Below are positions 1 to 64,000 of a stretch of DNA of 64,000 nucleotides, in pieces. The position numbers and the translations under genes are program-made. Within the stretch, counting starts at the first letter, position 1. Every line of letters starts with the position of its first letter. The DNA is taken from positions 1-64,000 of the IMG/VR virus record IMGVR_UViG_3300007520_000021, one strand, 5' to 3'. Source of the stretch: a virus. The notes under the pieces were generated by a model, which saw only the letters and a program-made list of their open reading frames with translations, made no database searches and had not been told where the DNA came from.

Positions 1-646
1 CTATATGGTGACCATTAGATAAATGTTTTTCTAAAATATCAAAACTATCATCAGTTTCATTAACAGAAAATACCTCACCATTTAATTTACCTATAGCAAA
101 CATAGTTACATAGCAATGTTCATAGTTTAATAATAACTCAACATCATCAGTAATTAATTTAATTTCATCACCATTTTTATTTTCAAAATTTAACGTTTTG
201 ATTAGGACAGTAAATTTATATTCTGGTTTTGCTATACCACCATTTAGGGTATATTCTAACACCTCATTTTTAAGTGAATCATCCATATATGGCTTTAATT
301 CTTTATATAGCTTTAATTCTTTATAGTGTTTAATGAATTCAGTTAAATAACTACCATCAGCATCTAAATTTTCTATATCCATATTGACACCAGTATTATT
401 AAACCATTCTTTGAACATATGATATACACTAATATAATCAGTTTCTTTAAACTCAGTATATAACTTTTTAGTTAAAGGTATAAAGAGTATTTCAAAATGA
501 CAATCACCCCATACAAGATTTTCCTCACCAATGTTTATTAAGTAATTAGTAAAATCTTCATATAATTGGGATAATTCTAATTCATTTTCTTTTGGTATCC
601 CTTCAAGGAAATACATTTTTTCATATTTCTCTACTAATTCTTTCAT
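1..646 (-). CDS. Hypothetical protein, truncated by window edge
   Basis: The frame is open for 215 codons from an ATG to the left edge with no stop, so the gene continues outside the window. I recognise no domain. The visible product is rich in Glu, Lys, Asp and Tyr, with no signal peptide or membrane segment. It begins about 50 nt after the second clpC fragment, where the C-terminal intein half and the last part of ClpC would be expected. No intein block B, F or G is visible in it. It may therefore be an ORF lodged between the two halves of a fractured gene, or an unrelated neighbour. Confidence 0.7.
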   Translation of the reverse strand, partial: MKELVEKYEKMYFLEGIPKENELELSQLYEDFTNYLINIGEENLVWGDCHFEILFIPLTKKLYTEFKETDYISVYHMFKEWFNNTGVNMDIENLDADGSYLTEFIKHYKELKLYKELKPYMDDSLKNEVLEYTLNGGIAKPEYKFTVLIKTLNFENKNGDEIKLITDDVELLLNYEHCYVTMFAIGKLNGEVFSVNETDDSFDILEKHLSNGHHI

Positions 647-652
647 ATTTTT

Positions 653-672
653 ATTTATTTATTTATTTATTT
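653..672. repeat. ATTT tandem repeat
   Basis: Five copies of ATTT form part of the leader of the partial gene at the left edge. On the coding strand it reads as an A-rich leader of AAAT units just before the ATG, as at many starts in this genome. Confidence 0.8.
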
Positions 673-698
673 ACAAAGTTAGGACTAATTGGTTTTGG

Positions 699-2177
699 TT
701 AATGTTTTATTCTATTTTTTAATTCATTAATATCAATTTCCTCAACTAAACTAGTGGTTTTACTTCTTATTACTATATTAGTATCACCAATAAAACATTT
801 ACCAACACCAGTAGGACCTAAAAATATGAATGAACCGATTGGTTTATTGTGATTACCGATACCTAACCTACTACGTCTAACTGCTTTAGATATTTTCGAT
901 ACGGCTTCATCTTGACCAATTATACGTTCTTTAAGTTCAATTTCCATGTTAGCTAATTTAAGGTTATCCTCAGCATTTAGTCTATTCATTGGAATACCAG
1001 TCATAGTTGAAACCACTTCACTAATCATATCCATAGTTATAACGGTTCTTTCCTTTTCAAGTGTATTCTGCCACTTCGTTTCAAACTTTTCTAACTCAGC
1101 TAACGTTTTTTTCTCATTATCACGAATTTTAGCTGCTTGTTCAAATTTTTGTAATTTAACGGTAGCTTCTTTCTCTTTTTTAATTTCAATTAGTTTATCT
1201 TTCAACTCTCTAATTTCAGATGGTAGTTCAATATTAATGTTAGTTGACGCACCAACCTCATCCATAATATCAATTGCTTTATCAGGCATAGCTCTATCTT
1301 GTATAAACCTATCGGCTAAAGTAACACACTCTAAAATAACCTCATCACTATATATTACCTTATGGAAGTCTTCATATTTATCTCTAATATTACTTAATAT
1401 AATGACAGTCTCATCAAATGTTGGTTCCTCAACTAAAACTTCTTGAAATCTCCTAGTCAAAGCACCATCGGTTTCAATATTTTCTCTATACTCGTCTAAA
1501 GTAGTTGCACCAATACATTGGATATCACCTCTAGATAAAGCTGGTTTGAAGATATTAGAAGCATCTAAAGACCCTGATGCGTTACCAGCTCCAACGATAG
1601 TATGTAATTCATCTATAAAAAGAATCACATCCTTATTACTAATCAATTCATCTAAAATGGCTTTCATTCTTTCTTCAAATTGACCTCTATATTTAGTTCC
1701 AGCTACTATCGTTGCTAATTCCAAACTAAATATTTTTTTACCTAATAACACTCTAGGTGCTGTACCATCGTGAATCATAAGTGCTAAACCTTCAACAATT
1801 GAGGTATTATGTGATAATATTTCATTAGTGTAATATCTTCTATCAGACCCCTCAGTTAATTCAAAATCATACATAATTTCTTCGTAACCTAAATCGGTAA
1901 CGCTCTCAACTACTACTACTACTGATGTATCATCACTATCAACGCAAATTTCATCCCCAATTGATAAATTCTTAAGGAAAACCTCATCCATATTATCTTT
2001 ATAGAACATAATGTGGTTATCAGCACATTTAAGTTCTTTACCATCATTTAATTTAAGTTTGTATACTTGATAAGGTATTGTTTCGTGTAACTTCTCAAGT
2101 TTAACAAAACCACTATCAGTTAATATACTAAAATCACTCATATCAAATGATTTGGTTATTTTTTTCAATTCTTCCAT
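699..2177 (-). CDS. clpC: Fractured ClpC middle piece: C-intein half, AAA+ core, N-intein half
   Basis: Residues 1-124 are the C-terminal part of a split intein: a block B-like CADNH near residue 55, a block F-like MYDFELTE, and a terminal SHN followed by Thr. Residues 125-460 are ClpC extein. They begin TSIVEGLA, completing Walker A of the first AAA+ domain, then Walker B FIDELH near 187-192, an arginine-finger region ALTRRF, a UVR-like coiled segment near 345-372, and a second-domain Walker A GPTGVGK. Residues 461-492 are a second N-intein half starting CFIGDT, then a stop. The start ATG lies 30 nt after the stop of the preceding fragment, in the same frame, with three in-frame TAA codons between. 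The product should work only after trans-splicing. Clp unfoldases remodel proteins with ATP. Confidence 0.88.
702..797 (-). other. Split intein 2, N-terminal half (ClpC second P-loop)
   Basis: 32 residues from Cys1 ([10 protein letters not shown], block A) to a stop. It directly follows GPTGVGK of the second AAA+ domain, where Thr normally comes next. No block B is present, so the intein cannot be complete in this ORF. The matching C-half was not found in the window. Confidence 0.82.
1806..2177 (-). other. Split intein 1, C-terminal half (ClpC first P-loop)
   Basis: 124 residues from an independent ATG to SHN. It contains the segment that normally follows block A ([13 protein letters not shown]), a B block with His near residue 55, and F and G blocks, with Thr as the +1 residue. 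Long C-half and short N-half match the atypically split inteins known from phage terminases, such as AceL-TerL. No endonuclease domain is seen. Confidence 0.85.
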
Positions 2178-2207
2178 ATTTACTTATTTAAAAATGTTAT
2201 TCTTTTA

Positions 2208-3038
2208 TTATTTTATCGTCAAAAATGATTGGTCGTCATCTACTTGTAAAGATATTAACAATTCATTTATCGTTGTTTTAAAAACTTCGCCAGTTATGTC
2301 ATTACTCATAACCACCACAGTATCACCACAAACACATTTACCAACACCTGGTTCACCTATTAAGACTGGGTTGTTTTTCTTTCTTCTGGATAGAATTTGG
2401 GAAACTCTTTTTATCTCAGCTTCACGCCCAACAACTGGGTCAATTTTACCCTCACTAGCTTTATCTGTAATATTAGTACAGAAGCTGTCTAGGACTGGTG
2501 TCTTACTTTTTTTAACTTTAGTACTTGATGTGTTATTAGCATCAAAACTTCTTCTGTTGCTGTTTAGGTTTTCACCCTCAAAATCTTCGAAATCGCTCAT
2601 ATTGTTTTCTTTTATTAAATTTTTATAATTTTTATACGTAATCTTATGTTTAACCAAAATATTTGAAGCTGATGATGGTGTTTTTAGAATCGCTAACATT
2701 AGGTGGTTTATGTTAACCAATGTATTATTCATATTCTCACACTCCTCATCAACTAAAATGAATATCTTTTTAGTTTCTTGTGATGGCGGTATCACATTAT
2801 TATTTTTATCATATGGGTGGTTAATTCTACTTAAAGACAGTTTTTCATTTAAATCATTAAATAAATTATCAGTGTTAACTTTAAGCTTTTTTAATATCTC
2901 AACAGTTTCATTATTATCATCAACTAATATTGATATTAAAATATGTTCTGGTTTTAGAAAATTATCATTCCACACTGAAGCTTCAGATAATGCGTTGTCG
3001 ATTATTCCCTTAACCTTTGTTTCTATTTCTCTTGCCAT
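2208..3038 (-). CDS. clpC: Fractured ClpC N-terminal piece ending in N-intein half
   Basis: Residues 1-140 resemble the double Clp N-domain ([12 protein letters not shown], then [10 protein letters not shown]). A linker is followed by the start of the first AAA+ domain ([18 protein letters not shown]) and Walker A GEPGVGK at about 228-234. From Cys235 the sequence is an intein N-half running to the stop. Alone the product lacks Walker B and the rest of the ATPase. Its leader carries a host-like promoter (TTGTTT-N16-TATATT). A ClpC-type unfoldase in a phage is unusual. It might remodel host or virion proteins, but that is inference. Confidence 0.88.
2211..2336 (-). other. Split intein 1, N-terminal half (ClpC first P-loop)
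   Basis: 42 residues from Cys1 ([10 protein letters not shown], block A) to the stop. It directly follows GEPGVGK of the first AAA+ domain. Joining GEPGVGK to the TSIVEGLA of the next ORF restores a canonical Clp Walker A motif. Confidence 0.88.
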
Positions 3039-3058
3039 GTTATCTATTTTATTTTACA

Positions 3059-3086
3059 AATATATGTATTTTTTATGGTTAAACAA
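3059..3086 (-). promoter_or_regulatory. Putative host-type promoter of clpC
   Basis: On the minus strand TTGTTT is followed after 16 nt by TATATTTG. This fits sigma-70 spacing and also the Bacteroidota -7 element TAnnTTTG. It lies about 20 nt before the clpC start codon. Confidence 0.5.
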
Positions 3087-3143
3087 CACACATCACCATT
3101 TATTTTAGTATTTTTGTAAAATAAAATAAATAAAACTTAAATT

Positions 3144-3578
3144 ATGTTAAAAAAGAGAGTTGAGATTGGTGGTAAAGTTAAATGTATATATCGGTCATCC
3201 AATATATTAGCATCTACTTACACTAAAGAGAGTAGTGAATTAGTAATAATATTTAATAATGGTGGTACTTACCTTTATAATGATGTTAAAGATAATGAGT
3301 ATATGAGGTTTGAAATTGCTGAGAGTCAAGGTAGTGTATTCAACTCCCATATAAAAACTAAGTCTTTCGAGAAAAAAGATAAAATTGATGTTAACAATAT
3401 TATTGAAGAATTAGAGAAAGTTGAGTTGATTGAAAGTGTAAAAATTAAAGAAGAGTTGATTAGCTCAATGAATTCACTCTCGGTTATATTCGAGACCACA
3501 GGTGAGGTTGACCGTCAATTGCTAAAAGATGTTGAGACTAATATTAGACTATTCAAGGGGGAGGTAATTAGTGAATAA
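3144..3578 (+). CDS. KTSC-domain protein
   Basis: Residues 12-72 match the small KTSC domain: YRSSNILASTYTKES, then IIFNNGGTYLYNDV, and the end ESQGSVFNSHIKTKSF. The molecular role of KTSC is unknown, though it is common in phages, sometimes fused to nucleic-acid enzymes. The remaining C-terminal part (75-144) is helical and charged. It overlaps the thymidylate synthase start by 8 nt, so the two are probably co-translated. A weak TATTTTTG element lies about 30 nt upstream. Confidence 0.75.
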   Translation: MLKKRVEIGGKVKCIYRSSNILASTYTKESSELVIIFNNGGTYLYNDVKDNEYMRFEIAESQGSVFNSHIKTKSFEKKDKIDVNNIIEELEKVELIESVKIKEELISSMNSLSVIFETTGEVDRQLLKDVETNIRLFKGEVISE

Positions 3579-4677
3579 GTTAGATAGAGATTATTTGTCG
3601 TTAATTAAAGATGTGTTAAAAAATGGTAATTATAAGGAAGGTAGAAATGGTGGGACTAGGAGTGTTTTTAGTAGACATATAAGACATAAAATGTCTGATG
3701 GGTTTCCATTACTTACAACTAAAAAAATGCCATGGAAGGTAATTGTTACCGAATTAATTTGGTTTTTAAGGGGTCATACCAACATTAAGGAATTACTTGA
3801 TAATAATTGTAACATTTGGAATGGTGATTCGTATGCTAATTATTTAAAAAAACAACCTAAATTTCAGGTTGGGGGAAACAATGTTGATTGCGGTCCTATG
3901 AATATTGAGGATTATATAAATAAAATAAAAACTGATGACTCATTTGCTAAAAAGTGGGGTGATTTGGGTAAAATATATGGTTCTCAATGGCGAAATTGGG
4001 GTGGTGAGGTTGATTATGATAAAGGTGAGTATAATTTTAAAGGTGGTATAGACCAAATACAAGTTGTCATTGATGAATTAAAGTCTAATCCAGATTCTAG
4101 GAGAATTTTTGTTAGTGCTTGGAATGTTGCGGAGTTAAGTGAAATGGTTTTACCACCATGTCATAATTTCTTTCAATTTTATACTAGGGTATTAAGTTAT
4201 GATGAGAGGGTTACCTTATTTAATAGTAAGGTAAATATTTTGAATCCGTATTTACCACCATTAAAAGAAACGCTAGAGCTTCATAATATACCAACAAGGG
4301 CGGTTTCACTATTATTTAATATGAGGAGTTCGGACGTTGGGTTGGGATTACCCTTTAATTTAGCATCCTATGGTTTATTATTAAAGTTAATCGGTGTTAT
4401 AGTAAATATGGTACCAGAAGAGTTAATCGCTAATTTGGGTGATGTTCATTTATACTCAAACCATATCGAACCAATTAAACCTCAGTTAAAGAGGAGAGGT
4501 AAGGTCTTACCTGATGTTTTAATAAGTTCTAAGTTTTTACCAAATGGTGACGGTGAAACTAGGTTTGGTGAGTTAGATTCGTCATTTCAAATTTTAATTA
4601 ATAATCTTGAAGTAGATGATTTTAAATTAATTAATTATAATTCACATGATAAAATTAAGTTGCCATTGAGTAATTAA
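3571..4677 (+). CDS. thyA: Thymidylate synthase (ThyA type)
   Basis: Makes dTMP from dUMP using methylene-tetrahydrofolate. Seen: folate/dUMP-site motifs (FPLLTTKKMPWKVIVTELIWFL), YGSQWRNWGG, DSRRIFVSAWN, the catalytic Cys in LPPCHNFFQFY, and RSSDVGLGLPFNLASYG. At 368 aa it exceeds bacterial ThyA (about 264) because of an insert of about 45 residues between QFYTR and the MRSSDVG motif. That insert shows no intein blocks. The start is GTG, preceded by GGGGGAGG, one of the few clear Shine-Dalgarno sites here. Together with dUTPase it supports dTTP supply for an AT-rich genome. A terminator follows. Confidence 0.93.
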   Translation: MNKLDRDYLSLIKDVLKNGNYKEGRNGGTRSVFSRHIRHKMSDGFPLLTTKKMPWKVIVTELIWFLRGHTNIKELLDNNCNIWNGDSYANYLKKQPKFQVGGNNVDCGPMNIEDYINKIKTDDSFAKKWGDLGKIYGSQWRNWGGEVDYDKGEYNFKGGIDQIQVVIDELKSNPDSRRIFVSAWNVAELSEMVLPPCHNFFQFYTRVLSYDERVTLFNSKVNILNPYLPPLKETLELHNIPTRAVSLLFNMRSSDVGLGLPFNLASYGLLLKLIGVIVNMVPEELIANLGDVHLYSNHIEPIKPQLKRRGKVLPDVLISSKFLPNGDGETRFGELDSSFQILINNLEVDDFKLINYNSHDKIKLPLSN

Positions 4678-4720
4678 AAACAATAAATTAAGTTGTAGTT
4701 TACAACAAAGTTAAAATAAA

Positions 4721-4750
4721 GCACCCAATCGGGTGCTTTTGCTTTTTACA
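4721..4750 (+). terminator. Rho-independent terminator after thyA
   Basis: GCACCC-AATC-GGGTGC stem-loop followed by TTTTGCTTTT. Confidence 0.85.
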
Positions 4751-4752
4751 TA

Positions 4753-4760
4753 ATATTTAT
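4753..4760 (+). promoter_or_regulatory. Candidate late-promoter element
   Basis: ATATTTAT, 20 nt before the start of the next virion-type gene and just after the thyA terminator. One of 14 similarly placed copies. Confidence 0.5.
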
Positions 4761-4780
4761 TATTAAAAATAAGATTTAAT

Positions 4781-5494
4781 ATGGAAAATAACAACATAAG
4801 ACCAAACGGTTTGCAAGGTAAAGATAAACTTTCTCGTATGATTGAGTTGATGGGTAAAACATCAATTAATGAAAATGTTACTAGGTCTGTAATTGAGTTA
4901 ACAAAAAAAGGTCCAGATGGTAATGTCTATGCTATTGTGAGAGAAAACCATAGTTATTTTATTAAAATTAGTACTAACAAGTCTAATTTAGTCATTGAAA
5001 ACTTCGAATATATTGGTGGTCTTAAAAATAAAACCGATAAATCTTTTGATAGTTATTCAAAGGCATTAAGACAATTAAATTTATCATTTATCAGCCTTGC
5101 TGAGGCTAACGGTAAATCTAGTGATATTAATGCATTTTTAAATGATAACTTAATTGAGGGTTTTGGTATTATTAGAGGTAAAGGACATGATGAGCATGTT
5201 ATGGGGTTAGATGGTGATAGTTCTGAAAATGAGGAAGATGTTGAATATGATGGGGAAGATTGTATGTCTGAAAATGACGAAACTATTGATGAGATGATTG
5301 GTGATGATAATGATATGATTGAAGAGAATTTCATTCAAAATAAAAGACTTAAAATTGTTGATACTCTATTAAATATAGATTCGGCTATAGCTGAATCAAC
5401 TAATGAAAGGGTTGAATTGTTAATAGAGAGTTTAAGTTTGTTATCTGAAAAAGAGCAGAAATTTTTATTAGCTAATTTAAAAAAAAAAAGTTAG
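4781..5494 (+). CDS. Conserved virion-type protein, zero-frame part
   Basis: Function not recognised. Residues 30-110 form a beta-rich domain (VIELTKKGPDGNVYAIVREN, then FEYIGGLKNK). A very acidic stretch follows, then a helical end. The frame ends just after an 11-A run, with SSLLxxL-type helices leading into poly-Lys. The -1 frame is open across the run and encodes more protein without its own start codon, so the real product is probably a fusion of about 595 aa. Position before the head genes and the upstream late element suggest a structural or assembly role. Confidence 0.72.
   Translation: MENNNIRPNGLQGKDKLSRMIELMGKTSINENVTRSVIELTKKGPDGNVYAIVRENHSYFIKISTNKSNLVIENFEYIGGLKNKTDKSFDSYSKALRQLNLSFISLAEANGKSSDINAFLNDNLIEGFGIIRGKGHDEHVMGLDGDSSENEEDVEYDGEDCMSENDETIDEMIGDDNDMIEENFIQNKRLKIVDTLLNIDSAIAESTNERVELLIESLSLLSEKEQKFLLANLKKKS
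5479..5489 (+). other. A11 run, candidate -1 frameshift or slippage site
   Basis: Eleven A residues near the end of the 237-codon ORF contain an in-phase A-AAA-AAA heptamer. A shift of -1 continues into an open frame of 359 residues. Polymerase slippage or a homopolymer base-call error would give the same pattern. Confidence 0.6.
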
Positions 5495-6567
5495 TCGAGA
5501 CTAAATATAAATTAAAAATAAATAACTCAAAACCACCTGAAGATAATTCAGGTGGTTTTGAAGATTCAAGTAACTCTGATGTTGACGCTGGTTTTGACGA
5601 TGCTTTAGCTAGTGATGGTGTTGACGATGGTGGTAGTGATAAACCTTTTGATGATGAACCTTTTGACGCTGGTGTTGAAAGTAATGAGGATGAAGACCCA
5701 AAGAAATATATTCAACAATTATCTGGGAAGTTAGGTCAATCAATTAGAGCTTACACTGATAAAGTGGGTCAGCCTGATTTAGAGTTAGAAAAATTCGCAA
5801 TAAATTCAGTTATATCAGCTACTCATTCAAGTGATATGACACCTGAGGATAAGCAAGATATTATTAAAAAAATTAATAATTCTGGTGATGATGATAATAC
5901 CGTAGATGGTGGTGATGAGCAAGGTGATAATACCGTAGATGGTGGTGGTGGTCACCAAGGTGGTGAGCAAGGTGGTGAACAAGGTGGTGAGCAAGATGAT
6001 TCTTCTGGGATTGAGGATTTTGAAAAGGCGTTAAATAGTGAGAGTGTTATCAACGAGAACTTAGATTCGGTAAGTTTTGTCAAATTTGTTGGTATGACTG
6101 ATGATGAAATTACTGTTATTTTAAATGTTAATGGTGAAAATAAATTAATTAAATTTTACAAGGAAGAACTTTTATCCCAACCAAGTTCTCATGATGAAAG
6201 TTGGTTCTACGCATATGATGGGGTTGATAGGGATGGCGTAAAGTATGAGGCTGTGGGTTCATTCTTGGGCCACCCAGATACTAACCTAGAGTTTGAGGAT
6301 ATTAGTGAATTTAGCGTTTCTAAAAAAAATGAAAGTTTTGTGGTTGAAAGTGGTATTGAAATATTACCAAAGGAACATAAACAAGTTTTTGTTAACGCTA
6401 AATTAGGTGTTAAAGAAAGTGTTGCTAGTAGAATTACAATTATTAAGAATGATGATGAGGTTGAGACACCAACTAAACCAAAAGTTAGCCCTAAAACGAT
6501 TCCGAGTAGGAGGGAAAAACCTTGGGTGGTTCCAATAATAAAACCACAACCAAAAGCTGTTAAGTAA
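5488..6567 (+). CDS. Conserved virion-type protein, -1-frame continuation
   Basis: The frame opens at 5476 and has no ATG before about residue 100. A GTG at 5764 falls inside a continuous motif (IQQLSGKLGQSIRAYTD, then ELEKFAINSVISAT), so it is not a credible start. Order: Asp/Gly-rich linker with DDEPFD-type repeats, the helical KLGQSIRAYTD domain, a GGEQ tandem-repeat linker, then a mixed domain ending in a Pro-rich basic tail. I infer it is the second half of the upstream gene's product. Its stop overlaps the next ATG (TAATGA), so translation is coupled. Confidence 0.68.
   Translation, partial: KLVETKYKLKINNSKPPEDNSGGFEDSSNSDVDAGFDDALASDGVDDGGSDKPFDDEPFDAGVESNEDEDPKKYIQQLSGKLGQSIRAYTDKVGQPDLELEKFAINSVISATHSSDMTPEDKQDIIKKINNSGDDDNTVDGGDEQGDNTVDGGGGHQGGEQGGEQGGEQDDSSGIEDFEKALNSESVINENLDSVSFVKFVGMTDDEITVILNVNGENKLIKFYKEELLSQPSSHDESWFYAYDGVDRDGVKYEAVGSFLGHPDTNLEFEDISEFSVSKKNESFVVESGIEILPKEHKQVFVNAKLGVKESVASRITIIKNDDEVETPTKPKVSPKTIPSRREKPWVVPIIKPQPKAVK
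5529..5559 (+). other. Strong 13-bp hairpin inside the -1 frame
   Basis: AAAACCACCTGAA pairs perfectly with TTCAGGTGGTTTT across a 5-nt loop. It looks like a terminator stem but has only four T residues, and it lies within coding sequence of the -1 frame. It starts about 40 nt after the slippery run, too far for a classical frameshift stimulator. It could reduce readthrough, or act as an attenuator. Confidence 0.55.
5955..5997 (+). repeat. GGEQ-coding 12-nt tandem repeats
   Basis: Near-identical 12-nt units coding Gly-Gly-Glu-Gln form a flexible linker in the -1-frame protein. Confidence 0.7.
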
Positions 6568-6989
6568 TGAAGGAATTGTTTTTAATATACGTTAATGAAT
6601 TAGGTGAGGATTGGAAGGGTGATTTAATTTATGAATTCATTTTTTCAGATACAACCGATAACGTTGAGGGTGAGGATTGGGATGTTTACCCAGCTTCTGG
6701 ACAACCAGAACCACCTAAAGTTACTTGTGTTAAGAGGGTTGGTAAACTTGAATCTAAATTCAGGTTATCCTTGGTACAAAATAGTGATACATTCGCAGTT
6801 TGGGATGCTATTGATGGGGTTATAGGTTTAGCTTGGGAGAATATTAGTGATTATGAAGAATACCCTGATAAAAGAGTTGCTTTCCATTTTGGTGAGTTGT
6901 TGGGTGATGTTGAGAATAAATTATATGAGAAAGATTTAATATTAGAATATAAAAATACAAGTAATAAAAATAGTAAAAATGGGAAATAG
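6567..6989 (+). CDS. Conserved hypothetical protein
   Basis: 140 aa, function not recognised. Distinct motif-like segments include FIFSDTTDNVEGEDWDVYPA, FAVWDAIDGVIGLAWEN and HFGELLGDVE. It is acidic and compact, with no signal peptide. It overlaps its upstream neighbour by one base and the next gene by 11 bases, in a tightly coupled set of virion-type genes. Confidence 0.78.
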   Translation: MKELFLIYVNELGEDWKGDLIYEFIFSDTTDNVEGEDWDVYPASGQPEPPKVTCVKRVGKLESKFRLSLVQNSDTFAVWDAIDGVIGLAWENISDYEEYPDKRVAFHFGELLGDVENKLYEKDLILEYKNTSNKNSKNGK

Positions 6990-7770
6990 AATAAAAAAAC
7001 GAATTGTTGAGGCTAATAATAAAGGGGTTTATGGTTTACCAAAAACTAAACTTGTTGAGGATAGTTATGGTGAAGATAAGGTAATACCGTTAAGTAGGGT
7101 TTATTCAATCGCTAAAAAGGCTGGTGCTCATGTTTCTGATTGTGAAGATGATATACTTAATTTATACATGGTTTATTCGGACTCCATTGGTGTCCCAACG
7201 TCTAAAATTAAAGCGGTTTTAACTCATTATGATTTGAAATTCTCAGATTTGAAAGGACCTGAACCTAAATTAAAGCCTAGTGTTGAGTTTGCTCAACATT
7301 TTAACTCATCATTGGATGAGGATGAGGATGAGGATGTTAGTAGAGGTGTTGAACATGGTAGAAGTGAAACTGATGCGTCCAGATATGAGTGGGAAGAGCT
7401 ATATCGTAATATTAGTGGGGAAGCTGATGGTAGTGAGGAGTCTATTAAAGAAGTAGATGGGGAAGAAGAAGAAGAAGGTGGACTTAATGTTGGTGATTTA
7501 AGGAATGATGTTGCTAAGTTTATTGATAAACTTGGTTTATCTCAATTTGAATCTATTCTTAAAAAGATAAACACACCAATAGAGCAAGCTGAGGTAATAG
7601 CTGCGTTTGCTGAAAAGGTTGGCGTACCTAGAGTTAAATTAGGTGTAATCGTGAAACAATTAAGGGCCGTTGGTGAAGGTAATCTTATTAAAACTAGAGG
7701 TGGTTTAGTGAGTGAAGTTATAACTAAATCTGATTTATCAAAATCAATAAAAAGTAATAAAGATGAGTAA
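6979..7770 (+). CDS. Acidic hypothetical protein of the virion cluster
   Basis: 263 aa, no family recognised. Two similar helical modules flank an acidic centre: residues about 30-85 (VYSIAKKAGAHVSDCEDDIL, ending in KAVLTHYDLKFSDL) and about 175-245 (FIDKLGLSQFESILKKI, then VPRVKLGVIVKQLRAVG). The centre (about 105-170) is very Asp/Glu-rich, as in scaffold-like phage proteins. It overlaps both neighbours, implying coupled translation. Confidence 0.75.
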   Translation: MGNRIKKRIVEANNKGVYGLPKTKLVEDSYGEDKVIPLSRVYSIAKKAGAHVSDCEDDILNLYMVYSDSIGVPTSKIKAVLTHYDLKFSDLKGPEPKLKPSVEFAQHFNSSLDEDEDEDVSRGVEHGRSETDASRYEWEELYRNISGEADGSEESIKEVDGEEEEEGGLNVGDLRNDVAKFIDKLGLSQFESILKKINTPIEQAEVIAAFAEKVGVPRVKLGVIVKQLRAVGEGNLIKTRGGLVSEVITKSDLSKSIKSNKDE

Positions 7771-8956
7771 ATATAGGGAGATAGCTAGGAAAGCTTTGTT
7801 GAATAATTTCATAAAAAAACCTATAACTGAAGGTATGTTGTTGTACGATGAAAAGCATAATGAAAAAGTTAATGGTACATTATCGAAAGAATTAAGGGAT
7901 AGGAAACATTCATTAGGTAATCACCCTATATTTCCAGAGAGTGATGAATCTCATTTTGAAGAGAAATTAATATCAAAAAGGTTTGGTGATGTTCTTAAAA
8001 CCTATAAAAGACATTTCGAGGTTGATGAGATAGCGGATGTTGATGTTTATAATAATTCAGCTTCTATAATGAATAAAATCATACCAATTGAAAGTGAGTG
8101 TATGGGTGATTTAACTGAATTGGCTATCAGAATAGTTAGGGAGGAGTTTGATATGAGTGAAAATGATGTTTTAGTTGAGGCTGAAATTGTTAGTAAAATA
8201 ACTTTAAATGGTATTAATAAAAACCCAGCACCGATATCAATTGATGGGATGGAATTTGATAACCATGCTTCAATATCTAAAGCAAATAGTGAAGTTTATA
8301 AAAGAAGGTTTATTAATTCGTTGATTCAAGGTAGTGCTAATAAGTGTAACCACTTATTTCATATGTATGAAAGTGAGATAATGGACATTGACCATAAATT
8401 ACCAAGTTTATACGCTAAATTAGTTGTTGCGGTTGATTATAGTTATTTTATTAATGATGATTCAAGACCTAAATTAACTAGTGGTTTATCTGAAATAGAT
8501 TTTAATGATGAAAATAAACCAATTATTAAAGCACAAGCTTTAACATTCCCAATATTGGTCCATGAATTAGTTAAAGGTGCTATGGAGATATTATCCTTAC
8601 ACGGTTTACCTAAAGAGAGTAAGATGGTTGAATATGTATTAGGTAAAGCTGATTACCTAGCTGCTGAAACTTGGGATTTAAGGTTAGGTACTTGTTTATG
8701 GGAGAAATTTTTAGAGTCAATAGGTGATGATGATTACAAAATTAAACATCATATATTTCAAGATTTGATTAGCTTACCAGTTGATGAGTTTAACACGATA
8801 ATGAGGGAGGTTATGAGTGGTACTAAAGAAGGTCATGATATTATTGATGCGATATCTAATAATATTAAAGATGATTTGGATATGGAAGATGAAATAAATA
8901 ATGATAGGTTTAACTTAGATGATTTAGACGATTTATCGGTAGATGATTTTAATTAA
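7763..8956 (+). CDS. Hypothetical virion-type protein
   Basis: 397 aa, function not recognised. The N-terminus is basic and the C-terminus (from about 365) is strongly acidic, ending in DDLDDLSVDDFN. The middle is mixed alpha/beta, with segments such as ALTFPILVHELVKGAMEILS that resemble a helical core. No catalytic motif is visible. It is the last gene of the coupled cluster and is followed by a terminator, directly before the terminase gene. Confidence 0.77.
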   Translation: MSKYREIARKALLNNFIKKPITEGMLLYDEKHNEKVNGTLSKELRDRKHSLGNHPIFPESDESHFEEKLISKRFGDVLKTYKRHFEVDEIADVDVYNNSASIMNKIIPIESECMGDLTELAIRIVREEFDMSENDVLVEAEIVSKITLNGINKNPAPISIDGMEFDNHASISKANSEVYKRRFINSLIQGSANKCNHLFHMYESEIMDIDHKLPSLYAKLVVAVDYSYFINDDSRPKLTSGLSEIDFNDENKPIIKAQALTFPILVHELVKGAMEILSLHGLPKESKMVEYVLGKADYLAAETWDLRLGTCLWEKFLESIGDDDYKIKHHIFQDLISLPVDEFNTIMREVMSGTKEGHDIIDAISNNIKDDLDMEDEINNDRFNLDDLDDLSVDDFN

Positions 8957-8957
8957 T

Positions 8958-8990
8958 AAAAAGACTAGTTTTACTAGTCTTTTTATTTTT
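8958..8990 (+). terminator. Rho-independent terminator
   Basis: AAAAAGACTAG-TTTTA-CTAGTCTTTTT stem-loop followed by ATTTTT. Confidence 0.85.
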
Positions 8991-9012
8991 ATTAACATTT
9001 TAATTATAGATT

Positions 9013-9020
9013 GTATTTAT
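9013..9020 (+). promoter_or_regulatory. Candidate late-promoter element before terL
   Basis: GTATTTAT followed by TAATAAAAAA, 12 nt before the terminase start. Confidence 0.5.
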
Positions 9021-9032
9021 TAATAAAAAAAT

Positions 9033-12000
9033 ATGTTGACAAATGAAGAAATATTTGAAGAATATTTACTATGTTCTGAAGACCCAAAATACGCCATTGA
9101 AAAATATTTAAAAACTTTTGATAAAACCCAAGAGGGTTTTGTACCGTTTAAGTTGTTTAAAAAACAACGTGAAATTATTGATAATTATGAAAAATACCGT
9201 TTTAATTTAATAACAAAACCGAGACAAGCTGGTATATCAACAACAACACAAGCTTATGCTGCTATGAAATGTGTTTTTGCTGATAAAAATAACCCAGAAA
9301 CAATTATTGTTATCGCTAATAAGTTGACCCTAGCTAAGAAATTTGCTAAGGGTATTAAAGATTTTGTAGCTCAAATGCCAAGATGGGCTTGGGGGCCAGA
9401 ATATTATGGAACAAAGGAGAAGGAAAAGGTAACTATATTTGAAAAAGATTCTCAAATTGAGATAGAGTTAATTAACGGTAGTAAAATTATCGCTGTGGCA
9501 ACATCAACGGATGCGTTAAGGGGTTATACACCAACATTCCTTATATTTGATGAAGCAGCTTTTATCGATAAGGGTGCGGAATTATATGGTGCGGCCATCA
9601 CATCTTTAGGTTGTTTAACCAAAGAAAGTTTAATATTAACGGAAAATGGGTTAGTTGAATTAAATGAATTAGTTACCGAAAAAGATAATATTGGTTTTAC
9701 TGATTTAATTACACCACATAAAGTTTGTAATATGTATGGTAATATTGTCGATGCAACTCAAACTTTTGTTAGTGAATACGGTAAAACATTTAGATTTAAA
9801 ACAAAGTTAGGTATTGAATTAGAAGGTAGTTGGAAACACCCAATTTTAGTGAAAAGGGGATGTGATGATATTTGGGTTAAAATGAATGATTTAGTTGTTG
9901 GTGATGAACCAATAATACAGTACAATCAAAATTATTTTGGTGGTGATAGTTCTTTTAAATTCGAGTATAGTAAACGTAGTGATAATATAAATTTACCTAT
10001 AAAATTAGAAGATAATTTAAACTTCACCTATTTGTTAGGGTTATTCCTTAGTAAAGGTAATTTCACAACAAATGGTGTTACAATTACTAATATTGATGAA
10101 AATATTAGTGACTTTTTATTAAAAGATGAAGCTAATTTAGGTAATGAATTCAAAAAATCAGGTGATAAATATTTAACGTTTAACTCAAATGAGTTAATAG
10201 AGTGGTTTACCTTATTTGGTTTTAAAAAATGTAATGCTAGGGATAAAGAAATACCTTTAAACATTTTAAAGATGCCTAAAATGGTAATTAAGGCTTTCCT
10301 ACAAGGTTTATTTGATAGTGGTAGTGTTACTACACAAAAACATATTAAATACAGTGCAACATCAAAAAAATTAGTTAAGACATTACAGACATTATTATTG
10401 AATTTTGGAATAGTATCAAGTATTAAATATTCCAATGGTAAAAATGTTTGTGGTGTATATGATTTAAAAATACATTCGGAAGACGCTATTAAGTTTTACG
10501 ATGAAATTGGCTTTAGGTTGGAAATGAAACAAAATGGTCGAGATTTTTTATTAAATAAGATGGTAAATTCTGTATTTACATCAGTAATTGAAAATAAAAG
10601 TATATTCATAGATGAAATAGTTCTAGTTGAAGAATTTGAAGATTACACATACGATTTACACGTCCCAGATTCTAACTCATTTATATCAAACGGTGTTATA
10701 AGTCATAATACTGGTGGTAAATCAATTCTAATTTCAACCCCAAATGGGTATGACGCTTTGTATTATAAAACTTATGAGCAATCGATAAATGGTGATAATG
10801 ATTATAACATAATAGAAATGAAATGGTATCAAGACCCAAGATACAATAAAGATTTAAGATGGTTAAATAAAGAAGGGGTTTCATTTTCTGAGGTTGAGTT
10901 TACGCATGAGTCATACGAGGCTAGTTTGAGGGAAAACCTTAAACCAACCTCTAAGTGGTATGAGGATATGTGTAAGGGTATGAATAACGATAAGAGGAGA
11001 ATTTCCCAAGAGTTAGATGTATCATTTTTAGGTTCTGGTGGTAATGTAATAGACGATGAGTATATTATGATGCAAGAAAATTTAAATGTGTGTGACCCAA
11101 AGTTTATCGATAAGAAATATTTTGATGGTCAGTACGGTTTAATTTGGGTTTGGGATGAACCAATTGAAAAACATGAGTATATTATGGCTTGTTTACCTAT
11201 TGGTGAAAAAGTTTTAACTGAAAATGGGTTAGTTAATATAGAGGATGTTAAATTTAGTGATAAATTAATTGGGGAGAATGGTGAGTATGTTAATATTATT
11301 AACACTCAGATTTACCCAGTTGTTAATGAGGATGTTTATGAAGTTAAAATGAGTAACACCTTTAGAACTACTAAATTCACAAAAGAACACCCAATATTAA
11401 TTAGTAAACCAAATTTAGACCTTAATCATGAAAAAAATGATTTTAATTACACCAAAATGGAGAGTGTTGAAATTGGGGATTGGTGTAAGGTACCTAATAT
11501 TTATAAAAAAACAATTGAGGGGGTATTTGACGGTAAATGGGTTAGTAACCCTGATTTTGATAGTGATAACCCATTAGAGGTCTTAGATTTTTGGTGGTTT
11601 ATCGGAGTTTGGTTAGGTAATGGGCAATTAGATGACGTGAAAAACTCACATACTATGTCATTATCTTTTAATAAAACTGATACGGATAAAATGGATAAGT
11701 GTTTTTTGTTAATTAATAAAATTTTTAACGTGAAACCATCTGTAGTTGAGGAAGGTCCATTAGTGAATTTAGTATTCGATTCTAAGTTTTTATATTATTT
11801 TATATTAGAAAATTTTGGTGAGAATAAGGATAATAAAAAGATAGCAGAATGGGTTAAATTCACACCTAAAGAATATAAAGAAGAATTGTTAAGAGGGTGT
11901 TTGGGTAGTTCTTTATTAATAAATGTTGATAAAGATAGTCCTAAGATTTCATTTGTTAGCGTTAATTTAACTTTATTAGAGTCTATCCAAGATATTATTT

Positions 12001-13034
12001 TTTCATTAGGGGTGATATCGTCAATCAATAAATTAAAGGGTGATAAGCGAAAAGAGATTTATAATTTAAAATTAAGTAATTATAGTAGTTTAGAGTTAAT
12101 TAAATTATTATATGATGATTTAAATACATTTAGTTTTGTTGATGACGTAACTTTAAATAAGGGTTCTGTAAAATCATGTCATTTTGATGATGATAAAGAT
12201 TATATTTATTTTAGAGTTAACGATATAACTAGAAGTGAATACACTGGTAATGTATATAATTTTGAATGCGAAACGCATACTTTTATGTGTCATCATATAA
12301 CGACACATAATTGTGATGTTGCTAGGGGTGATGGTTCAGATAGTTCCACTTTTCAAATAATTGATTTCACAACTATGGAACAAGTTTGTGAGTATCAAGG
12401 TAAGATACAACCCGATTTATTCGCTGAAATTATTGATGACTATGGTAAGAGGTATAACGCTTATGTTGTGGTTGATAATATTGGTGTTGGTGGGACTACC
12501 GCTATGAGGTTAGAAGAAATGAAATACCCTAATTTACATTATGATGAATCTAAATCTAGGTTATTTAATACTAACACAAACCCTATAGATGATAAGAATA
12601 AAGTGCCAGGTTTTAACGTCAACGGAGTTAGACTTAATTTGGTTTCACTATTAGAGGAAAAGGTTAGAACTAACACCGTTAAGATTAGGTCTAAGAGGTT
12701 AATTAATGAAATGAGAACTTTCATATATAAAAACGCTAGACCTGACCATATGGAAGGTTATCACGATGATTGTTTAATGGCATTAGGTATGGGTTTATGG
12801 GTATTGGAGCATTCATTTAAAAAACTTAGAAAAGTATCAGAAATGACAAAATCTATGTTAAGTGGTTGGATAATGCCTAACAATAATATTGATAGTGTGG
12901 TTAATAGTGGGTTTGTACCTAAAGATAGTAAAAATAAAAAGTCTTTACCAAAACCTAAATTTTCAGCGGTAGTAGCTAAGAATATGCAAGACCCAAATGG
13001 TGATTATAGTTGGTTATTTAGTGGTTTCAAATAA
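9033..13034 (+). CDS. terL: Terminase large subunit with two inteins
   Basis: Packages DNA into the prohead with an ATPase motor and a nuclease. Walker A is KPRQAGIST (62-70) and Walker B FLIFDEAAF (169-177). Intein 1 starts at Cys194 and interrupts the chain just before TGGKSILISTPNG, the ATPase coupling motif. Intein 2 starts at Cys720, so splicing restores IMA-CDVARGDGSDSS, containing the first nuclease Asp. The later nuclease part includes AYVVVDNIGVGG and GYHDDCLMALGMG. Spliced length is about 593 aa, close to T4 gp17 (610). The gene begins the head module and has its own late-type element. Confidence 0.95.
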   Translation: MLTNEEIFEEYLLCSEDPKYAIEKYLKTFDKTQEGFVPFKLFKKQREIIDNYEKYRFNLITKPRQAGISTTTQAYAAMKCVFADKNNPETIIVIANKLTLAKKFAKGIKDFVAQMPRWAWGPEYYGTKEKEKVTIFEKDSQIEIELINGSKIIAVATSTDALRGYTPTFLIFDEAAFIDKGAELYGAAITSLGCLTKESLILTENGLVELNELVTEKDNIGFTDLITPHKVCNMYGNIVDATQTFVSEYGKTFRFKTKLGIELEGSWKHPILVKRGCDDIWVKMNDLVVGDEPIIQYNQNYFGGDSSFKFEYSKRSDNINLPIKLEDNLNFTYLLGLFLSKGNFTTNGVTITNIDENISDFLLKDEANLGNEFKKSGDKYLTFNSNELIEWFTLFGFKKCNARDKEIPLNILKMPKMVIKAFLQGLFDSGSVTTQKHIKYSATSKKLVKTLQTLLLNFGIVSSIKYSNGKNVCGVYDLKIHSEDAIKFYDEIGFRLEMKQNGRDFLLNKMVNSVFTSVIENKSIFIDEIVLVEEFEDYTYDLHVPDSNSFISNGVISHNTGGKSILISTPNGYDALYYKTYEQSINGDNDYNIIEMKWYQDPRYNKDLRWLNKEGVSFSEVEFTHESYEASLRENLKPTSKWYEDMCKGMNNDKRRISQELDVSFLGSGGNVIDDEYIMMQENLNVCDPKFIDKKYFDGQYGLIWVWDEPIEKHEYIMACLPIGEKVLTENGLVNIEDVKFSDKLIGENGEYVNIINTQIYPVVNEDVYEVKMSNTFRTTKFTKEHPILISKPNLDLNHEKNDFNYTKMESVEIGDWCKVPNIYKKTIEGVFDGKWVSNPDFDSDNPLEVLDFWWFIGVWLGNGQLDDVKNSHTMSLSFNKTDTDKMDKCFLLINKIFNVKPSVVEEGPLVNLVFDSKFLYYFILENFGENKDNKKIAEWVKFTPKEYKEELLRGCLGSSLLINVDKDSPKISFVSVNLTLLESIQDIIFSLGVISSINKLKGDKRKEIYNLKLSNYSSLELIKLLYDDLNTFSFVDDVTLNKGSVKSCHFDDDKDYIYFRVNDITRSEYTGNVYNFECETHTFMCHHITTHNCDVARGDGSDSSTFQIIDFTTMEQVCEYQGKIQPDLFAEIIDDYGKRYNAYVVVDNIGVGGTTAMRLEEMKYPNLHYDESKSRLFNTNTNPIDDKNKVPGFNVNGVRLNLVSLLEEKVRTNTVKIRSKRLINEMRTFIYKNARPDHMEGYHDDCLMALGMGLWVLEHSFKKLRKVSEMTKSMLSGWIMPNNNIDSVVNSGFVPKDSKNKKSLPKPKFSAVVAKNMQDPNGDYSWLFSGFK
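9612..10709 (+). other. TerL intein 1 (366 aa)
   Basis: Cys1 block A (CLTKESLIL), block B with LEGSWKHPIL, terminal SHN and Thr at +1. A LAGLIDADG-type endonuclease region is present, but the first motif reads LLGLFLSKG and the second LQGLFDSGS. The acidic catalytic positions look lost, so cleavage activity is doubtful. Confidence 0.9.
11190..12311 (+). other. TerL intein 2 (374 aa)
   Basis: Cys1 block A (CLPIGEKVLT), block B TKFTKEHPIL, block F VYNFECETHTFM, end THN with Cys at +1. The endonuclease region retains FIGVWLGNG and LLRGCLGSS, both without the expected Asp, suggesting decay. Insertion precedes the first nuclease Asp. Confidence 0.9.
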
Positions 13035-13059
13035 AATAATATAAAGTAAAATAAATAAA

Positions 13060-13296
13060 ATGAGTAAAAAGGTTTTTTCATGTAAACCATATAGTAGTTT
13101 TTTATACACATGGTCACCAGATACTGAGATAAATAAAAATAAGTCTAACTCAGTTGATAAATTAAAAACCCCAAGTTATTGCAATGCTGTGACCTCATCC
13201 CAAGGTGAGGATTGGGTGGTTACATATGTGTATGATAAAACATTTGATGGTATTTACCATAGATGGGCATACGTAGAGTGTGATTACGTGGAATAA
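13060..13296 (+). CDS. Small hypothetical protein
   Basis: 78 aa, not recognised. Aromatic-rich, with three Cys and sequence such as EDWVVTYVYDKTF and YHRWAYVECDYVE. No signal peptide or membrane segment. It sits alone between terminase and portal, with an A-rich leader and a weak AT hairpin after it. Confidence 0.65.
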   Translation: MSKKVFSCKPYSSFLYTWSPDTEINKNKSNSVDKLKTPSYCNAVTSSQGEDWVVTYVYDKTFDGIYHRWAYVECDYVE

Positions 13297-13298
13297 GG

Positions 13299-13321
13299 CT
13301 TTATTTTATAATAAAATAAAG
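13299..13321 (+). terminator. Weak AT-only hairpin
   Basis: CTTTATTTTA and TAAAATAAAG pair across TAA between the small ORF and the portal gene. It has no GC core, so termination is uncertain. Confidence 0.3.
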
Positions 13322-13350
13322 TATATTAACATTAAAATTAAAATATAAAA

Positions 13351-16300
13351 ATGTCAAATAATAATAAAACAGTTTTCCAGAAATTAAGTGATATATTCAC
13401 TAGAGATGGTGTTGCTATTAATAAACAAAATACTAATAGATATTCAATCGGTAATAATGAGATTTTAAGGACCTCATCAAAAGAAGAGTTTGAAACTGCT
13501 AAATTACAAGCACAACAAAAGAAATATTTGAGTAAAAATTGGGCTAAGATTGATAGTGAAATGTTTCAAAAGTCAGTTCATTATGAGACAACTCGTGTTG
13601 GTTCCTATTCCGATTTTGAAAATATGGAATTTTACCCTGAAATAGCAGCAGCTTTAGATATAATGATGGAAGAGTCTACAACCGTAAATAATTATGGTAA
13701 GGTTCTTAATATATATTCAAATAGTAAAAGGGTTAAAACAATTTTAGAAGATTTAATGTTCAGTAAATTGGATTTACACACTAATCTACCAATGTGGACT
13801 AGGAATACCCCTATTAGGGAGGATAGTATTATACCATTATTAGATGGAACTGAAGTAACTATTAAGGTGTTATCCGAAATGGTTAAAAATGGTGAGGAAG
13901 TTTGGAGTTATTCAATTCAAGATGAAACAAAAGCTATTGTACCTAGTAAAATAACATGGTGTGATTTAACTAGAAAAGATAGTGAGCTATATAGGGTAAC
14001 ATTAGACGATGGGACATATATTGATACCACACCAGACCATGAGTATATGCTTAGAGATGGGTCATTTAAAAGAGCCGATGAATTAATCGAAGGCCAACCT
14101 TTAATGCCTTTCCACACAAAAAAAAGTGAAAATAAAATAGATTCTATTGGTGGTTATGAGAAAGTTTATAACCCATCAAGTATCAAATATAGGTTTACAC
14201 ACTCTATGGTTTCAAATCAATGTATTAGGGACTTAGTTTACGAAAAATCTATTGGGGGCCAATTTGTTACGCATCACATAGATTTTAATAAATTAAATAA
14301 CACCCCTAGTAATTTAATAAGGTTAACATGTTCATATAATTTAAAATTACCTGTAGAACATTTTGATAAAACATTAGACTCACCAGAGGTTACCAAAAAA
14401 AAGGTGGGTGGGGTAAATGTATTTTCAGTTGAAAAGTTAACTGAAACTTCAGACGTATATTGTTTAGAAGCTGTTGGCCCTAATGGAGAACAAGATAGAC
14501 ATAATTTCCCAGTTTGTAGTAAAGACTCTAATAGTCAATACGTTAGAGGTGGTGTGTTTTTATCCAACTGTAAATATGGTGATAATTTTTTACACCTAAA
14601 TATAGATGATAAGAAAGGTGTTATCGGTGTTAGGCAATTACCAAATTTTGAGATAGAACGAAGAGATTTCGATTTTTTCGAAAATATGGGTGTTGCAAAT
14701 TCAGATGATAGTAATAATAAAACAAAGTTTCTTTGGAAGGGTAGAGATGTTGTGTTTAATTCTTGGCAAATAGCCCATTTTAGGTTATTAGGTGATGATA
14801 GAAAATTACCTTACGGTACCTCAGTGTTAGAGAAGGCTAGGCTAATTTGGAAACAATTACGTTTATCAGAGGATGCTATGTTGATTTATCGTGTAACTAG
14901 AGCACCAGAAAGACGTGTATATAAAATATTTGTTGGGAACATAGATAATGAGGATGTTGAATCTTATGTTAATGATATCGCTAATAAATTTAAAAGAACA
15001 CCATTGATTGACGCACAAACTGGTCAGATGGATTTAAGGTATAACCAAATGGGTTATGACCAAGATATATTCATACCTACTAGAACTGAAAACGCTGAAA
15101 CACCAATAGATACACTACCAGGTGCATGTATCGCATTAGATACCAGAATACCATTATTAGATGGTAGAACATTAGAGTTAAGTGAAATAATAAGTGAATG
15201 GGATAATGGTAATAAAGATATGTTGGTTTACTCTTGTGACCCTAATACAGGTGCCATGGCCCCAGGGATTATAACATGGGCTGGTGAAACTAGAATGAAC
15301 ACTGAAGTTATGAAAATAACGTTAGATAATGGTGAGTCTATCACAACAACACCTGACCATAAATGGGTACATAGAACCAAAGGATTCGTTGAGGCTCAAG
15401 ATTTGGTTGTTGGTGATTCATTAATGCCTTTCTATAGAGATACTAATGAACGTGAGAAAGTTTGGGATTCAGCTAAACAAGAGTGGGTATTTACATATAT
15501 AATGGTTAATGATTTTACAAAAAATGAAGGCGTTGAAAATAAAATGTCCGATGCTGAGGCTAATTATAACCATAAAATAATTACTATTGAATTTCTGGAA
15601 TTGAAGCAAGATACTGGTACAATTACCGTAGATGGTGATGAATTATACCATAATTACCACACATTCGCAACAGAAGCTGGAGTGTTTATTAAAAATTCTA
15701 ATCTAGACCAAATAGCTGATATTGAGTATTTACAAAGGAAATTATTCACAGCTTTAAGAGTACCTAAATCGTTTTTGGGTTTTGATGAGGCGACTGGTGA
15801 AGGTAAGAACTTAGCTTTACAAGATATTCGTTTTTCCAGAACGATTAATAGGATTCAACAATCTATGATTCAGGAGCTAAATAAGATTGCGATTATCCAC
15901 CTATACCTTTTAGGTTTTGAGGATGATTTAGATAACTTTACATTAACACTTAATAACCCATCAACACAAGCTGAAATGCTTAAAGTAGAGCATTTGGGTA
16001 ATAAATTTGATGTTTATAAGAACGCTGTGAGTGATGCTGGTAATGGTTTTGCCACAATGTCAATGACTAGGGCCAAGCGTGATATATTAGGTTGGAGTGC
16101 TGACGAGATAAAGCAAGATTTAATTGAACAAAGAATGGAAAAGGCCGCTGCTTCCGAATTAGAAAACACTTCTAACGTAATTAAACATACGGGTTATTTT
16201 GACACGGTTGATAAGATTTATGGTGATATGGATGTTGCGCTAAAAGGTGGTGGCGGTGAAGATGATGCTGATGTTGATAGTGAAGGTGGTTCACCTGATG

Positions 16301-16716
16301 GTGGCGGTTTCGGAGGTGGTTTCAGTGATGATGCTGGTGGTGATGATTTAGATTTCGGTGATGAGGATGATACCATTGAAGATGATGCTATTGAAGGTGG
16401 AACTGACGATGCTATTGAAGGTGGAGCTGATGATGCTGCTGAGGATGGTGAGGGTGATGACTTCTCGTTTGAATCTAAAACACTTAGAAGTAATTTAATT
16501 AATGAGAAAATTGGTGAGCGAAAGTTAATCTTAAATAAAAAATTAGAAAATCGTAAGGGTAAGTACGTTAAAAATTATTTAAATAAATTAATTGAGTCGG
16601 TTACTATTAATGGTGTTGATGACACGGTAGAGCGTAACATTGATTCTAAAAATGAAAAAATAAATAGTAACATCAATAAAATGATGATTGAAATAGATAA
16701 AAAATTAAAAGAGTAA
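13351..16716 (+). CDS. Portal vertex protein (gp20-like) with two inteins
   Basis: Forms the portal ring through which DNA enters the head. Portal-type extein sequence includes YPEIAAALDIMMEES near the start, LHTNLPMWTRN, CKYGDNFLHL, PNFEIERRDFDFF, the APERRVYKIFVGN region, and IADIEYLQRKLFTALRVPK. Two inteins interrupt the core. Spliced length is about 678 aa, longer than T4 gp20 (524), partly from a Gly/Asp-rich acidic C-terminal stretch (about 965-1035 unspliced) and a basic tail. It follows the terminase gene, as expected for a head module. Confidence 0.93.
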   Translation: MSNNNKTVFQKLSDIFTRDGVAINKQNTNRYSIGNNEILRTSSKEEFETAKLQAQQKKYLSKNWAKIDSEMFQKSVHYETTRVGSYSDFENMEFYPEIAAALDIMMEESTTVNNYGKVLNIYSNSKRVKTILEDLMFSKLDLHTNLPMWTRNTPIREDSIIPLLDGTEVTIKVLSEMVKNGEEVWSYSIQDETKAIVPSKITWCDLTRKDSELYRVTLDDGTYIDTTPDHEYMLRDGSFKRADELIEGQPLMPFHTKKSENKIDSIGGYEKVYNPSSIKYRFTHSMVSNQCIRDLVYEKSIGGQFVTHHIDFNKLNNTPSNLIRLTCSYNLKLPVEHFDKTLDSPEVTKKKVGGVNVFSVEKLTETSDVYCLEAVGPNGEQDRHNFPVCSKDSNSQYVRGGVFLSNCKYGDNFLHLNIDDKKGVIGVRQLPNFEIERRDFDFFENMGVANSDDSNNKTKFLWKGRDVVFNSWQIAHFRLLGDDRKLPYGTSVLEKARLIWKQLRLSEDAMLIYRVTRAPERRVYKIFVGNIDNEDVESYVNDIANKFKRTPLIDAQTGQMDLRYNQMGYDQDIFIPTRTENAETPIDTLPGACIALDTRIPLLDGRTLELSEIISEWDNGNKDMLVYSCDPNTGAMAPGIITWAGETRMNTEVMKITLDNGESITTTPDHKWVHRTKGFVEAQDLVVGDSLMPFYRDTNEREKVWDSAKQEWVFTYIMVNDFTKNEGVENKMSDAEANYNHKIITIEFLELKQDTGTITVDGDELYHNYHTFATEAGVFIKNSNLDQIADIEYLQRKLFTALRVPKSFLGFDEATGEGKNLALQDIRFSRTINRIQQSMIQELNKIAIIHLYLLGFEDDLDNFTLTLNNPSTQAEMLKVEHLGNKFDVYKNAVSDAGNGFATMSMTRAKRDILGWSADEIKQDLIEQRMEKAAASELENTSNVIKHTGYFDTVDKIYGDMDVALKGGGGEDDADVDSEGGSPDGGGFGGGFSDDAGGDDLDFGDEDDTIEDDAIEGGTDDAIEGGADDAAEDGEGDDFSFESKTLRSNLINEKIGERKLILNKKLENRKGKYVKNYLNKLIESVTINGVDDTVERNIDSKNEKINSNINKMMIEIDKKLKE
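13810..14568 (+). other. Portal intein 1 (253 aa), no N-terminal Cys, HNH domain
   Basis: Aligning block A (EDSIIPLLDG) with portal intein 2 (CIALDTRIPLLDG) puts Pro at position 1, after MWTRNT. Block B is intact (TTPDHEYML). Block F reads DVYCLEAVGP, with Cys at the position used as a nucleophile in class 3 inteins. The end is FLSN before Cys. An HNH-type endonuclease segment reads THHIDFNKLNNTPSNL. The N boundary could be off by one residue. Confidence 0.78.
15127..15696 (+). other. Portal intein 2, mini-intein (190 aa)
   Basis: Starts CIALDTRIPLLDG, block B TTTPDHKWV, ends GVFIKN before Ser. No endonuclease domain fits in 190 aa. The penultimate residue is Lys rather than His. Splicing restores TLPGA-SNLDQIADIEYL. 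Confidence 0.87.
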
Positions 16717-16740
16717 TAAATAACTTTACTAATATTTTGC

Positions 16741-16748
16741 ATATTTAT
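16741..16748 (+). promoter_or_regulatory. Candidate late-promoter element
   Basis: ATATTTAT followed by TAATAAAAAA, 13 nt before the next start. Confidence 0.5.
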
Positions 16749-16761
16749 TAATAAAAAAGAT

Positions 16762-17547
16762 ATGCAAAATTTTGGTAAAATAAAAACAACATTCAACACT
16801 TTATTAGCTGAAAGTTTGGGTGGTGGTGTTGGTAGTGAAGGCAATAAAAAAATTTTTGGGGAATTTGTAAGATTAGTTAAAGAGAGTGTAATACTTAGAA
16901 CACAATTTAACGTGTTCTACGCTATCGAGGGTAAGGCTGAGGCTGACTCTTTTAAATCAAGTGAGTATGTTAAGGAATCAATTAATTTACTAAAAAAGTT
17001 TAACAACGATAAAATACTCGAAGAAAATTTAAAATTAATATCAATATTAAAAAAAAATAATATTAAATTGATTGAAAGTTATGAGAAATTGGAATTACAT
17101 GAAAATATCAGTAATTTAATTTTTAACAAACCTAATAGTAGAAATATTGATATGGTAGTGGAGTCATTATCAAAAGTTGTTAAATATGTTAATAGTAACG
17201 ATGTTGTTATAACTGAGAAGAATGATAGCCTAATCCCAAATTCAGTTTTAATCAGTATGTTTGTTGATAAGTTTAACGATAAGTATGGTGATTTGACCGT
17301 TGAGAATAAAGAAATTATTAAGATATCTTTATCAACTAATGAAGAAGATAAAAAGGTTATGTTTAATAAAATTAAGAATGAGTGTATTGAATTAGTAAAC
17401 ACCAACCTTAGTGAGAGTAATGATATTGATATAAAATCTAAATTATTAGATGTTAAAGACTCACTTTTAAGGATGGAATTTATTTCCGAAAATTACATTT
17501 CAGATATTACTAAAGTAATTGACTTGAAAGAAGCTTTGATTGAATAA
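16762..17547 (+). CDS. Hypothetical protein of the head module
   Basis: 261 aa, almost wholly helical, Lys/Glu/Asn-rich, no family recognised. Segments such as FVRLVKESVILRTQFNVFYA and the Ser/Glu-rich helices near 140-260 suggest coiled coils. It sits between portal and protease genes and has its own late-type element. In T4 this gap holds the small core genes 67 and 68, so a prohead-core role is possible, from position only. Confidence 0.75.
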   Translation: MQNFGKIKTTFNTLLAESLGGGVGSEGNKKIFGEFVRLVKESVILRTQFNVFYAIEGKAEADSFKSSEYVKESINLLKKFNNDKILEENLKLISILKKNNIKLIESYEKLELHENISNLIFNKPNSRNIDMVVESLSKVVKYVNSNDVVITEKNDSLIPNSVLISMFVDKFNDKYGDLTVENKEIIKISLSTNEEDKKVMFNKIKNECIELVNTNLSESNDIDIKSKLLDVKDSLLRMEFISENYISDITKVIDLKEALIE

Positions 17548-17574
17548 TTAATAATAAAAATAAAAACTTAAGAG

Positions 17575-17826
17575 ATGCCAGAAGGACAAATGGGCGGTTG
17601 GTTATTAGAACAAGCACCAGTTATAGTAGTTATGGGGGTCGTTATTTGGTGGTTAGCTAAAAGGTTAGTTAAATCTGAGAGTTGTAAAGACGAAATGGCT
17701 AAGGATGTGATTAAAATAACAACCCTATGGGAGAGTAAAGCGAATAAAATGAGTGATAGTGATGATTCTACTAAACATGAGATTATCACGTTATTACATG
17801 AGATAAGAGCTTTACTACATAAATAA
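17575..17826 (+). CDS. Small single-span membrane protein
   Basis: 83 aa. Residues about 10-29 form one hydrophobic span (APVIVVMGVVIWWLAKRLVK) followed by a positive residue cluster and a charged helical tail. The N-terminus is probably outside. This layout resembles some holin-like or membrane-anchor proteins, but no holin family is recognised and the lysin gene is 36 kb away. A role in membrane-associated prohead assembly is equally possible. Confidence 0.7.
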   Translation: MPEGQMGGWLLEQAPVIVVMGVVIWWLAKRLVKSESCKDEMAKDVIKITTLWESKANKMSDSDDSTKHEIITLLHEIRALLHK

Positions 17827-17846
17827 TAAATAAAAAATTTTTAAGT

Positions 17847-18344
17847 ATGAGTTTATTTGGTAGTATATTTAATAATTTAGATAGTGAGTCTTATTTAGAG
17901 GCCAAAAAAAGTTTATCTAGGATTAAGGAAAGAATTAGTGATTTTGAGGATATTTACCCAAACATATCACGTTGTGATTTAAAATACATTAAATATAAAT
18001 GGGTTGATTTACCATTAACAATTGGTGTTGGGGTTTCAGTCATGGGGTTGGGTGGTGATGATTTTTTCACTTCAAACCTAACACGTTTTAAAGAAAGCGG
18101 TTATTTATTACCTCACGAACATAAAAATTCATTTGAACATAATAAAGTGATTAAAGGTGAGGTCATAAATAAGGTAAATGGTTACACCTATAAAGAGGGT
18201 GATACTTTTACTATTAATAACAACGAAAAACACCACTTATTCGCAAATAAAGAAAGTGAAATATTTTGCGTTTTGTCAGATAATTTAGATTATTTACCAT
18301 TAGCGTTAATAGATTATAGATTTTTAAGCGTTTTTACCTACTAA
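17847..18344 (+). CDS. Cupin-fold protein
   Basis: 165 aa with a cupin core at about 85-150: YLLPHEHKNSFEHNKVIKGE, with likely metal-binding His and Glu, then YKEGDTFTINNNEKHHLFA and FCVLS. Cupins are small beta-barrels, many metal-binding; the substrate here is unknown. It lies in the head module but is probably an accessory protein. The leader is A-rich without a Shine-Dalgarno site. Confidence 0.72.
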   Translation: MSLFGSIFNNLDSESYLEAKKSLSRIKERISDFEDIYPNISRCDLKYIKYKWVDLPLTIGVGVSVMGLGGDDFFTSNLTRFKESGYLLPHEHKNSFEHNKVIKGEVINKVNGYTYKEGDTFTINNNEKHHLFANKESEIFCVLSDNLDYLPLALIDYRFLSVFTY

Positions 18345-18392
18345 ACTAGGTAATATAATTCTTAACTAACTAATTGTTAATAGTTTAACTAA

Positions 18393-18421
18393 TTGACTTT
18401 TAATTTTTTTATTACTATATT
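18393..18421 (+). promoter_or_regulatory. Putative sigma-70-type promoter
   Basis: TTGACT, 17 nt, TATATT, ending 12 nt before the next ATG. It lies in an 89-nt gap and uses the same hexamers and spacing as the phoH promoter. Confidence 0.55.
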
Positions 18422-18433
18422 TAACATAAAAAA

Positions 18434-18877
18434 ATGTTAAAAGGTAGAGGTAAAGAAGTTGAATTGATTATAAGTGATGATTATAATGTTTTAATTGGTA
18501 CGGTTGACAATAAGAACCCAAAATCGATTTATTATAAGGTTAGTGGTTGGGGAGAACCTTTAATTGATGATGATAATATAGATTATCAAAAAGTTATTAA
18601 TAAATTAAATAAAGACATTAAAAAACACACACACTCTGAGCTTGACTGTGATATGTTTAATTGTGATATTACCATTATTGATTTAGACATGCGTAAATCT
18701 GGTGTGTGTTTTAATAAGAAAAGTTTTATGTGTTGTGAGATTACTTTATTTCAATTAAATGAACACGCTATTACATCTAATAAAATTATCGATACTAGTG
18801 TAGAGTTGTTAAGTAAAATATTAAGTAGCGTTTTTGATAAGAACGAATATTTTAAATTCAGTAAAAAAAAGAAATAA
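18434..18877 (+). CDS. Hypothetical protein
   Basis: 147 aa, not recognised. Cys- and His-containing centre (KKHTHSELDCDMFNCD, then SFMCCEITLF), which could bind metal, with a Lys-rich C-terminus. It has its own host-type promoter and terminator, so it is expressed independently of the head genes around it. That suggests an early or middle accessory function inserted in a late region. Confidence 0.7.
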   Translation: MLKGRGKEVELIISDDYNVLIGTVDNKNPKSIYYKVSGWGEPLIDDDNIDYQKVINKLNKDIKKHTHSELDCDMFNCDITIIDLDMRKSGVCFNKKSFMCCEITLFQLNEHAITSNKIIDTSVELLSKILSSVFDKNEYFKFSKKKK

Positions 18878-18894
18878 TAAGATTAAGAAATAAT

Positions 18895-18930
18895 AAAAGG
18901 TCAATAAGCGCAAGTTTATTGACCTTTTTA
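18895..18930 (+). terminator. Rho-independent terminator
   Basis: AAAAGGTCAATAA and TTATTGACCTTTT pair across an 8-nt loop, followed by T-rich sequence. Confidence 0.85.
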
Positions 18931-18940
18931 TTTTAATAAT

Positions 18941-18948
18941 ATATTTAT
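18941..18948 (+). promoter_or_regulatory. Candidate late-promoter element before protease
   Basis: ATATTTAT followed by CAATAAAAAA, 11 nt before the start and just after a terminator. Confidence 0.5.
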
Positions 18949-18959
18949 CAATAAAAAAC

Positions 18960-20693
18960 ATGTCTAGAATATTAACTGAAAAAGCGGGTAAGGGTAAATT
19001 TGGGTTGCTTACAGAGCAAGACTCTGGTTTCATCGAACCAAACGATATTAGGAATAAAAGGTTTGTTAATGAGGTTAATCAAATAGGACAAAAAAATACT
19101 ATCATGGTTGAACCTTTGGTTTTATTCGTTGTTCTACAAAAATATGGTATTAAGAATAAAAACGGTAGGATATACCCAGAACATATTTTAAGACGTGAAG
19201 CTGATAGATATCAACAAGTTATTAATGAAAGGTCCGCAATTGGGGAGTGTGTCCCAAGAGATACTGGTATTTTCACTAAAAATGGTTGGAAAAATATTCA
19301 AGATGTTAAAATTGGGGAGGAAATTTTCACATTAAACACTGAAACAAATCAATTAGAAGTTCAAAAAGTTCAAAGAACAACTGATAAGTTATATAATGAT
19401 GATATGATTCATATCTATAATGGTGGTTCTCTAGATATGCTGGTTACTAAAAAACATAAGGTAGTTTTATGGGATAAAAACGATAAACCATATATTTTAA
19501 CAGCTGAAGAATTATTTAATAAGATTAAAACTAATGACTCAAAAATTAGTCAATCAACAATAAAGAATTCTGGTGAATGGTTGGGTGAAACCCCAGAGTT
19601 AATTGAAATTCCTAATAGCGATTTATCAATTGATTCTAATTTATGGGCCTCTTTTTTAGGTGTTTACTTAACTCATGGGTATTGTGATGAAACTAATTTG
19701 GTTGTTATCGATGATGTAAAGGGTGAATCGAGTGTTGCGATTGAAGGTTTATTAAAAGGGTTACCATTTGATTATACATTATCAAATGATAAAGAATATA
19801 TAATTGATAATAAAGCTTTATACAATTTTTTAAAACCATTAGGGGATTCTAACGAGAAATACGTACCTCAATACGCTAAAGATTGGTCGATTAATTTATT
19901 AAATGAGTTACTAACTTGGATGTTATTAGGTGAAAGTGATAATGGGATAATTAGAGAACATTCTTCTACTAGTGATAAATTATCTGAAGATATTTTTGAA
20001 ATATTCTTAAAGGTTAGTAATGGTGCGAATTTTAGTAAAACTAAACAAAAAGATGTTTTTATCGATGAAGAAGTTGATATTGATGGTGAGTTAATGTTAA
20101 TTAAAAAAGTTGTTAAATCTAAAGAGTTAAATGTTATATCTGAAATAACATCAAAGGGTTTATCATTAGATACAAGATTTATTTACGCTGAAAAAATACC
20201 GTTTGATGATAATGTTTATTGTGTGACTGTGGAAAATGGTACATGGTTAATGAGGTACAATAATAAAATTTCTTGGACTCATAATAGTGACCACCCAGAA
20301 AGTTCTATTATTTCAAATGATAGAGTTTCACATGAAATAAAGAAAATATGGTGGGAAGGTAAAACTTTAGTAGGTGAAATGGAGATTATAATGTCACCAG
20401 GTTTCATAAACCAAGGTATAATCTCATGTGAAGGTGATAGAGTTGCCAATATGTTAAGAAAAGGTATTCGTGTTGGGGTTTCATCAAGAGGGGTCGGTTC
20501 TTTAGATGAAATTAAAGGTGAGTTGATTGTTCAAGAAGATTTTGAGTTAATTTGTTGGGATATAGTAACTAGCCCATCAACACCAGGTTCCTACATGTTT
20601 AATAACAGTAGCGAGGCAAAGCCATTCATGGAATCTGAAGTTAAAACTAGTAATCTATTAATCGATAAATTAGATAGGTTTTTATTAAAATAA
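18960..20693 (+). CDS. Prohead core protease (gp21-like) with intein
   Basis: Cleaves scaffold and capsid precursors during head maturation. Extein features: the front part with KNKNGRIYPEHILRREADRY, then after splicing AIGE-SDHPESSII holding the catalytic His, and later GIRVGVSSRGVGS with the Ser region and LICWDIVTSPSTPG. The intein sits directly before SDHP, so the enzyme is inactive until spliced. Spliced length is about 231 aa (T4 gp21: 212). Order portal, protease, scaffold, capsid matches T4. Confidence 0.92.
   Translation: MSRILTEKAGKGKFGLLTEQDSGFIEPNDIRNKRFVNEVNQIGQKNTIMVEPLVLFVVLQKYGIKNKNGRIYPEHILRREADRYQQVINERSAIGECVPRDTGIFTKNGWKNIQDVKIGEEIFTLNTETNQLEVQKVQRTTDKLYNDDMIHIYNGGSLDMLVTKKHKVVLWDKNDKPYILTAEELFNKIKTNDSKISQSTIKNSGEWLGETPELIEIPNSDLSIDSNLWASFLGVYLTHGYCDETNLVVIDDVKGESSVAIEGLLKGLPFDYTLSNDKEYIIDNKALYNFLKPLGDSNEKYVPQYAKDWSINLLNELLTWMLLGESDNGIIREHSSTSDKLSEDIFEIFLKVSNGANFSKTKQKDVFIDEEVDIDGELMLIKKVVKSKELNVISEITSKGLSLDTRFIYAEKIPFDDNVYCVTVENGTWLMRYNNKISWTHNSDHPESSIISNDRVSHEIKKIWWEGKTLVGEMEIIMSPGFINQGIISCEGDRVANMLRKGIRVGVSSRGVGSLDEIKGELIVQEDFELICWDIVTSPSTPGSYMFNNSSEAKPFMESEVKTSNLLIDKLDRFLLK
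19248..20285 (+). other. Prohead protease intein (346 aa)
   Basis: Cys1 block A (CVPRDTGIFTKNGW), block B with VTKKHKVVL, block F VYCVTVENGTWLM, end WTHN before Ser. LAGLIDADG-like motifs FLGVYLTHG and MLLGESDNG are recognisable. The first has His where Asp is usual, so endonuclease activity is uncertain. Confidence 0.9.
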
Positions 20694-20743
20694 GAAAATA
20701 ATAAAAAAAATATATAAAAAAAGAGTTTTTGTGTAACTCCCAT

Positions 20744-20751
20744 ATATTTAT
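20744..20751 (+). promoter_or_regulatory. Candidate late-promoter element before scaffold
   Basis: ATATTTAT 54 nt before the scaffold start, the longest spacing in the set. It shows the element is not tied to the start codon. Confidence 0.42.
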
Positions 20752-20805
20752 TAGGAAATGCAAGAGATTGTATAATTAATATTTTTAAAAAAAACAAAAA
20801 TAAAA

Positions 20806-22137
20806 ATGACCAACAAAAAAAATTCTATAGTAGAGAGTGCGATGTTAGATATTAAAACTATCCAAGAAGCATTAAATCAAAACACAAAAGGAATACTCCA
20901 TAACCTTGCGTTAGGAGAAATCGATAGTGTTGTTACGAAAAGTATAAATGAAATGTACGAAGAGGAAGATGTAGCTGAAATGTATGAGGGTGAAATGTAC
21001 GAGGATGAAGAAGGTATGGAAGATGATTCCCAATCTGAAGATTCAATGGAAGTTGGTGCAGAAGCTGATGCTGATGCTGAAGAAATTACACCAGAAGTTG
21101 AACCAGAAATGGGTGATATGGGTGGTACTGATTTAGATAATCTTAATGTTGACTCAGAGGAAGGTAGTATTGAAGACTACGATGCTGAAGAAGGTGGTAT
21201 TGAAGACTACGAAATGGACATGACAGGTGCTTCTGATGAAGATGTTTTAAATGTTTACAAAAAATTAAGCGGTGATGATGAAATCGAAGTTGTTTCCGAT
21301 AACGAGGTTTTAATTAAAGACCCAGTTAGTGGTGCTGAATACCAAGTTAAATTTGGTGGTAACAAAGCTGGTGCTGGTATTAAAGGTTTAGATTATGACG
21401 ATAATGAAGACGAAGATGTTATCGTACCAATGTCAGTCCAAAATGTTGAACCAGAGATGGGTCCAGAAGACACTGAAGATTTAGAAGGTGTTGAAGATTT
21501 AGAAGGGGTTGAAGATTTAGAAGGTGCTGAGGATTTGGAAGATGCTGAGGATTTAGAAGACGTTGAGGATGGTGATGAAATGGCTGAAAATGTTGTTTAT
21601 GAAATCGATATGAGTGACGATAGTGAATCACTTGAAGAAGCTATCCCAGTTGGAAGTGCTCAGGGTCGAAGAGTGCCAGGTAAAGCAACACCAATAAAGG
21701 GTGCTGGTGCTAAAGGATTAGCAGAGGCTAATAAAAAGTATAACACTTTATTATCTGAGGCTAGGAAAATTAAAAAGGAAAATGATGAGTTAAAAGTTGC
21801 CTTAAATAAATTTAGAAGAATGTTAGGTGAGAGTGTTGTATTTAACTCAAACTTAAGTTATGTAACTAGATTATTTATGGAACATTCAACAACCATTTCT
21901 GAAAAGAAAATTATACTTGGTCGATTTGATGAAGAAGTTACTACAATTAAAGAATCTAAAAAGTTATATAAAACAATTTCAAGTGAATTAGGTTCTAAAA
22001 AACCTATGATTGAATCTGTTGAGGGTAAAATTATTAAAGAAGGTAGTTCTAGTGTTTCTAATCAATTAAATGAGAGTCCTGTTGATTACAGTACCTCTAG
22101 AATCAATGACTTAATTAAAAGAGTCGAAAAAAGATAA
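20806..22137 (+). CDS. Prohead core scaffold protein (gp22-like)
   Basis: 443 aa, by far the most acidic protein here, with a Glu/Asp-rich N-half and a helical basic C-half. Residues about 226-255 are six-residue DLEGVE-type repeats. The C-terminal helix (RKIKKENDELKVALNKFRRM, then coiled segments) resembles T4 gp22-type scaffolds. Its place between protease and capsid supports the call more than sequence does. It would be degraded by the protease during maturation. The gene shares its transcript with the capsid gene, which has no late element of its own. Confidence 0.8.
   Translation: MTNKKNSIVESAMLDIKTIQEALNQNTKGILHNLALGEIDSVVTKSINEMYEEEDVAEMYEGEMYEDEEGMEDDSQSEDSMEVGAEADADAEEITPEVEPEMGDMGGTDLDNLNVDSEEGSIEDYDAEEGGIEDYEMDMTGASDEDVLNVYKKLSGDDEIEVVSDNEVLIKDPVSGAEYQVKFGGNKAGAGIKGLDYDDNEDEDVIVPMSVQNVEPEMGPEDTEDLEGVEDLEGVEDLEGAEDLEDAEDLEDVEDGDEMAENVVYEIDMSDDSESLEEAIPVGSAQGRRVPGKATPIKGAGAKGLAEANKKYNTLLSEARKIKKENDELKVALNKFRRMLGESVVFNSNLSYVTRLFMEHSTTISEKKIILGRFDEEVTTIKESKKLYKTISSELGSKKPMIESVEGKIIKEGSSSVSNQLNESPVDYSTSRINDLIKRVEKR
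21481..21570 (+). repeat. 18-nt tandem repeats in scaffold gene
   Basis: Five in-frame 18-nt units coding variants of L-E-G/D-V/A-E-D. Copy number is likely to vary between relatives. Confidence 0.8.
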
Positions 22138-22172
22138 TAAAATAAAATAAATTAAAGTTAAAAAAAAGAATT

Positions 22173-23921
22173 ATGTCAAATTTATTAACAAGCGGTCATG
22201 TTGGAAACATTGGTTTAAACCACATGAAAGCGGTACGTGAAAGTGTACAAACAAAATGGGATTCATTAGGATTTTTAGATGGTCTTAAAGGTCACGTTAA
22301 AGAGAATGTTGCTCAATTATTCGAAAATGAAGCGACTCATTTATTAAACGAATCTACAACTGCGGATTCATCAGGTTCTTTCGAAACTGTTGTATTCCCT
22401 ATTGTAAGAAGAGTTTTCTCTAAATTATTAGCTAATGAAATTGTATCGGTACAAGCGATGAGTATGCCAATTGGTAAATTATTCTTCTTCGTTCCAGTTA
22501 TTTCTGAAAGAGTTACCGCTGGGGCAACTCAAAGTCACACATCAATGGCTGAAGGTGGTTTACCTTCATGTATAACTGTTGGTGCTGGTTGTGAAATGAC
22601 AACGTTCCAAGGTAAGAATCTTTATGATATTTACTATAATGATGGTTTATTTGACCACTCAAAAGGTGAAATTACTATTAAAACAGGTTCTTATGATGTA
22701 GTTACTTTAGGTGCTGGTGGTAACTTTACAGTTGCAAATGGTTCAAGGTTACCAGGTTCTACTGATGGTACTATAAGAGGTGTTATGTTAGCAGTTAAAG
22801 GGTTTAACTCAGTTCAAAAAGGTAGATTAAATGGTCCAGATGGTAATCAAATGGATACTGAATCTTTCTTAGCTTCATTAATGGTTATTAATGGTGTTGC
22901 ACCAATTCTTAGCCCAGATGGTGATGTAATTGTAGCTCCAGGCGCTGTGATTCCATTTAGATTGGTTACTCAAAGATACGGTAAAGGTATTGTTGGTTAC
23001 GATAACATTTGTGATGCAGATGGTAATCTTTATGTTGAATTAGATATCACTAACCCAGTTTCTGCTACAGGTACTGAGACTTTTGATGGTTATGTTGGTT
23101 CAGAAGCATTTACTGCTAATACAGCTTCATTCTTAGTTTCATGGGCTGAATACGCATCTCTTGAATTAGAGACTGAAATGGGAGAAGTTTCTTTCAAATT
23201 AGACGAGGTAGTTGTATCTGTTGAAGAAAGAAAATTGAGAGCTACTTGGTCTCCAGAGCTTGCTCAAGATGTTAGTGCTTTCCATAATATCGATGCTGAA
23301 GCTGAATTAACTGCAATGTTATCAGAGCAAGTTGCGGCTGAAATTGATAGAGAAATCCTTAGAGACTTAAGAAAAGCAGCTGCTTGGCAAATAAGATGGG
23401 ATTATAACGGATGGAGAAAAACTTCATTAGCAGCGAATGCTTATACTCAAAAAGATTGGAATCAAACTTTAATCACTAGAGTTAATCAAATTTCTGCTCA
23501 AATCCACAAATCTACGTTAAGAGGTGGTGCTAACTTTATTGTTGTATCTTCTGAGATTTCAGCTATTTTTGATGATTTAGAGTACTTCCACGTATCTGAC
23601 GCATCAGCTGAACAAGATAACTACAACATGGGGATTGAAAAAGTAGGTTCATTAAGTGGTAGATACCAAGTGTATAGAGACCCTTATGCTCCAGCTAACT
23701 CTATGATTATAGGTCATAAAGGTAAGTCATTGTTAGACACTGGGTATATCTATGCTCCATACGTGCCATTACAATTGACACCTACAATGTATAACCCATT
23801 CAATTTTGCACCAGTAAAAGGTATTATGACTAGATATGCGAAAAAAGTTGTAAATAACAGATTTTACGGGCATATTTCTGTTGATGGTGTTCCAACATTT
23901 AACCTTAATGAATTAAGATAA
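22173..23921 (+). CDS. Major capsid protein (gp23-like)
   Basis: 582 aa. HK97-fold T4-type capsid: FPIVRRVFSKLLANEIVSVQ near 85-105, the TRVNQISAQIHKSTLRGGAN region, DPYAPANSMIIGHKG, and the C-terminus YAPYVPLQLTPTMYNPFNF and GIMTRYAKKVVNNRFYG. The N-terminal 60 residues resemble a removable delta domain; THLLNE followed by Ser at 61 fits the prohead-protease consensus (L/I)-x-E. Codons are more C-ending than in neighbours, as expected for a highly expressed gene. A strong terminator follows. Confidence 0.96.
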   Translation: MSNLLTSGHVGNIGLNHMKAVRESVQTKWDSLGFLDGLKGHVKENVAQLFENEATHLLNESTTADSSGSFETVVFPIVRRVFSKLLANEIVSVQAMSMPIGKLFFFVPVISERVTAGATQSHTSMAEGGLPSCITVGAGCEMTTFQGKNLYDIYYNDGLFDHSKGEITIKTGSYDVVTLGAGGNFTVANGSRLPGSTDGTIRGVMLAVKGFNSVQKGRLNGPDGNQMDTESFLASLMVINGVAPILSPDGDVIVAPGAVIPFRLVTQRYGKGIVGYDNICDADGNLYVELDITNPVSATGTETFDGYVGSEAFTANTASFLVSWAEYASLELETEMGEVSFKLDEVVVSVEERKLRATWSPELAQDVSAFHNIDAEAELTAMLSEQVAAEIDREILRDLRKAAAWQIRWDYNGWRKTSLAANAYTQKDWNQTLITRVNQISAQIHKSTLRGGANFIVVSSEISAIFDDLEYFHVSDASAEQDNYNMGIEKVGSLSGRYQVYRDPYAPANSMIIGHKGKSLLDTGYIYAPYVPLQLTPTMYNPFNFAPVKGIMTRYAKKVVNNRFYGHISVDGVPTFNLNELR

Positions 23922-23943
23922 TTAATTCTTTATTATAAAACTT

Positions 23944-23975
23944 AAAAAGTCTAACCGAAAGGTTAGACTTTTTTT
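23944..23975 (+). terminator. Strong terminator after capsid gene
   Basis: AAAAAGTCTAACC-GAAA-GGTTAGACTTTTT, a 13-bp stem with a GNRA tetraloop and T-tract. Confidence 0.92.
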
Positions 23976-23985
23976 GGTTTACATA

Positions 23986-23993
23986 ATATTTAT
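23986..23993 (+). promoter_or_regulatory. Candidate late-promoter element
   Basis: ATATTTAT directly after the capsid terminator, 24 nt before the next start. Confidence 0.48.
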
Positions 23994-24017
23994 AAACATA
24001 AGATAAAGTTTAGATTT

Positions 24018-24437
24018 ATGAAATTAAGTAAAATATTAAATAATATTATTAAAGAGGGTTTAAGTCGTGAGATATTAAAAAATTTAGAGAATGATAATAA
24101 AACAACATTACCTAAGATTCTAAGTAATAAAATATTCTTCCACGAAGTTCCAGATATGGGTGTGATATTAAAATCAACTAAAGGTGGTAATGATGATTTA
24201 ACAAATAATAAAGGTGATGGTTTTGTTTTAACAACAGTTAACGTTAAGATGATTATCCCAACCCAAAGAAGTATAAACATAGATAACCTAAAATCAGTTA
24301 GTGGTGTCGGAACTAATGGTGTTGAATTAGCTAAGGATAATCAATTCTATTTCGTTATAGATGGACACCATAGAATAGCTAATGCCATTTTAAATGGTGA
24401 AACTGAAATTGATGTCAAAGTTTTTGGTGGTGAGTAA
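24018..24437 (+). CDS. ParB/Srx-fold-like protein
   Basis: 139 aa. Residues about 70-139 contain the ParB N-terminal-like pattern: VKMIIPTQRSINIDNLKSV, then FVIDGHHRIANAILNGETEI and DVKVFGG, with a DGHHR motif. Such folds bind nucleotides or act as nucleases and phosphotransferases, so a nuclease or a regulatory role is possible. The first 45 residues are helical and basic. It is the last gene of the plus-strand head region. Confidence 0.68.
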   Translation: MKLSKILNNIIKEGLSREILKNLENDNKTTLPKILSNKIFFHEVPDMGVILKSTKGGNDDLTNNKGDGFVLTTVNVKMIIPTQRSINIDNLKSVSGVGTNGVELAKDNQFYFVIDGHHRIANAILNGETEIDVKVFGGE

Positions 24438-24501
24438 AGATTTTAAAACACTTTTTAAAGCTATTTAAGGCAATTTCACAACATTTGACGACTTAATTAA
24501 A

Positions 24502-24527
24502 ATACAAACCGTTTAAACGGTTTGTAT
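24502..24527. terminator. 26-bp perfect palindrome between convergent genes
   Basis: ATACAAACCGTTT followed by its exact complement, between two convergent genes. A hairpin on either strand would have a TTTAAA loop but no strong T-tract. It may be a bidirectional terminator or a protein-binding site. Confidence 0.55.
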
Positions 24528-24564
24528 GGCTTAAAAATGTGTTTTAGTGGTAATGTATTACCGT

Positions 24565-25965
24565 CTAATCATTTATTAATTCAGATTGGTTTACAATTTG
24601 AAACCTAAGTGTATCGTTGAGTGTTCTAACCTCAAAATTACCTGAATACCTAATATCTAGGTAATACGTGTTTGGTACTAAACTTATCGTATCTAATAAG
24701 AAGTAATTTTGGTTAAAACCTATATTGATTGGTTGGAAATCAATTACTGTGTATTGTGAGTTCCCTTCCTTAACGTATAATCTATATTCCAAGTCATCCA
24801 ACGGTGCTGATTGATTTGAGGTATATGGGATTTTAACATTAACAACCACTTTTCTAATATCACCTCTATAAACACTTTCATTCATTTTAATACCTTTAAA
24901 GGTAAAACCATAATTAGGGGTATCGTATGTGTCTGAACCAATATTAAAATAACCTTCACCCTTAACTGAGAATTCTAATTCAATATCTGGTTTAACATTA
25001 CCATTAATTACAATGTTAGACCAAACATCATTATACATGGTACAATCATTTTGCCCATCATCATCGATATTTAATTCTATATAATAAACACCTTTAGTTG
25101 CTTGTAAGGCTGTAATTGTTATTAAAGGTGTTGAACTACTATCTAATATAGTTACTATCGGTAGAGCGTCTAAATTGGTTGGTTGACCACCGAATGATGA
25201 GTATAAGTAAAGTCTATTATCTTTACCTAAGTAAAAATTACTTCTATCATCTTTAATTGTCTCCAAGTTTATAGTCTCTATTAGTGGTTCGAAAAATGTT
25301 TGTGTGTGTCTAGTGAAAAAACCAACGTATTGTAAGTTATCCGTAACGGTATTTTGTTCTAAGCTTAAATCAAAACTTAAACCTAAATTAATTGTCGTTG
25401 CTGTTGTTGTGGTTATAAAATTATTTATAACGTCACTAATATCTAAATTAATGTTCTCATTACCTTGTTCAAAGTGTATTCGACCCACTTCATTTGAGCT
25501 ACCACTAAATACTCCATCACCACCAATCCAATTAGTGTTAGTTTTAGCATTACCCCAATTTGATGGTGAACTATTTAAAGATTGTGAATCGTATGGTATC
25601 ATAAGTTCATTCACGAAATAATCATAACCAACACCCTCATCCCACTCGTCATCAAATTTAAATAATGATAAGTCAAATGATGATGTTCTAATTTTCATAT
25701 CGCTAGTGAAACCACCTAATAAGGAATCATCAAACGTACCAGTATTTGTTAGTCTTAATGTGTGTTTTAACGTACTTATATTTGGGTAAAAACCATTTTC
25801 ATGTAAATCCCTAATCCTTTCTAAATTAATACCAAAAATGAACCGACTATAATTTCTTAGAAGGTCACCACCATAAAATAATTCAGCAACTGGGTTTTGA
25901 CCAGTATTTAAAGTACTATCTTTAACTATCGTATTATTTCTATCAAAGTAGCTTCTAATTACCAT
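24565..25965 (-). CDS. Hypothetical tail/baseplate structural protein
   Basis: 466 aa, beta-rich, Asn/Thr/Ser-rich, no Cys-based or catalytic motif. Starts MVIRSYFDRNNTIVKDS, then DLLRNYSRFIFGINLERIRD, and several beta-sandwich-like stretches (residues about 240-450, such as YRLYVKEGNSQYTVIDF). It resembles Ig-like or carbohydrate-binding structural proteins, but no family is certain. It has a late-type element and lies beside the gp5-like hub, pointing to a baseplate or fibre-attachment role. Confidence 0.72.
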   Translation of the reverse strand: MVIRSYFDRNNTIVKDSTLNTGQNPVAELFYGGDLLRNYSRFIFGINLERIRDLHENGFYPNISTLKHTLRLTNTGTFDDSLLGGFTSDMKIRTSSFDLSLFKFDDEWDEGVGYDYFVNELMIPYDSQSLNSSPSNWGNAKTNTNWIGGDGVFSGSSNEVGRIHFEQGNENINLDISDVINNFITTTTATTINLGLSFDLSLEQNTVTDNLQYVGFFTRHTQTFFEPLIETINLETIKDDRSNFYLGKDNRLYLYSSFGGQPTNLDALPIVTILDSSSTPLITITALQATKGVYYIELNIDDDGQNDCTMYNDVWSNIVINGNVKPDIELEFSVKGEGYFNIGSDTYDTPNYGFTFKGIKMNESVYRGDIRKVVVNVKIPYTSNQSAPLDDLEYRLYVKEGNSQYTVIDFQPINIGFNQNYFLLDTISLVPNTYYLDIRYSGNFEVRTLNDTLRFQIVNQSELIND

Positions 25966-25976
25966 CCTTTTTATTT

Positions 25977-25984
25977 ATAAATAT
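25977..25984 (-). promoter_or_regulatory. Candidate late-promoter element
   Basis: ATATTTAT on the minus strand followed by AAATAAAAAGG, 11 nt before the start. Confidence 0.5.
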
Positions 25985-26021
25985 CTAAATAATTAGAATA
26001 ATCACTTATAATTACTTATTT

Positions 26022-26951
26022 TTAGTTAATACGTATATTCTTTGATAGCATTGAATCTAAATCGAATTTTAAACATTCGCTAATACTATTACTACCAGCT
26101 AAATCCTCTGGTTTAAGGCCATTGTAGGCATGTACGTGATTTAAAAAAGCGTTCCTTAAAAATTTTAAGTATGTGACTAACGTATCACCAAACACTAATG
26201 GGTGTGCTTCTCTTATAATTTTATTTAATTCGTCTTTAGTGATTAAATCATCTTGGTCATTTAAAATAAATCTTGGTGAACCTTCTTTATGTGTTAATAA
26301 ATTTATTTTATCAGATACTAAATTAATAACACCAGTTTTAATGGTATCACCATCCAACCTCAAATTATGTTTGATTTGGATAAAACTTTGGTTAACCATA
26401 TTAAAGTTTGGGATACTACCTTTTAATGTGTTTAACTCGAAAACACCAGCTCTAATAACAACTTCGGTGTGTTTAAATGTTAAGTCTGAATTATTCCTAC
26501 CTAAAATAGCGACATCCTCTTTATTAGGTGATACGCCTTTATTACTTGGTACTGTTGATGGGCTTTGCTTTTCTTTATGGAAACCACTGTTTAACATGGA
26601 TGTTGCACCATTAATATAAGTATCACCAGCTAACATTTGAGGTTGGGATATTACAGGACCAAAAAAAACCCTATCCGAATATGGGTTTTTTGATGATGGT
26701 ACCAAAACAAAAACAACTTCACCAACTTTAGGTGTGATGTGGAAAAATTTTTGTAACATTGGGAAACAGAATGGTAAATCTGAATCTGAGATACCTTCGT
26801 CAAGACCTAAAATCCTAACCTTCACTCTACCAGCATCACTTTTATCGGTATTAGTTAACACTACACCAGTAAAAAAGTTACTTTTTAATACGTTATCATT
26901 TGAGTTACCGTTAAATATACTCTTACTACCTGATATAAACTTATTACTCAT
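26022..26951 (-). CDS. Baseplate hub protein, gp5 OB-fold type
   Basis: 309 aa. Residues about 25-110 match the gp5/VgrG-type OB-fold: FFTGVVLTNTDKSDAGRVKV, RILGLDEG, LPFCFPMLQKFFHITPKVGE and VVFVLVPSSKNPYSDRVFFG. No lysozyme domain or repeated C-terminal needle is visible, so it differs from T4 gp5 and may plug the tube without enzyme activity. The C-terminal part is helical. It overlaps the 57-codon gene upstream. Confidence 0.83.
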   Translation of the reverse strand: MSNKFISGSKSIFNGNSNDNVLKSNFFTGVVLTNTDKSDAGRVKVRILGLDEGISDSDLPFCFPMLQKFFHITPKVGEVVFVLVPSSKNPYSDRVFFGPVISQPQMLAGDTYINGATSMLNSGFHKEKQSPSTVPSNKGVSPNKEDVAILGRNNSDLTFKHTEVVIRAGVFELNTLKGSIPNFNMVNQSFIQIKHNLRLDGDTIKTGVINLVSDKINLLTHKEGSPRFILNDQDDLITKDELNKIIREAHPLVFGDTLVTYLKFLRNAFLNHVHAYNGLKPEDLAGSNSISECLKFDLDSMLSKNIRIN

Positions 26952-27124
26952 TACTTTAACCTATCACTTAAAATTTCATTAATATTATTAAAGTCAACCT
27001 CAATAGTTTCCATCTCATCAACTAATTTTAATATCTTAGTTTTAATAGAGTTATGTTCTTCTTGTAGAGATTTAACCTCTGTTATTAATTTATTTGTCGT
27101 TTGTTCGTTCCAATTTTTCATCAT
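26951..27124 (-). CDS. Small coiled-coil protein (57 aa)
   Basis: Starts ATGATG, overlapping the previous stop (TAATG), and its stop abuts the ATG of the gp5-like gene. The product is a single charged helix with heptad-like spacing (TEVKSLQEEHNSIKTKILKL). No domain is recognised. Tight coupling on both sides makes it a real gene, perhaps a baseplate assembly or coiled-coil linker component. Confidence 0.72.
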   Translation of the reverse strand: MMKNWNEQTTNKLITEVKSLQEEHNSIKTKILKLVDEMETIEVDFNNINEILSDRLK

Positions 27125-27558
27125 TACCTAATAACTCCAGTTCCAATCGCTATGTTAGTGGTGGCACCTTGCGATATCACAGGTCCACCTAAATTACCTA
27201 CACCAATAGTTGTTACCTGAACACCAGGCGGTATCACAACCTCAATTTTAGAGGTCATTTGTAGGGCCTTAATTATCTCCTCGATTCTTATTAACTCCAT
27301 CAACTCACTAATATTACCATTTTCAGTGAATAAATTACCAACTGGGGCACCAGCATCAACTTGTCTAGCGATAATTCTAGATGCAACACCTCTAGGTGAT
27401 AACCCTGGTCTGGTATTAGAACCTAACAATAGTAATTGTGGGGGTAATGGTGGTAATGGTTCTTCAGGTGCATCAAAAGCACCCATAATAAGATTTATTA
27501 TATTCCCAATAGAACTAAAATCATCTTTACTTTCTGGACCAACTTTATCTTCAGCCAT
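27124..27558 (-). CDS. Hypothetical baseplate/tail protein
   Basis: 144 aa, function not recognised. N-half contains a Pro-rich stretch (PEEPLPPLPPQLLLLG) and TRPGLSPRGVASRIIARQ; C-half is Gly/Val-rich (VVIPPGVQVTTIGVGNLGGP and GTGVIR), probably beta. It is in the minus-strand operon of tail genes and its stop overlaps the next start. Confidence 0.75.
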   Translation of the reverse strand: MAEDKVGPESKDDFSSIGNIINLIMGAFDAPEEPLPPLPPQLLLLGSNTRPGLSPRGVASRIIARQVDAGAPVGNLFTENGNISELMELIRIEEIIKALQMTSKIEVVIPPGVQVTTIGVGNLGGPVISQGATTNIAIGTGVIR

Positions 27559-27591
<33 letters not shown>

Positions 27592-29043
27592 TTAAGCTAA
27601 ATCAGTAGCTTTACTTAATTTAGCCTTACTACTATTAGTGGCATTTAGGAGACTAGCTTTTTGCTCCATTTTTATCCTCTCCTTTTCCTTCCTAGCTTCA
27701 ATCATACTTTCGGCCACTAACTCTAAAACCATTTTTAAAACCTCTTTTAGTAGTAGTCTTATTATAATCTCTTTAACGCTTTTAATGATAGAATTTACTA
27801 ACGCTTTATTTTTAGTAATAAACTCAATAGGGTTTTCAAATGACGTACCATATATTATTGAGTGGTTTAAAGCGAAAATCATAATTAGTTTAGGTGATAA
27901 AATAATACTCATAACAGATGTGATTAATTTTTTAATAACCGAATCTATAAAGTCTAATTTAATAGTTGGTATATCACCTAGTTTACTACCTATAGACGAT
28001 AACTCACCTAATTTAGATAACCCACCATTTAATTTCTGAGCTAAATCAGATTTAGATACAGCTCCTTTTAATTTCTCACTAATAGCTGCTAACTCATTGA
28101 ATGGTATTGAAGACGCTACTGGTGTATCTAAATTTAAATTTTTAACACCAATCTTCTTATTCATAATCAATTCCTCAAATTCAACGGTATCATCATTTGA
28201 GAACTTAAAATAACTATCATTAATTACTTTACTCTCATCAGCCTTTACAATCTTATCGATTATTTTCTCAATTTGCAACTCCTTTAAAATTTGACTATCA
28301 CTTTTTTTACTTTGAAGTGACATGGTACCAAATATAGAATCAACAATACCGTTGATTAGTTTACTAGCATCAAACAAGTCAATACTATCAATGAAATCAT
28401 CATTTAAATCCTTCATTTTCTTCCCATTAGCTGGGTTACTGTAATACTCACTAACTTTTACGTTAATAGTATTATTTGAACTACCCACTGGGTTAAATTT
28501 AAATGTTAATATATCATTTTCACTAGTAGCACTACCCCAATTCTGTTCCAAGTTTGGTAATTGAATTGAGTTGAATAAAAAAGTGTTAAAATCAGAACTA
28601 TTAATACCACCACCAACATCGTCATATAACAACTTACCAACATCACTAGTTGGGTCAGTTAACATTATACCTAGATAATCTAGTTTCCTTATATTAACAT
28701 CAAACCCAGTTGAAGCTGGGTTAATGGTTTGGTGTTTTACCCATTCTGGTATTGAAGGATTGATACCACAACTAATAATCTTACCTAAATCTTTTTTTAA
28801 TATTTTTTTAACTTTAACTTCAATATTATCTAAATTAAAAGCTATGGTTTCAATAATAATTTTTTTTTGCGATTCAAATCCAGCTAATGTTTTTAATAAA
28901 TCATTTAAAAAAGCCATAGAATCACCAGACTTGTCTATCGAACCAAAAGAATTATCAATTTTAAATTTAGGTATACCTTCCTTTGAGACCCTAAGGGCTG
29001 CTATTTCACCAAAAACTTTCTTTTTACTACCAGTAACATCCAT
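27592..29043 (-). CDS. Hypothetical tail/baseplate protein with hydrophobic C-region
   Basis: 483 aa, no family recognised. Beta/alpha mixed N-part (residues 1-210), a helical middle, and hydrophobic segments at about 370-450 (IKKLITSVMSIILSPKLIMI, then IIRLLLKEVLKMVLELVAES). These look amphipathic rather than clear membrane spans. The end is basic and helical. Context with the gp5-like hub suggests a baseplate component. Confidence 0.72.
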   Translation of the reverse strand: MDVTGSKKKVFGEIAALRVSKEGIPKFKIDNSFGSIDKSGDSMAFLNDLLKTLAGFESQKKIIIETIAFNLDNIEVKVKKILKKDLGKIISCGINPSIPEWVKHQTINPASTGFDVNIRKLDYLGIMLTDPTSDVGKLLYDDVGGGINSSDFNTFLFNSIQLPNLEQNWGSATSENDILTFKFNPVGSSNNTINVKVSEYYSNPANGKKMKDLNDDFIDSIDLFDASKLINGIVDSIFGTMSLQSKKSDSQILKELQIEKIIDKIVKADESKVINDSYFKFSNDDTVEFEELIMNKKIGVKNLNLDTPVASSIPFNELAAISEKLKGAVSKSDLAQKLNGGLSKLGELSSIGSKLGDIPTIKLDFIDSVIKKLITSVMSIILSPKLIMIFALNHSIIYGTSFENPIEFITKNKALVNSIIKSVKEIIIRLLLKEVLKMVLELVAESMIEARKEKERIKMEQKASLLNATNSSKAKLSKATDLA

Positions 29044-29046
29044 ATA

Positions 29047-29421
29047 CTACCCCTCATTATCTTTTTTCATTATACTTCTTAACCTACTAAACTCCTCTAA
29101 AGTAGGTGAACCATTAGAAACTCTGGAGGTTTCTACATCATCAATATTACCATTATGTTTAACAATATCGTTTAGTAATTTAGCAACCTCTAATTTAACT
29201 TTAATAGCTGAATCCTTAACTTTATAACCGTTTGTTTTTTCCCTAGCTATTTTAGTTATATCATCAACAGTTTCAGCGATAGTAGAATTACTTAATTCAT
29301 TTATAGCTCTTTGTACGTCATTAATTTGAGCGCACGAATCGTTATAAACTTCTTGCATTAAACCTTGTATACTATCAATGTTGTTAACTGTAATCTGCTG
29401 TTTCTTTTTACGTCTGTTCAT
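29047..29421 (-). CDS. Hypothetical helical protein
   Basis: 124 aa, strongly helical, starting with a basic MNRRKKKQQ segment. Motifs such as QGLMQEVYNDSCAQINDVQRA and VKLEVAKLLNDIVKHNG have the look of small DNA-binding or terminase-small-subunit-like proteins, but that is only a guess. First gene of the minus-strand tail operon, with a late-type element. Confidence 0.72.
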   Translation of the reverse strand: MNRRKKKQQITVNNIDSIQGLMQEVYNDSCAQINDVQRAINELSNSTIAETVDDITKIAREKTNGYKVKDSAIKVKLEVAKLLNDIVKHNGNIDDVETSRVSNGSPTLEEFSRLRSIMKKDNEG

Positions 29422-29436
29422 AGTTTTAGTTTATTA

Positions 29437-29444
29437 ATAAATAC
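29437..29444 (-). promoter_or_regulatory. Candidate late-promoter element
   Basis: GTATTTAT then TAATAAACTA on the minus strand, 15 nt before the start of the tail operon. Confidence 0.5.
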
Positions 29445-29460
29445 TTTGGTTTTTCATTTT

Positions 29461-30195
29461 CTACAAAAACCCACCATCTATTTTACTATTCTTTATCAAA
29501 CTATATAATTTTTTAAACCTTCGCATTGAAACTCTAATGTCTTTGGTGGTTAAATTAGTATAATCCCTTATAGTTGCTAAGACAGTATTCTTATTATATT
29601 TAGAACCACCTTCCATACTTTCAAATATCCCTTCCCAATTACCTAGTATTACAATTAACGCCTCACCAACTTTACGTTCATTCTCAGTAATCTTCTTCTT
29701 ACCTTCAATACCATCTAACTCACTTTGTATTTCAAGAGATACGCTCTTGATGAAATCATCTAAGGTGTATTCAGTATCGTCTAATAAATAAGTCATATCT
29801 TCCCTTTCTTCTAAGTAAGTTGATGATTTATCGAAAGACGTATTTTGTCTCATTTCCTTATCATCTTTAATTAAAAGACCTAATATATAATTTTTACAAA
29901 TAGTACCATAATAGGAGTAAGCTTTCTTACCTTTACCAACCTCAAATCTATCCGATTTCCATATTAAATGTGAAACAGTATCAGCATGTAATTCCTCATA
30001 AGTTATACCTTTACGGTATAACTTATAACGTCTTATTATTGATTCAACCATTTTATTAATGGGCCCCATAAGAAACTCATTATAAATCAAATTTCTATCA
30101 GCGATATCTTTAGATTCAATAAATCTAACCACAGCTTTTTCTTCTTCTGGACCGAAATACAAATCATTTTTCCTTTTTCGACCTCTACTACTCAT
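29461..30195 (-). CDS. Late sigma factor, gp55-like
   Basis: 244 aa. Residues about 35-115 resemble sigma-70 region 2: NEFLMGPINKMVESIIRRYK, YEELHADTVSHLIWKSDRFE, KAYSYYGTICKNYILGLLIK. The C-terminal part (180-240) contains helix-turn-helix-like RDYTNLTTKDIRVSMRRFKKLYSLI. T4 gp55 directs host RNA polymerase to late promoters, so this is the natural reader of the NTATTTAT elements. The overlap with the glycosyltransferase gene upstream suggests shared transcription. Confidence 0.78.
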   Translation of the reverse strand: MSSRGRKRKNDLYFGPEEEKAVVRFIESKDIADRNLIYNEFLMGPINKMVESIIRRYKLYRKGITYEELHADTVSHLIWKSDRFEVGKGKKAYSYYGTICKNYILGLLIKDDKEMRQNTSFDKSSTYLEEREDMTYLLDDTEYTLDDFIKSVSLEIQSELDGIEGKKKITENERKVGEALIVILGNWEGIFESMEGGSKYNKNTVLATIRDYTNLTTKDIRVSMRRFKKLYSLIKNSKIDGGFL

Positions 30196-30995
30196 TAAAC
30201 CATTTCTTTACTATACGTAATATTCCTATCATTTGTGTGGTAGTATTCTTTTTTAGCAGTTGCCATCCACCATCTAGCCTCATCAATAGATAAATTATTT
30301 TTATAATCATTAAAAAGAGAACCTTCTCTTTGGTTGACATGTTTATAACCAAATTTAGGTATTACCATAATATTAACAGATAAATTTACCATTCTTAAAA
30401 AGAATTCATAAATAAAAGTTAACTTCATACTAGCTTTCAAACCACCATTTTCCTCGTAAATAGATTTTTTCATAACCATACCACCAAAATTAAAATTTTG
30501 ATACTTTAATAAACAGTTAATATCTAGTTGACCCATTATATCTGAAAACTCAGCTGCCCATACAGCTTCATTAGTGAAACCAATAAACTCTTCTTTAGCA
30601 TTTACATCAACAATAACAGGTAAGAATACCCCAACATCACCATAAACTTCTTTATACTTAACAACATTATCAAACCAAATATTAGAATACTCATCATCTA
30701 ACTCTAGGATTGAAAACCATTCGGTTTTTGATTTACTAACACCTAAATTTATTTGTGATGAGAAATCGGTTTTACCTTCATTCTTAACTATAGTAACATT
30801 TAAATCTTTAAAATCAAACCCTTCTAAGTATGTTAACGCCTCACTATTAATTGGTGTTACTACAATTAGACCCTCTGGTTTAGTTTTTTGGTCTAAAATA
30901 GATTGTACTGCTCTACCAAATAAAACTTTAGTTTCATCCGTTAACTCATGTATTGGTAAAATTACTGAAATACCATTTTTATTTTCTTTAATCAT
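30195..30995 (-). CDS. Family 2-like glycosyltransferase
   Basis: 266 aa GT-A fold. SVILPIHELTDETKVLFGRAVQSILDQ at the start, then FDFKDLNVTIVKNEGKTDFSSQINLGVSKSKTEWFSILELDDEY, with Asp residues in the usual DxD region (LELDDEYS). It transfers a sugar from a nucleotide sugar; donor and acceptor are unknown. No membrane segments, so cytoplasmic. It is the last gene of the glycan operon. Confidence 0.8.
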   Translation of the reverse strand: MIKENKNGISVILPIHELTDETKVLFGRAVQSILDQKTKPEGLIVVTPINSEALTYLEGFDFKDLNVTIVKNEGKTDFSSQINLGVSKSKTEWFSILELDDEYSNIWFDNVVKYKEVYGDVGVFLPVIVDVNAKEEFIGFTNEAVWAAEFSDIMGQLDINCLLKYQNFNFGGMVMKKSIYEENGGLKASMKLTFIYEFFLRMVNLSVNIMVIPKFGYKHVNQREGSLFNDYKNNLSIDEARWWMATAKKEYYHTNDRNITYSKEMV

Positions 30996-32088
30996 TTTTC
31001 TCTAAGTTTAATTCTTCCGACTCTAACATACGTTCAAAGTCTTTAATTCTATTACTAACCAAACCTTCAAAAACTTCTTTAACTTTTAAAGTTTGATTAT
31101 CGGTTGTGTAAATATTTTTAGTTGTTTCCATACCCTCATACAAAGCATTTGGTATAGAATCTTCCATCCATAACTTAATATACGTTGCGATTAGTTCTGG
31201 GATATTTAAAACATTATTAGTCCAAATACCATTATCTTTAATATCTAAAACACCTTCAGTCTCAATTTCCATCCACTCTGGAACTAAGTTAGGTATTTTA
31301 CCAATAACTGGTGTGTTTGACTGGATAGCTTCTAATGGGAATGTTCCGAAACCAGATACATCATCAACCCAAACAGCTAAACAAGCTTCACTTAATTCTT
31401 TAGCGAATTCCGTTCTTGGTAAACCTCTCAATTCTTTGAATGTAACCCATTTATACGCTGGGTATTGTAAATAGAATGATTTAGCTATTTTAAGAGCATC
31501 TGATTGGTCTCTAGTGTGAATTGCTATAACTGGTATTTTAATTTTTTTAGTGTCTTTAAAATACTCTGGAATCGAAACTGGTATAACGTGTGTTTTAATA
31601 CCACTAAAGATACTCTTTAAGTATTCACCTTGTTTTTCACTAGTGGTGATAACATCATTAAACCCAAAATCAGTGTTCCATTTCTTACCTGGTTGTAGTA
31701 ATTCAAAAATATAGTTATAACTTTGAGCCATGACAATTTTTTTACAAGGGAAAGCTTTAACTTGGTCCATAACATTAGCAAAAACCTCAGGGATTATAAT
31801 GAAATCACTTGATTTAATGTTTATGCTTTGCGATGTAATTGAAGTGTGAGGTAATTTCATATACTCTTCACCCAACCAACTAGAAACTCCAGTATATTCA
31901 TCTTTTTCGTGTAATATAACAGCGTTATACCCTAAATTATTTAATATTTTAACATTCTCATAAACATTAGCAATACCAGCCGTTGGGTTACCCATCGTGT
32001 CTAAAACAAAGAAATATAAAGAAAAGTCTTTATTTTCTAAATGTTGTATAACTTCATTAATTTGCTTATTTTTTTCTCCTAATTCCAT
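30988..32088 (-). CDS. GT-B glycosyltransferase (GT4-like)
   Basis: About 366 aa from the ATG one nt after the upstream stop; a TTG nine nt earlier is a less likely start. N-domain: LYFFVLDTMGNPTAGIANVY and LNNLGYNAVILHEKDEY. C-domain: TEFAKELSEACLAVWVDDVSGFGTFPLEAIQSNTPVIG, the typical donor-binding fold with Glu in FPLEAIQSNTPV. Sugar specificity cannot be read. In an operon of other sugar enzymes. Confidence 0.8.
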   Translation of the reverse strand: MELGEKNKQINEVIQHLENKDFSLYFFVLDTMGNPTAGIANVYENVKILNNLGYNAVILHEKDEYTGVSSWLGEEYMKLPHTSITSQSINIKSSDFIIIPEVFANVMDQVKAFPCKKIVMAQSYNYIFELLQPGKKWNTDFGFNDVITTSEKQGEYLKSIFSGIKTHVIPVSIPEYFKDTKKIKIPVIAIHTRDQSDALKIAKSFYLQYPAYKWVTFKELRGLPRTEFAKELSEACLAVWVDDVSGFGTFPLEAIQSNTPVIGKIPNLVPEWMEIETEGVLDIKDNGIWTNNVLNIPELIATYIKLWMEDSIPNALYEGMETTKNIYTTDNQTLKVKEVFEGLVSNRIKDFERMLESEELNLEKND

Positions 32089-32089
32089 A

Positions 32090-32446
32090 CTATTCAATTA
32101 TATTTAAAACTTTATATTCAATTAACGTGTTAAAAGCGATTATCTCACCAACAGTAAAATTATCAAAACCTACTTTCCCCAATGAATCTGCTTCCGATTC
32201 ACTATCCATTAATTTTTGTATCATTTGCATTAATATCTCATACCTAAAACCATCGATAACCCTAGGTTTAGTAAAATGGTTAGTAACCACTTTTTTACCA
32301 ATTAATAAACCATCACTACCGAAAGTTTCCTTAACTTCACTTTCACTACCATCACCAGCTTTTAAAGATGGGTCACCACTTGTTAACATTGTGTTTAATT
32401 GCTCAAAATCAATAAACAATTTTTCACCTCCAATTTCTAAATACAT
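32090..32446 (-). CDS. Hypothetical protein
   Basis: 118 aa, not recognised. Mixed alpha/beta: VVTNHFTKPRVIDGFRYEIL and FTVGEIIAFNTLIEYKVLNI. It sits inside the minus-strand operon between a HAD-like gene and a glycosyltransferase gene, with a spacing of one to two nt on both sides. No catalytic motif is visible. Confidence 0.7.
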   Translation of the reverse strand: MYLEIGGEKLFIDFEQLNTMLTSGDPSLKAGDGSESEVKETFGSDGLLIGKKVVTNHFTKPRVIDGFRYEILMQMIQKLMDSESEADSLGKVGFDNFTVGEIIAFNTLIEYKVLNIIE

Positions 32447-32447
32447 A

Positions 32448-33023
32448 TTAATTTAAAATTTTATTTTGCATCTCCTCTGATTCAATAAAGTCAATTATAC
32501 TATCAACTTGGTAATCGGATTCGATATTTTCGTTATAACTAGTGTTTACTTTAATTGAGATTTTATTCTCAGGTTTCAATTTCAACGCTTCTGGGTTTGC
32601 TGTGATTAATAAATCAATACCATCCCATTTATCTTCCAATTTCGTGACGAATTTAATCGTTTTAAAACTAGCGCCTAATTTAGATAAGAAGAATAAAGTT
32701 GATGGGATACTTTTACCAAACTCTTTTGATACCAATATAATCTCATGCTCACCCTCATCTTCAATGTCTAATATAAATTTATTTAATTTTGTAAATAAAT
32801 TATCATGTGATTGGTCGGCCATACCAAAAATCTCTAACGATGCCTCAACATAAAGGAAATCATTAAGCCCATTATCCTTATCAAATTTAAAATACTTAGA
32901 TAAATCAAAATCAGTCATTTCTAAATCCTTCAATTCCATTTCCTCAATGTATTTAGAATATGTGTAGACTAATTGACCAGTAAAATCTCTTAAAACATCG
33001 TTTAGTGTAATTCCTATTTTCAT
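32448..33023 (-). CDS. HAD-like protein lacking catalytic Asp
   Basis: 191 aa. The start (IGITLNDVLRDF) aligns with the HAD motif I of 5'-nucleotidases (IDxDGVLRDF), but both Asp positions read Thr and Asn. Motif II-like EIILVSKEFGKSIPSTLFFLSKLG and a later DLLITANPEAL are preserved. It is therefore probably not a phosphatase; it may bind nucleotides or a protein. It lies between phoH and the glycan genes. Confidence 0.62.
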   Translation of the reverse strand: MKIGITLNDVLRDFTGQLVYTYSKYIEEMELKDLEMTDFDLSKYFKFDKDNGLNDFLYVEASLEIFGMADQSHDNLFTKLNKFILDIEDEGEHEIILVSKEFGKSIPSTLFFLSKLGASFKTIKFVTKLEDKWDGIDLLITANPEALKLKPENKISIKVNTSYNENIESDYQVDSIIDFIESEEMQNKILN

Positions 33024-33059
33024 ACTAAATATATAATTAAATTATGGTGTAAGTAAAGT

Positions 33060-33995
33060 TTACCAAGTGAATTTTTTACGTATGTTGAAAATAAACGACT
33101 CGAATTTAGTAGGTATCACTACTTTAGTAGGTAACACCCCTTTAGGTGTGGCCCTTTCATTTAAATTAAGTTTCACAACTTTAGTTGGTTTCAAATTCTC
33201 AACATCATCTAAATCATACCTATCTAAAATCTTAGCTATTATAGCGTGTCTAACGATATCACCTTTTGTGAATTCAAAGAAATCAACTTCTGGTAAACCA
33301 TTAAGAATTTTTATTACATGATACAAACCACTTTCATGGTAGTCCCTAAATTTATCAGATTGTCTTAAATCACCAGTAATTATGAATTTTGAGTTATCAC
33401 CAATTCTAGTTAAAAGTGTCTTCATTTGACTTTTAGTTAAATTTTGAGCTTCTTCTAAAACTAAAATTGTGTTATCGATAGTTTTACCCCTTAAAAACCC
33501 AATTGGTTCAACTTTAAGAATCTTACTATATTCTAATTCAAGTCTATTATGGTAACCAACTAACTTATCAATAATGTCCATAGATGAAGCCAAATGTGGT
33601 TCTAACTTTTCTTTTAGATTACCTGGGATGAAACCTAGATTTTCTTCCGCTTCAACCGCTGGTTTAACTATAACTAAGTTATGGTATTTAGTTGGGTTGG
33701 TTTGTAATAAATTAATAGCCTTACCGATAGCAGTGTAACTCTTACCAGTACCAGCTGGACCGTAAGCGATTAAAATATCCTTAACACCAATTAAATTGAT
33801 AAAATCTTTTTGTTTAGAGTTTCGACACTTTAAATTTACCTTAGTAGGTAATATTTCATTAATCGTGCGAATTGTAAAATCCTTTTCGGGTAAATCTAAA
33901 CTAGTTTCCTTTTTGGGTTTACGCTTATTGGACTCCCTAGTTGTAGATTTCGTTGTTGTAGAACTAATAGTTCCACTTTCTTTTTTTCTATTCAT
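33060..33995 (-). CDS. phoH: PhoH-like P-loop ATPase
   Basis: 311 aa. Walker A GPAGTGKSYTAI at 79-90, PAVEAEENLGFIPGNLKEKL, Walker B-like TILVLEEAQNLTKSQMKTLL, and TRIGDNSKFIITGDLRQSD. These are standard PhoH motifs. Role in phages is unclear: RNA-related ATPase activity and phosphate-stress links have been proposed. N-terminal 40 residues are basic and low-complexity. It has its own sigma-70-type promoter, unlike the virion genes. Confidence 0.9.
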   Translation of the reverse strand: MNRKKESGTISSTTTKSTTRESNKRKPKKETSLDLPEKDFTIRTINEILPTKVNLKCRNSKQKDFINLIGVKDILIAYGPAGTGKSYTAIGKAINLLQTNPTKYHNLVIVKPAVEAEENLGFIPGNLKEKLEPHLASSMDIIDKLVGYHNRLELEYSKILKVEPIGFLRGKTIDNTILVLEEAQNLTKSQMKTLLTRIGDNSKFIITGDLRQSDKFRDYHESGLYHVIKILNGLPEVDFFEFTKGDIVRHAIIAKILDRYDLDDVENLKPTKVVKLNLNERATPKGVLPTKVVIPTKFESFIFNIRKKFTW

Positions 33996-34023
33996 AATTA
34001 AATCATATAATTTTTATAAAACT

Positions 34024-34052
34024 AATATAATTACACTTTATCGAGTAGTCAA
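34024..34052 (-). promoter_or_regulatory. Putative sigma-70-type promoter of phoH
   Basis: Minus strand TTGACT-N17-TATATT, 28 nt before the phoH ATG, with a TATAAAAA stretch between. Confidence 0.6.
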
Positions 34053-34054
34053 GT

Positions 34055-34999
34055 CTATTTAATAATTTTATTATCGTATTTAAACTCTAATGACTCATTT
34101 AGATACGCATTAGTCACATCCTCACCATTTATTAAGGCCCTAGCTTTAAATTTAACAACGTAAAAACCATTGTAGCTAATTGTTTTATCATATTCAACAA
34201 TTTCATACTCGTAATATAGGTTGTCATCACTACCAATCGTATTAGAGGATAGGAAACTTATTTTATTAATAAAGAAAAAACTTAACTTAATACCCGTTAA
34301 AGCCTCTTTTAGTGATTTAATTAGGAAAACAGTTTTCCTATTACCATAATCTGGGTATTTTGAGATGTACAACTCTAATAGGAAGTTACCGTCCTCCATG
34401 TCCCTAACAACCATTTTATCAGTGTAAGTTTCAAGATTAAAAATATCTACGGAATCCCTATCAATTTTAATAGGTCTACAAGTTTTCACGTTAGAAACAT
34501 AATTATCATTTGATAACACACCTAAATTATTTGGATTCAAAATATCGGTATCACTATCGTATGGTTTATAAACCTTAGCATCAATTTCAGTGAAACCACC
34601 AAAATCTAAAGTCTCCTTAGTACTAAGAGTTATCTCACCATTATTAACCACTAAAATAACTTTGTGGTTATCAAAATCATCAACCTTAACCTTATCTAAT
34701 TTATGTCTATTAGTATTAGTGGTCTTAGTTATTGGTAGTCCATCTAAGTCATAACCAATGATTTGAGTTTTTAGATTAACACTTTTTTTAATAACCTTGT
34801 ACATTCTCCACCTCAATTCCTTAACCTCCTCAGTTACCTCACCATTTATTAAGGAATCTGACAACCTACCTTGTGAAAACCTATTATGAGAAGCATCTAT
34901 TGAATCCATTGAATCCCCAGTGTTATTAATAGCATTACCCTGAACTTTATTTAAAGCTAATGCAATCATACCTAATTTCCTTTTAAACCATTTTCCCAT
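34055..34999 (-). CDS. Hypothetical protein
   Basis: About 314 aa from the ATG (a TTG one codon earlier is less likely), overlapping the previous stop. Not recognised. Long beta-rich sequence with segments such as HKVILVVNNGEITLSTKET, LSFFFINKISFLSSNT and FYVVKFKARALINGEDVT. Could be a beta-sandwich virion or glycan-binding protein. It lies at the end of the glycan operon and before phoH. Confidence 0.68.
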   Translation of the reverse strand: MGKWFKRKLGMIALALNKVQGNAINNTGDSMDSIDASHNRFSQGRLSDSLINGEVTEEVKELRWRMYKVIKKSVNLKTQIIGYDLDGLPITKTTNTNRHKLDKVKVDDFDNHKVILVVNNGEITLSTKETLDFGGFTEIDAKVYKPYDSDTDILNPNNLGVLSNDNYVSNVKTCRPIKIDRDSVDIFNLETYTDKMVVRDMEDGNFLLELYISKYPDYGNRKTVFLIKSLKEALTGIKLSFFFINKISFLSSNTIGSDDNLYYEYEIVEYDKTISYNGFYVVKFKARALINGEDVTNAYLNESLEFKYDNKIIK

Positions 35000-35381
35000 C
35001 AATTAATTTATTTACCATTTTGTTATAAAAATAACTTTTTATTATAGTTTCCACATTATCCAATTCACCCCAATAAAATTGTTTCCCTTTTAAGTGGGTT
35101 ATGAATTGTTTATTTTCACCCTCTTTAAAATCTCGACTAGTTATACCTCTACCTAATGTTATAACATTATTAGTATAAATCAAGGATTCCAACAAAACGT
35201 TTGAGTTTATACCAATGATTTGCTCAGCGTATGGTAAATAGTGGTGAACATTCTCATATACTTCAATAAAACCTTCCCTATGTTTTAAATCACATTTACC
35301 CATGGGATGTTTTTTAAATAACACTTTCACATCACTACCCAATTTTAAATTATCTTGAACATGTTGTAAAAACTCATCCAT
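34983..35381 (-). CDS. Capsule-synthesis-type transferase, C-terminal part
   Basis: 132 aa. VLFKKHPMGKCD and INSNVLLESLIYTNNVITLGRG match the donor-site half of capsule polysaccharide transferases (KpsC/KpsS-like, Pfam Capsule_synth). The upstream ORF ends just as this begins, in another frame. Joining SPFKR to MDEFLQHVQDNL gives an uninterrupted family-like chain. So this is probably half of one enzyme split by a frameshift, or a base-call error. Confidence 0.68.
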   Translation of the reverse strand: MDEFLQHVQDNLKLGSDVKVLFKKHPMGKCDLKHREGFIEVYENVHHYLPYAEQIIGINSNVLLESLIYTNNVITLGRGITSRDFKEGENKQFITHLKGKQFYWGELDNVETIIKSYFYNKMVNKLIDGKMV

Positions 35382-35914
35382 CTTTTAAAAGGTGAGTTTT
35401 GCGTTATATTAGTATCTTTTTCATCTTGTAAAGGAATGAATATAAACCTACCATTATATAGTGGTGGTTTTATATAAGTTTTTTTAATCTCATTGAAACA
35501 CTCCTCATTAAAAGGTGATAAGTCACAAGTAAGGTTTTCAGAATTACCATTAACACCTTTAAAATCAAAAAATAATGTTTTGTAGTGGTCGAAAAAACCT
35601 AACTCAGCGAATACCATTTTTTCTTCTCCAAATTCTTTAATAATTTCCCTATCACCCTCACTACCCCCATTCCAAGTGAATACCCATTCTGGGTTAAACT
35701 TTTTAGCTTCACTTAGTTGAACCCCATTAACTAATATGGAGTTGAAATTATTCTTATAAATTAATGGGTTTTTAGCTTCCGAATGATTCCATAATAAACA
35801 TTCATGACCTAATTTTTCTAAAGTCCTAGCTAAGTTAGAGAATAACATATTAATGAATTGCCATCTGTATGGTCTATCTAAATTGCCAACCCCTACATGG
35901 AATAATATTCTCAT
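35345..35914 (-). CDS. Capsule-synthesis-type transferase, N-terminal part
   Basis: 189 aa. MRILFHVGVGNLDRPYRWQF and FSNLARTLEKLGHECLLWNH form the first domain. FIFIPLQDEKDTNITQNSPF resembles the linker motif (vPLQxxxDTqi) of capsule transferases. After SPFKR it leaves the family pattern for 12 residues and stops. The true continuation lies in the next ORF, which overlaps by 37 nt. Alone it is unlikely to be active. Confidence 0.7.
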   Translation of the reverse strand: MRILFHVGVGNLDRPYRWQFINMLFSNLARTLEKLGHECLLWNHSEAKNPLIYKNNFNSILVNGVQLSEAKKFNPEWVFTWNGGSEGDREIIKEFGEEKMVFAELGFFDHYKTLFFDFKGVNGNSENLTCDLSPFNEECFNEIKKTYIKPPLYNGRFIFIPLQDEKDTNITQNSPFKRWMSFYNMFKII

Positions 35915-36378
35915 AACCTATCTTTGATTTTTTTCACTGGTACGCCACCCCAAATTTCATTTTTAGGGATATCTTTATTCACGAATGAATTAGCACCAAT
36001 GATTGAATTATCATTAATTGTTGTATTATAACCAATAGTTATGTTGGCACCTAACCATACATTATCACCAATTACGATATAACCTCTATCTAAAGGTTGT
36101 CCAACTAATGGTTTATCGTTAATTACATGTGATGATGTTATATATGATATTCTAGGTCCTAATAAGGACCCGTTACCTATTTTTAGACTACCACTACACT
36201 GTATGAAGGAAAAGTAACCAATAACGCTATCTTTACCAATTCCTAACACCCCATTTGACATCTCAATAATTGAATAATCTCTAATCTCACTACCAGCGGA
36301 AAGTATGACCTCACCACTACCAATAAAAATTACCGTTGATGCGATTTTACCACCGTTATTTGTTATTTTTATAGCCAT
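35911..36378 (-). CDS. Hexapeptide-repeat acyltransferase
   Basis: 155 aa left-handed beta-helix: IGKDSVIGYFSFIQCSGSL, IGNGSLLGPRISYITSSH, YIVIGDNVWLGANITIGYNT, with the typical end EIWGGVPVKKIKDRL. The family transfers acetyl or similar groups to sugars, His in ITSSHVI being a candidate catalytic residue. Its four-nt overlaps link it to the sugar-transferase genes, so it may acetylate the same glycan. Confidence 0.85.
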   Translation of the reverse strand: MAIKITNNGGKIASTVIFIGSGEVILSAGSEIRDYSIIEMSNGVLGIGKDSVIGYFSFIQCSGSLKIGNGSLLGPRISYITSSHVINDKPLVGQPLDRGYIVIGDNVWLGANITIGYNTTINDNSIIGANSFVNKDIPKNEIWGGVPVKKIKDRL

Positions 36379-37097
36379 TATAACCTTTTTATCTCTTTAA
36401 ACGTTGGTTTTATCAGACTAATATTTAAATTAGGTTTAAGGTGGTGCTTGAAACCCATATCTACAAATTTATGAATATCCAACATACCATTTTCTTTTAA
36501 ATATTCCTTACTTTTACCTTCGTAATGTATAATAGGCGAACTTAATATATAAGCCATTTTATAACCACTGTCATACACATTTTGAAAAATGAAGTCATCA
36601 CCACAATAAGTTCTTAGTGCGTGTGGTATAGGTTTGAATAAATCTCGCCTAATCGCATAGTCCCACCCTTGCATGTGTATATTATTTAACATCACTTCGT
36701 AACGTAATTCAGGTATCTCCTCACTAAAATTAGGGTGGTTAGTTGAGTGAACCGCAATACCAACATTGTTTTCCTTTTGAAATAACTCTATTGTGTCCTT
36801 AACAAAGTTATTACTGATTCTAACATCATTATTTAAGAAACATAATATTTCATCATCATATTTTTCATAGAACCAATTCCATACGTGGTTTAATGGGGTA
36901 TTAACCTCATTTCTAACCACATCAATTTGTTTGAACTTAGAAACCAACATATCAAGATATTCTTTAGTACCAAGTTCACTAGAATTTTGGTCAACTAGCG
37001 TTATTTTAAATGAGCTATAATTTTGATTTAATAAATCATTTATACAATCATTTGTATAAGCTATGTTATTCAAGTTTACTACTAATATGTTAAGCAT
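36378..37097 (-). CDS. Family 2 glycosyltransferase
   Basis: 239 aa GT-A fold: LNILVVNLNNIAYTNDCIND, KITLVDQNSSELGTKEYLD, and LCFLNNDVRISNNFV with the Asp of the metal site. Later HMQGWDYAIRRDLFKPI and CGDDFIFQNVYDSGYKMAYI resemble the acceptor part of rhamnosyl- and related transferases. It overlaps both neighbours by a few bases. Confidence 0.85.
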   Translation of the reverse strand: MLNILVVNLNNIAYTNDCINDLLNQNYSSFKITLVDQNSSELGTKEYLDMLVSKFKQIDVVRNEVNTPLNHVWNWFYEKYDDEILCFLNNDVRISNNFVKDTIELFQKENNVGIAVHSTNHPNFSEEIPELRYEVMLNNIHMQGWDYAIRRDLFKPIPHALRTYCGDDFIFQNVYDSGYKMAYILSSPIIHYEGKSKEYLKENGMLDIHKFVDMGFKHHLKPNLNISLIKPTFKEIKRL

Positions 37098-37971
37098 TAA
37101 AAGTTTCTTTATAAATTTTTATTATATCATCCACAACTAAAGAGCATTTGAATTTATCAACATCATACGGTATTGGTTCTAAACTGAAAGAGTTAATCTT
37201 ACCATCCTTATTTATATCATACACCCAACCAGGCTTACCACATAACCAACCCTCAATAGTTGTTCTACCTAATAATATCCCAGCTGTCTCATCACAACCT
37301 TTAAAGTATTTATCAACATCCCATGTTTGTGGGAAATGTTTAACGTGTTCATAACCTTTAGCTAAGTTTTTAACAAGAACACCATGTTCTTTACCGACTA
37401 TCCATAACATATTACCATCATCGTGAGTTTTTTTAATCAAACTCACTAACATAGGTTCCCTTAAAGTGTGAATAGACCCAACAAATAAAACTATTTTTTT
37501 TTCATTAATTTTATTTTCTTGATTATCAAGGTTAAACCTTTTATCATCTATCGGGTTATAAATAACTGTAATTAACTCGTCAGGTACCCCATATTGGTTA
37601 ATCAAATGTTCTTTAATTTTAGGTCTAATCGCTATGTATTTTTTAATCATATCGTTAAAAATTGGTGCTTCTAAAGATATTAATTCAGAATGTATACCAC
37701 ACACTATTGGGGTGTTTACATATTTAGTAACTACATGTTTACAAACTAACCCTTGATTAATGTGTAGTAAGTCAAATTCAACATCTGGGAGGTTATTTAA
37801 CTGGTAAAGTTTAACACCATTATTCATAGCTTTTAAAGCTATATCCCCACCAAAATTTGAGGCTACGCTAACATCAAAACCCCTCTCAATTAAACCTCTA
37901 GATAATTCATAAACGTATAATTCAGAACCAGTAAACGAATTAAAATTAACACACGTTATCAGTATTCTCAC
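37090..37971 (-). CDS. GT-B glycosyltransferase (GT4-like)
   Basis: 293 aa. RILITCVNFNSFTGSELYVYELSRGLIERGFDV at the N-terminus, IVCGIHSELISLEAP, then VLFVGSIHTLREPMLVSLIK and the donor-site-like IEGWLCGKPGWVYD. The C-domain is shorter than usual. It probably adds a hexose, but donor and acceptor are unknown. Directly abuts the large GT2 gene. Confidence 0.82.
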   Translation of the reverse strand: MRILITCVNFNSFTGSELYVYELSRGLIERGFDVSVASNFGGDIALKAMNNGVKLYQLNNLPDVEFDLLHINQGLVCKHVVTKYVNTPIVCGIHSELISLEAPIFNDMIKKYIAIRPKIKEHLINQYGVPDELITVIYNPIDDKRFNLDNQENKINEKKIVLFVGSIHTLREPMLVSLIKKTHDDGNMLWIVGKEHGVLVKNLAKGYEHVKHFPQTWDVDKYFKGCDETAGILLGRTTIEGWLCGKPGWVYDINKDGKINSFSLEPIPYDVDKFKCSLVVDDIIKIYKETFNA

Positions 37972-39494
37972 TAGCCAAGATTTTTAATATATTTATGTAA
38001 TTTCGTATTTTTAATCATAAAAGGTAATAATCGCTCTTTATAATCAATTTGGATTTTAGCCATAGCTTCTTTGGATTTACCTCTTGTGAAACTTTCATAG
38101 TGATAACAAACAGCGTTACCCACAAAGTAATTTTTTTTATTCATTAAAAGACATCTAAGATTTAGTTCAACATCCTCAAAACACTCGATATATCCCTCAT
38201 TAAAACCACCTATAACGTTAAATAAATTTTTATTAATTAACACAAAGGCACCTGTATTACCTATAACTTCAGATACATCCCCATAATTATAATTCGTGTC
38301 TAGACCTAAATGTGTGAACACTAACCCACCATTTTGGTCCACAAAACTTAAAATACCAGCATGTTGTATTTTATTATTCTCAAAATGTAATCTAGCACCA
38401 ACAGTGCCAACATGGTTTTTTTCTTTTTGATGAATCCTAACCATATTTGTAATCGCATCATTAATCATCACAATATCATTATTACAAAATAATAACAATT
38501 CACAATCATCAGATAGGTGATTTTTAACAACATCATTATTTATTTTAGCGAAATTATAATAATCATATTTGATTAGTTTAACATTTCTACCAGGATTTGA
38601 GTCAATAAACTTCTCAATTTCATCAATTTCCATTTCACTTGAACCAGTGTCAGCGACTAATAATTCGAAATTTTTATATTTTGTTTTATCGTAAATAGAG
38701 TTTACGCAATTAAATAATAAATTAAGATTACCCTTTGTTGGGATAATAATATTTATTTTAGGCTCTTTTTTAATACTATAAACTTTATCATTATAAAATA
38801 TTTCACCCTTTATCCCCAAAGGTATATTATCGGACCATTTTTCAATAAATTTAACTCTATTATCTTCCCATTGTTGATTTACTTGACCTATCGATTTATG
38901 GGTAATTCTAATGTCAAACATAACACCAACTTTACAACCATTAATATGATTACCAAAGGTAAAATCTAAATCATAAAAATGGAATCCCTTAACATCAGAA
39001 TTAAACTCATACTTTAACCTATCTTTTTTAACAGCGAAGAATAAACCATCAACCACCACACTCTGTAGTACTTTACTTCCAAAACTATTAGAATATTTTG
39101 ATTCCCATTTTTTACCTTTATGTTCGTGATTAACAATCCCCAATGTTAGATTTTTTTGGTCCCACCACTTACCACTTTTAGTGATTGAGGTTGTACCCAC
39201 AACACCTAACACACCAAAATCAGTATCCTCAAAATGTTTAACTAATCTTTTTCCCCAATTTTTAGTTTCTAATATGATATCATCATGACAAAACACCACG
39301 ATATCATGTTTAGCGTTTTTTAATTCGCCACCATAAACATCGGTTAGTGATTTACCACCATTAAACCATTTTGATGTTGGGTCTGTGTTATTAATAACTT
39401 CAATAATTTCATAATCTTTAACACCAATAGTATTTTTAAGATGTTTAATAAATTCTGGTCTACTTTCTTTTGATGAGAATATTACACTTATCAT
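37971..39494 (-). CDS. Two-domain glycosyltransferase
   Basis: 507 aa with two GT-A domains. First (1-220): SVIFSSKESRPEFIKHLKNT, with FCHDDIIL at the metal site. Second (245-500): INIIIPTKGNLNLLFNCVNS, ELLVADTGSS, LLFCNNDIVMIND and NLRCLLMNKKNYFVGNAVCYHYES, a GT2 pattern. Probably makes two linkages of one glycan. It is the first gene of the minus-strand glycan operon. Confidence 0.86.
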   Translation of the reverse strand: MISVIFSSKESRPEFIKHLKNTIGVKDYEIIEVINNTDPTSKWFNGGKSLTDVYGGELKNAKHDIVVFCHDDIILETKNWGKRLVKHFEDTDFGVLGVVGTTSITKSGKWWDQKNLTLGIVNHEHKGKKWESKYSNSFGSKVLQSVVVDGLFFAVKKDRLKYEFNSDVKGFHFYDLDFTFGNHINGCKVGVMFDIRITHKSIGQVNQQWEDNRVKFIEKWSDNIPLGIKGEIFYNDKVYSIKKEPKINIIIPTKGNLNLLFNCVNSIYDKTKYKNFELLVADTGSSEMEIDEIEKFIDSNPGRNVKLIKYDYYNFAKINNDVVKNHLSDDCELLLFCNNDIVMINDAITNMVRIHQKEKNHVGTVGARLHFENNKIQHAGILSFVDQNGGLVFTHLGLDTNYNYGDVSEVIGNTGAFVLINKNLFNVIGGFNEGYIECFEDVELNLRCLLMNKKNYFVGNAVCYHYESFTRGKSKEAMAKIQIDYKERLLPFMIKNTKLHKYIKNLG

Positions 39495-39746
39495 ATTTTT
39501 TTATAAATTTGACTTAAATATAATTAATTTAAAATTTAAAGTAAATGTTAATTAAAAAAAGCCACATAAGGATATGTTGGTTTTAATTAGAATATGATAA
39601 TAGTTTAATGTGGACCCAAACTAAATAACCCACCCAATAAATTAGATTTTATAAATGAAGTTTTTTTTAAAAAATAATCGTAAAACATTTTCTCATGTTT
39701 TTATGTTTTACATATTTTTTTTAATATTTATAACAAAGTAAAGTCT
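39495..39746. promoter_or_regulatory. Divergent intergenic region
   Basis: The longest gap in the window, between the leftward glycan operon and the rightward fibre gene. It contains CCACAT and ATGTGG inverted copies about 40 nt apart, poly-T and poly-A runs, and the late-type element at its right end. I see no ORF of note or RNA gene. A minus-strand promoter is likely, but none is convincing. Confidence 0.4.
39724..39731 (+). promoter_or_regulatory. Candidate late-promoter element
   Basis: ATATTTAT followed by AACAAAGTAA, 15 nt before the fibre-region start. Confidence 0.5.
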
Positions 39747-39995
39747 ATGCCTAAAAATTTTTTAAAAAGTGCTCAAGTCAACACTTACGAAGTAGATAAA
39801 TCAAATATTTATGGTAAATCTATCGGTATCAGTAAAACCGTAAGTGGTTCTGGTACAGGTGGTACTGATAACCCCAATGGTTCCAATGGTTCCAATGGTA
39901 TCGATGATAATAACATAACAAATGTACCATTTATTTTGACCGAAAATAATTTTTATTTACTTCAAGAAAATGGTTTTAAAATTAATTTAATTTAA
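39747..39995 (+). CDS. Small fibre-associated protein
   Basis: 82 aa with a Gly/Ser/Asn-rich linker (GSGTGGTDNPNGSNGSNGID) and a C-terminal FILTENNFYLLQENGFKINLI. It ends 2 nt before the tail-fibre start. The C-terminal ENxFYLLQENG-like pattern may be a docking or tip peptide. Function unknown. Confidence 0.65.
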   Translation: MPKNFLKSAQVNTYEVDKSNIYGKSIGISKTVSGSGTGGTDNPNGSNGSNGIDDNNITNVPFILTENNFYLLQENGFKINLI

Positions 39996-39997
39996 AA

Positions 39998-42205
39998 ATG
40001 CCAAACTTAAAAATTAGTCAACTACCTACGGGTCAAATTAACCCACAAACGTTAATACCAGTTGTCACCAATGGTGTAACTTCAAAAATTAATATTAATG
40101 AATTAATTAATTCGGTAATACAAGTCATAAATACCGATGGTTCTTCTGTTAATATAACATGGGAAGGGTTATGGTCAGAAAATACTACTTATTCGGTTAA
40201 TAGTGTGGTTCAATACGATAATTCTTCTTATATATGTGTTTCACCTATTACAAATACTAATAATAATGAAAATCCGAGTCCAAGTATGGATACAGTCAAT
40301 TGGGCTTTATTAGCGTCACAAGGTATACAAGGTGTTCAAGGGGTGGAAGGTATACAAGGTATACAAGGTATCCAAGGCGTTGCAGAGGAGGTAACCGTAA
40401 AGACTCTTGGTTTTGTTTCGGGGGAATGGAGTGAGGCACCTTTTAAAAGGCCATTAATTTTTGATATAAACACAGTGATAACTGGTCAATTTGGTTCTCA
40501 ATTTAAACTACCTTCAGAGAGTGTTGTAGGGAGAGAAATTATTGTTCAAAACCCAAACAATATACCTGCTGAAATATTCCCATTTAATAATGGGGTTACA
40601 ATAACAAGTACGCAAGTAAGCGGTCAGTCTGACCGATATTCAATTGGTTTTAATGAAAGAATAAGATTTATTTATTTAGGTAACGATAATTGGCTTTCTG
40701 AATTTATAAATACGGTAGCTCCAATTGTTGTCACTCCTTTTGTGCCCGAAACAGAGGGTTCTCGTGATGCGGGTACTTTTGAACAAGCTGAAACTTCTGC
40801 TAAAATTATTAGAAACTTTACTAGGGTAAACTTAGAAAATGATATTTCCACTTACGTAGGCCTTTCCGCTTTAAACGTAGCGGTTGGCTCAGTTTTTACT
40901 ATTTTAAATAAAAGTCAAACAAGGGTTTTAAATGTTAGACTTTTGGATGATGCTACGGTGTTAATGTCTAATGGGTCTTATTCAAACCCAATTTACGAAA
41001 TACAACCAAATACCGCTTGTAAATTTACAATGTCAGAAACAACTAGTGGAAGTGAGAAACTTTATTTGACTGAAATAATATATCCTCTTGGTATAAACCC
41101 AGAGATAATAGTTGCTCCCGTAAAGACACTTGGCTTGGTTAGAGGTTTTAGTAATGTAGACCCTTTTAGAAGACCATTAATTTTTGATATAAACACAGTG
41201 TTAGCTGGTCAATTTGGTTCTGAATTTAAACTACCTGACCTAACTTTGGAGACTGATATAGGTAGGGAAATTATTGTTCAAAATAATGAAGTTGCACCTG
41301 CTGAAATATTCCCATTTAATGGTGGTGTTACAATAACGAGTACGCAAGTAAACGGTCAGTCTGACCGATATACAATTGATTTCAATCAAAGAATAAGGTT
41401 TATTTATCTAGGTAACGATACTTGGCTTTCTGAATTTATAAATACGGTAGCCCCAGTAGTCCCAGCAGTTATACCAAATAAAACAACAGGTGAAGTACAA
41501 TTTTTAACATTTTCTGCTCAACCTTTACTTTTACCCTTTGATATAAATACAGTAAATTCAAATGATGATGGTAATCAGTTTAGACTACCTTTGTTGCCAA
41601 ATTCAGACATAGGAAGAGAAATAATTGTTCAAAATAGGGAAATAGGTCAAGTGTTTATATATACCACCAATGATACTCCTACAATTACCTCCGCTTTTAT
41701 AGGGGGGAATTCAAATCAATACATTATTAAATTTAACGAAAGAATTAGATTTATTTATTTAGGGAGTACAAATTGGCTTGCGGAAATTATAACTACAGTT
41801 GTCCCAGTTGCCCCTGTGACAAAAGTTCAAAAAACCACAATCACAGCTGCTCAAGTTTTACAGCTTTTCACAACGCCTATTGCGATATTAAATAGTGGTG
41901 TAGAGGGTAAATGGATATACCCTACAAATATTTACATAAAAAGAAATGTAGGTGATAGTTATATTTTAGCAACCAATACATTTAATATTATTAACGATTT
42001 TGGTGATAGTATAGGGGTTAATATTAATCCGAACCCACTAACGAGTAGTGCCGTTGGATATACTCAGCACAGCATAAATATCGCTCAAAATGTAATAGGA
42101 GGTGCATCAAATACTTTATATAGATTAAGTGCAAATACGGGAAACCCAACTTTAGGTACGGGAACGTTAGATGTTTATGTGACTTATAATGAAATAACAC
42201 TTTAA
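39998..42205 (+). CDS. Tail fibre with collagen-like repeats
   Basis: 735 aa. Start KISQLPTGQINPQTLIPVVT resembles fibre attachment regions. Collagen-like Gly-x-Gln triplets lie at about 108-128. Three related modules follow, each with a FDINTV, GREIIVQN and RIRFIYLG pattern; the first two are nearly identical at DNA level. The C-terminus (from about 610) is beta-rich and probably the receptor-binding tip. It follows its own late-type element. Confidence 0.8.
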   Translation: MPNLKISQLPTGQINPQTLIPVVTNGVTSKININELINSVIQVINTDGSSVNITWEGLWSENTTYSVNSVVQYDNSSYICVSPITNTNNNENPSPSMDTVNWALLASQGIQGVQGVEGIQGIQGIQGVAEEVTVKTLGFVSGEWSEAPFKRPLIFDINTVITGQFGSQFKLPSESVVGREIIVQNPNNIPAEIFPFNNGVTITSTQVSGQSDRYSIGFNERIRFIYLGNDNWLSEFINTVAPIVVTPFVPETEGSRDAGTFEQAETSAKIIRNFTRVNLENDISTYVGLSALNVAVGSVFTILNKSQTRVLNVRLLDDATVLMSNGSYSNPIYEIQPNTACKFTMSETTSGSEKLYLTEIIYPLGINPEIIVAPVKTLGLVRGFSNVDPFRRPLIFDINTVLAGQFGSEFKLPDLTLETDIGREIIVQNNEVAPAEIFPFNGGVTITSTQVNGQSDRYTIDFNQRIRFIYLGNDTWLSEFINTVAPVVPAVIPNKTTGEVQFLTFSAQPLLLPFDINTVNSNDDGNQFRLPLLPNSDIGREIIVQNREIGQVFIYTTNDTPTITSAFIGGNSNQYIIKFNERIRFIYLGSTNWLAEIITTVVPVAPVTKVQKTTITAAQVLQLFTTPIAILNSGVEGKWIYPTNIYIKRNVGDSYILATNTFNIINDFGDSIGVNINPNPLTSSAVGYTQHSINIAQNVIGGASNTLYRLSANTGNPTLGTGTLDVYVTYNEITL
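40319..40381 (+). repeat. Collagen-like 9/18-nt repeats
   Basis: Repeated GGTATACAA-type units coding Gly-Ile/Val-Gln make a short triple-helix-like linker in the fibre. Confidence 0.78.
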
Positions 42206-42222
42206 GATTTTAAGATTTTAAT

Positions 42223-42264
42223 AAAAAAAACTGCGAGAAACTTATGAATCCCGCAGTTTTTTTT
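42223..42264. terminator. Bidirectional terminator
   Basis: A-run, CTGCG, 16-nt loop, CGCAG, T-run, between convergent genes. The T-tracts on both strands suit both directions. Confidence 0.8.
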
Positions 42265-42274
42265 TATGTTAAAA

Positions 42275-42424
42275 TTAAATAATAGATTTTAAGACATCCC
42301 CTTTTCTGTAAGCCATTACATCAAACGTAACTCCAAATGAGGAGTTATCATTTCTAGTTTTGTGGATAAGTTTACCATTCATGTGAATGTAAGTCTCGTT
42401 ATTTTTTTTTATAATCACTACCAT
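42275..42424 (-). CDS. Small hypothetical protein (49 aa)
   Basis: A 49-codon ORF starts 5 nt after the dUTPase stop on the same strand. The product (MVVIIKKNNETYIHMNGKLI, then FGVTFDVMAYRKGDVL) is beta-rich. Position between dut and the terminator supports a real gene. No family is recognised. Confidence 0.6.
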   Translation of the reverse strand: MVVIIKKNNETYIHMNGKLIHKTRNDNSSFGVTFDVMAYRKGDVLKSII

Positions 42425-42429
42425 AGCTT

Positions 42430-43002
42430 CTATTTTACGCCAGTACTACCAAAACCCTTATCACTTCTATCAGTTTTAATGTTAATTGAATCTACTTTTA
42501 CTAGCTCAACATAATTACTACCCATAGCTTTACTTATAACACCTTGCGCTATTCTATCACCGTTTTGAATTGTGAAGTCTTCTTTACCTAAATTAATTAG
42601 TATAATACCTACTTCACCACGGTAATCGGAGTCGATGGTGCCTGGTGAGTTTAAAACTGATATACCGTTTTTTAAAGCTAACCCACTTCTGGACCTAATT
42701 TGTATCTCATGATTTTCAGGTATCTCAAAAAATAAACCAGTTTTAATTAAACCCCTATCACCAGAGCGTAATGTAATTGGTTCTGATGTATGTGCTCTTA
42801 TATCAAAACCAGCAGCACCACTTGTCTCATAGTTTGGGTCCTCATTATTTGATTGGTTTAAGAACTTAAAAACGTTTTCGGTTTCACTTAAAACTGCAAA
42901 TTCTTTTAAGAAATCCTTATGACTATAGTTACTACTCAAATCTAAAGATTCGAATAATTTTGCCTTAATACCTTTTAAACTTCTATTCACTTTTTGTTTC
43001 AT
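42430..43002 (-). CDS. dut: dUTPase
   Basis: 190 aa. Hydrolyses dUTP to dUMP and pyrophosphate. Motifs in order: GAAGFDIRA (62-70), RSRSGLA (103-109), NSPGTIDSDYRGEVGI (118-133), GDRIAQG (148-154) and RSDKGFGSTG (179-188). It has about 50 extra N-terminal residues with a helical look. Its start overlaps the HD gene by 20 nt. The dUMP it yields feeds ThyA at the other end of the window. Confidence 0.95.
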   Translation of the reverse strand: MKQKVNRSLKGIKAKLFESLDLSSNYSHKDFLKEFAVLSETENVFKFLNQSNNEDPNYETSGAAGFDIRAHTSEPITLRSGDRGLIKTGLFFEIPENHEIQIRSRSGLALKNGISVLNSPGTIDSDYRGEVGIILINLGKEDFTIQNGDRIAQGVISKAMGSNYVELVKVDSINIKTDRSDKGFGSTGVK

Positions 43003-43585
43003 TATTTAAACTAATCTTATGATTTATTTGTTCTTCGGCAATAGCTAATTGAATAGCTTGTTTTAATATTGTACCTAACATTGATGAATGGTAGTTAGCT
43101 TGTTTATCGGTATCATCTTTTGAGAAATTAAGTATAGCTTGATACTCATCATCAGTAAAAGTAACACCATTATCCATAGCGTATTTGACGGACCTTTCCC
43201 CAACACTCATGGAGGTTGAATCATTTACGAATTCATACATTTTGCCTTGGTTAGTTCTATGGCATTCCGATAAACAAGGTTTATATAATTTAGCTTTACC
43301 TATTTGATGTAAGCAGCAAACTTTTATAAGTGATGCTACGTCAATAACCATACCCTTATCTTTTGGTAATACATCATTAATTAAAAACGCATATTTAGTG
43401 ACCCTTAGAGTGTGGTCAACTAACCCACCTTCAAAAGCATTGTGTAAATCACTCATTGTCGAAGCTGGTGCTTCCATAAAATCAGCTCCCAAAAAATCCA
43501 TTAACTCTTTAGTCATAAAACCATATTTTTCACCTGTTGCGAAATAATGTTTAATGTTTTTAACTACCCTATCCTTATCTAACAT
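42983..43585 (-). CDS. HD-superfamily-like protein with altered metal motif
   Basis: 200 aa. LHNAFEGGLVDHTLRVTKYA and LIKVCCLHQIGKAKLYKP align with HD-domain phosphohydrolases (H...HD), but the metal-binding Asp of the HD doublet is Gln. A later ERSVKYAMDNGVTFTDDEYQAILNF resembles the rest of the fold. It may be a nucleotide-binding or a changed-activity enzyme, partnering dUTPase. Confidence 0.72.
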   Translation of the reverse strand: MLDKDRVVKNIKHYFATGEKYGFMTKELMDFLGADFMEAPASTMSDLHNAFEGGLVDHTLRVTKYAFLINDVLPKDKGMVIDVASLIKVCCLHQIGKAKLYKPCLSECHRTNQGKMYEFVNDSTSMSVGERSVKYAMDNGVTFTDDEYQAILNFSKDDTDKQANYHSSMLGTILKQAIQLAIAEEQINHKISLNNETKSE

Positions 43586-43627
43586 AATTTATTTATTTAT
43601 TCACTCTGTTATTTATTAGACCAGAAA

Positions 43628-43649
43628 ACCCTCTAATTAATTAGAGGGT
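43628..43649 (-). terminator. 22-bp palindrome, terminator
   Basis: Perfect palindrome with ACCCTCTAATT arms. On the minus strand it is followed by TTTT and lies after the glycosyltransferase gene. Confidence 0.7.
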
Positions 43650-43688
43650 GGGAGGTTACTATTTATAATTCACCTAATTCTTATCTTT

Positions 43689-44984
43689 CTACAAACTTAC
43701 TAATTTTTTTTGATAATTCACAACTAAATTAAGGTAATAATTTCGTCTATCTGTAGTTACACTATCTAATGAAAATTTATCTGATACCGTATCATGTAAA
43801 TTATTACCAATTTTAGTTATTAATTCTGGGTTATCGACTAATAGTTTTATATATTTAAACCAATCTTTATGGTTATTACTATGTTTAACTAAAAACCCAT
43901 TACCCTTATCATTTACAACACCACCTTTTTCAAAATAATTTATAACATCTAATTTATAAGGTCCAAAATCCTGAGCTATGATAGGTTTTTTAAACATTCC
44001 AGACTCTATGACTTTTAATTGACTCTTCATTTTATTAAAAACGTTATCACCTAATGGAGCTAATGATATGTCAAATAAATTATAATTTGAAGCGTAGTTA
44101 TTAACTGGTTTAGTCCAAACTCGTCTGTATGGTTCGTTAATAACATTTGGGTATTCCTCATTTGAAAATTTCATTAAGAAACTTTTATACTCATCACTAA
44201 TAGTAGTATAATTATCTGTAAATATTTTCTCATATTTATACCAAACTGATTCTATTGGTGAAATCGCTCTTTGTGTTGTAGTATTATTAACATTATCAAT
44301 ATTTGTTGCGTATCCATTTAAATCAAAACCACATAAAACAAATTGGATTTTATCCAATAAATTAGCGGCACCCAATTTATTTACTAACCCACTTAATAAA
44401 TCAATATCTTTCTCATGACTACTACCACCTAACCAACCAATTCGTATCTTTTTAGATTCTTCTGGTTTAATTAAGAATTGCTTTTCATTTTTATCAATAG
44501 CATTAGGTATTACCGACACGTTTTTATTAAACTTAGTAATCTCATCAGCGAAAATTTGTGTGGTTGTAAGTACGTTATCAGCGTTTTTTATATTTTTTAA
44601 TATCTTTTTGTCTAATTTATAATGTTTAAATAAGTTAAAAGCTGGGTGGTGAGTACCTGGTGCCCAATAATCATCAATATCCATAATTGATATAATACCT
44701 AATGATTTAAATTTTAAAACTAATTCTTCCATTTTATCATAATCACCAATATTTCTATGGTAATGTATAATATCATACTGTTTTAAGAATTCATCACTAT
44801 TGATATTTGGCTCGAAATCTATGTCGATGTGAAATTCATCTGGGTACATTTTCTCTAGGTTTAAATGTGGTTTTGTAGAACGGAAATAACCCACCCCAGT
44901 TCGGTCACTAGGTACTACAAGTAATCTAATTTTATGACTAATTGGAGAGTTTTCGTTTTCAATTTTTGTTATCATATTTCCCAT
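43689..44984 (-). CDS. GT-B glycosyltransferase-like protein
   Basis: 431 aa. VPSDRTGVGYFRSTKPHLNL at the N-terminus, then YDIIHYHRNIGDYDKMEELV, NADNVLTTTQIFADEITKFN, VSVIPNAIDKNE, IRIGWLGGSSHEKDIDLLSG, and LKVIESGMFKKPIIAQDFGPY. These are typical GT4 elements, with the Glu of VIESGMF at the donor site. It is away from the main glycan operon but probably modifies the same target. Confidence 0.8.
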   Translation of the reverse strand: MGNMITKIENENSPISHKIRLLVVPSDRTGVGYFRSTKPHLNLEKMYPDEFHIDIDFEPNINSDEFLKQYDIIHYHRNIGDYDKMEELVLKFKSLGIISIMDIDDYWAPGTHHPAFNLFKHYKLDKKILKNIKNADNVLTTTQIFADEITKFNKNVSVIPNAIDKNEKQFLIKPEESKKIRIGWLGGSSHEKDIDLLSGLVNKLGAANLLDKIQFVLCGFDLNGYATNIDNVNNTTTQRAISPIESVWYKYEKIFTDNYTTISDEYKSFLMKFSNEEYPNVINEPYRRVWTKPVNNYASNYNLFDISLAPLGDNVFNKMKSQLKVIESGMFKKPIIAQDFGPYKLDVINYFEKGGVVNDKGNGFLVKHSNNHKDWFKYIKLLVDNPELITKIGNNLHDTVSDKFSLDSVTTDRRNYYLNLVVNYQKKLVSL

Positions 44985-45083
44985 GACTTTTTTATCTTAA
45001 ATTATTTATCATATTATCATTATTTTTTTTATAATCATAATCATGTTTTTCATCTAAGTAAAGTTTTTAAATATCATAAATAA

Positions 45084-45110
45084 AAAAAGCTACATTATGT
45101 AGCTTTTTAT
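45084..45110 (-). terminator. Terminator of the small virion-gene operon
   Basis: AAAAAGCTACA-TTA-TGTAGCTTTTT; on the minus strand it follows the last gene and is trailed by T-rich sequence. Confidence 0.85.
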
Positions 45111-45647
45111 TTATTTTTTATTAACGTTTATCTTACCTTCTTTAATTAGAGTCGTTATTGTTGTAGTTATAACGCTTTCACTTAAATTCTTTACGAAAGT
45201 TTTAGTCATAAACTCCATTAAAGTTTCATTAATCATATTTTTGAGTTGTGATTCAGTTAAATTGTAAACCTTTTCACCTGAATTATTAGTACCCTCACTA
45301 ATATTTTTTGGTCTGTAAACTCCCTTACTTGGTATTTGTTTCTCAATTAAATCCTCACTAACATCAGACAGATTAAATGTTTTAGGTGCGTTATCCGTTT
45401 GGTTTTCCAACATCATTTTCTTTATCGCTGGGTCCATTTTACTAGTTTCCATATTTCTGAATTTACTACCATCATTTTTAGGTTGGTACCCTTGTTCCAT
45501 TAATTGACTCACTCCTGATTCAGTTAAAGCCATCTCATTAACATGTCCAGTTGAATAATCCCCATTATCAATCTTATTCATAATTTTTTTAGCATTCCCT
45601 AAAATAGCGGAAAGACTACTTAGGTCAACTGGTTTTGGTGATTCCAT
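45111..45647 (-). CDS. Hypothetical virion-type protein
   Basis: 178 aa, not recognised. Predicted disordered, polar N-half and a C-terminal helix (LTESQLKNMINETLMEFMTKTFVKNLSESV) ending in a basic tail. Final gene in the minus-strand operon that begins at the late element near 47390. Possibly an assembly or tail-associated factor. Confidence 0.68.
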   Translation of the reverse strand: MESPKPVDLSSLSAILGNAKKIMNKIDNGDYSTGHVNEMALTESGVSQLMEQGYQPKNDGSKFRNMETSKMDPAIKKMMLENQTDNAPKTFNLSDVSEDLIEKQIPSKGVYRPKNISEGTNNSGEKVYNLTESQLKNMINETLMEFMTKTFVKNLSESVITTTITTLIKEGKINVNKK

Positions 45648-45652
45648 AATTT

Positions 45653-46015
45653 TTAAAATTTAGCAACATTATATATTGTTGTCATCATATTATCCCCCAT
45701 AGAGTTAAATTTAGGTCTAGGGGTGTCAAATGTGTTATCAGTAGCTTCCCACCTATTAACTCTATCTAACCTAAATAACTTCCATTCTGGTTTAAAGGTT
45801 TTTGTATCACCAGAAACTTGATAAGCTCTGACAACTAAATTACCTGTTGTTGACATACCGAAAGAATAAACCTCAATCGTTCTCAACCCAGCATGGGTAT
45901 TATCGTCACCAGCATAAGATATGTTAACAACTTGTCTATTATTAATAGCGTTATTAACTTCATCTCTAGCTGTGCTTTCAAATATAAGTTTAGATAAAAT
46001 TTTGTAAAGCTTCAT
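45653..46015 (-). CDS. WYL-like domain protein
   Basis: About 120 aa from the ATG (a TTG two codons earlier overlaps the previous stop). Residues about 20-100 follow the WYL pattern: AINNRQVVNISYAGDDNTHA, RTIEVYSFGMSTTGNLVVRAY and FKPEWKLFRLDRVNRWEATD. In bacteria WYL domains sense ligands in regulators, but this stand-alone copy has no DNA-binding part and lies among virion genes. Confidence 0.6.
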   Translation of the reverse strand: MKLYKILSKLIFESTARDEVNNAINNRQVVNISYAGDDNTHAGLRTIEVYSFGMSTTGNLVVRAYQVSGDTKTFKPEWKLFRLDRVNRWEATDNTFDTPRPKFNSMGDNMMTTIYNVAKF

Positions 46016-46021
46016 GTGCAA

Positions 46022-46342
46022 CTATATTACAACCATACCAACATTACCTGAAGTATCTGGATTTTGGTATCTCTCGTTTTTATTATATTGGTTAAAAACT
46101 ACATTTCCAACTCTACCCGAACCCATAGCATTTGGGATTCCGTAAATGTCTAAACTACCACCACCGTTCTCAGTATCTAAAAAAACACCAGTACCCTTAC
46201 CGTTAACTGGAGTTTCATTATCACTCAAAGCTCTTGTGTGTGTGCTACTATAGTTATTAGCATCAGCTGTGCTATTGTAATTATTAAAAGGTATTAAAAC
46301 ACCTCTTTGAGCGATTGCTATTTGTTCTAATTTGCTTTGCAT
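46022..46342 (-). CDS. Hypothetical protein
   Basis: 106 aa, Gly/Asn/Thr-rich and probably beta or disordered (LDTENGGGSLDIYGIPNAMG, then VGNVVFNQYNKNERYQNPDT). No family recognised. Adjacent to the WYL-like gene with no gap, so co-translated. Probably a minor virion component. Confidence 0.68.
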   Translation of the reverse strand: MQSKLEQIAIAQRGVLIPFNNYNSTADANNYSSTHTRALSDNETPVNGKGTGVFLDTENGGGSLDIYGIPNAMGSGRVGNVVFNQYNKNERYQNPDTSGNVGMVVI

Positions 46343-46358
46343 TTTTTTTTATTTTTTT

Positions 46359-46859
46359 TTATTTGTTATTTAAAAATTCTATTAACTTATTAATTGAATT
46401 AGTTTCTTCGTAAACCGTTCTGTTATTCATAATATTCTTAAGGTTAGTTCCCTTGTGAATGTTAACTAACCCAACACCCGTAGGGTTTGCATTGTCGGGG
46501 TCCTTCTCATGGTTTCTAATGAATTGATTCTCAGCACCAGCATCCATCTTAGTTTCCTTATAATCGTGAATATCACCCCTTTTAGATTCTAATGCGTTAT
46601 TAACCCATTTTTGTGTTAATTTACCACCAATTAATTTAAATTCATCATCAAAACCATCACCTTCATAATTATCAAAAAAATTTTTAATTCTTTTCATTTG
46701 AGAATATGAAACTTTTTTTTTACTTAAAATTTCCTTCCCACGCCTAAAACCTTTTATATCCTTTTTACTCAAATCAATTTTCGCCATAGCGGATTCTATT
46801 TTATGTAAAACATTATCTGGTGGTGTGAAAAACTTATTTTCTAAATCACTATTAGCCAT
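46359..46859 (-). CDS. Hypothetical protein
   Basis: 166 aa, helical and charged (KKDIKGFRRGKEILSKKKVS, SYSQMKRIKNFFDNYEGD, LTQKWVNNALESKRGDIHDY). No family recognised. It could be a head-completion or a tail-associated factor, but nothing in the sequence proves this. In an operon with the neighbours. Confidence 0.7.
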   Translation of the reverse strand: MANSDLENKFFTPPDNVLHKIESAMAKIDLSKKDIKGFRRGKEILSKKKVSYSQMKRIKNFFDNYEGDGFDDEFKLIGGKLTQKWVNNALESKRGDIHDYKETKMDAGAENQFIRNHEKDPDNANPTGVGLVNIHKGTNLKNIMNNRTVYEETNSINKLIEFLNNK

Positions 46860-46861
46860 TT

Positions 46862-47365
46862 TTAATTAAATAAGTTTTTAATGTTATTTTTATAAATATC
46901 AGGTAATTGATTTACATTTAAATTTGATAAAATATAATACAAAGCTATGCCAGTTTGTTCGCCATTTAAACCATTTTTATTAACACTACTTATGAATTCA
47001 TTACACTTATTAACAACTATGGGTTTTTGGTGTACACTACTCAAATCATTTATATCTGGTATTGTATTCCCATCTAAATCAGAATTAACATTTTCAACAA
47101 GTTCGTCTTCAGCTTCATCCGACTCAACCCTAACGTTCATTGGGTAACCACCTACGCCACCATATAAAGAATTAATTGTATTTTGTTGCACACCAGCAGC
47201 TCTTACGGCATCGGTGGTCTTAGCACTTTCTATTTCACTACCCATGTTAGTTTCATCGCCCTCTATAGGTGTACCATCAGAATCTACCAATTCCGTTATC
47301 TTAACATTACCGTTATTTTCAACTATAAATTTAATATTTTTTAATAGTTTCTTTTTAATAATCAT
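46862..47365 (-). CDS. Hypothetical protein
   Basis: 167 aa. Basic first 15 residues (MIIKKKLLKNIKFIVENN) then an acidic, polar middle, and a helical end (IVVNKCNEFISSVNKNGLNG, then ALYYILSNLNVNQLPDIYKN). Not recognised. First gene of the small virion-gene operon behind a late-type element. Confidence 0.7.
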   Translation of the reverse strand: MIIKKKLLKNIKFIVENNGNVKITELVDSDGTPIEGDETNMGSEIESAKTTDAVRAAGVQQNTINSLYGGVGGYPMNVRVESDEAEDELVENVNSDLDGNTIPDINDLSSVHQKPIVVNKCNEFISSVNKNGLNGEQTGIALYYILSNLNVNQLPDIYKNNIKNLFN

Positions 47366-47382
47366 AATAAATAGCTTTTTTA

Positions 47383-47390
47383 ATAAATAT
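47383..47390 (-). promoter_or_regulatory. Candidate late-promoter element
   Basis: Minus-strand ATATTTAT then TAAAAAAGCT, 17 nt before the start. It is back-to-back with the plus-strand copy 15 nt away. Confidence 0.52.
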
Positions 47391-47404
47391 AACGAATATT
47401 GTTA

Positions 47405-47412
47405 ATATTTAT
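47405..47412 (+). promoter_or_regulatory. Candidate late-promoter element
   Basis: ATATTTAT then TAAAAAATAA, 16 nt before the fibre start. Divergent with the minus-strand copy. Confidence 0.52.
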
Positions 47413-47428
47413 TAAAAAATAAGTATTC

Positions 47429-49483
47429 ATGGGATTTAGAACAAAAATTGATTTTTCAAATAATAGACAAGTAAATCAAAGGCAACAAACTTTAACCGAA
47501 CTTTTTGGTAGAACAGACTTTGGTTTACCTATTAGTGGGCTAACTAGTGGCCCTAATTTAAGTTCAGCCTATATTAGTGGGGTTGATGAGAATATAGTTT
47601 CAACTTTCTCAGGTAATGTGACAACAACCGTATTTAATTTTGGGATTCCGATAATGAATGATGGTGCTATGTATTTAAATACTATCACAAATCAAAATCA
47701 AAATGTTGACCAAGAAATATTAGAGCCTTTTTTTAATGGTGTTAACCTCTCAATAAACCCTTATTTTGGTAATAATGTTTATGAATTTTATAGTGGTTTA
47801 ACATTTGATATCACGGTAACCAACTTTGAGGAAATATCAGTAGGTATTTTCACTGGTTCATTATTAACTAATATTGTAACTTATTATACAGCTGATTCCA
47901 ACGATTATAATGGGGATGGTACGTGGGTTAATGTTAATGGAATTTTAAAAACTAAAAATTTATACGTATCTAGTGGTGCCACAACTGGTTTAATATTAAC
48001 AGCTTTAGATGATAATGGTAAAGTTGGCTGGGGGCCTAATTACGCTGGTAGTGGTAATACTAGTTTATGGACTGGTAGTACTGGTTTAAACTCAGTAACA
48101 GCGGTAGGTCATGGGTCGGATTCCTCTGGTTTGCAAAGTGTTAGTTTTGGTAATAATGTAATTGCTAGTGGTGAATATAGCCATGCTCAGGGGTGGTCGA
48201 CCATTGCTAGTGGTGTATTTTCACACGCTGAGGGTCAAGGTACTATAGCAAGTGGTCAACCATCACACGCTGAGGGTAGGGATACCGTAGCTAGTGGTAA
48301 TAGTTCGCATGCTGAAGGTTATTTAAGTCAAGCTATTGGTGGTGCCTCACATGCTGAAGGTAAAGGTACTGTTGCTATTGGGTTATTTTCACACGCTGAG
48401 GGTGAGGAATCTACTGCTAGTGGTGATTATAGTCATTCTGAGGGGTATATTACCACGGCTATTGGTGATGGTTCACATGCTGAAGGTAGGGATACAATAG
48501 CTAGTGGGCCCGCTTCACATGCTGAGGGGTTAATAACATTGGCTAGTGGATTTGAATCACATGCTGAAGGTTTTTTAACTCAAGCTACTGGTGGCGCATC
48601 ACATGCTGAAGGTACTCAAACGATTGCTAGTGGTGACGGTTCACATGCTGAAGGTGATAATACTGTGGCTAGCGGTCCAATATCGCATGGTGAAGGTTTA
48701 TATACCATAGCAAGTGGTTTTGCATCGCATGCTGAAGGTAGTGATACTGTAGCTAGTGGACCATTTTCTCATGCTGAGGGTAGGGAAAGTGTTGCTAGTG
48801 GTAATACTTCACATGCTGAGGGTAGGACGACTATTGCTGGTGGTGATAATTCACATGCTGAGGGTAGGGATACCTCTGCTAGTGGTGACGATTCACATGC
48901 TGAAGGTTATAATACTGTGGCTATTGGTGGTGCCTCACATGCTGAAGGTTTTCAAACATTAGCTGGTGGTTTTGTATCACATGCTGAAGGTTTAAATACT
49001 ACTGCTATTGGGTCGGGTAGTCATTCTGGTGGTGGTGGGTTTAACAATTTAAATAGGGTCGTTGCTAGTGGTTCTACATCATTCGTACATTTCGCTCAAA
49101 CAGTCGCTAGTGGTAATATCGGAGCTTTTGGTGATTTTAGTTCTATTTTAGGGGGTGTTGACCACTTAATTGAACTTGGTTCCAATTCAAGTATTATATT
49201 GGGTGGGAATCAGAATCTGATTAAAGGAAATGCGATTGATTCCGCTATAATAGCAGGTAAAAATAATATTATAAATGTTGGTATTAGAGGTGCTGTAATC
49301 TTAGGTGGGGAAGGTATTATCGCTGAAAATATAAACACAACTTACATACCAAATTTAGAAGTTGTAAGTGGAGTTATAAAGTTACATAACTTACCAATAT
49401 TTGATTCAGACGCATTGGCTAATAGTTTAGCTATTAATCAATTATATAAAACATCAACTGGTGAGTTGAGAATAAAACTATAA
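47429..49483 (+). CDS. Tail fibre with YadA-like SHAEG repeats
   Basis: 684 aa. Residues about 1-225 are the attachment and shaft part. Residues about 251-530 are twenty 14-residue repeats of SHAEGxxTxASGxx type, the pattern of the trimeric left-handed YadA head roll. A final domain (530-684) contains GAFGDFSSILGGVDHLIE and IIAGKNNIINVGIRGAVILG, beta-helical in look. Probably a trimeric host-binding fibre. It has a strong late-type element. Confidence 0.85.
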   Translation: MGFRTKIDFSNNRQVNQRQQTLTELFGRTDFGLPISGLTSGPNLSSAYISGVDENIVSTFSGNVTTTVFNFGIPIMNDGAMYLNTITNQNQNVDQEILEPFFNGVNLSINPYFGNNVYEFYSGLTFDITVTNFEEISVGIFTGSLLTNIVTYYTADSNDYNGDGTWVNVNGILKTKNLYVSSGATTGLILTALDDNGKVGWGPNYAGSGNTSLWTGSTGLNSVTAVGHGSDSSGLQSVSFGNNVIASGEYSHAQGWSTIASGVFSHAEGQGTIASGQPSHAEGRDTVASGNSSHAEGYLSQAIGGASHAEGKGTVAIGLFSHAEGEESTASGDYSHSEGYITTAIGDGSHAEGRDTIASGPASHAEGLITLASGFESHAEGFLTQATGGASHAEGTQTIASGDGSHAEGDNTVASGPISHGEGLYTIASGFASHAEGSDTVASGPFSHAEGRESVASGNTSHAEGRTTIAGGDNSHAEGRDTSASGDDSHAEGYNTVAIGGASHAEGFQTLAGGFVSHAEGLNTTAIGSGSHSGGGGFNNLNRVVASGSTSFVHFAQTVASGNIGAFGDFSSILGGVDHLIELGSNSSIILGGNQNLIKGNAIDSAIIAGKNNIINVGIRGAVILGGEGIIAENINTTYIPNLEVVSGVIKLHNLPIFDSDALANSLAINQLYKTSTGELRIKL
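48179..49018 (+). repeat. Twenty 42-nt tandem repeats (SHAEG)
   Basis: Twenty in-frame 42-nt units code SHAEGxxTxASGxx variants. Copies differ at the two variable positions and in silent sites, so the array is old or maintained by selection, not a very recent expansion. Confidence 0.9.
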
Positions 49484-49486
49484 TAT

Positions 49487-51148
49487 ATGAGTAATATAAA
49501 AAATTTTAATTTTAACAATTTAGATTTGAGGCTTAGTAATAGTGAGTTTTATGATTTTTATCTTGGTACCGATGAAGATTATAGAACTAACTATGATTGT
49601 TTAATAAGTAATGAATGCCTAATTTCTAATTTTGATTTTAACGATTCAGAAACAATATTACCTAGTGATACTAAAACAATCTTTAGTTTAGATAATTGGA
49701 TTGGAGCCACTAATAATGGTATCTTAATCACAACATATGGATTAACTGGTATTGATAATGGTGTAATACCTTATAATGATACAAATATTGACCCCACAAA
49801 TCAAAACCTAGTAGATTTATTAACTGGTAGTTCGTTAACCATATCATCTGGTGAGACTAGATTTTTCATGAGTCAAGTTAGTGGTTCAACAAATTCCATT
49901 GATTACCCAATTGAATACGTTACTGGTTCAACAATTGGCTCATATATGGATTTTAAGGGTGGTTTCTACCAAGGTTATTATAAATTGGAGGGATATGATT
50001 ACGAGGTGTTACCTAATAGGGTAAATAAGGGTATTATGTTTGATTTTTGGTTGAATAAGAATGATGATTTAATTTCCAATTCGAATGATACAATTTTAAA
50101 TGATTTATACCCTAATAATAAAGGTTTTTTCTTCTATTGGGGAACTAGAGCTGAGAATAAGTTTTGGAGTCAATGGGAAGGGTTAAACACTGGTTTAACC
50201 TCTAATTGTACAAGTGGTGCTACTGATTATTGTACGATACCTAAGGAATTGAATTTTGATATCGTTAATGAAGAGGGCCTAATATTACCTTTAAACCCAC
50301 CATTAACAACTTTTAACGTAATTAGTAATGAATTTCTAATATATGGTAGGGCTAGAGGTACATCTTGTGGTTATGATTCTAATCCTAATAGGTTAGCAAC
50401 TGTATTAGCTAAAGACGTTAGTGGTGCTACACCAACAATAACAGTTAGTGGGGTTAGTAGTAGTGTCGTAAACACTTTAAACCCATTTTTAATATATGGT
50501 AGAGCTAGAGGTGGTTATGGTACTGGTCGTAGACCTAGTGATGGGTATGGTAGGGAGACAACTGAAAGTTTTAGTGGTACAACAACACCTATAACTGAGT
50601 TAGACAAAGATTTTGATATAATTGATAACGCATTAGGTTTTAGAATTAAAGACGATGGTAGTATAGGTTATAGAATGCTTACATTAACATCAACTTGTGT
50701 TGGTGATGTAACAATTAGTGGCGTTTCAGTTATGGAGGAATATTCTATGAGTGGTGTTGTTACCGATAATTCTTGGGAACACATATCTGTAAGGTGGGTA
50801 GCTGATGCATATTACGATGATTGTGAATTAGTTAACGGTAGTAGAAGAAATGGTCGTTTACTTTTTTATGTGAATTGCAAACTTAAGTTTATTGTTGAGG
50901 ATTTTAAAGAGTTCATAACAAAACCTTTAGGTGATTATAAAGAAAAGCAAGTTGGGGTACCCTATAACATTAGTTTAGGTGGTGGGTCCCAAGGTTTACT
51001 TGAAAGCATGACATTTGATGGGCAAGACCCAAATGATTTAAATTTAATGATTCAAGAAAATTTTGCTGGAACATTTATAGGGTCAATATCGAAATTTAAA
51101 ATATTTGGTTGTGACGTTAATTGGTGTGCTATAAAAGCTTTGTGTTAA
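49487..51148 (+). CDS. Lectin-like (LamG-type) virion protein
   Basis: 553 aa. Beta-rich; a split jelly-roll-like pattern is seen (YMDFKGGFYQGYYKLEGYDY, GIMFDFWLNKNDDL, later SWEHISVRWVADAYYDD and LLFYVNCKLKFIVEDFKEF), as in concanavalin-like folds. A duplicated FLIYGRARG motif occurs twice (about 284 and 340), hinting at an internal repeat. Four nt after the previous stop. Probably a host-surface-binding protein of the tail. Confidence 0.72.
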   Translation: MSNIKNFNFNNLDLRLSNSEFYDFYLGTDEDYRTNYDCLISNECLISNFDFNDSETILPSDTKTIFSLDNWIGATNNGILITTYGLTGIDNGVIPYNDTNIDPTNQNLVDLLTGSSLTISSGETRFFMSQVSGSTNSIDYPIEYVTGSTIGSYMDFKGGFYQGYYKLEGYDYEVLPNRVNKGIMFDFWLNKNDDLISNSNDTILNDLYPNNKGFFFYWGTRAENKFWSQWEGLNTGLTSNCTSGATDYCTIPKELNFDIVNEEGLILPLNPPLTTFNVISNEFLIYGRARGTSCGYDSNPNRLATVLAKDVSGATPTITVSGVSSSVVNTLNPFLIYGRARGGYGTGRRPSDGYGRETTESFSGTTTPITELDKDFDIIDNALGFRIKDDGSIGYRMLTLTSTCVGDVTISGVSVMEEYSMSGVVTDNSWEHISVRWVADAYYDDCELVNGSRRNGRLLFYVNCKLKFIVEDFKEFITKPLGDYKEKQVGVPYNISLGGGSQGLLESMTFDGQDPNDLNLMIQENFAGTFIGSISKFKIFGCDVNWCAIKALC

Positions 51149-51182
51149 ATTAGCGGTTATAGTAACTTATAAAATAAAAAAA

Positions 51183-51190
51183 CTATTTAT
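51183..51190 (+). promoter_or_regulatory. Candidate late-promoter element
   Basis: CTATTTAT then AGATAACTTA, 19 nt before the start. Confidence 0.45.
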
Positions 51191-51209
51191 AGATAACTTA
51201 AAATATATC

Positions 51210-53837
51210 ATGTCAAATAAATTAATATTAAGAGAAACTAACTCACCATATGGTGATTTGAATAAAAAATCAGTTCTATCTAGAAGAGAATTGGATAATA
51301 ACTTTATTCACCTTAAAGGTGAATTAATTGTTAGTGGTTTAACTACGGATAATACTATTATTTTAGAAAAAAATAACGGTGATAATATCGTAATACCATT
51401 ACCAGAACTTATCGAACCTTTAGGTCAAGATAATAGATTTAGGTTTGTAGATTTAGGTAGCTTTATACAAGGAGGTAGAGGTGTACCTGATGTTGATATT
51501 GAAACAGCTTTCGTAAATCAATTAAACATAGGGATGTCTTCGCTTAACCTTATAGTTGCGGATGATGAGTTGATAATACTTAAGATTAGTATTACAATTT
51601 ATGGGGCGTTTGAAGCTGAAGAAAGAAAGTATTATTTTAAGGGTGGTATGGGTAAGGGAGTGTATAACCCTTTAAGTGATTACATCACACCAAATGAATT
51701 AGAGTTAGCTTTTAGAGATTGGACACCACCAAATGTTGATATTCTAGAATCATCACCTAATGTTAATATATTTAACTTAGGTATTATACCTGATTCTGAT
51801 TACATTTCATACATAAATAATAACGGGTCGTATGATTTAAGAGATGCATCTAAGATACATTATTTTAGGTTTAATTATCAGAGTGTGGATTATTTATACT
51901 TTTTTGATTCTAATGATTCATCATACGGTAATGCTATATACGGAGCCAACTTACCTCAATTTATTACAGAAGATTTAGTTTTATTTTATGATAGCTCAAC
52001 AGCGGTAATTATCAATTCAGACGCAGTTTTTAACGGTAGTTACGCTGATTTAAGTAGTTTGGTTAATACAAATCAATTAATCATAGGTAAAAATTACATA
52101 TTAAATGATTATGTAACTAAGTACCAAATTTTTGGTAGTGATTCAGGCCCTAGAATTCAAATACACGAAATGATTGGTTCTACTGGTAGTTACACCCAAT
52201 TTAATAACGTACCAGTTGATATTATTCAAATTGGTAGTGTTGTAACTTGTGTTTACGCACCACCTAACGCTTTAATATCATCTGGGGATACTTTCACAAT
52301 TGTGGAATATTTTAATTTTGGATACACTAGGTTTTCACCAAACGTAACAAACCCATTAAATATTGGGGCTAAATTTAGGTTTCAAAAACAAAGATATTCG
52401 AACATACCAAATGATTCCGTGATTTTAGATACTTATGGGAAACCAGTTATAAAACCAAATGGTGTTATAAATACTGAGGTGCATGATGGTGAACCTTATA
52501 TGGCGATGACTGGTCTTGAAAACCCAACACCACTCGTTGAGTCAATCATACTAAAAGCGATTGATAGTAATAAATTTTCTAGGAATGCTGAATCATTAAT
52601 TTTTGTTGGTGATGAGTTAACCTATGACTTTAACGATAACATTATTTATGATGATAATAAAACACAAATAGGTGAAAGAAAAGGTTTTATATTAAAAAGA
52701 ACTAATATAAGTGGTTCGATTTCAATGGATAAAGATTGGAGGGTACAAAGGTATCGTAGATATAAAATTGATAATTTTAATTGGGATTGGTTATTGAATA
52801 AGAAAGAGTTTAGTGGTAATGCGTTGACATCTGGTAGTACAATATATAAGATGGGTGATGAAAATTACTGCACAACTACTAACCCTAATTTAAGTGAGGA
52901 CCATAAGTATATAATGTGTGAACCTTTCATAAGTGATTTTCACACTGATTTCGCAAAAACAAGTGGGAACCCATTTATAAGTGGTACTACCTCAGCTAGT
53001 TTATTATCAAGTGGTCTTAGATTTAGGGAAGATAATGAAACCACACCTTATAGTGTGAATGTTTCATTACCATTACTTGGGTTCAGTACTAATCAATCCG
53101 CTAAAGATTTTCACATCATACCAATATATGCGTTCAACTCAACAAACTTAACAACAAAAGCTGTTGTTAAGAGTTTAAGTAATACGGTATTTTTACCTTA
53201 CTCCCAAAGATATGGTAGTACCTTTAATTTAGTAGTAGATTCCGATATTGGTGATATACATAATTCAACTTTCACAACCTTAATAACAATTAAAAATAGA
53301 GGTTTAATCTCTACATTTACATCAATCGATGGTTTAACTGTTAATAATGACTCTAGGATAACCAATACCATTAATTTAATCTATGGTGTTGTTAATAATT
53401 ACGGTATTATTGCCAACTCAAAAATCGGTGGTGGTGCGAATGATAATATCAATGACTTCAATAACTTTACAGTTAGTGATAATTCAAAAATCATAAATTC
53501 AGTAATAGGTGGTTCTAGGATTGATTCATTAATATTTAATGATTTTCAGTGTAATAACTCCATAATAATAAATAGGGTAACTGGTTATTCAACAATATCT
53601 GGTAAGTGGTATTTAACAATGTATAAAAATTTTGGTGAGGTTTACGGTTCTGAGCTTAGGTTAAACACTTTTTCTAATCAAAAACCTAGTAAAGGGTTTT
53701 GGGGTCATATTTATGATTTTAATAGAGATTATAATGATACGCAAGTAAATAATTTTAATTTAAATAAAACACTAGTTACCGAATTAATTGATGGGAATTT
53801 AGTTAGAACTATAGAAATATTAACAACAGCATCTTAA
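51210..53837 (+). CDS. Large fibre or spike-like protein
   Basis: 875 aa. Starts SNKLILRETNSPYGDLNKKS, VLSRRELDNNFIHLKGELI, a start typical of fibre attachment regions. The middle is beta-rich and Asn/Tyr-rich. The C-part (about 690-800) shows repeat-like segments (IKNRGLISTFTSIDGLTVNN and LIYGVVNNYGIIANSKIGGG) that suggest a beta-helix. No enzyme motif is recognised. It is followed by the endolysin gene. Confidence 0.74.
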   Translation: MSNKLILRETNSPYGDLNKKSVLSRRELDNNFIHLKGELIVSGLTTDNTIILEKNNGDNIVIPLPELIEPLGQDNRFRFVDLGSFIQGGRGVPDVDIETAFVNQLNIGMSSLNLIVADDELIILKISITIYGAFEAEERKYYFKGGMGKGVYNPLSDYITPNELELAFRDWTPPNVDILESSPNVNIFNLGIIPDSDYISYINNNGSYDLRDASKIHYFRFNYQSVDYLYFFDSNDSSYGNAIYGANLPQFITEDLVLFYDSSTAVIINSDAVFNGSYADLSSLVNTNQLIIGKNYILNDYVTKYQIFGSDSGPRIQIHEMIGSTGSYTQFNNVPVDIIQIGSVVTCVYAPPNALISSGDTFTIVEYFNFGYTRFSPNVTNPLNIGAKFRFQKQRYSNIPNDSVILDTYGKPVIKPNGVINTEVHDGEPYMAMTGLENPTPLVESIILKAIDSNKFSRNAESLIFVGDELTYDFNDNIIYDDNKTQIGERKGFILKRTNISGSISMDKDWRVQRYRRYKIDNFNWDWLLNKKEFSGNALTSGSTIYKMGDENYCTTTNPNLSEDHKYIMCEPFISDFHTDFAKTSGNPFISGTTSASLLSSGLRFREDNETTPYSVNVSLPLLGFSTNQSAKDFHIIPIYAFNSTNLTTKAVVKSLSNTVFLPYSQRYGSTFNLVVDSDIGDIHNSTFTTLITIKNRGLISTFTSIDGLTVNNDSRITNTINLIYGVVNNYGIIANSKIGGGANDNINDFNNFTVSDNSKIINSVIGGSRIDSLIFNDFQCNNSIIINRVTGYSTISGKWYLTMYKNFGEVYGSELRLNTFSNQKPSKGFWGHIYDFNRDYNDTQVNNFNLNKTLVTELIDGNLVRTIEILTTAS

Positions 53838-53874
53838 ATAATAACAAATAAAAATAATTAAAATAATTAAAAAT

Positions 53875-54510
53875 ATGAGTAAAATAATTGAATTTCAGAA
53901 AAATAATGGTTTATCTGATGATGGTATTATAGGTAAAAAGACATTAAATATGATTAGATTGAAATTAAAAATACAATCAGATGAGGAGTTAGCTAATTTT
54001 ATGGGACAGATTTCCCATGAGACTGGTAATTTTAGGGCTGATACTGAAAATTTAAATTATTCAGCTAATGGTTTGATGAAAATATTTAAAAAATATTTCA
54101 CGTTGAGTATAGTTGGTAAGTACACAAGGAACCCTGAAAAGATAGGTTCTAGAGTATACGCTAATAGAATGGGTAATGGTGATGAAGCTTCTAAGGAAGG
54201 GTTTATTTTCCGTGGGAGAGGTAGTTTACAACTTACTGGTAAAAATAATTATAAATTATTTTCAGATTTTATTGGTGAGGATTGTGTTAAGAACCCAGAA
54301 TTAGTAGCAACTAAATATTATTTTGAGAGTGCTAAATTTTATTTTGATACTAATAAACTATGGAGTATAGCTAAAAAAGTTGATGTCAAATCTATAACTA
54401 GTTTATCCAAAGCTATAAATTTAGGTAATAGGAATAGTAGGGCGACTCCAAATGGGTTAGAGGATAGGATAGATAAGACTAACGAATTTTATAAAATATT
54501 AAAAAAATAA
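53875..54510 (+). CDS. Endolysin, GH19 family
   Basis: 211 aa. Residues about 1-28 resemble a short peptidoglycan-binding motif (FQKNNGLSDDGIIGKKTLNM). The catalytic domain (35-205) has MGQISHETGNFRADTENLNY with Glu49, FIFRGRGSLQLTGKNNYKLF and ISLSKAINLGNRNS-type sequence, typical of GH19 chitinase-like lysozymes. It cleaves peptidoglycan glycan strands at lysis. No signal peptide, so export would need a holin. Confidence 0.88.
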   Translation: MSKIIEFQKNNGLSDDGIIGKKTLNMIRLKLKIQSDEELANFMGQISHETGNFRADTENLNYSANGLMKIFKKYFTLSIVGKYTRNPEKIGSRVYANRMGNGDEASKEGFIFRGRGSLQLTGKNNYKLFSDFIGEDCVKNPELVATKYYFESAKFYFDTNKLWSIAKKVDVKSITSLSKAINLGNRNSRATPNGLEDRIDKTNEFYKILKK

Positions 54511-54896
54511 TGGATTTTCATATTAATAAAAACGCCACCCTACCAATTCTTAAGCTGGAGTTAATAAAAGATGGTAGGAATGACTATAGTAAATTTCACG
54601 ATATGATTCAAAATTCAGACATAACTTTCTGTATGACAGATTTAGATACTGGTATTAGAAAAATTGGTAATAAGAATGGTATTTGCATCTTAAAAGAAGT
54701 TGGTGAGGATTCTACAATTGAAGAATATTATATTGGTTATAAATTTACTAGTAAAGACACTAAAAAAAGTGGCACTTTTATTGGTGAGTTCACAATTAAC
54801 TTCGTAGATGACGCAATTGGACCATCTGGGTTATTAATTGTACCTATCAGAGATGAGTTGAGAATCCACATTTTAGAGGGTTCTATAAGAAAATAA
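54510..54896 (+). CDS. Hypothetical virion-type protein
   Basis: 128 aa, beta-rich and Ig-like in look (DFHINKNATLPILKLELIKD, ITFCMTDLDTGIRKIGNKNG, SGTFIGEFTINFVDDAIGPS, LLIVPIRDELRIHILEG). Its ATG overlaps the endolysin stop (ATGG/TAATGG). Possibly a baseplate or fibre accessory protein. A palindromic terminator follows. Confidence 0.74.
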   Translation: MDFHINKNATLPILKLELIKDGRNDYSKFHDMIQNSDITFCMTDLDTGIRKIGNKNGICILKEVGEDSTIEEYYIGYKFTSKDTKKSGTFIGEFTINFVDDAIGPSGLLIVPIRDELRIHILEGSIRK

Positions 54897-54920
54897 ACGG
54901 GGTTAACCCCGTTTATTTTT
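54891..54920. terminator. Terminator, 28-bp palindrome
   Basis: AAATAAACGGGGTTAACCCCGTTTATTT, GC-core palindrome followed by T residues, after the fibre module. Confidence 0.88.
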
Positions 54921-54949
54921 TTAAACCATTTTATTTTATTTAAAATTAG

Positions 54950-54957
54950 TATATTTG
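54950..54957 (+). promoter_or_regulatory. Putative Bacteroidota-type -7 element
   Basis: TATATTTG fits TAnnTTTG, 27 nt before the polymerase start. No clear -33 element. Confidence 0.4.
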
Positions 54958-54984
54958 TAGAATTATTAATTAATTTTAAATTAA

Positions 54985-57900
54985 ATGAATAAAACACAAA
55001 TTAGTAGTGAGGATATTGAAAATTACCTACAAGGTAATGACCCTCAAAAATACATAGTATCCGTTGAAGCACCTTATTATCAAAATGTAGCTTCTTTGGT
55101 CATAAACGACCCAGAGTTAGGTAAATATATTGAACGAGTAACATATAAGCCATTTGTTTGGATGAGTCATGATATGTCTAAAATTATGTTCAATGGTAAT
55201 CGTACTAAGATAGCTCAGGCTATGAAAGATTATTCCGTAACTATTTCAGATTTAACAATTAAAGATGGTAATGGTTTTATACCTAGTAGGATGGATAATG
55301 GTTATAAATACATTGTCAAAACTACATTATCTTATACTAACCTATTAAACTTCTTTAAAAGTGGTGGTGTTGATATTTACAGTGAGGAACATAGGAAATA
55401 CTTCATGTACATATCACCAACCGAGCAATTTTTAATTCAGACTGGTAAGCGTTTATTTAAAGGTTTTGGTGATTACAATGATTTACATAGGTTACAATTT
55501 GACCTTGAAACCACTGGTTTAAAGCCTAGTACCAGTTCTATATTCCAAATAGGGATTAAAGATAATCGTGGTTATGAAAGGGTTTTAGAGGTTAAAGGTA
55601 ATGACGAGTTCGAATTAAGAGAAAGCGAGAGGTTATTAATATTTGAATTTTTTAATATTGTAGATGAATTAAAACCAGATGTTATATCAGGTTATAACTC
55701 TGAAAATTTTGATTGGGATTTCTTTTTTGTTAGGTGTGAAAAATTGGGGATATCCATTACTGAGGCTTCAACTACTTTAAATGATTCTAAGATTGTTAGA
55801 AAAGCAGCTAGAGTTAAATATGGTGGTGATACTGAGGATTACGAACAGACTTATATGTGGGGTTATAATATTATTGATATTATGCATTCCGTTAGAAGGG
55901 CAATGGCTATTAATTCAGATATAAAAGAGTATGGTTTAAAATATATTACTAAATTCTCTAAGATTGCTAAACCAAATAGGGTTTATGTCCCTGGTAATAA
56001 AATCCATAGTACTTGGGCTGACACCACAAATAATTATTACTTTAATGATGATAATGGTGATTGGTTTATAGAGGATAGTGAAAACGCTAGAAATGTAGAA
56101 AAAATTAATGGTGAGTACCATAGTTATGTGAAAGTTTCTGGTTCATTTATTGTACATCGTTATTTATTAGATGACCTTTGGGAAACTGAGAAAATTGATG
56201 AGCGTTTTAATCAAGCTACATTTTTATTAGGTAAGATTATACCAACTTCGTACATGCGTAGTTCAACTATGGGTACCGCTGGTATTTGGAAATTAATTAT
56301 GATGGGTTGGTCCTATGAGAATGGTTTAGGTATACCACAGTTACAATCGCAAGAAACTTTTGTCGGTGGTTTATCTCGATTATTAGAGGTTGGATACGCT
56401 GTGAATGTTGGTAAGTTAGATTATGCGGCTCTATACCCTAATATTGAGTTAACGTGGGATATATTCCCAGATATTGACATTAGTGGGGTTATGAAAGGTA
56501 TGTTACTATATATAGCTGAAACTCGTGATGTTTATAAAGCTATTAAAGGTGAGCATAATGTTAAAGCTAGTAAGTTAAAAGATAAGTTTAGTTTATTGGA
56601 TGAATTAAGCGAGGAATACATCAAACTTAAAAAAGAATATGACATCGAGAAAGGTCTAGAAGATAAATTTGATAAAAAACAGTTACCACTTAAGATTTTA
56701 GCTAACTCATTCTTTGGTTCATTTGGGGCACCTCACTTATTTCCATGGGGTGATATTGATTGTGCTGAAGAGACGACATGTAGAGGTCGTCAATATTTAA
56801 GATTAATGGTTAGTCATTTCCATGAAGGTTATAATTTTAGACCTTTGGTTGGTGATTCAGTTACATTTGACACCCCAATATATGTTAAGTGGAAAAACGA
56901 TAATAAGTTAGATATATTACCAATATCAGATGTTTTTAATGTAAACTCAGACGTATTTGATGAGACTGGTTTAAGAGATTTAGAAGTAAAACCTTATGAG
57001 GTTCTAACTGTCAATGGTTGGCGGGAAATAAATTATGTTTATAGACATAAAACTAATAAAAAAATTCATAGAGTATCTACTAAAGATAGGTTAGTTTGTG
57101 TAACGGAAGACCATTCGTTATTCCAGAATGGTATACAAGTGAAGCCATCTGATTTAAAAAGAGGTGATTTATTAGATGTTCATAAGATACCAAATTTGGG
57201 GGATTTTCATAACGCTGAAATTATTGATGACGACTTGTATTTTTTATACGGTTACTTCCTAGGTGGTGGGTCGTATGAGAATGATACTTTTAACATTTCT
57301 GGTGGTAGTTTAAGTGATTTAGAGCGATTGCAAAAGATAATTTCCATAAAATTTTTAATAGATTATAAATTAATAGACCTTAGGGGAACTAATGGTGTTT
57401 ATAGTTTAACTTATAATAGTGTTGAATTAGTAAAGATATTCGGTAGTGAGTTTTATACATCATATGGTGATAAAAAAATACCATGTTTTATCTTAAATAC
57501 CAATGATAGTAATAAATTATCATTCTTAAACGGTTTTTCATCATATGATAATTATGTTGATGAATTAGAAACCTCATCATTTTTAGGTCTTAAATCTCAA
57601 GTTGCTATGTCTGGAATAGCTTATTTAATGGATAATTTAAATCTAAATAAGGAAATAATTTCCAAAAAAGGTGATAATGAGTTAATGACATTTAGGGTTG
57701 AAAGTATAAATGATGTTAACCCTGAATTAATTAATAAGATGAAAAGTAATGAGGTTTGGTTAAATGAGGTTATCATGAATGGGTGTCCAAATGGGTATGT
57801 TTACGACATATCAACACAAGATGGGACCTTTATAGGTGGTATAGGTGGTATTGACCTTAAAAATACAGATGGTTTTAACTTCGCAATACCAGATAGTGTT

Positions 57901-59445
57901 GAAGATATACAATATTACGTTAAAGGTAATCATAGATTAACGGAATATAATAAAGGTAAAACTTTAACTGGTTTAAATGCTGTTGTTGCTGAGTTTAATG
58001 AGGTTTACATGATTGGTAGGATGGGATTAGATATTGATGATATCTGTAATTCAACTATAAACTTTTCTAGGAAGAATTACGCTAATGATATTGGTGGTAA
58101 GATTAAATTAGTTGGTAACACAATTAAATCTAAAAAAATGCCAACTTATATTGAAGAGTTTTTAGGTAAGGGTTGTAAGTTATTATTAGAGGGGAATGGT
58201 AAAGATTTCATTACCTTATATCAAGATACGGTGGATAACATTGTTAATTATGATATTCCTTTAGTTAAAATAGCTTCAAAAGCTAAAGTTAAGATTAGTA
58301 AAGAAACTTATGCTAAGAAAATGAAAACTAAAAATAAGGCTGGTAATATGGCAGCTAAACAAGCTCACATGGAGTTAATGGTTGCACATGACTTAGAATT
58401 GAATTTAGGTGATGTTATTTATTACGTTAATACTGGAACTTTAAAATCGCATGGTGATATTAAAACCATCAAAGAAGCGAATGGTAGTACTAGAGTTGAG
58501 ATGATGTGTAAGTTGATTTCAGCTGAGGAAATTGAGCGTAATCCAGATTTAACGACTGATGGTTATAACGCCCCAAAATATTTAGCTGCTTTTAATAAGA
58601 GGATTAACCCGTTGTTAGTTTGTTTTGAACCAGAGGTTAGGAAATTGTTAATTATGGATTTAGTTAAAAATACTAAAACTAAAGAGATGGAATTAACTGA
58701 GAAGAATTACTTTACCGATGAGCAATGTGTTTTAATATCTGGTAAACCATTTTTAGATAGTGACCAAGATACTTACACTGATTTGATGATTATGGAAGAT
58801 AAAGAGATAGTTTTTTGGTTAAGGGTGGATAAGATACCTAATAACATGTTGGAAACTGAGTGGGTGGAAACTGTAGCTGATTACCATGAAAGAATGCGAT
58901 TGGCTAGGTTAGATGGTATTGAAAGAGACGTTAAATTATTCCCTAAAGTAGTTAGAAGACTTGAATACCATGAATTAGAAGAAATTAGAGGTAAAGGTGT
59001 TTTACCTAAAGATTTAGACTTCATCACACTTGAACCAGTTATATTAGATGGTGAGGTAAGTGAGATTAACGTACACTCTAAAAAATGGGGGGTGATTATA
59101 GGTAAATTTGACGATATATTCTCTTATGAAACACTAGCTAAAGAAAGAAGTGAGTTTTACGAAGATAGAGCTGAAGCCAAAGGTTTAGAACTTAATATTA
59201 GTAAAATAAAGATAATGGATTATTATGAGTGGTTATTCGATAAATTAGCTATAGTCACCACTTACGCTAAATTAAAAAGGAATAGGACTTTAAATTTAGT
59301 TGAGTACCTAAATAATGTTGAGAATCAATTTTTTAATAACATTAAAAAAGAGCAGCCTAAATTATTTGTTGGTGATACTTTAGAAATTTTAGAAATTAAA
59401 GATGATGTTTTACCTAGTGATGATTATGAGTTTAGTATTTTTTAA
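54985..59445 (+). CDS. Family B DNA polymerase with intein
   Basis: 1486 aa; about 1150 aa after splicing. Exonuclease motifs: FDLETTGL (172-179), ISGYNSENFDWDFFF, then YNIIDIMHSVRRAM. Polymerase motif A KLDYAALYPNIE (about 476-487), motif B KILANSFFGSFG (near 570), motif C VGD-TDG interrupted by the intein after Asp624. These are T4 gp43-type. The intein sits at the pol-c position shared with archaeal polymerases. Not preceded by a late element; a TATATTTG element precedes it, consistent with early expression. Confidence 0.95.
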   Translation: MNKTQISSEDIENYLQGNDPQKYIVSVEAPYYQNVASLVINDPELGKYIERVTYKPFVWMSHDMSKIMFNGNRTKIAQAMKDYSVTISDLTIKDGNGFIPSRMDNGYKYIVKTTLSYTNLLNFFKSGGVDIYSEEHRKYFMYISPTEQFLIQTGKRLFKGFGDYNDLHRLQFDLETTGLKPSTSSIFQIGIKDNRGYERVLEVKGNDEFELRESERLLIFEFFNIVDELKPDVISGYNSENFDWDFFFVRCEKLGISITEASTTLNDSKIVRKAARVKYGGDTEDYEQTYMWGYNIIDIMHSVRRAMAINSDIKEYGLKYITKFSKIAKPNRVYVPGNKIHSTWADTTNNYYFNDDNGDWFIEDSENARNVEKINGEYHSYVKVSGSFIVHRYLLDDLWETEKIDERFNQATFLLGKIIPTSYMRSSTMGTAGIWKLIMMGWSYENGLGIPQLQSQETFVGGLSRLLEVGYAVNVGKLDYAALYPNIELTWDIFPDIDISGVMKGMLLYIAETRDVYKAIKGEHNVKASKLKDKFSLLDELSEEYIKLKKEYDIEKGLEDKFDKKQLPLKILANSFFGSFGAPHLFPWGDIDCAEETTCRGRQYLRLMVSHFHEGYNFRPLVGDSVTFDTPIYVKWKNDNKLDILPISDVFNVNSDVFDETGLRDLEVKPYEVLTVNGWREINYVYRHKTNKKIHRVSTKDRLVCVTEDHSLFQNGIQVKPSDLKRGDLLDVHKIPNLGDFHNAEIIDDDLYFLYGYFLGGGSYENDTFNISGGSLSDLERLQKIISIKFLIDYKLIDLRGTNGVYSLTYNSVELVKIFGSEFYTSYGDKKIPCFILNTNDSNKLSFLNGFSSYDNYVDELETSSFLGLKSQVAMSGIAYLMDNLNLNKEIISKKGDNELMTFRVESINDVNPELINKMKSNEVWLNEVIMNGCPNGYVYDISTQDGTFIGGIGGIDLKNTDGFNFAIPDSVEDIQYYVKGNHRLTEYNKGKTLTGLNAVVAEFNEVYMIGRMGLDIDDICNSTINFSRKNYANDIGGKIKLVGNTIKSKKMPTYIEEFLGKGCKLLLEGNGKDFITLYQDTVDNIVNYDIPLVKIASKAKVKISKETYAKKMKTKNKAGNMAAKQAHMELMVAHDLELNLGDVIYYVNTGTLKSHGDIKTIKEANGSTRVEMMCKLISAEEIERNPDLTTDGYNAPKYLAAFNKRINPLLVCFEPEVRKLLIMDLVKNTKTKEMELTEKNYFTDEQCVLISGKPFLDSDQDTYTDLMIMEDKEIVFWLRVDKIPNNMLETEWVETVADYHERMRLARLDGIERDVKLFPKVVRRLEYHELEEIRGKGVLPKDLDFITLEPVILDGEVSEINVHSKKWGVIIGKFDDIFSYETLAKERSEFYEDRAEAKGLELNISKIKIMDYYEWLFDKLAIVTTYAKLKRNRTLNLVEYLNNVENQFFNNIKKEQPKLFVGDTLEILEIKDDVLPSDDYEFSIF
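56857..57864 (+). other. DNA polymerase intein (336 aa), Ser1
   Basis: Starts SVTFDTPIYVKW, so Ser replaces Cys at position 1. Block B VCVTEDHSLF, block F YVYDISTQDGTFIGG, end DLKN before Thr, so Lys at the penultimate position instead of His. LAGLIDADG-like YFLYGYFLGGG and LNGFSSYDN lack clear catalytic Asp. Interrupts motif C (GD-TDG). Confidence 0.88.
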
Positions 59446-59460
59446 ATAATAATAATAATA

Positions 59461-59487
59461 AAAAAGAGGCTAACGCCTCTTTTTTTA
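59461..59487. terminator. Bidirectional terminator
   Basis: AAAAAGAGGC-TAAC-GCCTCTTTTT between convergent polymerase and neck-protein genes. Confidence 0.88.
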
Positions 59488-60618
59488 TTTTACGCTAAAC
59501 CCTAAAGGGCGAAAACGTAAGTGTCTATTTAAATTTTCAGCTTCATTAGCAGCTCTCTCTATTTGTTTTTCAGTACTTAGGCGACCTAATCTTTCGTCAA
59601 GACGTTCCATTATACTTTTTTTCTCTTCATTACCTTCACTTAAAAGACTTTCCCAATCCATGGTTCTTTCAGCTTCTTTTAATCCAACTACACCACCAAA
59701 TTTACCTCTAGTTCTACCTAAAGTTATCTTTGCTTCGGCTATGAATAATTGTCTAATTAATATTTTAGTAGGTGAATTAAATTTAGCGTAATCTAATTCT
59801 TCTAAAGGAACTTCATTTGGTAATGTAATAATATCAGAATTAGCTCTTCTACACTCGTCTAAATTTTCAGGTGTTGTTTCATAATAATGATACCACACTT
59901 TACAACCAACCATACCAATGGATGTACCACCAACAGACCTAGCGCCACCAGCGAAACTTAGTCTTGAGCCTGGTGTACTTATAAGATGTAATAATCTAGT
60001 ACCATCTGGACCAGCTGTTAATTTGTAAACCAATTCACTTCTTAGAATCCTATTTTTTAAATTAAAATCAGCAGCGGTTAATAGAATATCGAAAGCTGGT
60101 GCGATGTGAAATCCACCCATACCAGCACCACCAGCACCAGCTCCCATTTGAGCGTTACCACCACCAAAGCCAGTGTCTAGACCACCATGGTTAGCGAATA
60201 AAGCTCTATCAATAGTTGATGGTGTCATCCATAGAACCTCATTAACTTCCCTTCCAGCTGGTATTTGGTATACTTGTCTACCAGCTTCAATGTCAATAAA
60301 ATCTTTTTTCAGTTCCCAAGGACCTCTAGCTTGTAGACCTACTTGTTTAGAATAAGCATAACTAAATTGAGTCATGTAATCAAAATTTCTAGTACTTAAT
60401 GCGAATGATAAATCTAAAGAGCTAATACTTTGACCTAATAGTGATTGCCATTGGTGTTCTATTAACCATTCTTGTACGTATTGACTATAATTTTCTATCG
60501 ATATTTCCAATAAAGTTTCTAACATCTCTTCAGTTAATTCAATCTTTCTAATTGGGGCCCCTAGTGAGTGTTTAAGTTGTCTAAAAATTTTCTCTTTTTC
60601 TTTTCTTTCTACTGACAT
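59485..60618 (-). CDS. Neck/connector-like virion protein
   Basis: 377 aa. Helical ends flank a Gly-rich middle (about 145-180, GGGNAQMGAGAGGAGMGGFH). LVYKLTAGPDGTRLLHLIST and CKVWYHYYETTPENLDECRR are beta-type segments. It resembles neck or head-completion proteins of T4-type phages (gp13/gp14 class) by layout, but no exact family is certain. It follows a minus-strand late-type element. Confidence 0.7.
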   Translation of the reverse strand: MSVERKEKEKIFRQLKHSLGAPIRKIELTEEMLETLLEISIENYSQYVQEWLIEHQWQSLLGQSISSLDLSFALSTRNFDYMTQFSYAYSKQVGLQARGPWELKKDFIDIEAGRQVYQIPAGREVNEVLWMTPSTIDRALFANHGGLDTGFGGGNAQMGAGAGGAGMGGFHIAPAFDILLTAADFNLKNRILRSELVYKLTAGPDGTRLLHLISTPGSRLSFAGGARSVGGTSIGMVGCKVWYHYYETTPENLDECRRANSDIITLPNEVPLEELDYAKFNSPTKILIRQLFIAEAKITLGRTRGKFGGVVGLKEAERTMDWESLLSEGNEEKKSIMERLDERLGRLSTEKQIERAANEAENLNRHLRFRPLGFSVK

Positions 60619-60631
60619 AATATCTTTTAAT

Positions 60632-60639
60632 ATAAATAT
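60632..60639 (-). promoter_or_regulatory. Candidate late-promoter element
   Basis: Minus-strand ATATTTAT then ATTAAAAGAT, 13 nt before the start. Confidence 0.5.
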
Positions 60640-60655
60640 AAAATTATTATGTAAA

Positions 60656-60922
60656 CTAATTATTACTCAATAATTTATTTATAATTGAAAAAGCTTGGTC
60701 TATTGTTTTAAAGCTAGTTTCAGGTACCAATATTAATTTATCAACCATTAATATTGGTACATAATCTAGTTTAACACTTTTACCTAAAAATTCCACTTCA
60801 TCTTTATTTTTAACATCATCTATATCATAATCTATAAACTCAATACCATCGTTTATTAATAAATTTTTTATCTTGTCACAATAAGAGCAAGATTTAACAC
60901 TAAACACTTTAACTCTCATCAT
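60656..60922 (-). CDS. Glutaredoxin
   Basis: About 88 aa from the ATG (a TTG one codon earlier is less likely). Thioredoxin fold with SCSYCDKIKNLL (CxxC), then FIDYDIDDV, the cis-Pro region LDYVPILMVD and a C-terminal helix. Reduces disulfides, for example in phage ribonucleotide reductase or glutathione. Overlaps the helicase end by 14 nt. Confidence 0.88.
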   Translation of the reverse strand: MMRVKVFSVKSCSYCDKIKNLLINDGIEFIDYDIDDVKNKDEVEFLGKSVKLDYVPILMVDKLILVPETSFKTIDQAFSIINKLLSNN

Positions 60923-63695
60923 CAACCCCTTCTATTAACACTTCCATGAACTCATTTATAATATCATCATCATTAAACGCAACATTACCCATAATTGTAT
61001 TTATTATTTTAGTTTTATTTTTAATTGTATACCACATTCTAGTTGATACGGTATCAGCGAATAATTGATAGTATACCGATACATTATTTGTTTGTCCAAT
61101 TCTATACGCTCTATCTTCGGCTTGTTCGTTGTTTCCTGGTACCCAATCGAATGAGTTAAAGATAACAACACTACCAGCGGTTAGAGTTATCCCAACACCA
61201 GCTGATTTTATATTACCAATAAACACATTTATTTTAGGGTTATCTTGGAAACTATCGATTGAGTTTTGTTTACCCTTAGCATTCATAGGGCCATTATGTA
61301 CAACACATTCTTTTCCGAACTTATCAGCTAATTCCATCAACTCATCTGTGAATGTTGTGAATATGATAACCTTTTGACCTTGGTCTATCGCATTTTTAGC
61401 TAATTCAATTGTTTGGGGAATTGCTTCCATTGCTATGAATTTCCTAAGTAGGATTAATTCAACCATGTCTTTCTCCACCTTACCTCGTTTTTTAGCTATT
61501 TTCCTCTCTTCTAAGTACTCTTCCCACAAATTATTGTATTCAGCCAGCCCATTCTTATCTAGTTGGTGAAATAGGGTTGTAATCGTTTTATCGGGCATAT
61601 CTAAAACATCATTTTTTTTCCTCATTAAAATAAGGTTTCTAGTTCTAACTGATAATTCCTCTAAATTAGAAGCTCCATTAGTAATCCAAATTTTCTTATT
61701 TTTACCACCGTATTTATTCCCTTGGAAAATTTGTTTACCTTCACAATATCTCTTAACAAAAAACATCCAATTATCAGCGATTGGTGCTTTAATTAGTTTT
61801 AATAAATTAAAATAATCCATTGGTCTATTAGCTATTGGGGTTCCAGATAATAACCACACTTTCTTAACATTATGGTTAACACATAAATCAACCATAATCT
61901 CACCTCTAATTGATTTATGGTTCTTTAAATTGTGGGCCTCATCGATTATGACTAAATCAAAATGTGAATTTACCAAATGTCTATGGAAAACAGCTGTGGG
62001 GTCCTCCTCTTTACTAATTTTTTTCTCACCCAATGTATGGAAATTCTTTAAAATATCGTAGTTTATAATTGTGAATTTACTAGAATCCCATTTCCTACCA
62101 CTAACAATGGCGGTTTCATCACAAAAACAATTAATTTCCCTCTCCCAATTAATTTTAACTGACGATGGACAAACTATTAATATTTTTTTAGCTCCACTCT
62201 CTAAAGCTGAAACTACTGACATATATGTGTTATGCGTTACAATAGCATGGTTTAATGTGAATAATGAATCCTCAGCATCAACTTTAATACAAGTACTATC
62301 ACCACCACCAATAGATTCAATATTCTTAATGTACCTACCCACCTTATGTTTTTTAGATGTATTATACTCATCCGATTTCATTTTAAATCTAAATGGGTTC
62401 ATATCTTCTGGTAATTTAATATTCAACCTATAAGCTAGTTTACATAATACTTTAGTCCCATCTTCTTTTTTATATGACCCAATTTTACTACTTTTCTTAA
62501 CAATACCACCCAAACTATGAACAATTTCAGCAATGTCATCAACTAATTGTTCTGACACACTGCAATATTTAACACCACTAAAATTACCATTCTTAGATTT
62601 CACACAATGACCATCAATATCCATAAGACCTTGTAGGGTTGATAACCTATCTTCTATATTAGAGTATTTAAACACATCTGGGATGAATTTAGTGTGTGAT
62701 AACGTAACATCACCATAACCTAGAGATACCCCTAATAAATAAGGTTCGATTGGTAATGAATATTCATTTTCAAATTCGATTGGTTTAACAATCGGAATTT
62801 GCCATTTAGAATCACCATTTTTTACCTTATAATAGGTTTTAAATTTATATGGTCGTTTTTCATTCAACCCAAAACCCTTCTGTTCTAATTCTAAATTCTC
62901 ATCTAACATTTGTTCAATGGTTAGATTAGCATATCTAACACTACCATTACGAGATGTTACCGTCCACATATGTTCTTTACAACAAGTAGTAGAATAACCA
63001 TCATTAAATGTTACTTTAAAAATTTCTTTTTTAGGTTGTGGGTGAACTTCAAGAACTTTAGTTTTCTTACCGTCAGAACCTATTACATAATCACCAACTT
63101 TTAACTCACCCATTTTAACTTTCCCTGTAGGTGTATACACTAATTCTGAGGTACTTACACATTTCCCTAACCCCATATCATCAGCTAAAACACAACCATC
63201 TCTAGATAATAAAAACTTAATACCTTCTTTTTGATGTTCGTAAGGTGTTCTACTTTTAGTATCTAATTCTACGTATTTATCGAAATCCACATCAATATCA
63301 ACTGATTCAAAATATGGGTCATCAATAACCATAGTTTTAGGTAACCAATACATCTTAGAATTTTCTTGATTCCTAGTTAATTTACCATAAACATGATAAG
63401 CTTTTTCGGTGTCGGCTAACATAAATTCAACCAATATTTTAGTTGGAAGGAAGCTTAATTCCAAATCTTTTTGTAGTTGTTGACCTAGGAAAGTTGAGAA
63501 TTCAATAATCCTATTAATTAACAATGGTTCTTTATCATGAAAGTTAGTTATGTAATCAACTTGCTTTTCAGTTAAACTTATTTTATTATTTTTAACTAGT
63601 TGACCCTTTAGTTTCCTTAGATAAGGGTTTTTACCAGAATACTCCTCTAGTATCACTAAAGCTGAACGACTTTTAAGGAAATTTATATCAATCAA
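60909..63695 (-). CDS. SNF2-family helicase with intein
   Basis: 928 aa, about 617 spliced. Walker A ADDMGLGK (171-178) is completed by Thr after the intein. Motif Ia ILIVCPSSVKINWEREI, Walker B DLVIIDEAHNLKNHKS (DEAH), motif III VWLLSGTPIANRP, later VIIFTTFTDELMELADKFG and motif VI DRAYRIGQTNNVSVYYQLF. SNF2 ATPases translocate on DNA. The start is TTG (the frame has no earlier ATG), after an A/T-rich leader. No virion-type late element precedes it. Confidence 0.92.
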   Translation of the reverse strand: MIDINFLKSRSALVILEEYSGKNPYLRKLKGQLVKNNKISLTEKQVDYITNFHDKEPLLINRIIEFSTFLGQQLQKDLELSFLPTKILVEFMLADTEKAYHVYGKLTRNQENSKMYWLPKTMVIDDPYFESVDIDVDFDKYVELDTKSRTPYEHQKEGIKFLLSRDGCVLADDMGLGKCVSTSELVYTPTGKVKMGELKVGDYVIGSDGKKTKVLEVHPQPKKEIFKVTFNDGYSTTCCKEHMWTVTSRNGSVRYANLTIEQMLDENLELEQKGFGLNEKRPYKFKTYYKVKNGDSKWQIPIVKPIEFENEYSLPIEPYLLGVSLGYGDVTLSHTKFIPDVFKYSNIEDRLSTLQGLMDIDGHCVKSKNGNFSGVKYCSVSEQLVDDIAEIVHSLGGIVKKSSKIGSYKKEDGTKVLCKLAYRLNIKLPEDMNPFRFKMKSDEYNTSKKHKVGRYIKNIESIGGGDSTCIKVDAEDSLFTLNHAIVTHNTYMSVVSALESGAKKILIVCPSSVKINWEREINCFCDETAIVSGRKWDSSKFTIINYDILKNFHTLGEKKISKEEDPTAVFHRHLVNSHFDLVIIDEAHNLKNHKSIRGEIMVDLCVNHNVKKVWLLSGTPIANRPMDYFNLLKLIKAPIADNWMFFVKRYCEGKQIFQGNKYGGKNKKIWITNGASNLEELSVRTRNLILMRKKNDVLDMPDKTITTLFHQLDKNGLAEYNNLWEEYLEERKIAKKRGKVEKDMVELILLRKFIAMEAIPQTIELAKNAIDQGQKVIIFTTFTDELMELADKFGKECVVHNGPMNAKGKQNSIDSFQDNPKINVFIGNIKSAGVGITLTAGSVVIFNSFDWVPGNNEQAEDRAYRIGQTNNVSVYYQLFADTVSTRMWYTIKNKTKIINTIMGNVAFNDDDIINEFMEVLIEGVDDES
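62229..63161 (-). other. SNF2 helicase intein (311 aa)
   Basis: Cys1 block A (CVSTSELVYTPTGKVKMGEL), block B CCKEHMWTV, block F CIKVDAEDSLFTLN, end THN before Thr. LAGLIDADG endonuclease motifs YLLGVSLGYGD and LQGLMDIDG, the second nearly intact, so this is the best candidate for an active homing enzyme here. It sits at the GK/T P-loop boundary, like both split ClpC inteins. Confidence 0.9.
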
Positions 63696-63766
63696 TTGTA
63701 AAATTTTAATTTTATATTATAATTATTAAAATATAAGCATTTTTTTTGAATAAGTAAATTTTTATA

Positions 63767-63774
63767 CTATTTAT
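63767..63774 (+). promoter_or_regulatory. Candidate late-promoter element
   Basis: CTATTTAT then ATTAAAAAGA, 12 nt before the next start. Confidence 0.48.
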
Positions 63775-63786
63775 ATTAAAAAGAAT

Positions 63787-64000
63787 ATGGATAAGAAGAA
63801 AATACCTATTAATAGAAATAATAAATTTTTTTCACAAGAAGATTTTAATTTAGAAATCTCTATGGGTCGTGAGTCTATTGAGGGTGATGGTAATTTTACT
63901 GTAATACTTTATAGAGTTGATATTGAGAATACGCAAAGTGATGATATTTATAATGAAGCGTCTAAGAATAATATTAATTTTTACCCACCACAAGAATTAT
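63787..64000 (+). CDS. Virion-type protein, truncated by window edge
   Basis: 71 codons visible from ATG to the right edge, no stop. Sequence (INRNNKFFSQEDFNLEISMG, then VILYRVDIENTQSDDIYNEA) has the look of a neck or tail-completion protein, but no family is certain. The late-type element supports a structural role. Confidence 0.65.
   Translation, partial: MDKKKIPINRNNKFFSQEDFNLEISMGRESIEGDGNFTVILYRVDIENTQSDDIYNEASKNNINFYPPQEL

What the first reader, a model, noticed from the sequence alone, without database searches (positions are those of the whole stretch)
1..797. A second split intein at the second Walker A of ClpC, with the partner missing
Fragment 2 stops after GPTGVGK plus 32 residues of a new N-intein half (CFIGDT). 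The next ORF (from 646) shows no intein blocks. In published fractured genes an unrelated ORF, often a homing endonuclease, can lie between the halves. ClpC would then be assembled from three polypeptides by two successive trans-splicing events.
Basis: partly seen in the sequence, partly recalled or inferred. Interest (0 to 1): 0.88.

Follow-up and report, generated by a model that had tools for sequence, protein, structure and literature searches.

The report
Phage ClpC gene in three pieces
A phage gene for the ATPase ClpC is broken twice, each time inside an ATP-binding loop, and each break ends in half of a self-splicing protein element; related phages carry the complete set, so the enzyme is most likely stitched together from three separate proteins.

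Summary
Fragment 2 of ClpC (699-2177, minus strand) ends GPTGVGK plus a 32-residue intein N-half (702-797). A profile of 21 N-halves from other phages, built without the window, finds it with E=1.3e-14. The partner is missing because window base 1 is base 1 of a linear 94,460-base record.

Relatives complete the picture. Five other viral contigs carry ClpC as three ORFs with both inteins split: L015, L109 and L128 at both GVGK^T sites, L023 and L105 with a different intein at the first. About twenty contigs carry the split second site.

The ORF from 646 is probably no unrelated insert. Its domain is fused in frame upstream of the second C-half and ClpC C-domain in L022, and its 58-base leader joins the sequence that follows the N2 stop in endonuclease-bearing loci to the fragment-3 leader of L109. 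It is most likely the start of the missing partner, with the homing endonuclease already lost.

The two inteins are homologous; a charge swap (D13/K34 versus K13/D34) may prevent cross-splicing (inferred). This is a new variant of the "fractured gene" arrangement. Splicing itself was not shown.

The parts
2337..3038 (-). Fragment 1 extein: Clp N-domain and start of NBD1 up to GEPGVGK
   Evidence: Pfam Clp_N E=1.4e-13; ClpA/ClpB profiles
2211..2336 (-). IntN1, 42 aa (CVCGDT...), N-half of the intein at the first Walker A
   Evidence: Site-1 N-half profile built without the window, E=2.8e-14; coordinates
1806..2177 (-). IntC1, 124 aa, C-half ending ILSHN before T
   Evidence: PF14890 stretches at 1941-2180 and 1806-1922; homologues in nine loci
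798..1805 (-). Fragment 2 extein: NBD1 from T after the first GVGK, middle domain, NBD2 start up to GPTGVGK
   Evidence: TIGR03346 E=1.7e-113; dN/dS about 0.2
702..797 (-). IntN2, 32 aa (CFIGDT...RIKH), N-half of the intein at the second Walker A
   Evidence: E=1.3e-14 against the profile of 21 other site-2 halves
644..701 (-). Stop of fragment 2, spacer and start codon of ORF 646: hybrid of the endonuclease-locus leader (spacer bases 1-33) and the fragment-3 leader (bases 21-47)
   Evidence: Local alignments to L018, L023, L100, L109 leaders and to the L109 fragment-3 leader above all shuffles
2..646 (-). ORF of 215 aa, open at the contig end: passenger domain, probably the 5' part of the gene for fragment 3 (then IntC2 and ClpC C-domain, off the contig)
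   Evidence: 66% identity over 100 aa to the N-terminus of L022 ORF 11019-12680, which continues into IntC2 and ClpC

Best explanation
The T4-like phage carries a gene for a ClpC-type double-ring AAA+ ATPase, broken at both Walker A motifs (GVGK^T) by two homologous, atypically split inteins (IntN 32-42 aa, IntC about 124 aa or more). Three polypeptides are made: (1) Clp N-domain plus IntN1; (2) IntC1 plus NBD1/middle domain plus IntN2; (3) a passenger domain plus IntC2 plus the NBD2/C-domain. IntN1 pairs with IntC1 and IntN2 with IntC2; two trans-splicing reactions rebuild both ATP-binding loops and give one ClpC chain, releasing the passenger with the excised second intein. The third gene begins at 646 and is cut by the end of the contig. 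A homing endonuclease gene that once lay between the halves of intein 2 was lost by deletion. Shown by sequence: the three-piece architecture in relatives, both N-halves and IntC1 here, and the leader junction. Inferred: the missing partner in this phage, the splicing, and the pairing specificity.
For: N-half at the exact insertion site; complete three-ORF loci L015, L109, L128, L023, L105; passenger fused in frame to IntC2-ClpC in L022; leader junction; purifying selection on fragment 2 and IntC1 (dN/dS 0.15-0.2); the contiguous site-2 homologue in L020 models well (pLDDT 83) and matches the split intein VidaL best (E=5.9e-9).
Against: IntC2 and the ClpC C-domain of this phage were never seen; the passenger is a free-standing gene in L096/L097, so fusion is not certain. 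dN/dS of the 32-codon N2 half is weakly constrained or uncertain (0.36-0.81 in the pairs computed). No splicing data.
Confidence: 0.8

Rival explanations
1. ORF 646 is a free-standing gene that lies between the two halves; the true fragment 3 is a separate gene further left, and ClpC is still trans-spliced from three pieces.
For: The same domain is a complete 250-aa stand-alone gene in L096/L097; small unrelated ORFs lie between the halves in L018, L022 and L109.
Against: In L022 the domain is in frame with IntC2, and in L095 with IntN2; the ORF 646 leader matches the fragment-3 leader of L109.
Confidence: 0.14
2. The gene is dead: fragment 3 was lost and the remaining pieces are decaying.
For: No C-domain in the 94 kb held.
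Against: The contig ends inside the next gene; no frameshifts in 768 codons; dN/dS about 0.2 on the fragment 2 extein.
Confidence: 0.05
3. The two homologous split inteins cross-react on purpose: IntN1 with IntC2 would give an N-domain plus NBD2 single-ring ATPase with a regenerated Walker A, and IntN2 with IntC1 would circularise fragment 2, so alternative products are part of the function.
For: IntC1 and IntC2 of one phage share 53-67% identity; both breaks lie at GVGK^T; halves of the related GOS-TerL and AceL-TerL are interchangeable (PMC11766414).
Against: Site-specific positions, mostly charged, are conserved without exception and kept in the L016 mosaic, which suggests selection for separate pairing.
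Confidence: 0.06

Closest known systems
Fractured genes with split inteins (Dassa et al. 2009, doi 10.1093/nar/gkp095; not held, content from memory, reference seen)
   Same: Phage enzyme gene broken by a split intein, with a free-standing endonuclease gene between the halves in the relatives; the endonucleases here weakly match DUF559 and MTES_1575.
   Different: Here one gene is broken twice by homologous inteins, giving three polypeptides; in the window the endonuclease is gone and a passenger domain is joined to the partner gene.
Atypically split inteins AceL-TerL, GOS-TerL, Cat, VidaL (PMC11766414; PDB 6vgv, 6dsl)
   Same: Short IntN (25-37 aa) and long IntC (104-115 aa); fold and sequence kinship to VidaL and CatC; Walker A insertion in terminase relatives.
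   Different: Host is ClpC, +1 residue is Thr, and two of them occur in one protein.
Engineered tandem protein trans-splicing of three segments (PMC12707363)
   Same: Three segments joined by two split inteins.
   Different: Natural, and the two inteins are close homologues rather than unrelated orthogonal ones.
Two contiguous inteins in Mycobacterium DnaB (PMC6195587)
   Same: Two inteins in one ATPase.
   Different: Both lie in one protein; they are not described there as breaking the gene into separate ORFs.

Membership tests
Split intein (HINT splicing domain), site 2 | N-half with Cys1 directly after the extein, block A | tested here: met
   CFIGDT after GPTGVGK; profile E=1.3e-14
Split intein (HINT splicing domain), site 2 | C-half with blocks B, F, G, final HN and Ser/Thr/Cys +1 | tested here: inconclusive
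   Off the contig in the window; present with HN^T in about twenty relatives
Split intein (HINT splicing domain), site 2 | Trans-splicing activity | not testable with these tools
   Needs expression
Fractured gene arrangement | Conserved enzyme gene broken in two by a split intein on separate ORFs | tested here: met
   Fragment 1/2 boundary complete in the window; site 2 complete in relatives
Fractured gene arrangement | Free-standing homing endonuclease gene between the halves | tested here: not met
   None between 2177 and 2208 nor between 699 and 646; present in L015, L018, L021, L022, L030, L105, L128; leader remnant in the window
Atypically split intein (AceL/GOS-TerL/VidaL kind) | Short IntN (about 25-40 aa) and IntC over 100 aa | tested here: met
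   IntN2 32 aa, IntN1 42 aa, IntC1 124 aa
Atypically split intein (AceL/GOS-TerL/VidaL kind) | Homology to solved members | tested here: met
   L020 homologue: CatC E=3.1e-5, VidaL 0.0022 by sequence; VidaL 5.9e-9 by fold
ClpC/ClpB family | Clp N-domain, NBD1, middle domain, NBD2 | tested here: inconclusive
   First three and the start of NBD2 met; most of NBD2 lies beyond the contig end

The most novel reading that the evidence does not exclude
Phages evolved a natural tandem trans-splicing system: two paralogous split inteins in one protein, at equivalent Walker A sites, made mutually orthogonal by a reciprocal charge swap (D13-K34 at site 1, K13-D34 at site 2) that is kept even when the rest of the intein is gene-converted.
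Probability: 0.35. Interest if true: 0.85.

Novelty: new variant of a known kind. Interest (0 to 1): 0.72.

Why it matters
Three-segment assembly by two split inteins is a laboratory goal that depends on inteins which do not cross-react. These phages appear to have solved it with close relatives of one intein, in one protein, at two equivalent sites where cross-splicing would give a truncated or circular but plausible ATPase. That makes intein orthogonality testable with natural pairs, and the series of states found (empty, contiguous, split with endonuclease, split without) shows how a gene can become broken step by step. In the papers searched I found no natural three-polypeptide case and no ClpC split intein, but the key 2009 paper is not held, so priority is not established.

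Tried and rejected
(1) Looking left of the window: nothing is held there; an exact 41-base pattern found only L095, which stops at the same base. (2) ORF 646 as an endonuclease: no family match; it is a relative of the L022, L095 and L097 passenger domain instead. (3) Structure of the passenger domain: pLDDT 48, not used for a fold search. (4) A general Bacteroidetes-type promoter box (TAnnTTTG) in the window: 4 of 54 ORFs, 2.7 expected by shuffling, so no genome-wide claim; among fragment-3 leaders it is more frequent (7 of 17 plus the window), but these leaders are homologous and not independent. (5) Prokaryotic genome scan with the site-2 C-half: no relative, so no host from this route. (7) Out-of-sample check of the charge rule: a new scan gave no new site-1 pairs; L190, L191, L192 and L194 have K13 with D or N at 34, as do the other P-loop inteins whose N-half was found. 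This fits but does not test the site-1 half. (8) N-halves aligned together with C-halves by MAFFT were misplaced, so they were left out of the structure job.

Full report
What is in the sequence. On the minus strand, ORF 2208-3038 encodes the Clp N-domain up to GEPGVGK and then 42 residues starting CVCGDT. ORF 699-2177 starts with an intein C-half ending SHN before T, continues as ClpC NBD1 and middle domain, and ends GPTGVGK plus [32 protein letters not shown] and a stop. A profile from 21 site-2 N-halves of other contigs, built without the window, finds the second half with E=1.3e-14; the next match in the contig is the site-1 half (0.002). The window is bases 1-64000 of a linear 94,460-base virus record, and no ClpC C-domain lies elsewhere in it. 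The missing partner is therefore an end-of-contig effect and gives no evidence of loss.

Relatives hold the whole arrangement. In L015 the order is fragment 1 (7377-8201), fragment 2 (8259-9737, ending CFTSHT...RIKH*), a 493-aa endonuclease-like ORF (9823-11304) and fragment 3 (11325-12584: C-half ...ILSHN^TYLAKLLAEYM and the ClpC C-domain). L109 and L128 have the same two broken sites; L128 has a separate endonuclease-like ORF in each gap. L023 and L105 combine the site-2 split with a different split intein slightly upstream in the first Walker A (GEPG^CGKT). L018 has a contiguous intein at site 1 and a split one at site 2. Other contigs have only one site broken, a contiguous site-2 intein (L020), or none (L038).

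What the ORF from 646 is. It has no convincing family match. Its last 100 residues are 66% identical to the beginning of L022 ORF 11019-12680, which runs on in frame through IntC2 into the ClpC C-domain. In L095 the same domain is fused in frame behind IntN2, that is, it sits in the intein where an endonuclease would lie. In L096/L097 it is a free-standing 250-aa gene among structural genes. Several other fragment-3 genes (L021, L030, L103, L128) have different N-terminal extensions before the C-half. Such a passenger would be released with the intein on splicing (inference). A scan with the domain alignment found it in only four viral contigs besides the window.

Loss of the endonuclease. The spacer between the stop of fragment 2 and the start of ORF 646 is a hybrid. 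Its bases 1-33 align to the leader that follows IntN2 in loci with an endonuclease or its remnant (L018, L023, L100, L109; scores 20.5-25.5, shuffled maxima 12.5-14), and its bases 21-47 align to the leader of fragment 3 in L109 (24.5, shuffled maximum 17); the overlap is TAACTTTGTAAA. The simplest reading is a deletion that removed the endonuclease and put the fragment-3 leader directly behind IntN2. L107 looks like an independent case: about 80 bases separate the two genes, and by eye they hold the 3' end of an endonuclease gene.

Contig end. Window and L095 stop at the same base and are identical over the last 123 bases, with two differences in the first 244, although elsewhere they differ much more (synonymous difference 0.45 in IntC1). 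This fits an assembly break at a stretch shared by two related phages and recently exchanged; it could not be verified.

Function and selection. dN/dS is about 0.2 for the fragment-2 extein against L015 and L109, 0.28-0.35 for fragment 1, and 0.15-0.19 for IntC1, so a dead gene is unlikely. The short N2 half gives 0.36-0.81 and says little on its own. The contiguous L020 homologue models well (pLDDT 83) and its best solved match is VidaL.

The two inteins and the risk of cross-splicing. IntC1 and IntC2 of one phage are 53-67% identical. Cross-pairing would either join fragment 1 to fragment 3, with a regenerated Walker A, or close fragment 2 on itself (inference from the anatomy). The tree puts eight site-1 C-halves in one clade (100/99) and one, L016, inside site 2 (99/92). 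L016 is a mosaic: columns 20-40 are closest to site 1 (0.77 against 0.63), columns 40-140 to site 2 (0.85-0.88, nearest L114), and the last 20 columns do not discriminate. Columns that never overlap between the sites are N13 (D against K) and N19 in the N-half, and C20, C25, C34 (K against D) and C37 in the C-half. Related inteins in terminase, DnaB-like and clamp-loader genes (hosts named by eye) have K13 with D or N at 34 wherever both halves were found, so the site-1 pair D13/K34 looks derived. This is a hypothesis about specificity; it rests mostly on one evolutionary change and one mosaic, and no contact was measured.

Comparison with what is known. The parts belong to known kinds: atypically split inteins and 'fractured' phage genes. 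The double break with homologous inteins in one protein is the new variant. I found no natural case in the papers searched, but the 2009 paper is not held.

Noticed in passing
window 9033-13034, 13351-16716, 18960-20693: Further inteins in the structural genes: terminase large subunit (with a LAGLIDADG domain), T4-type portal (two Intein_splicing stretches) and prohead protease (weak). The phage is unusually rich in inteins.
   Followed up: partly
window 60909-63695 (-): SNF2/UvsW-like helicase ORF whose middle weakly matches Hom_end and LAGLIDADG_3 (below cut-off), probably another intein.
   Followed up: no
L095 3926-5801: Thymidylate synthase gene interrupted by an ORF with NUMOD1 and I-HmuI-like domains (4301-5017); the window's gene (3571-4677) is intact. 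No Rfam intron match at gathering score.
   Followed up: partly
L016 8213-8614: Site-1 C-half that is a mosaic of site-1 and site-2 inteins, evidence of exchange between the two insertion sites.
   Followed up: yes
L023, L031, L059, L066, L074, L082, L105: A second, distinct split intein family at the first Walker A, inserted GEPG^CGKT with Cys +1 and an IntN of 24 aa in these loci.
   Followed up: partly
L109 4484-6506: Between IntN2 and fragment 3 the endonuclease is reduced to a 113-aa ORF and a cytosine-methyltransferase-like ORF (by eye, 5200-6141) lies there.
   Followed up: no
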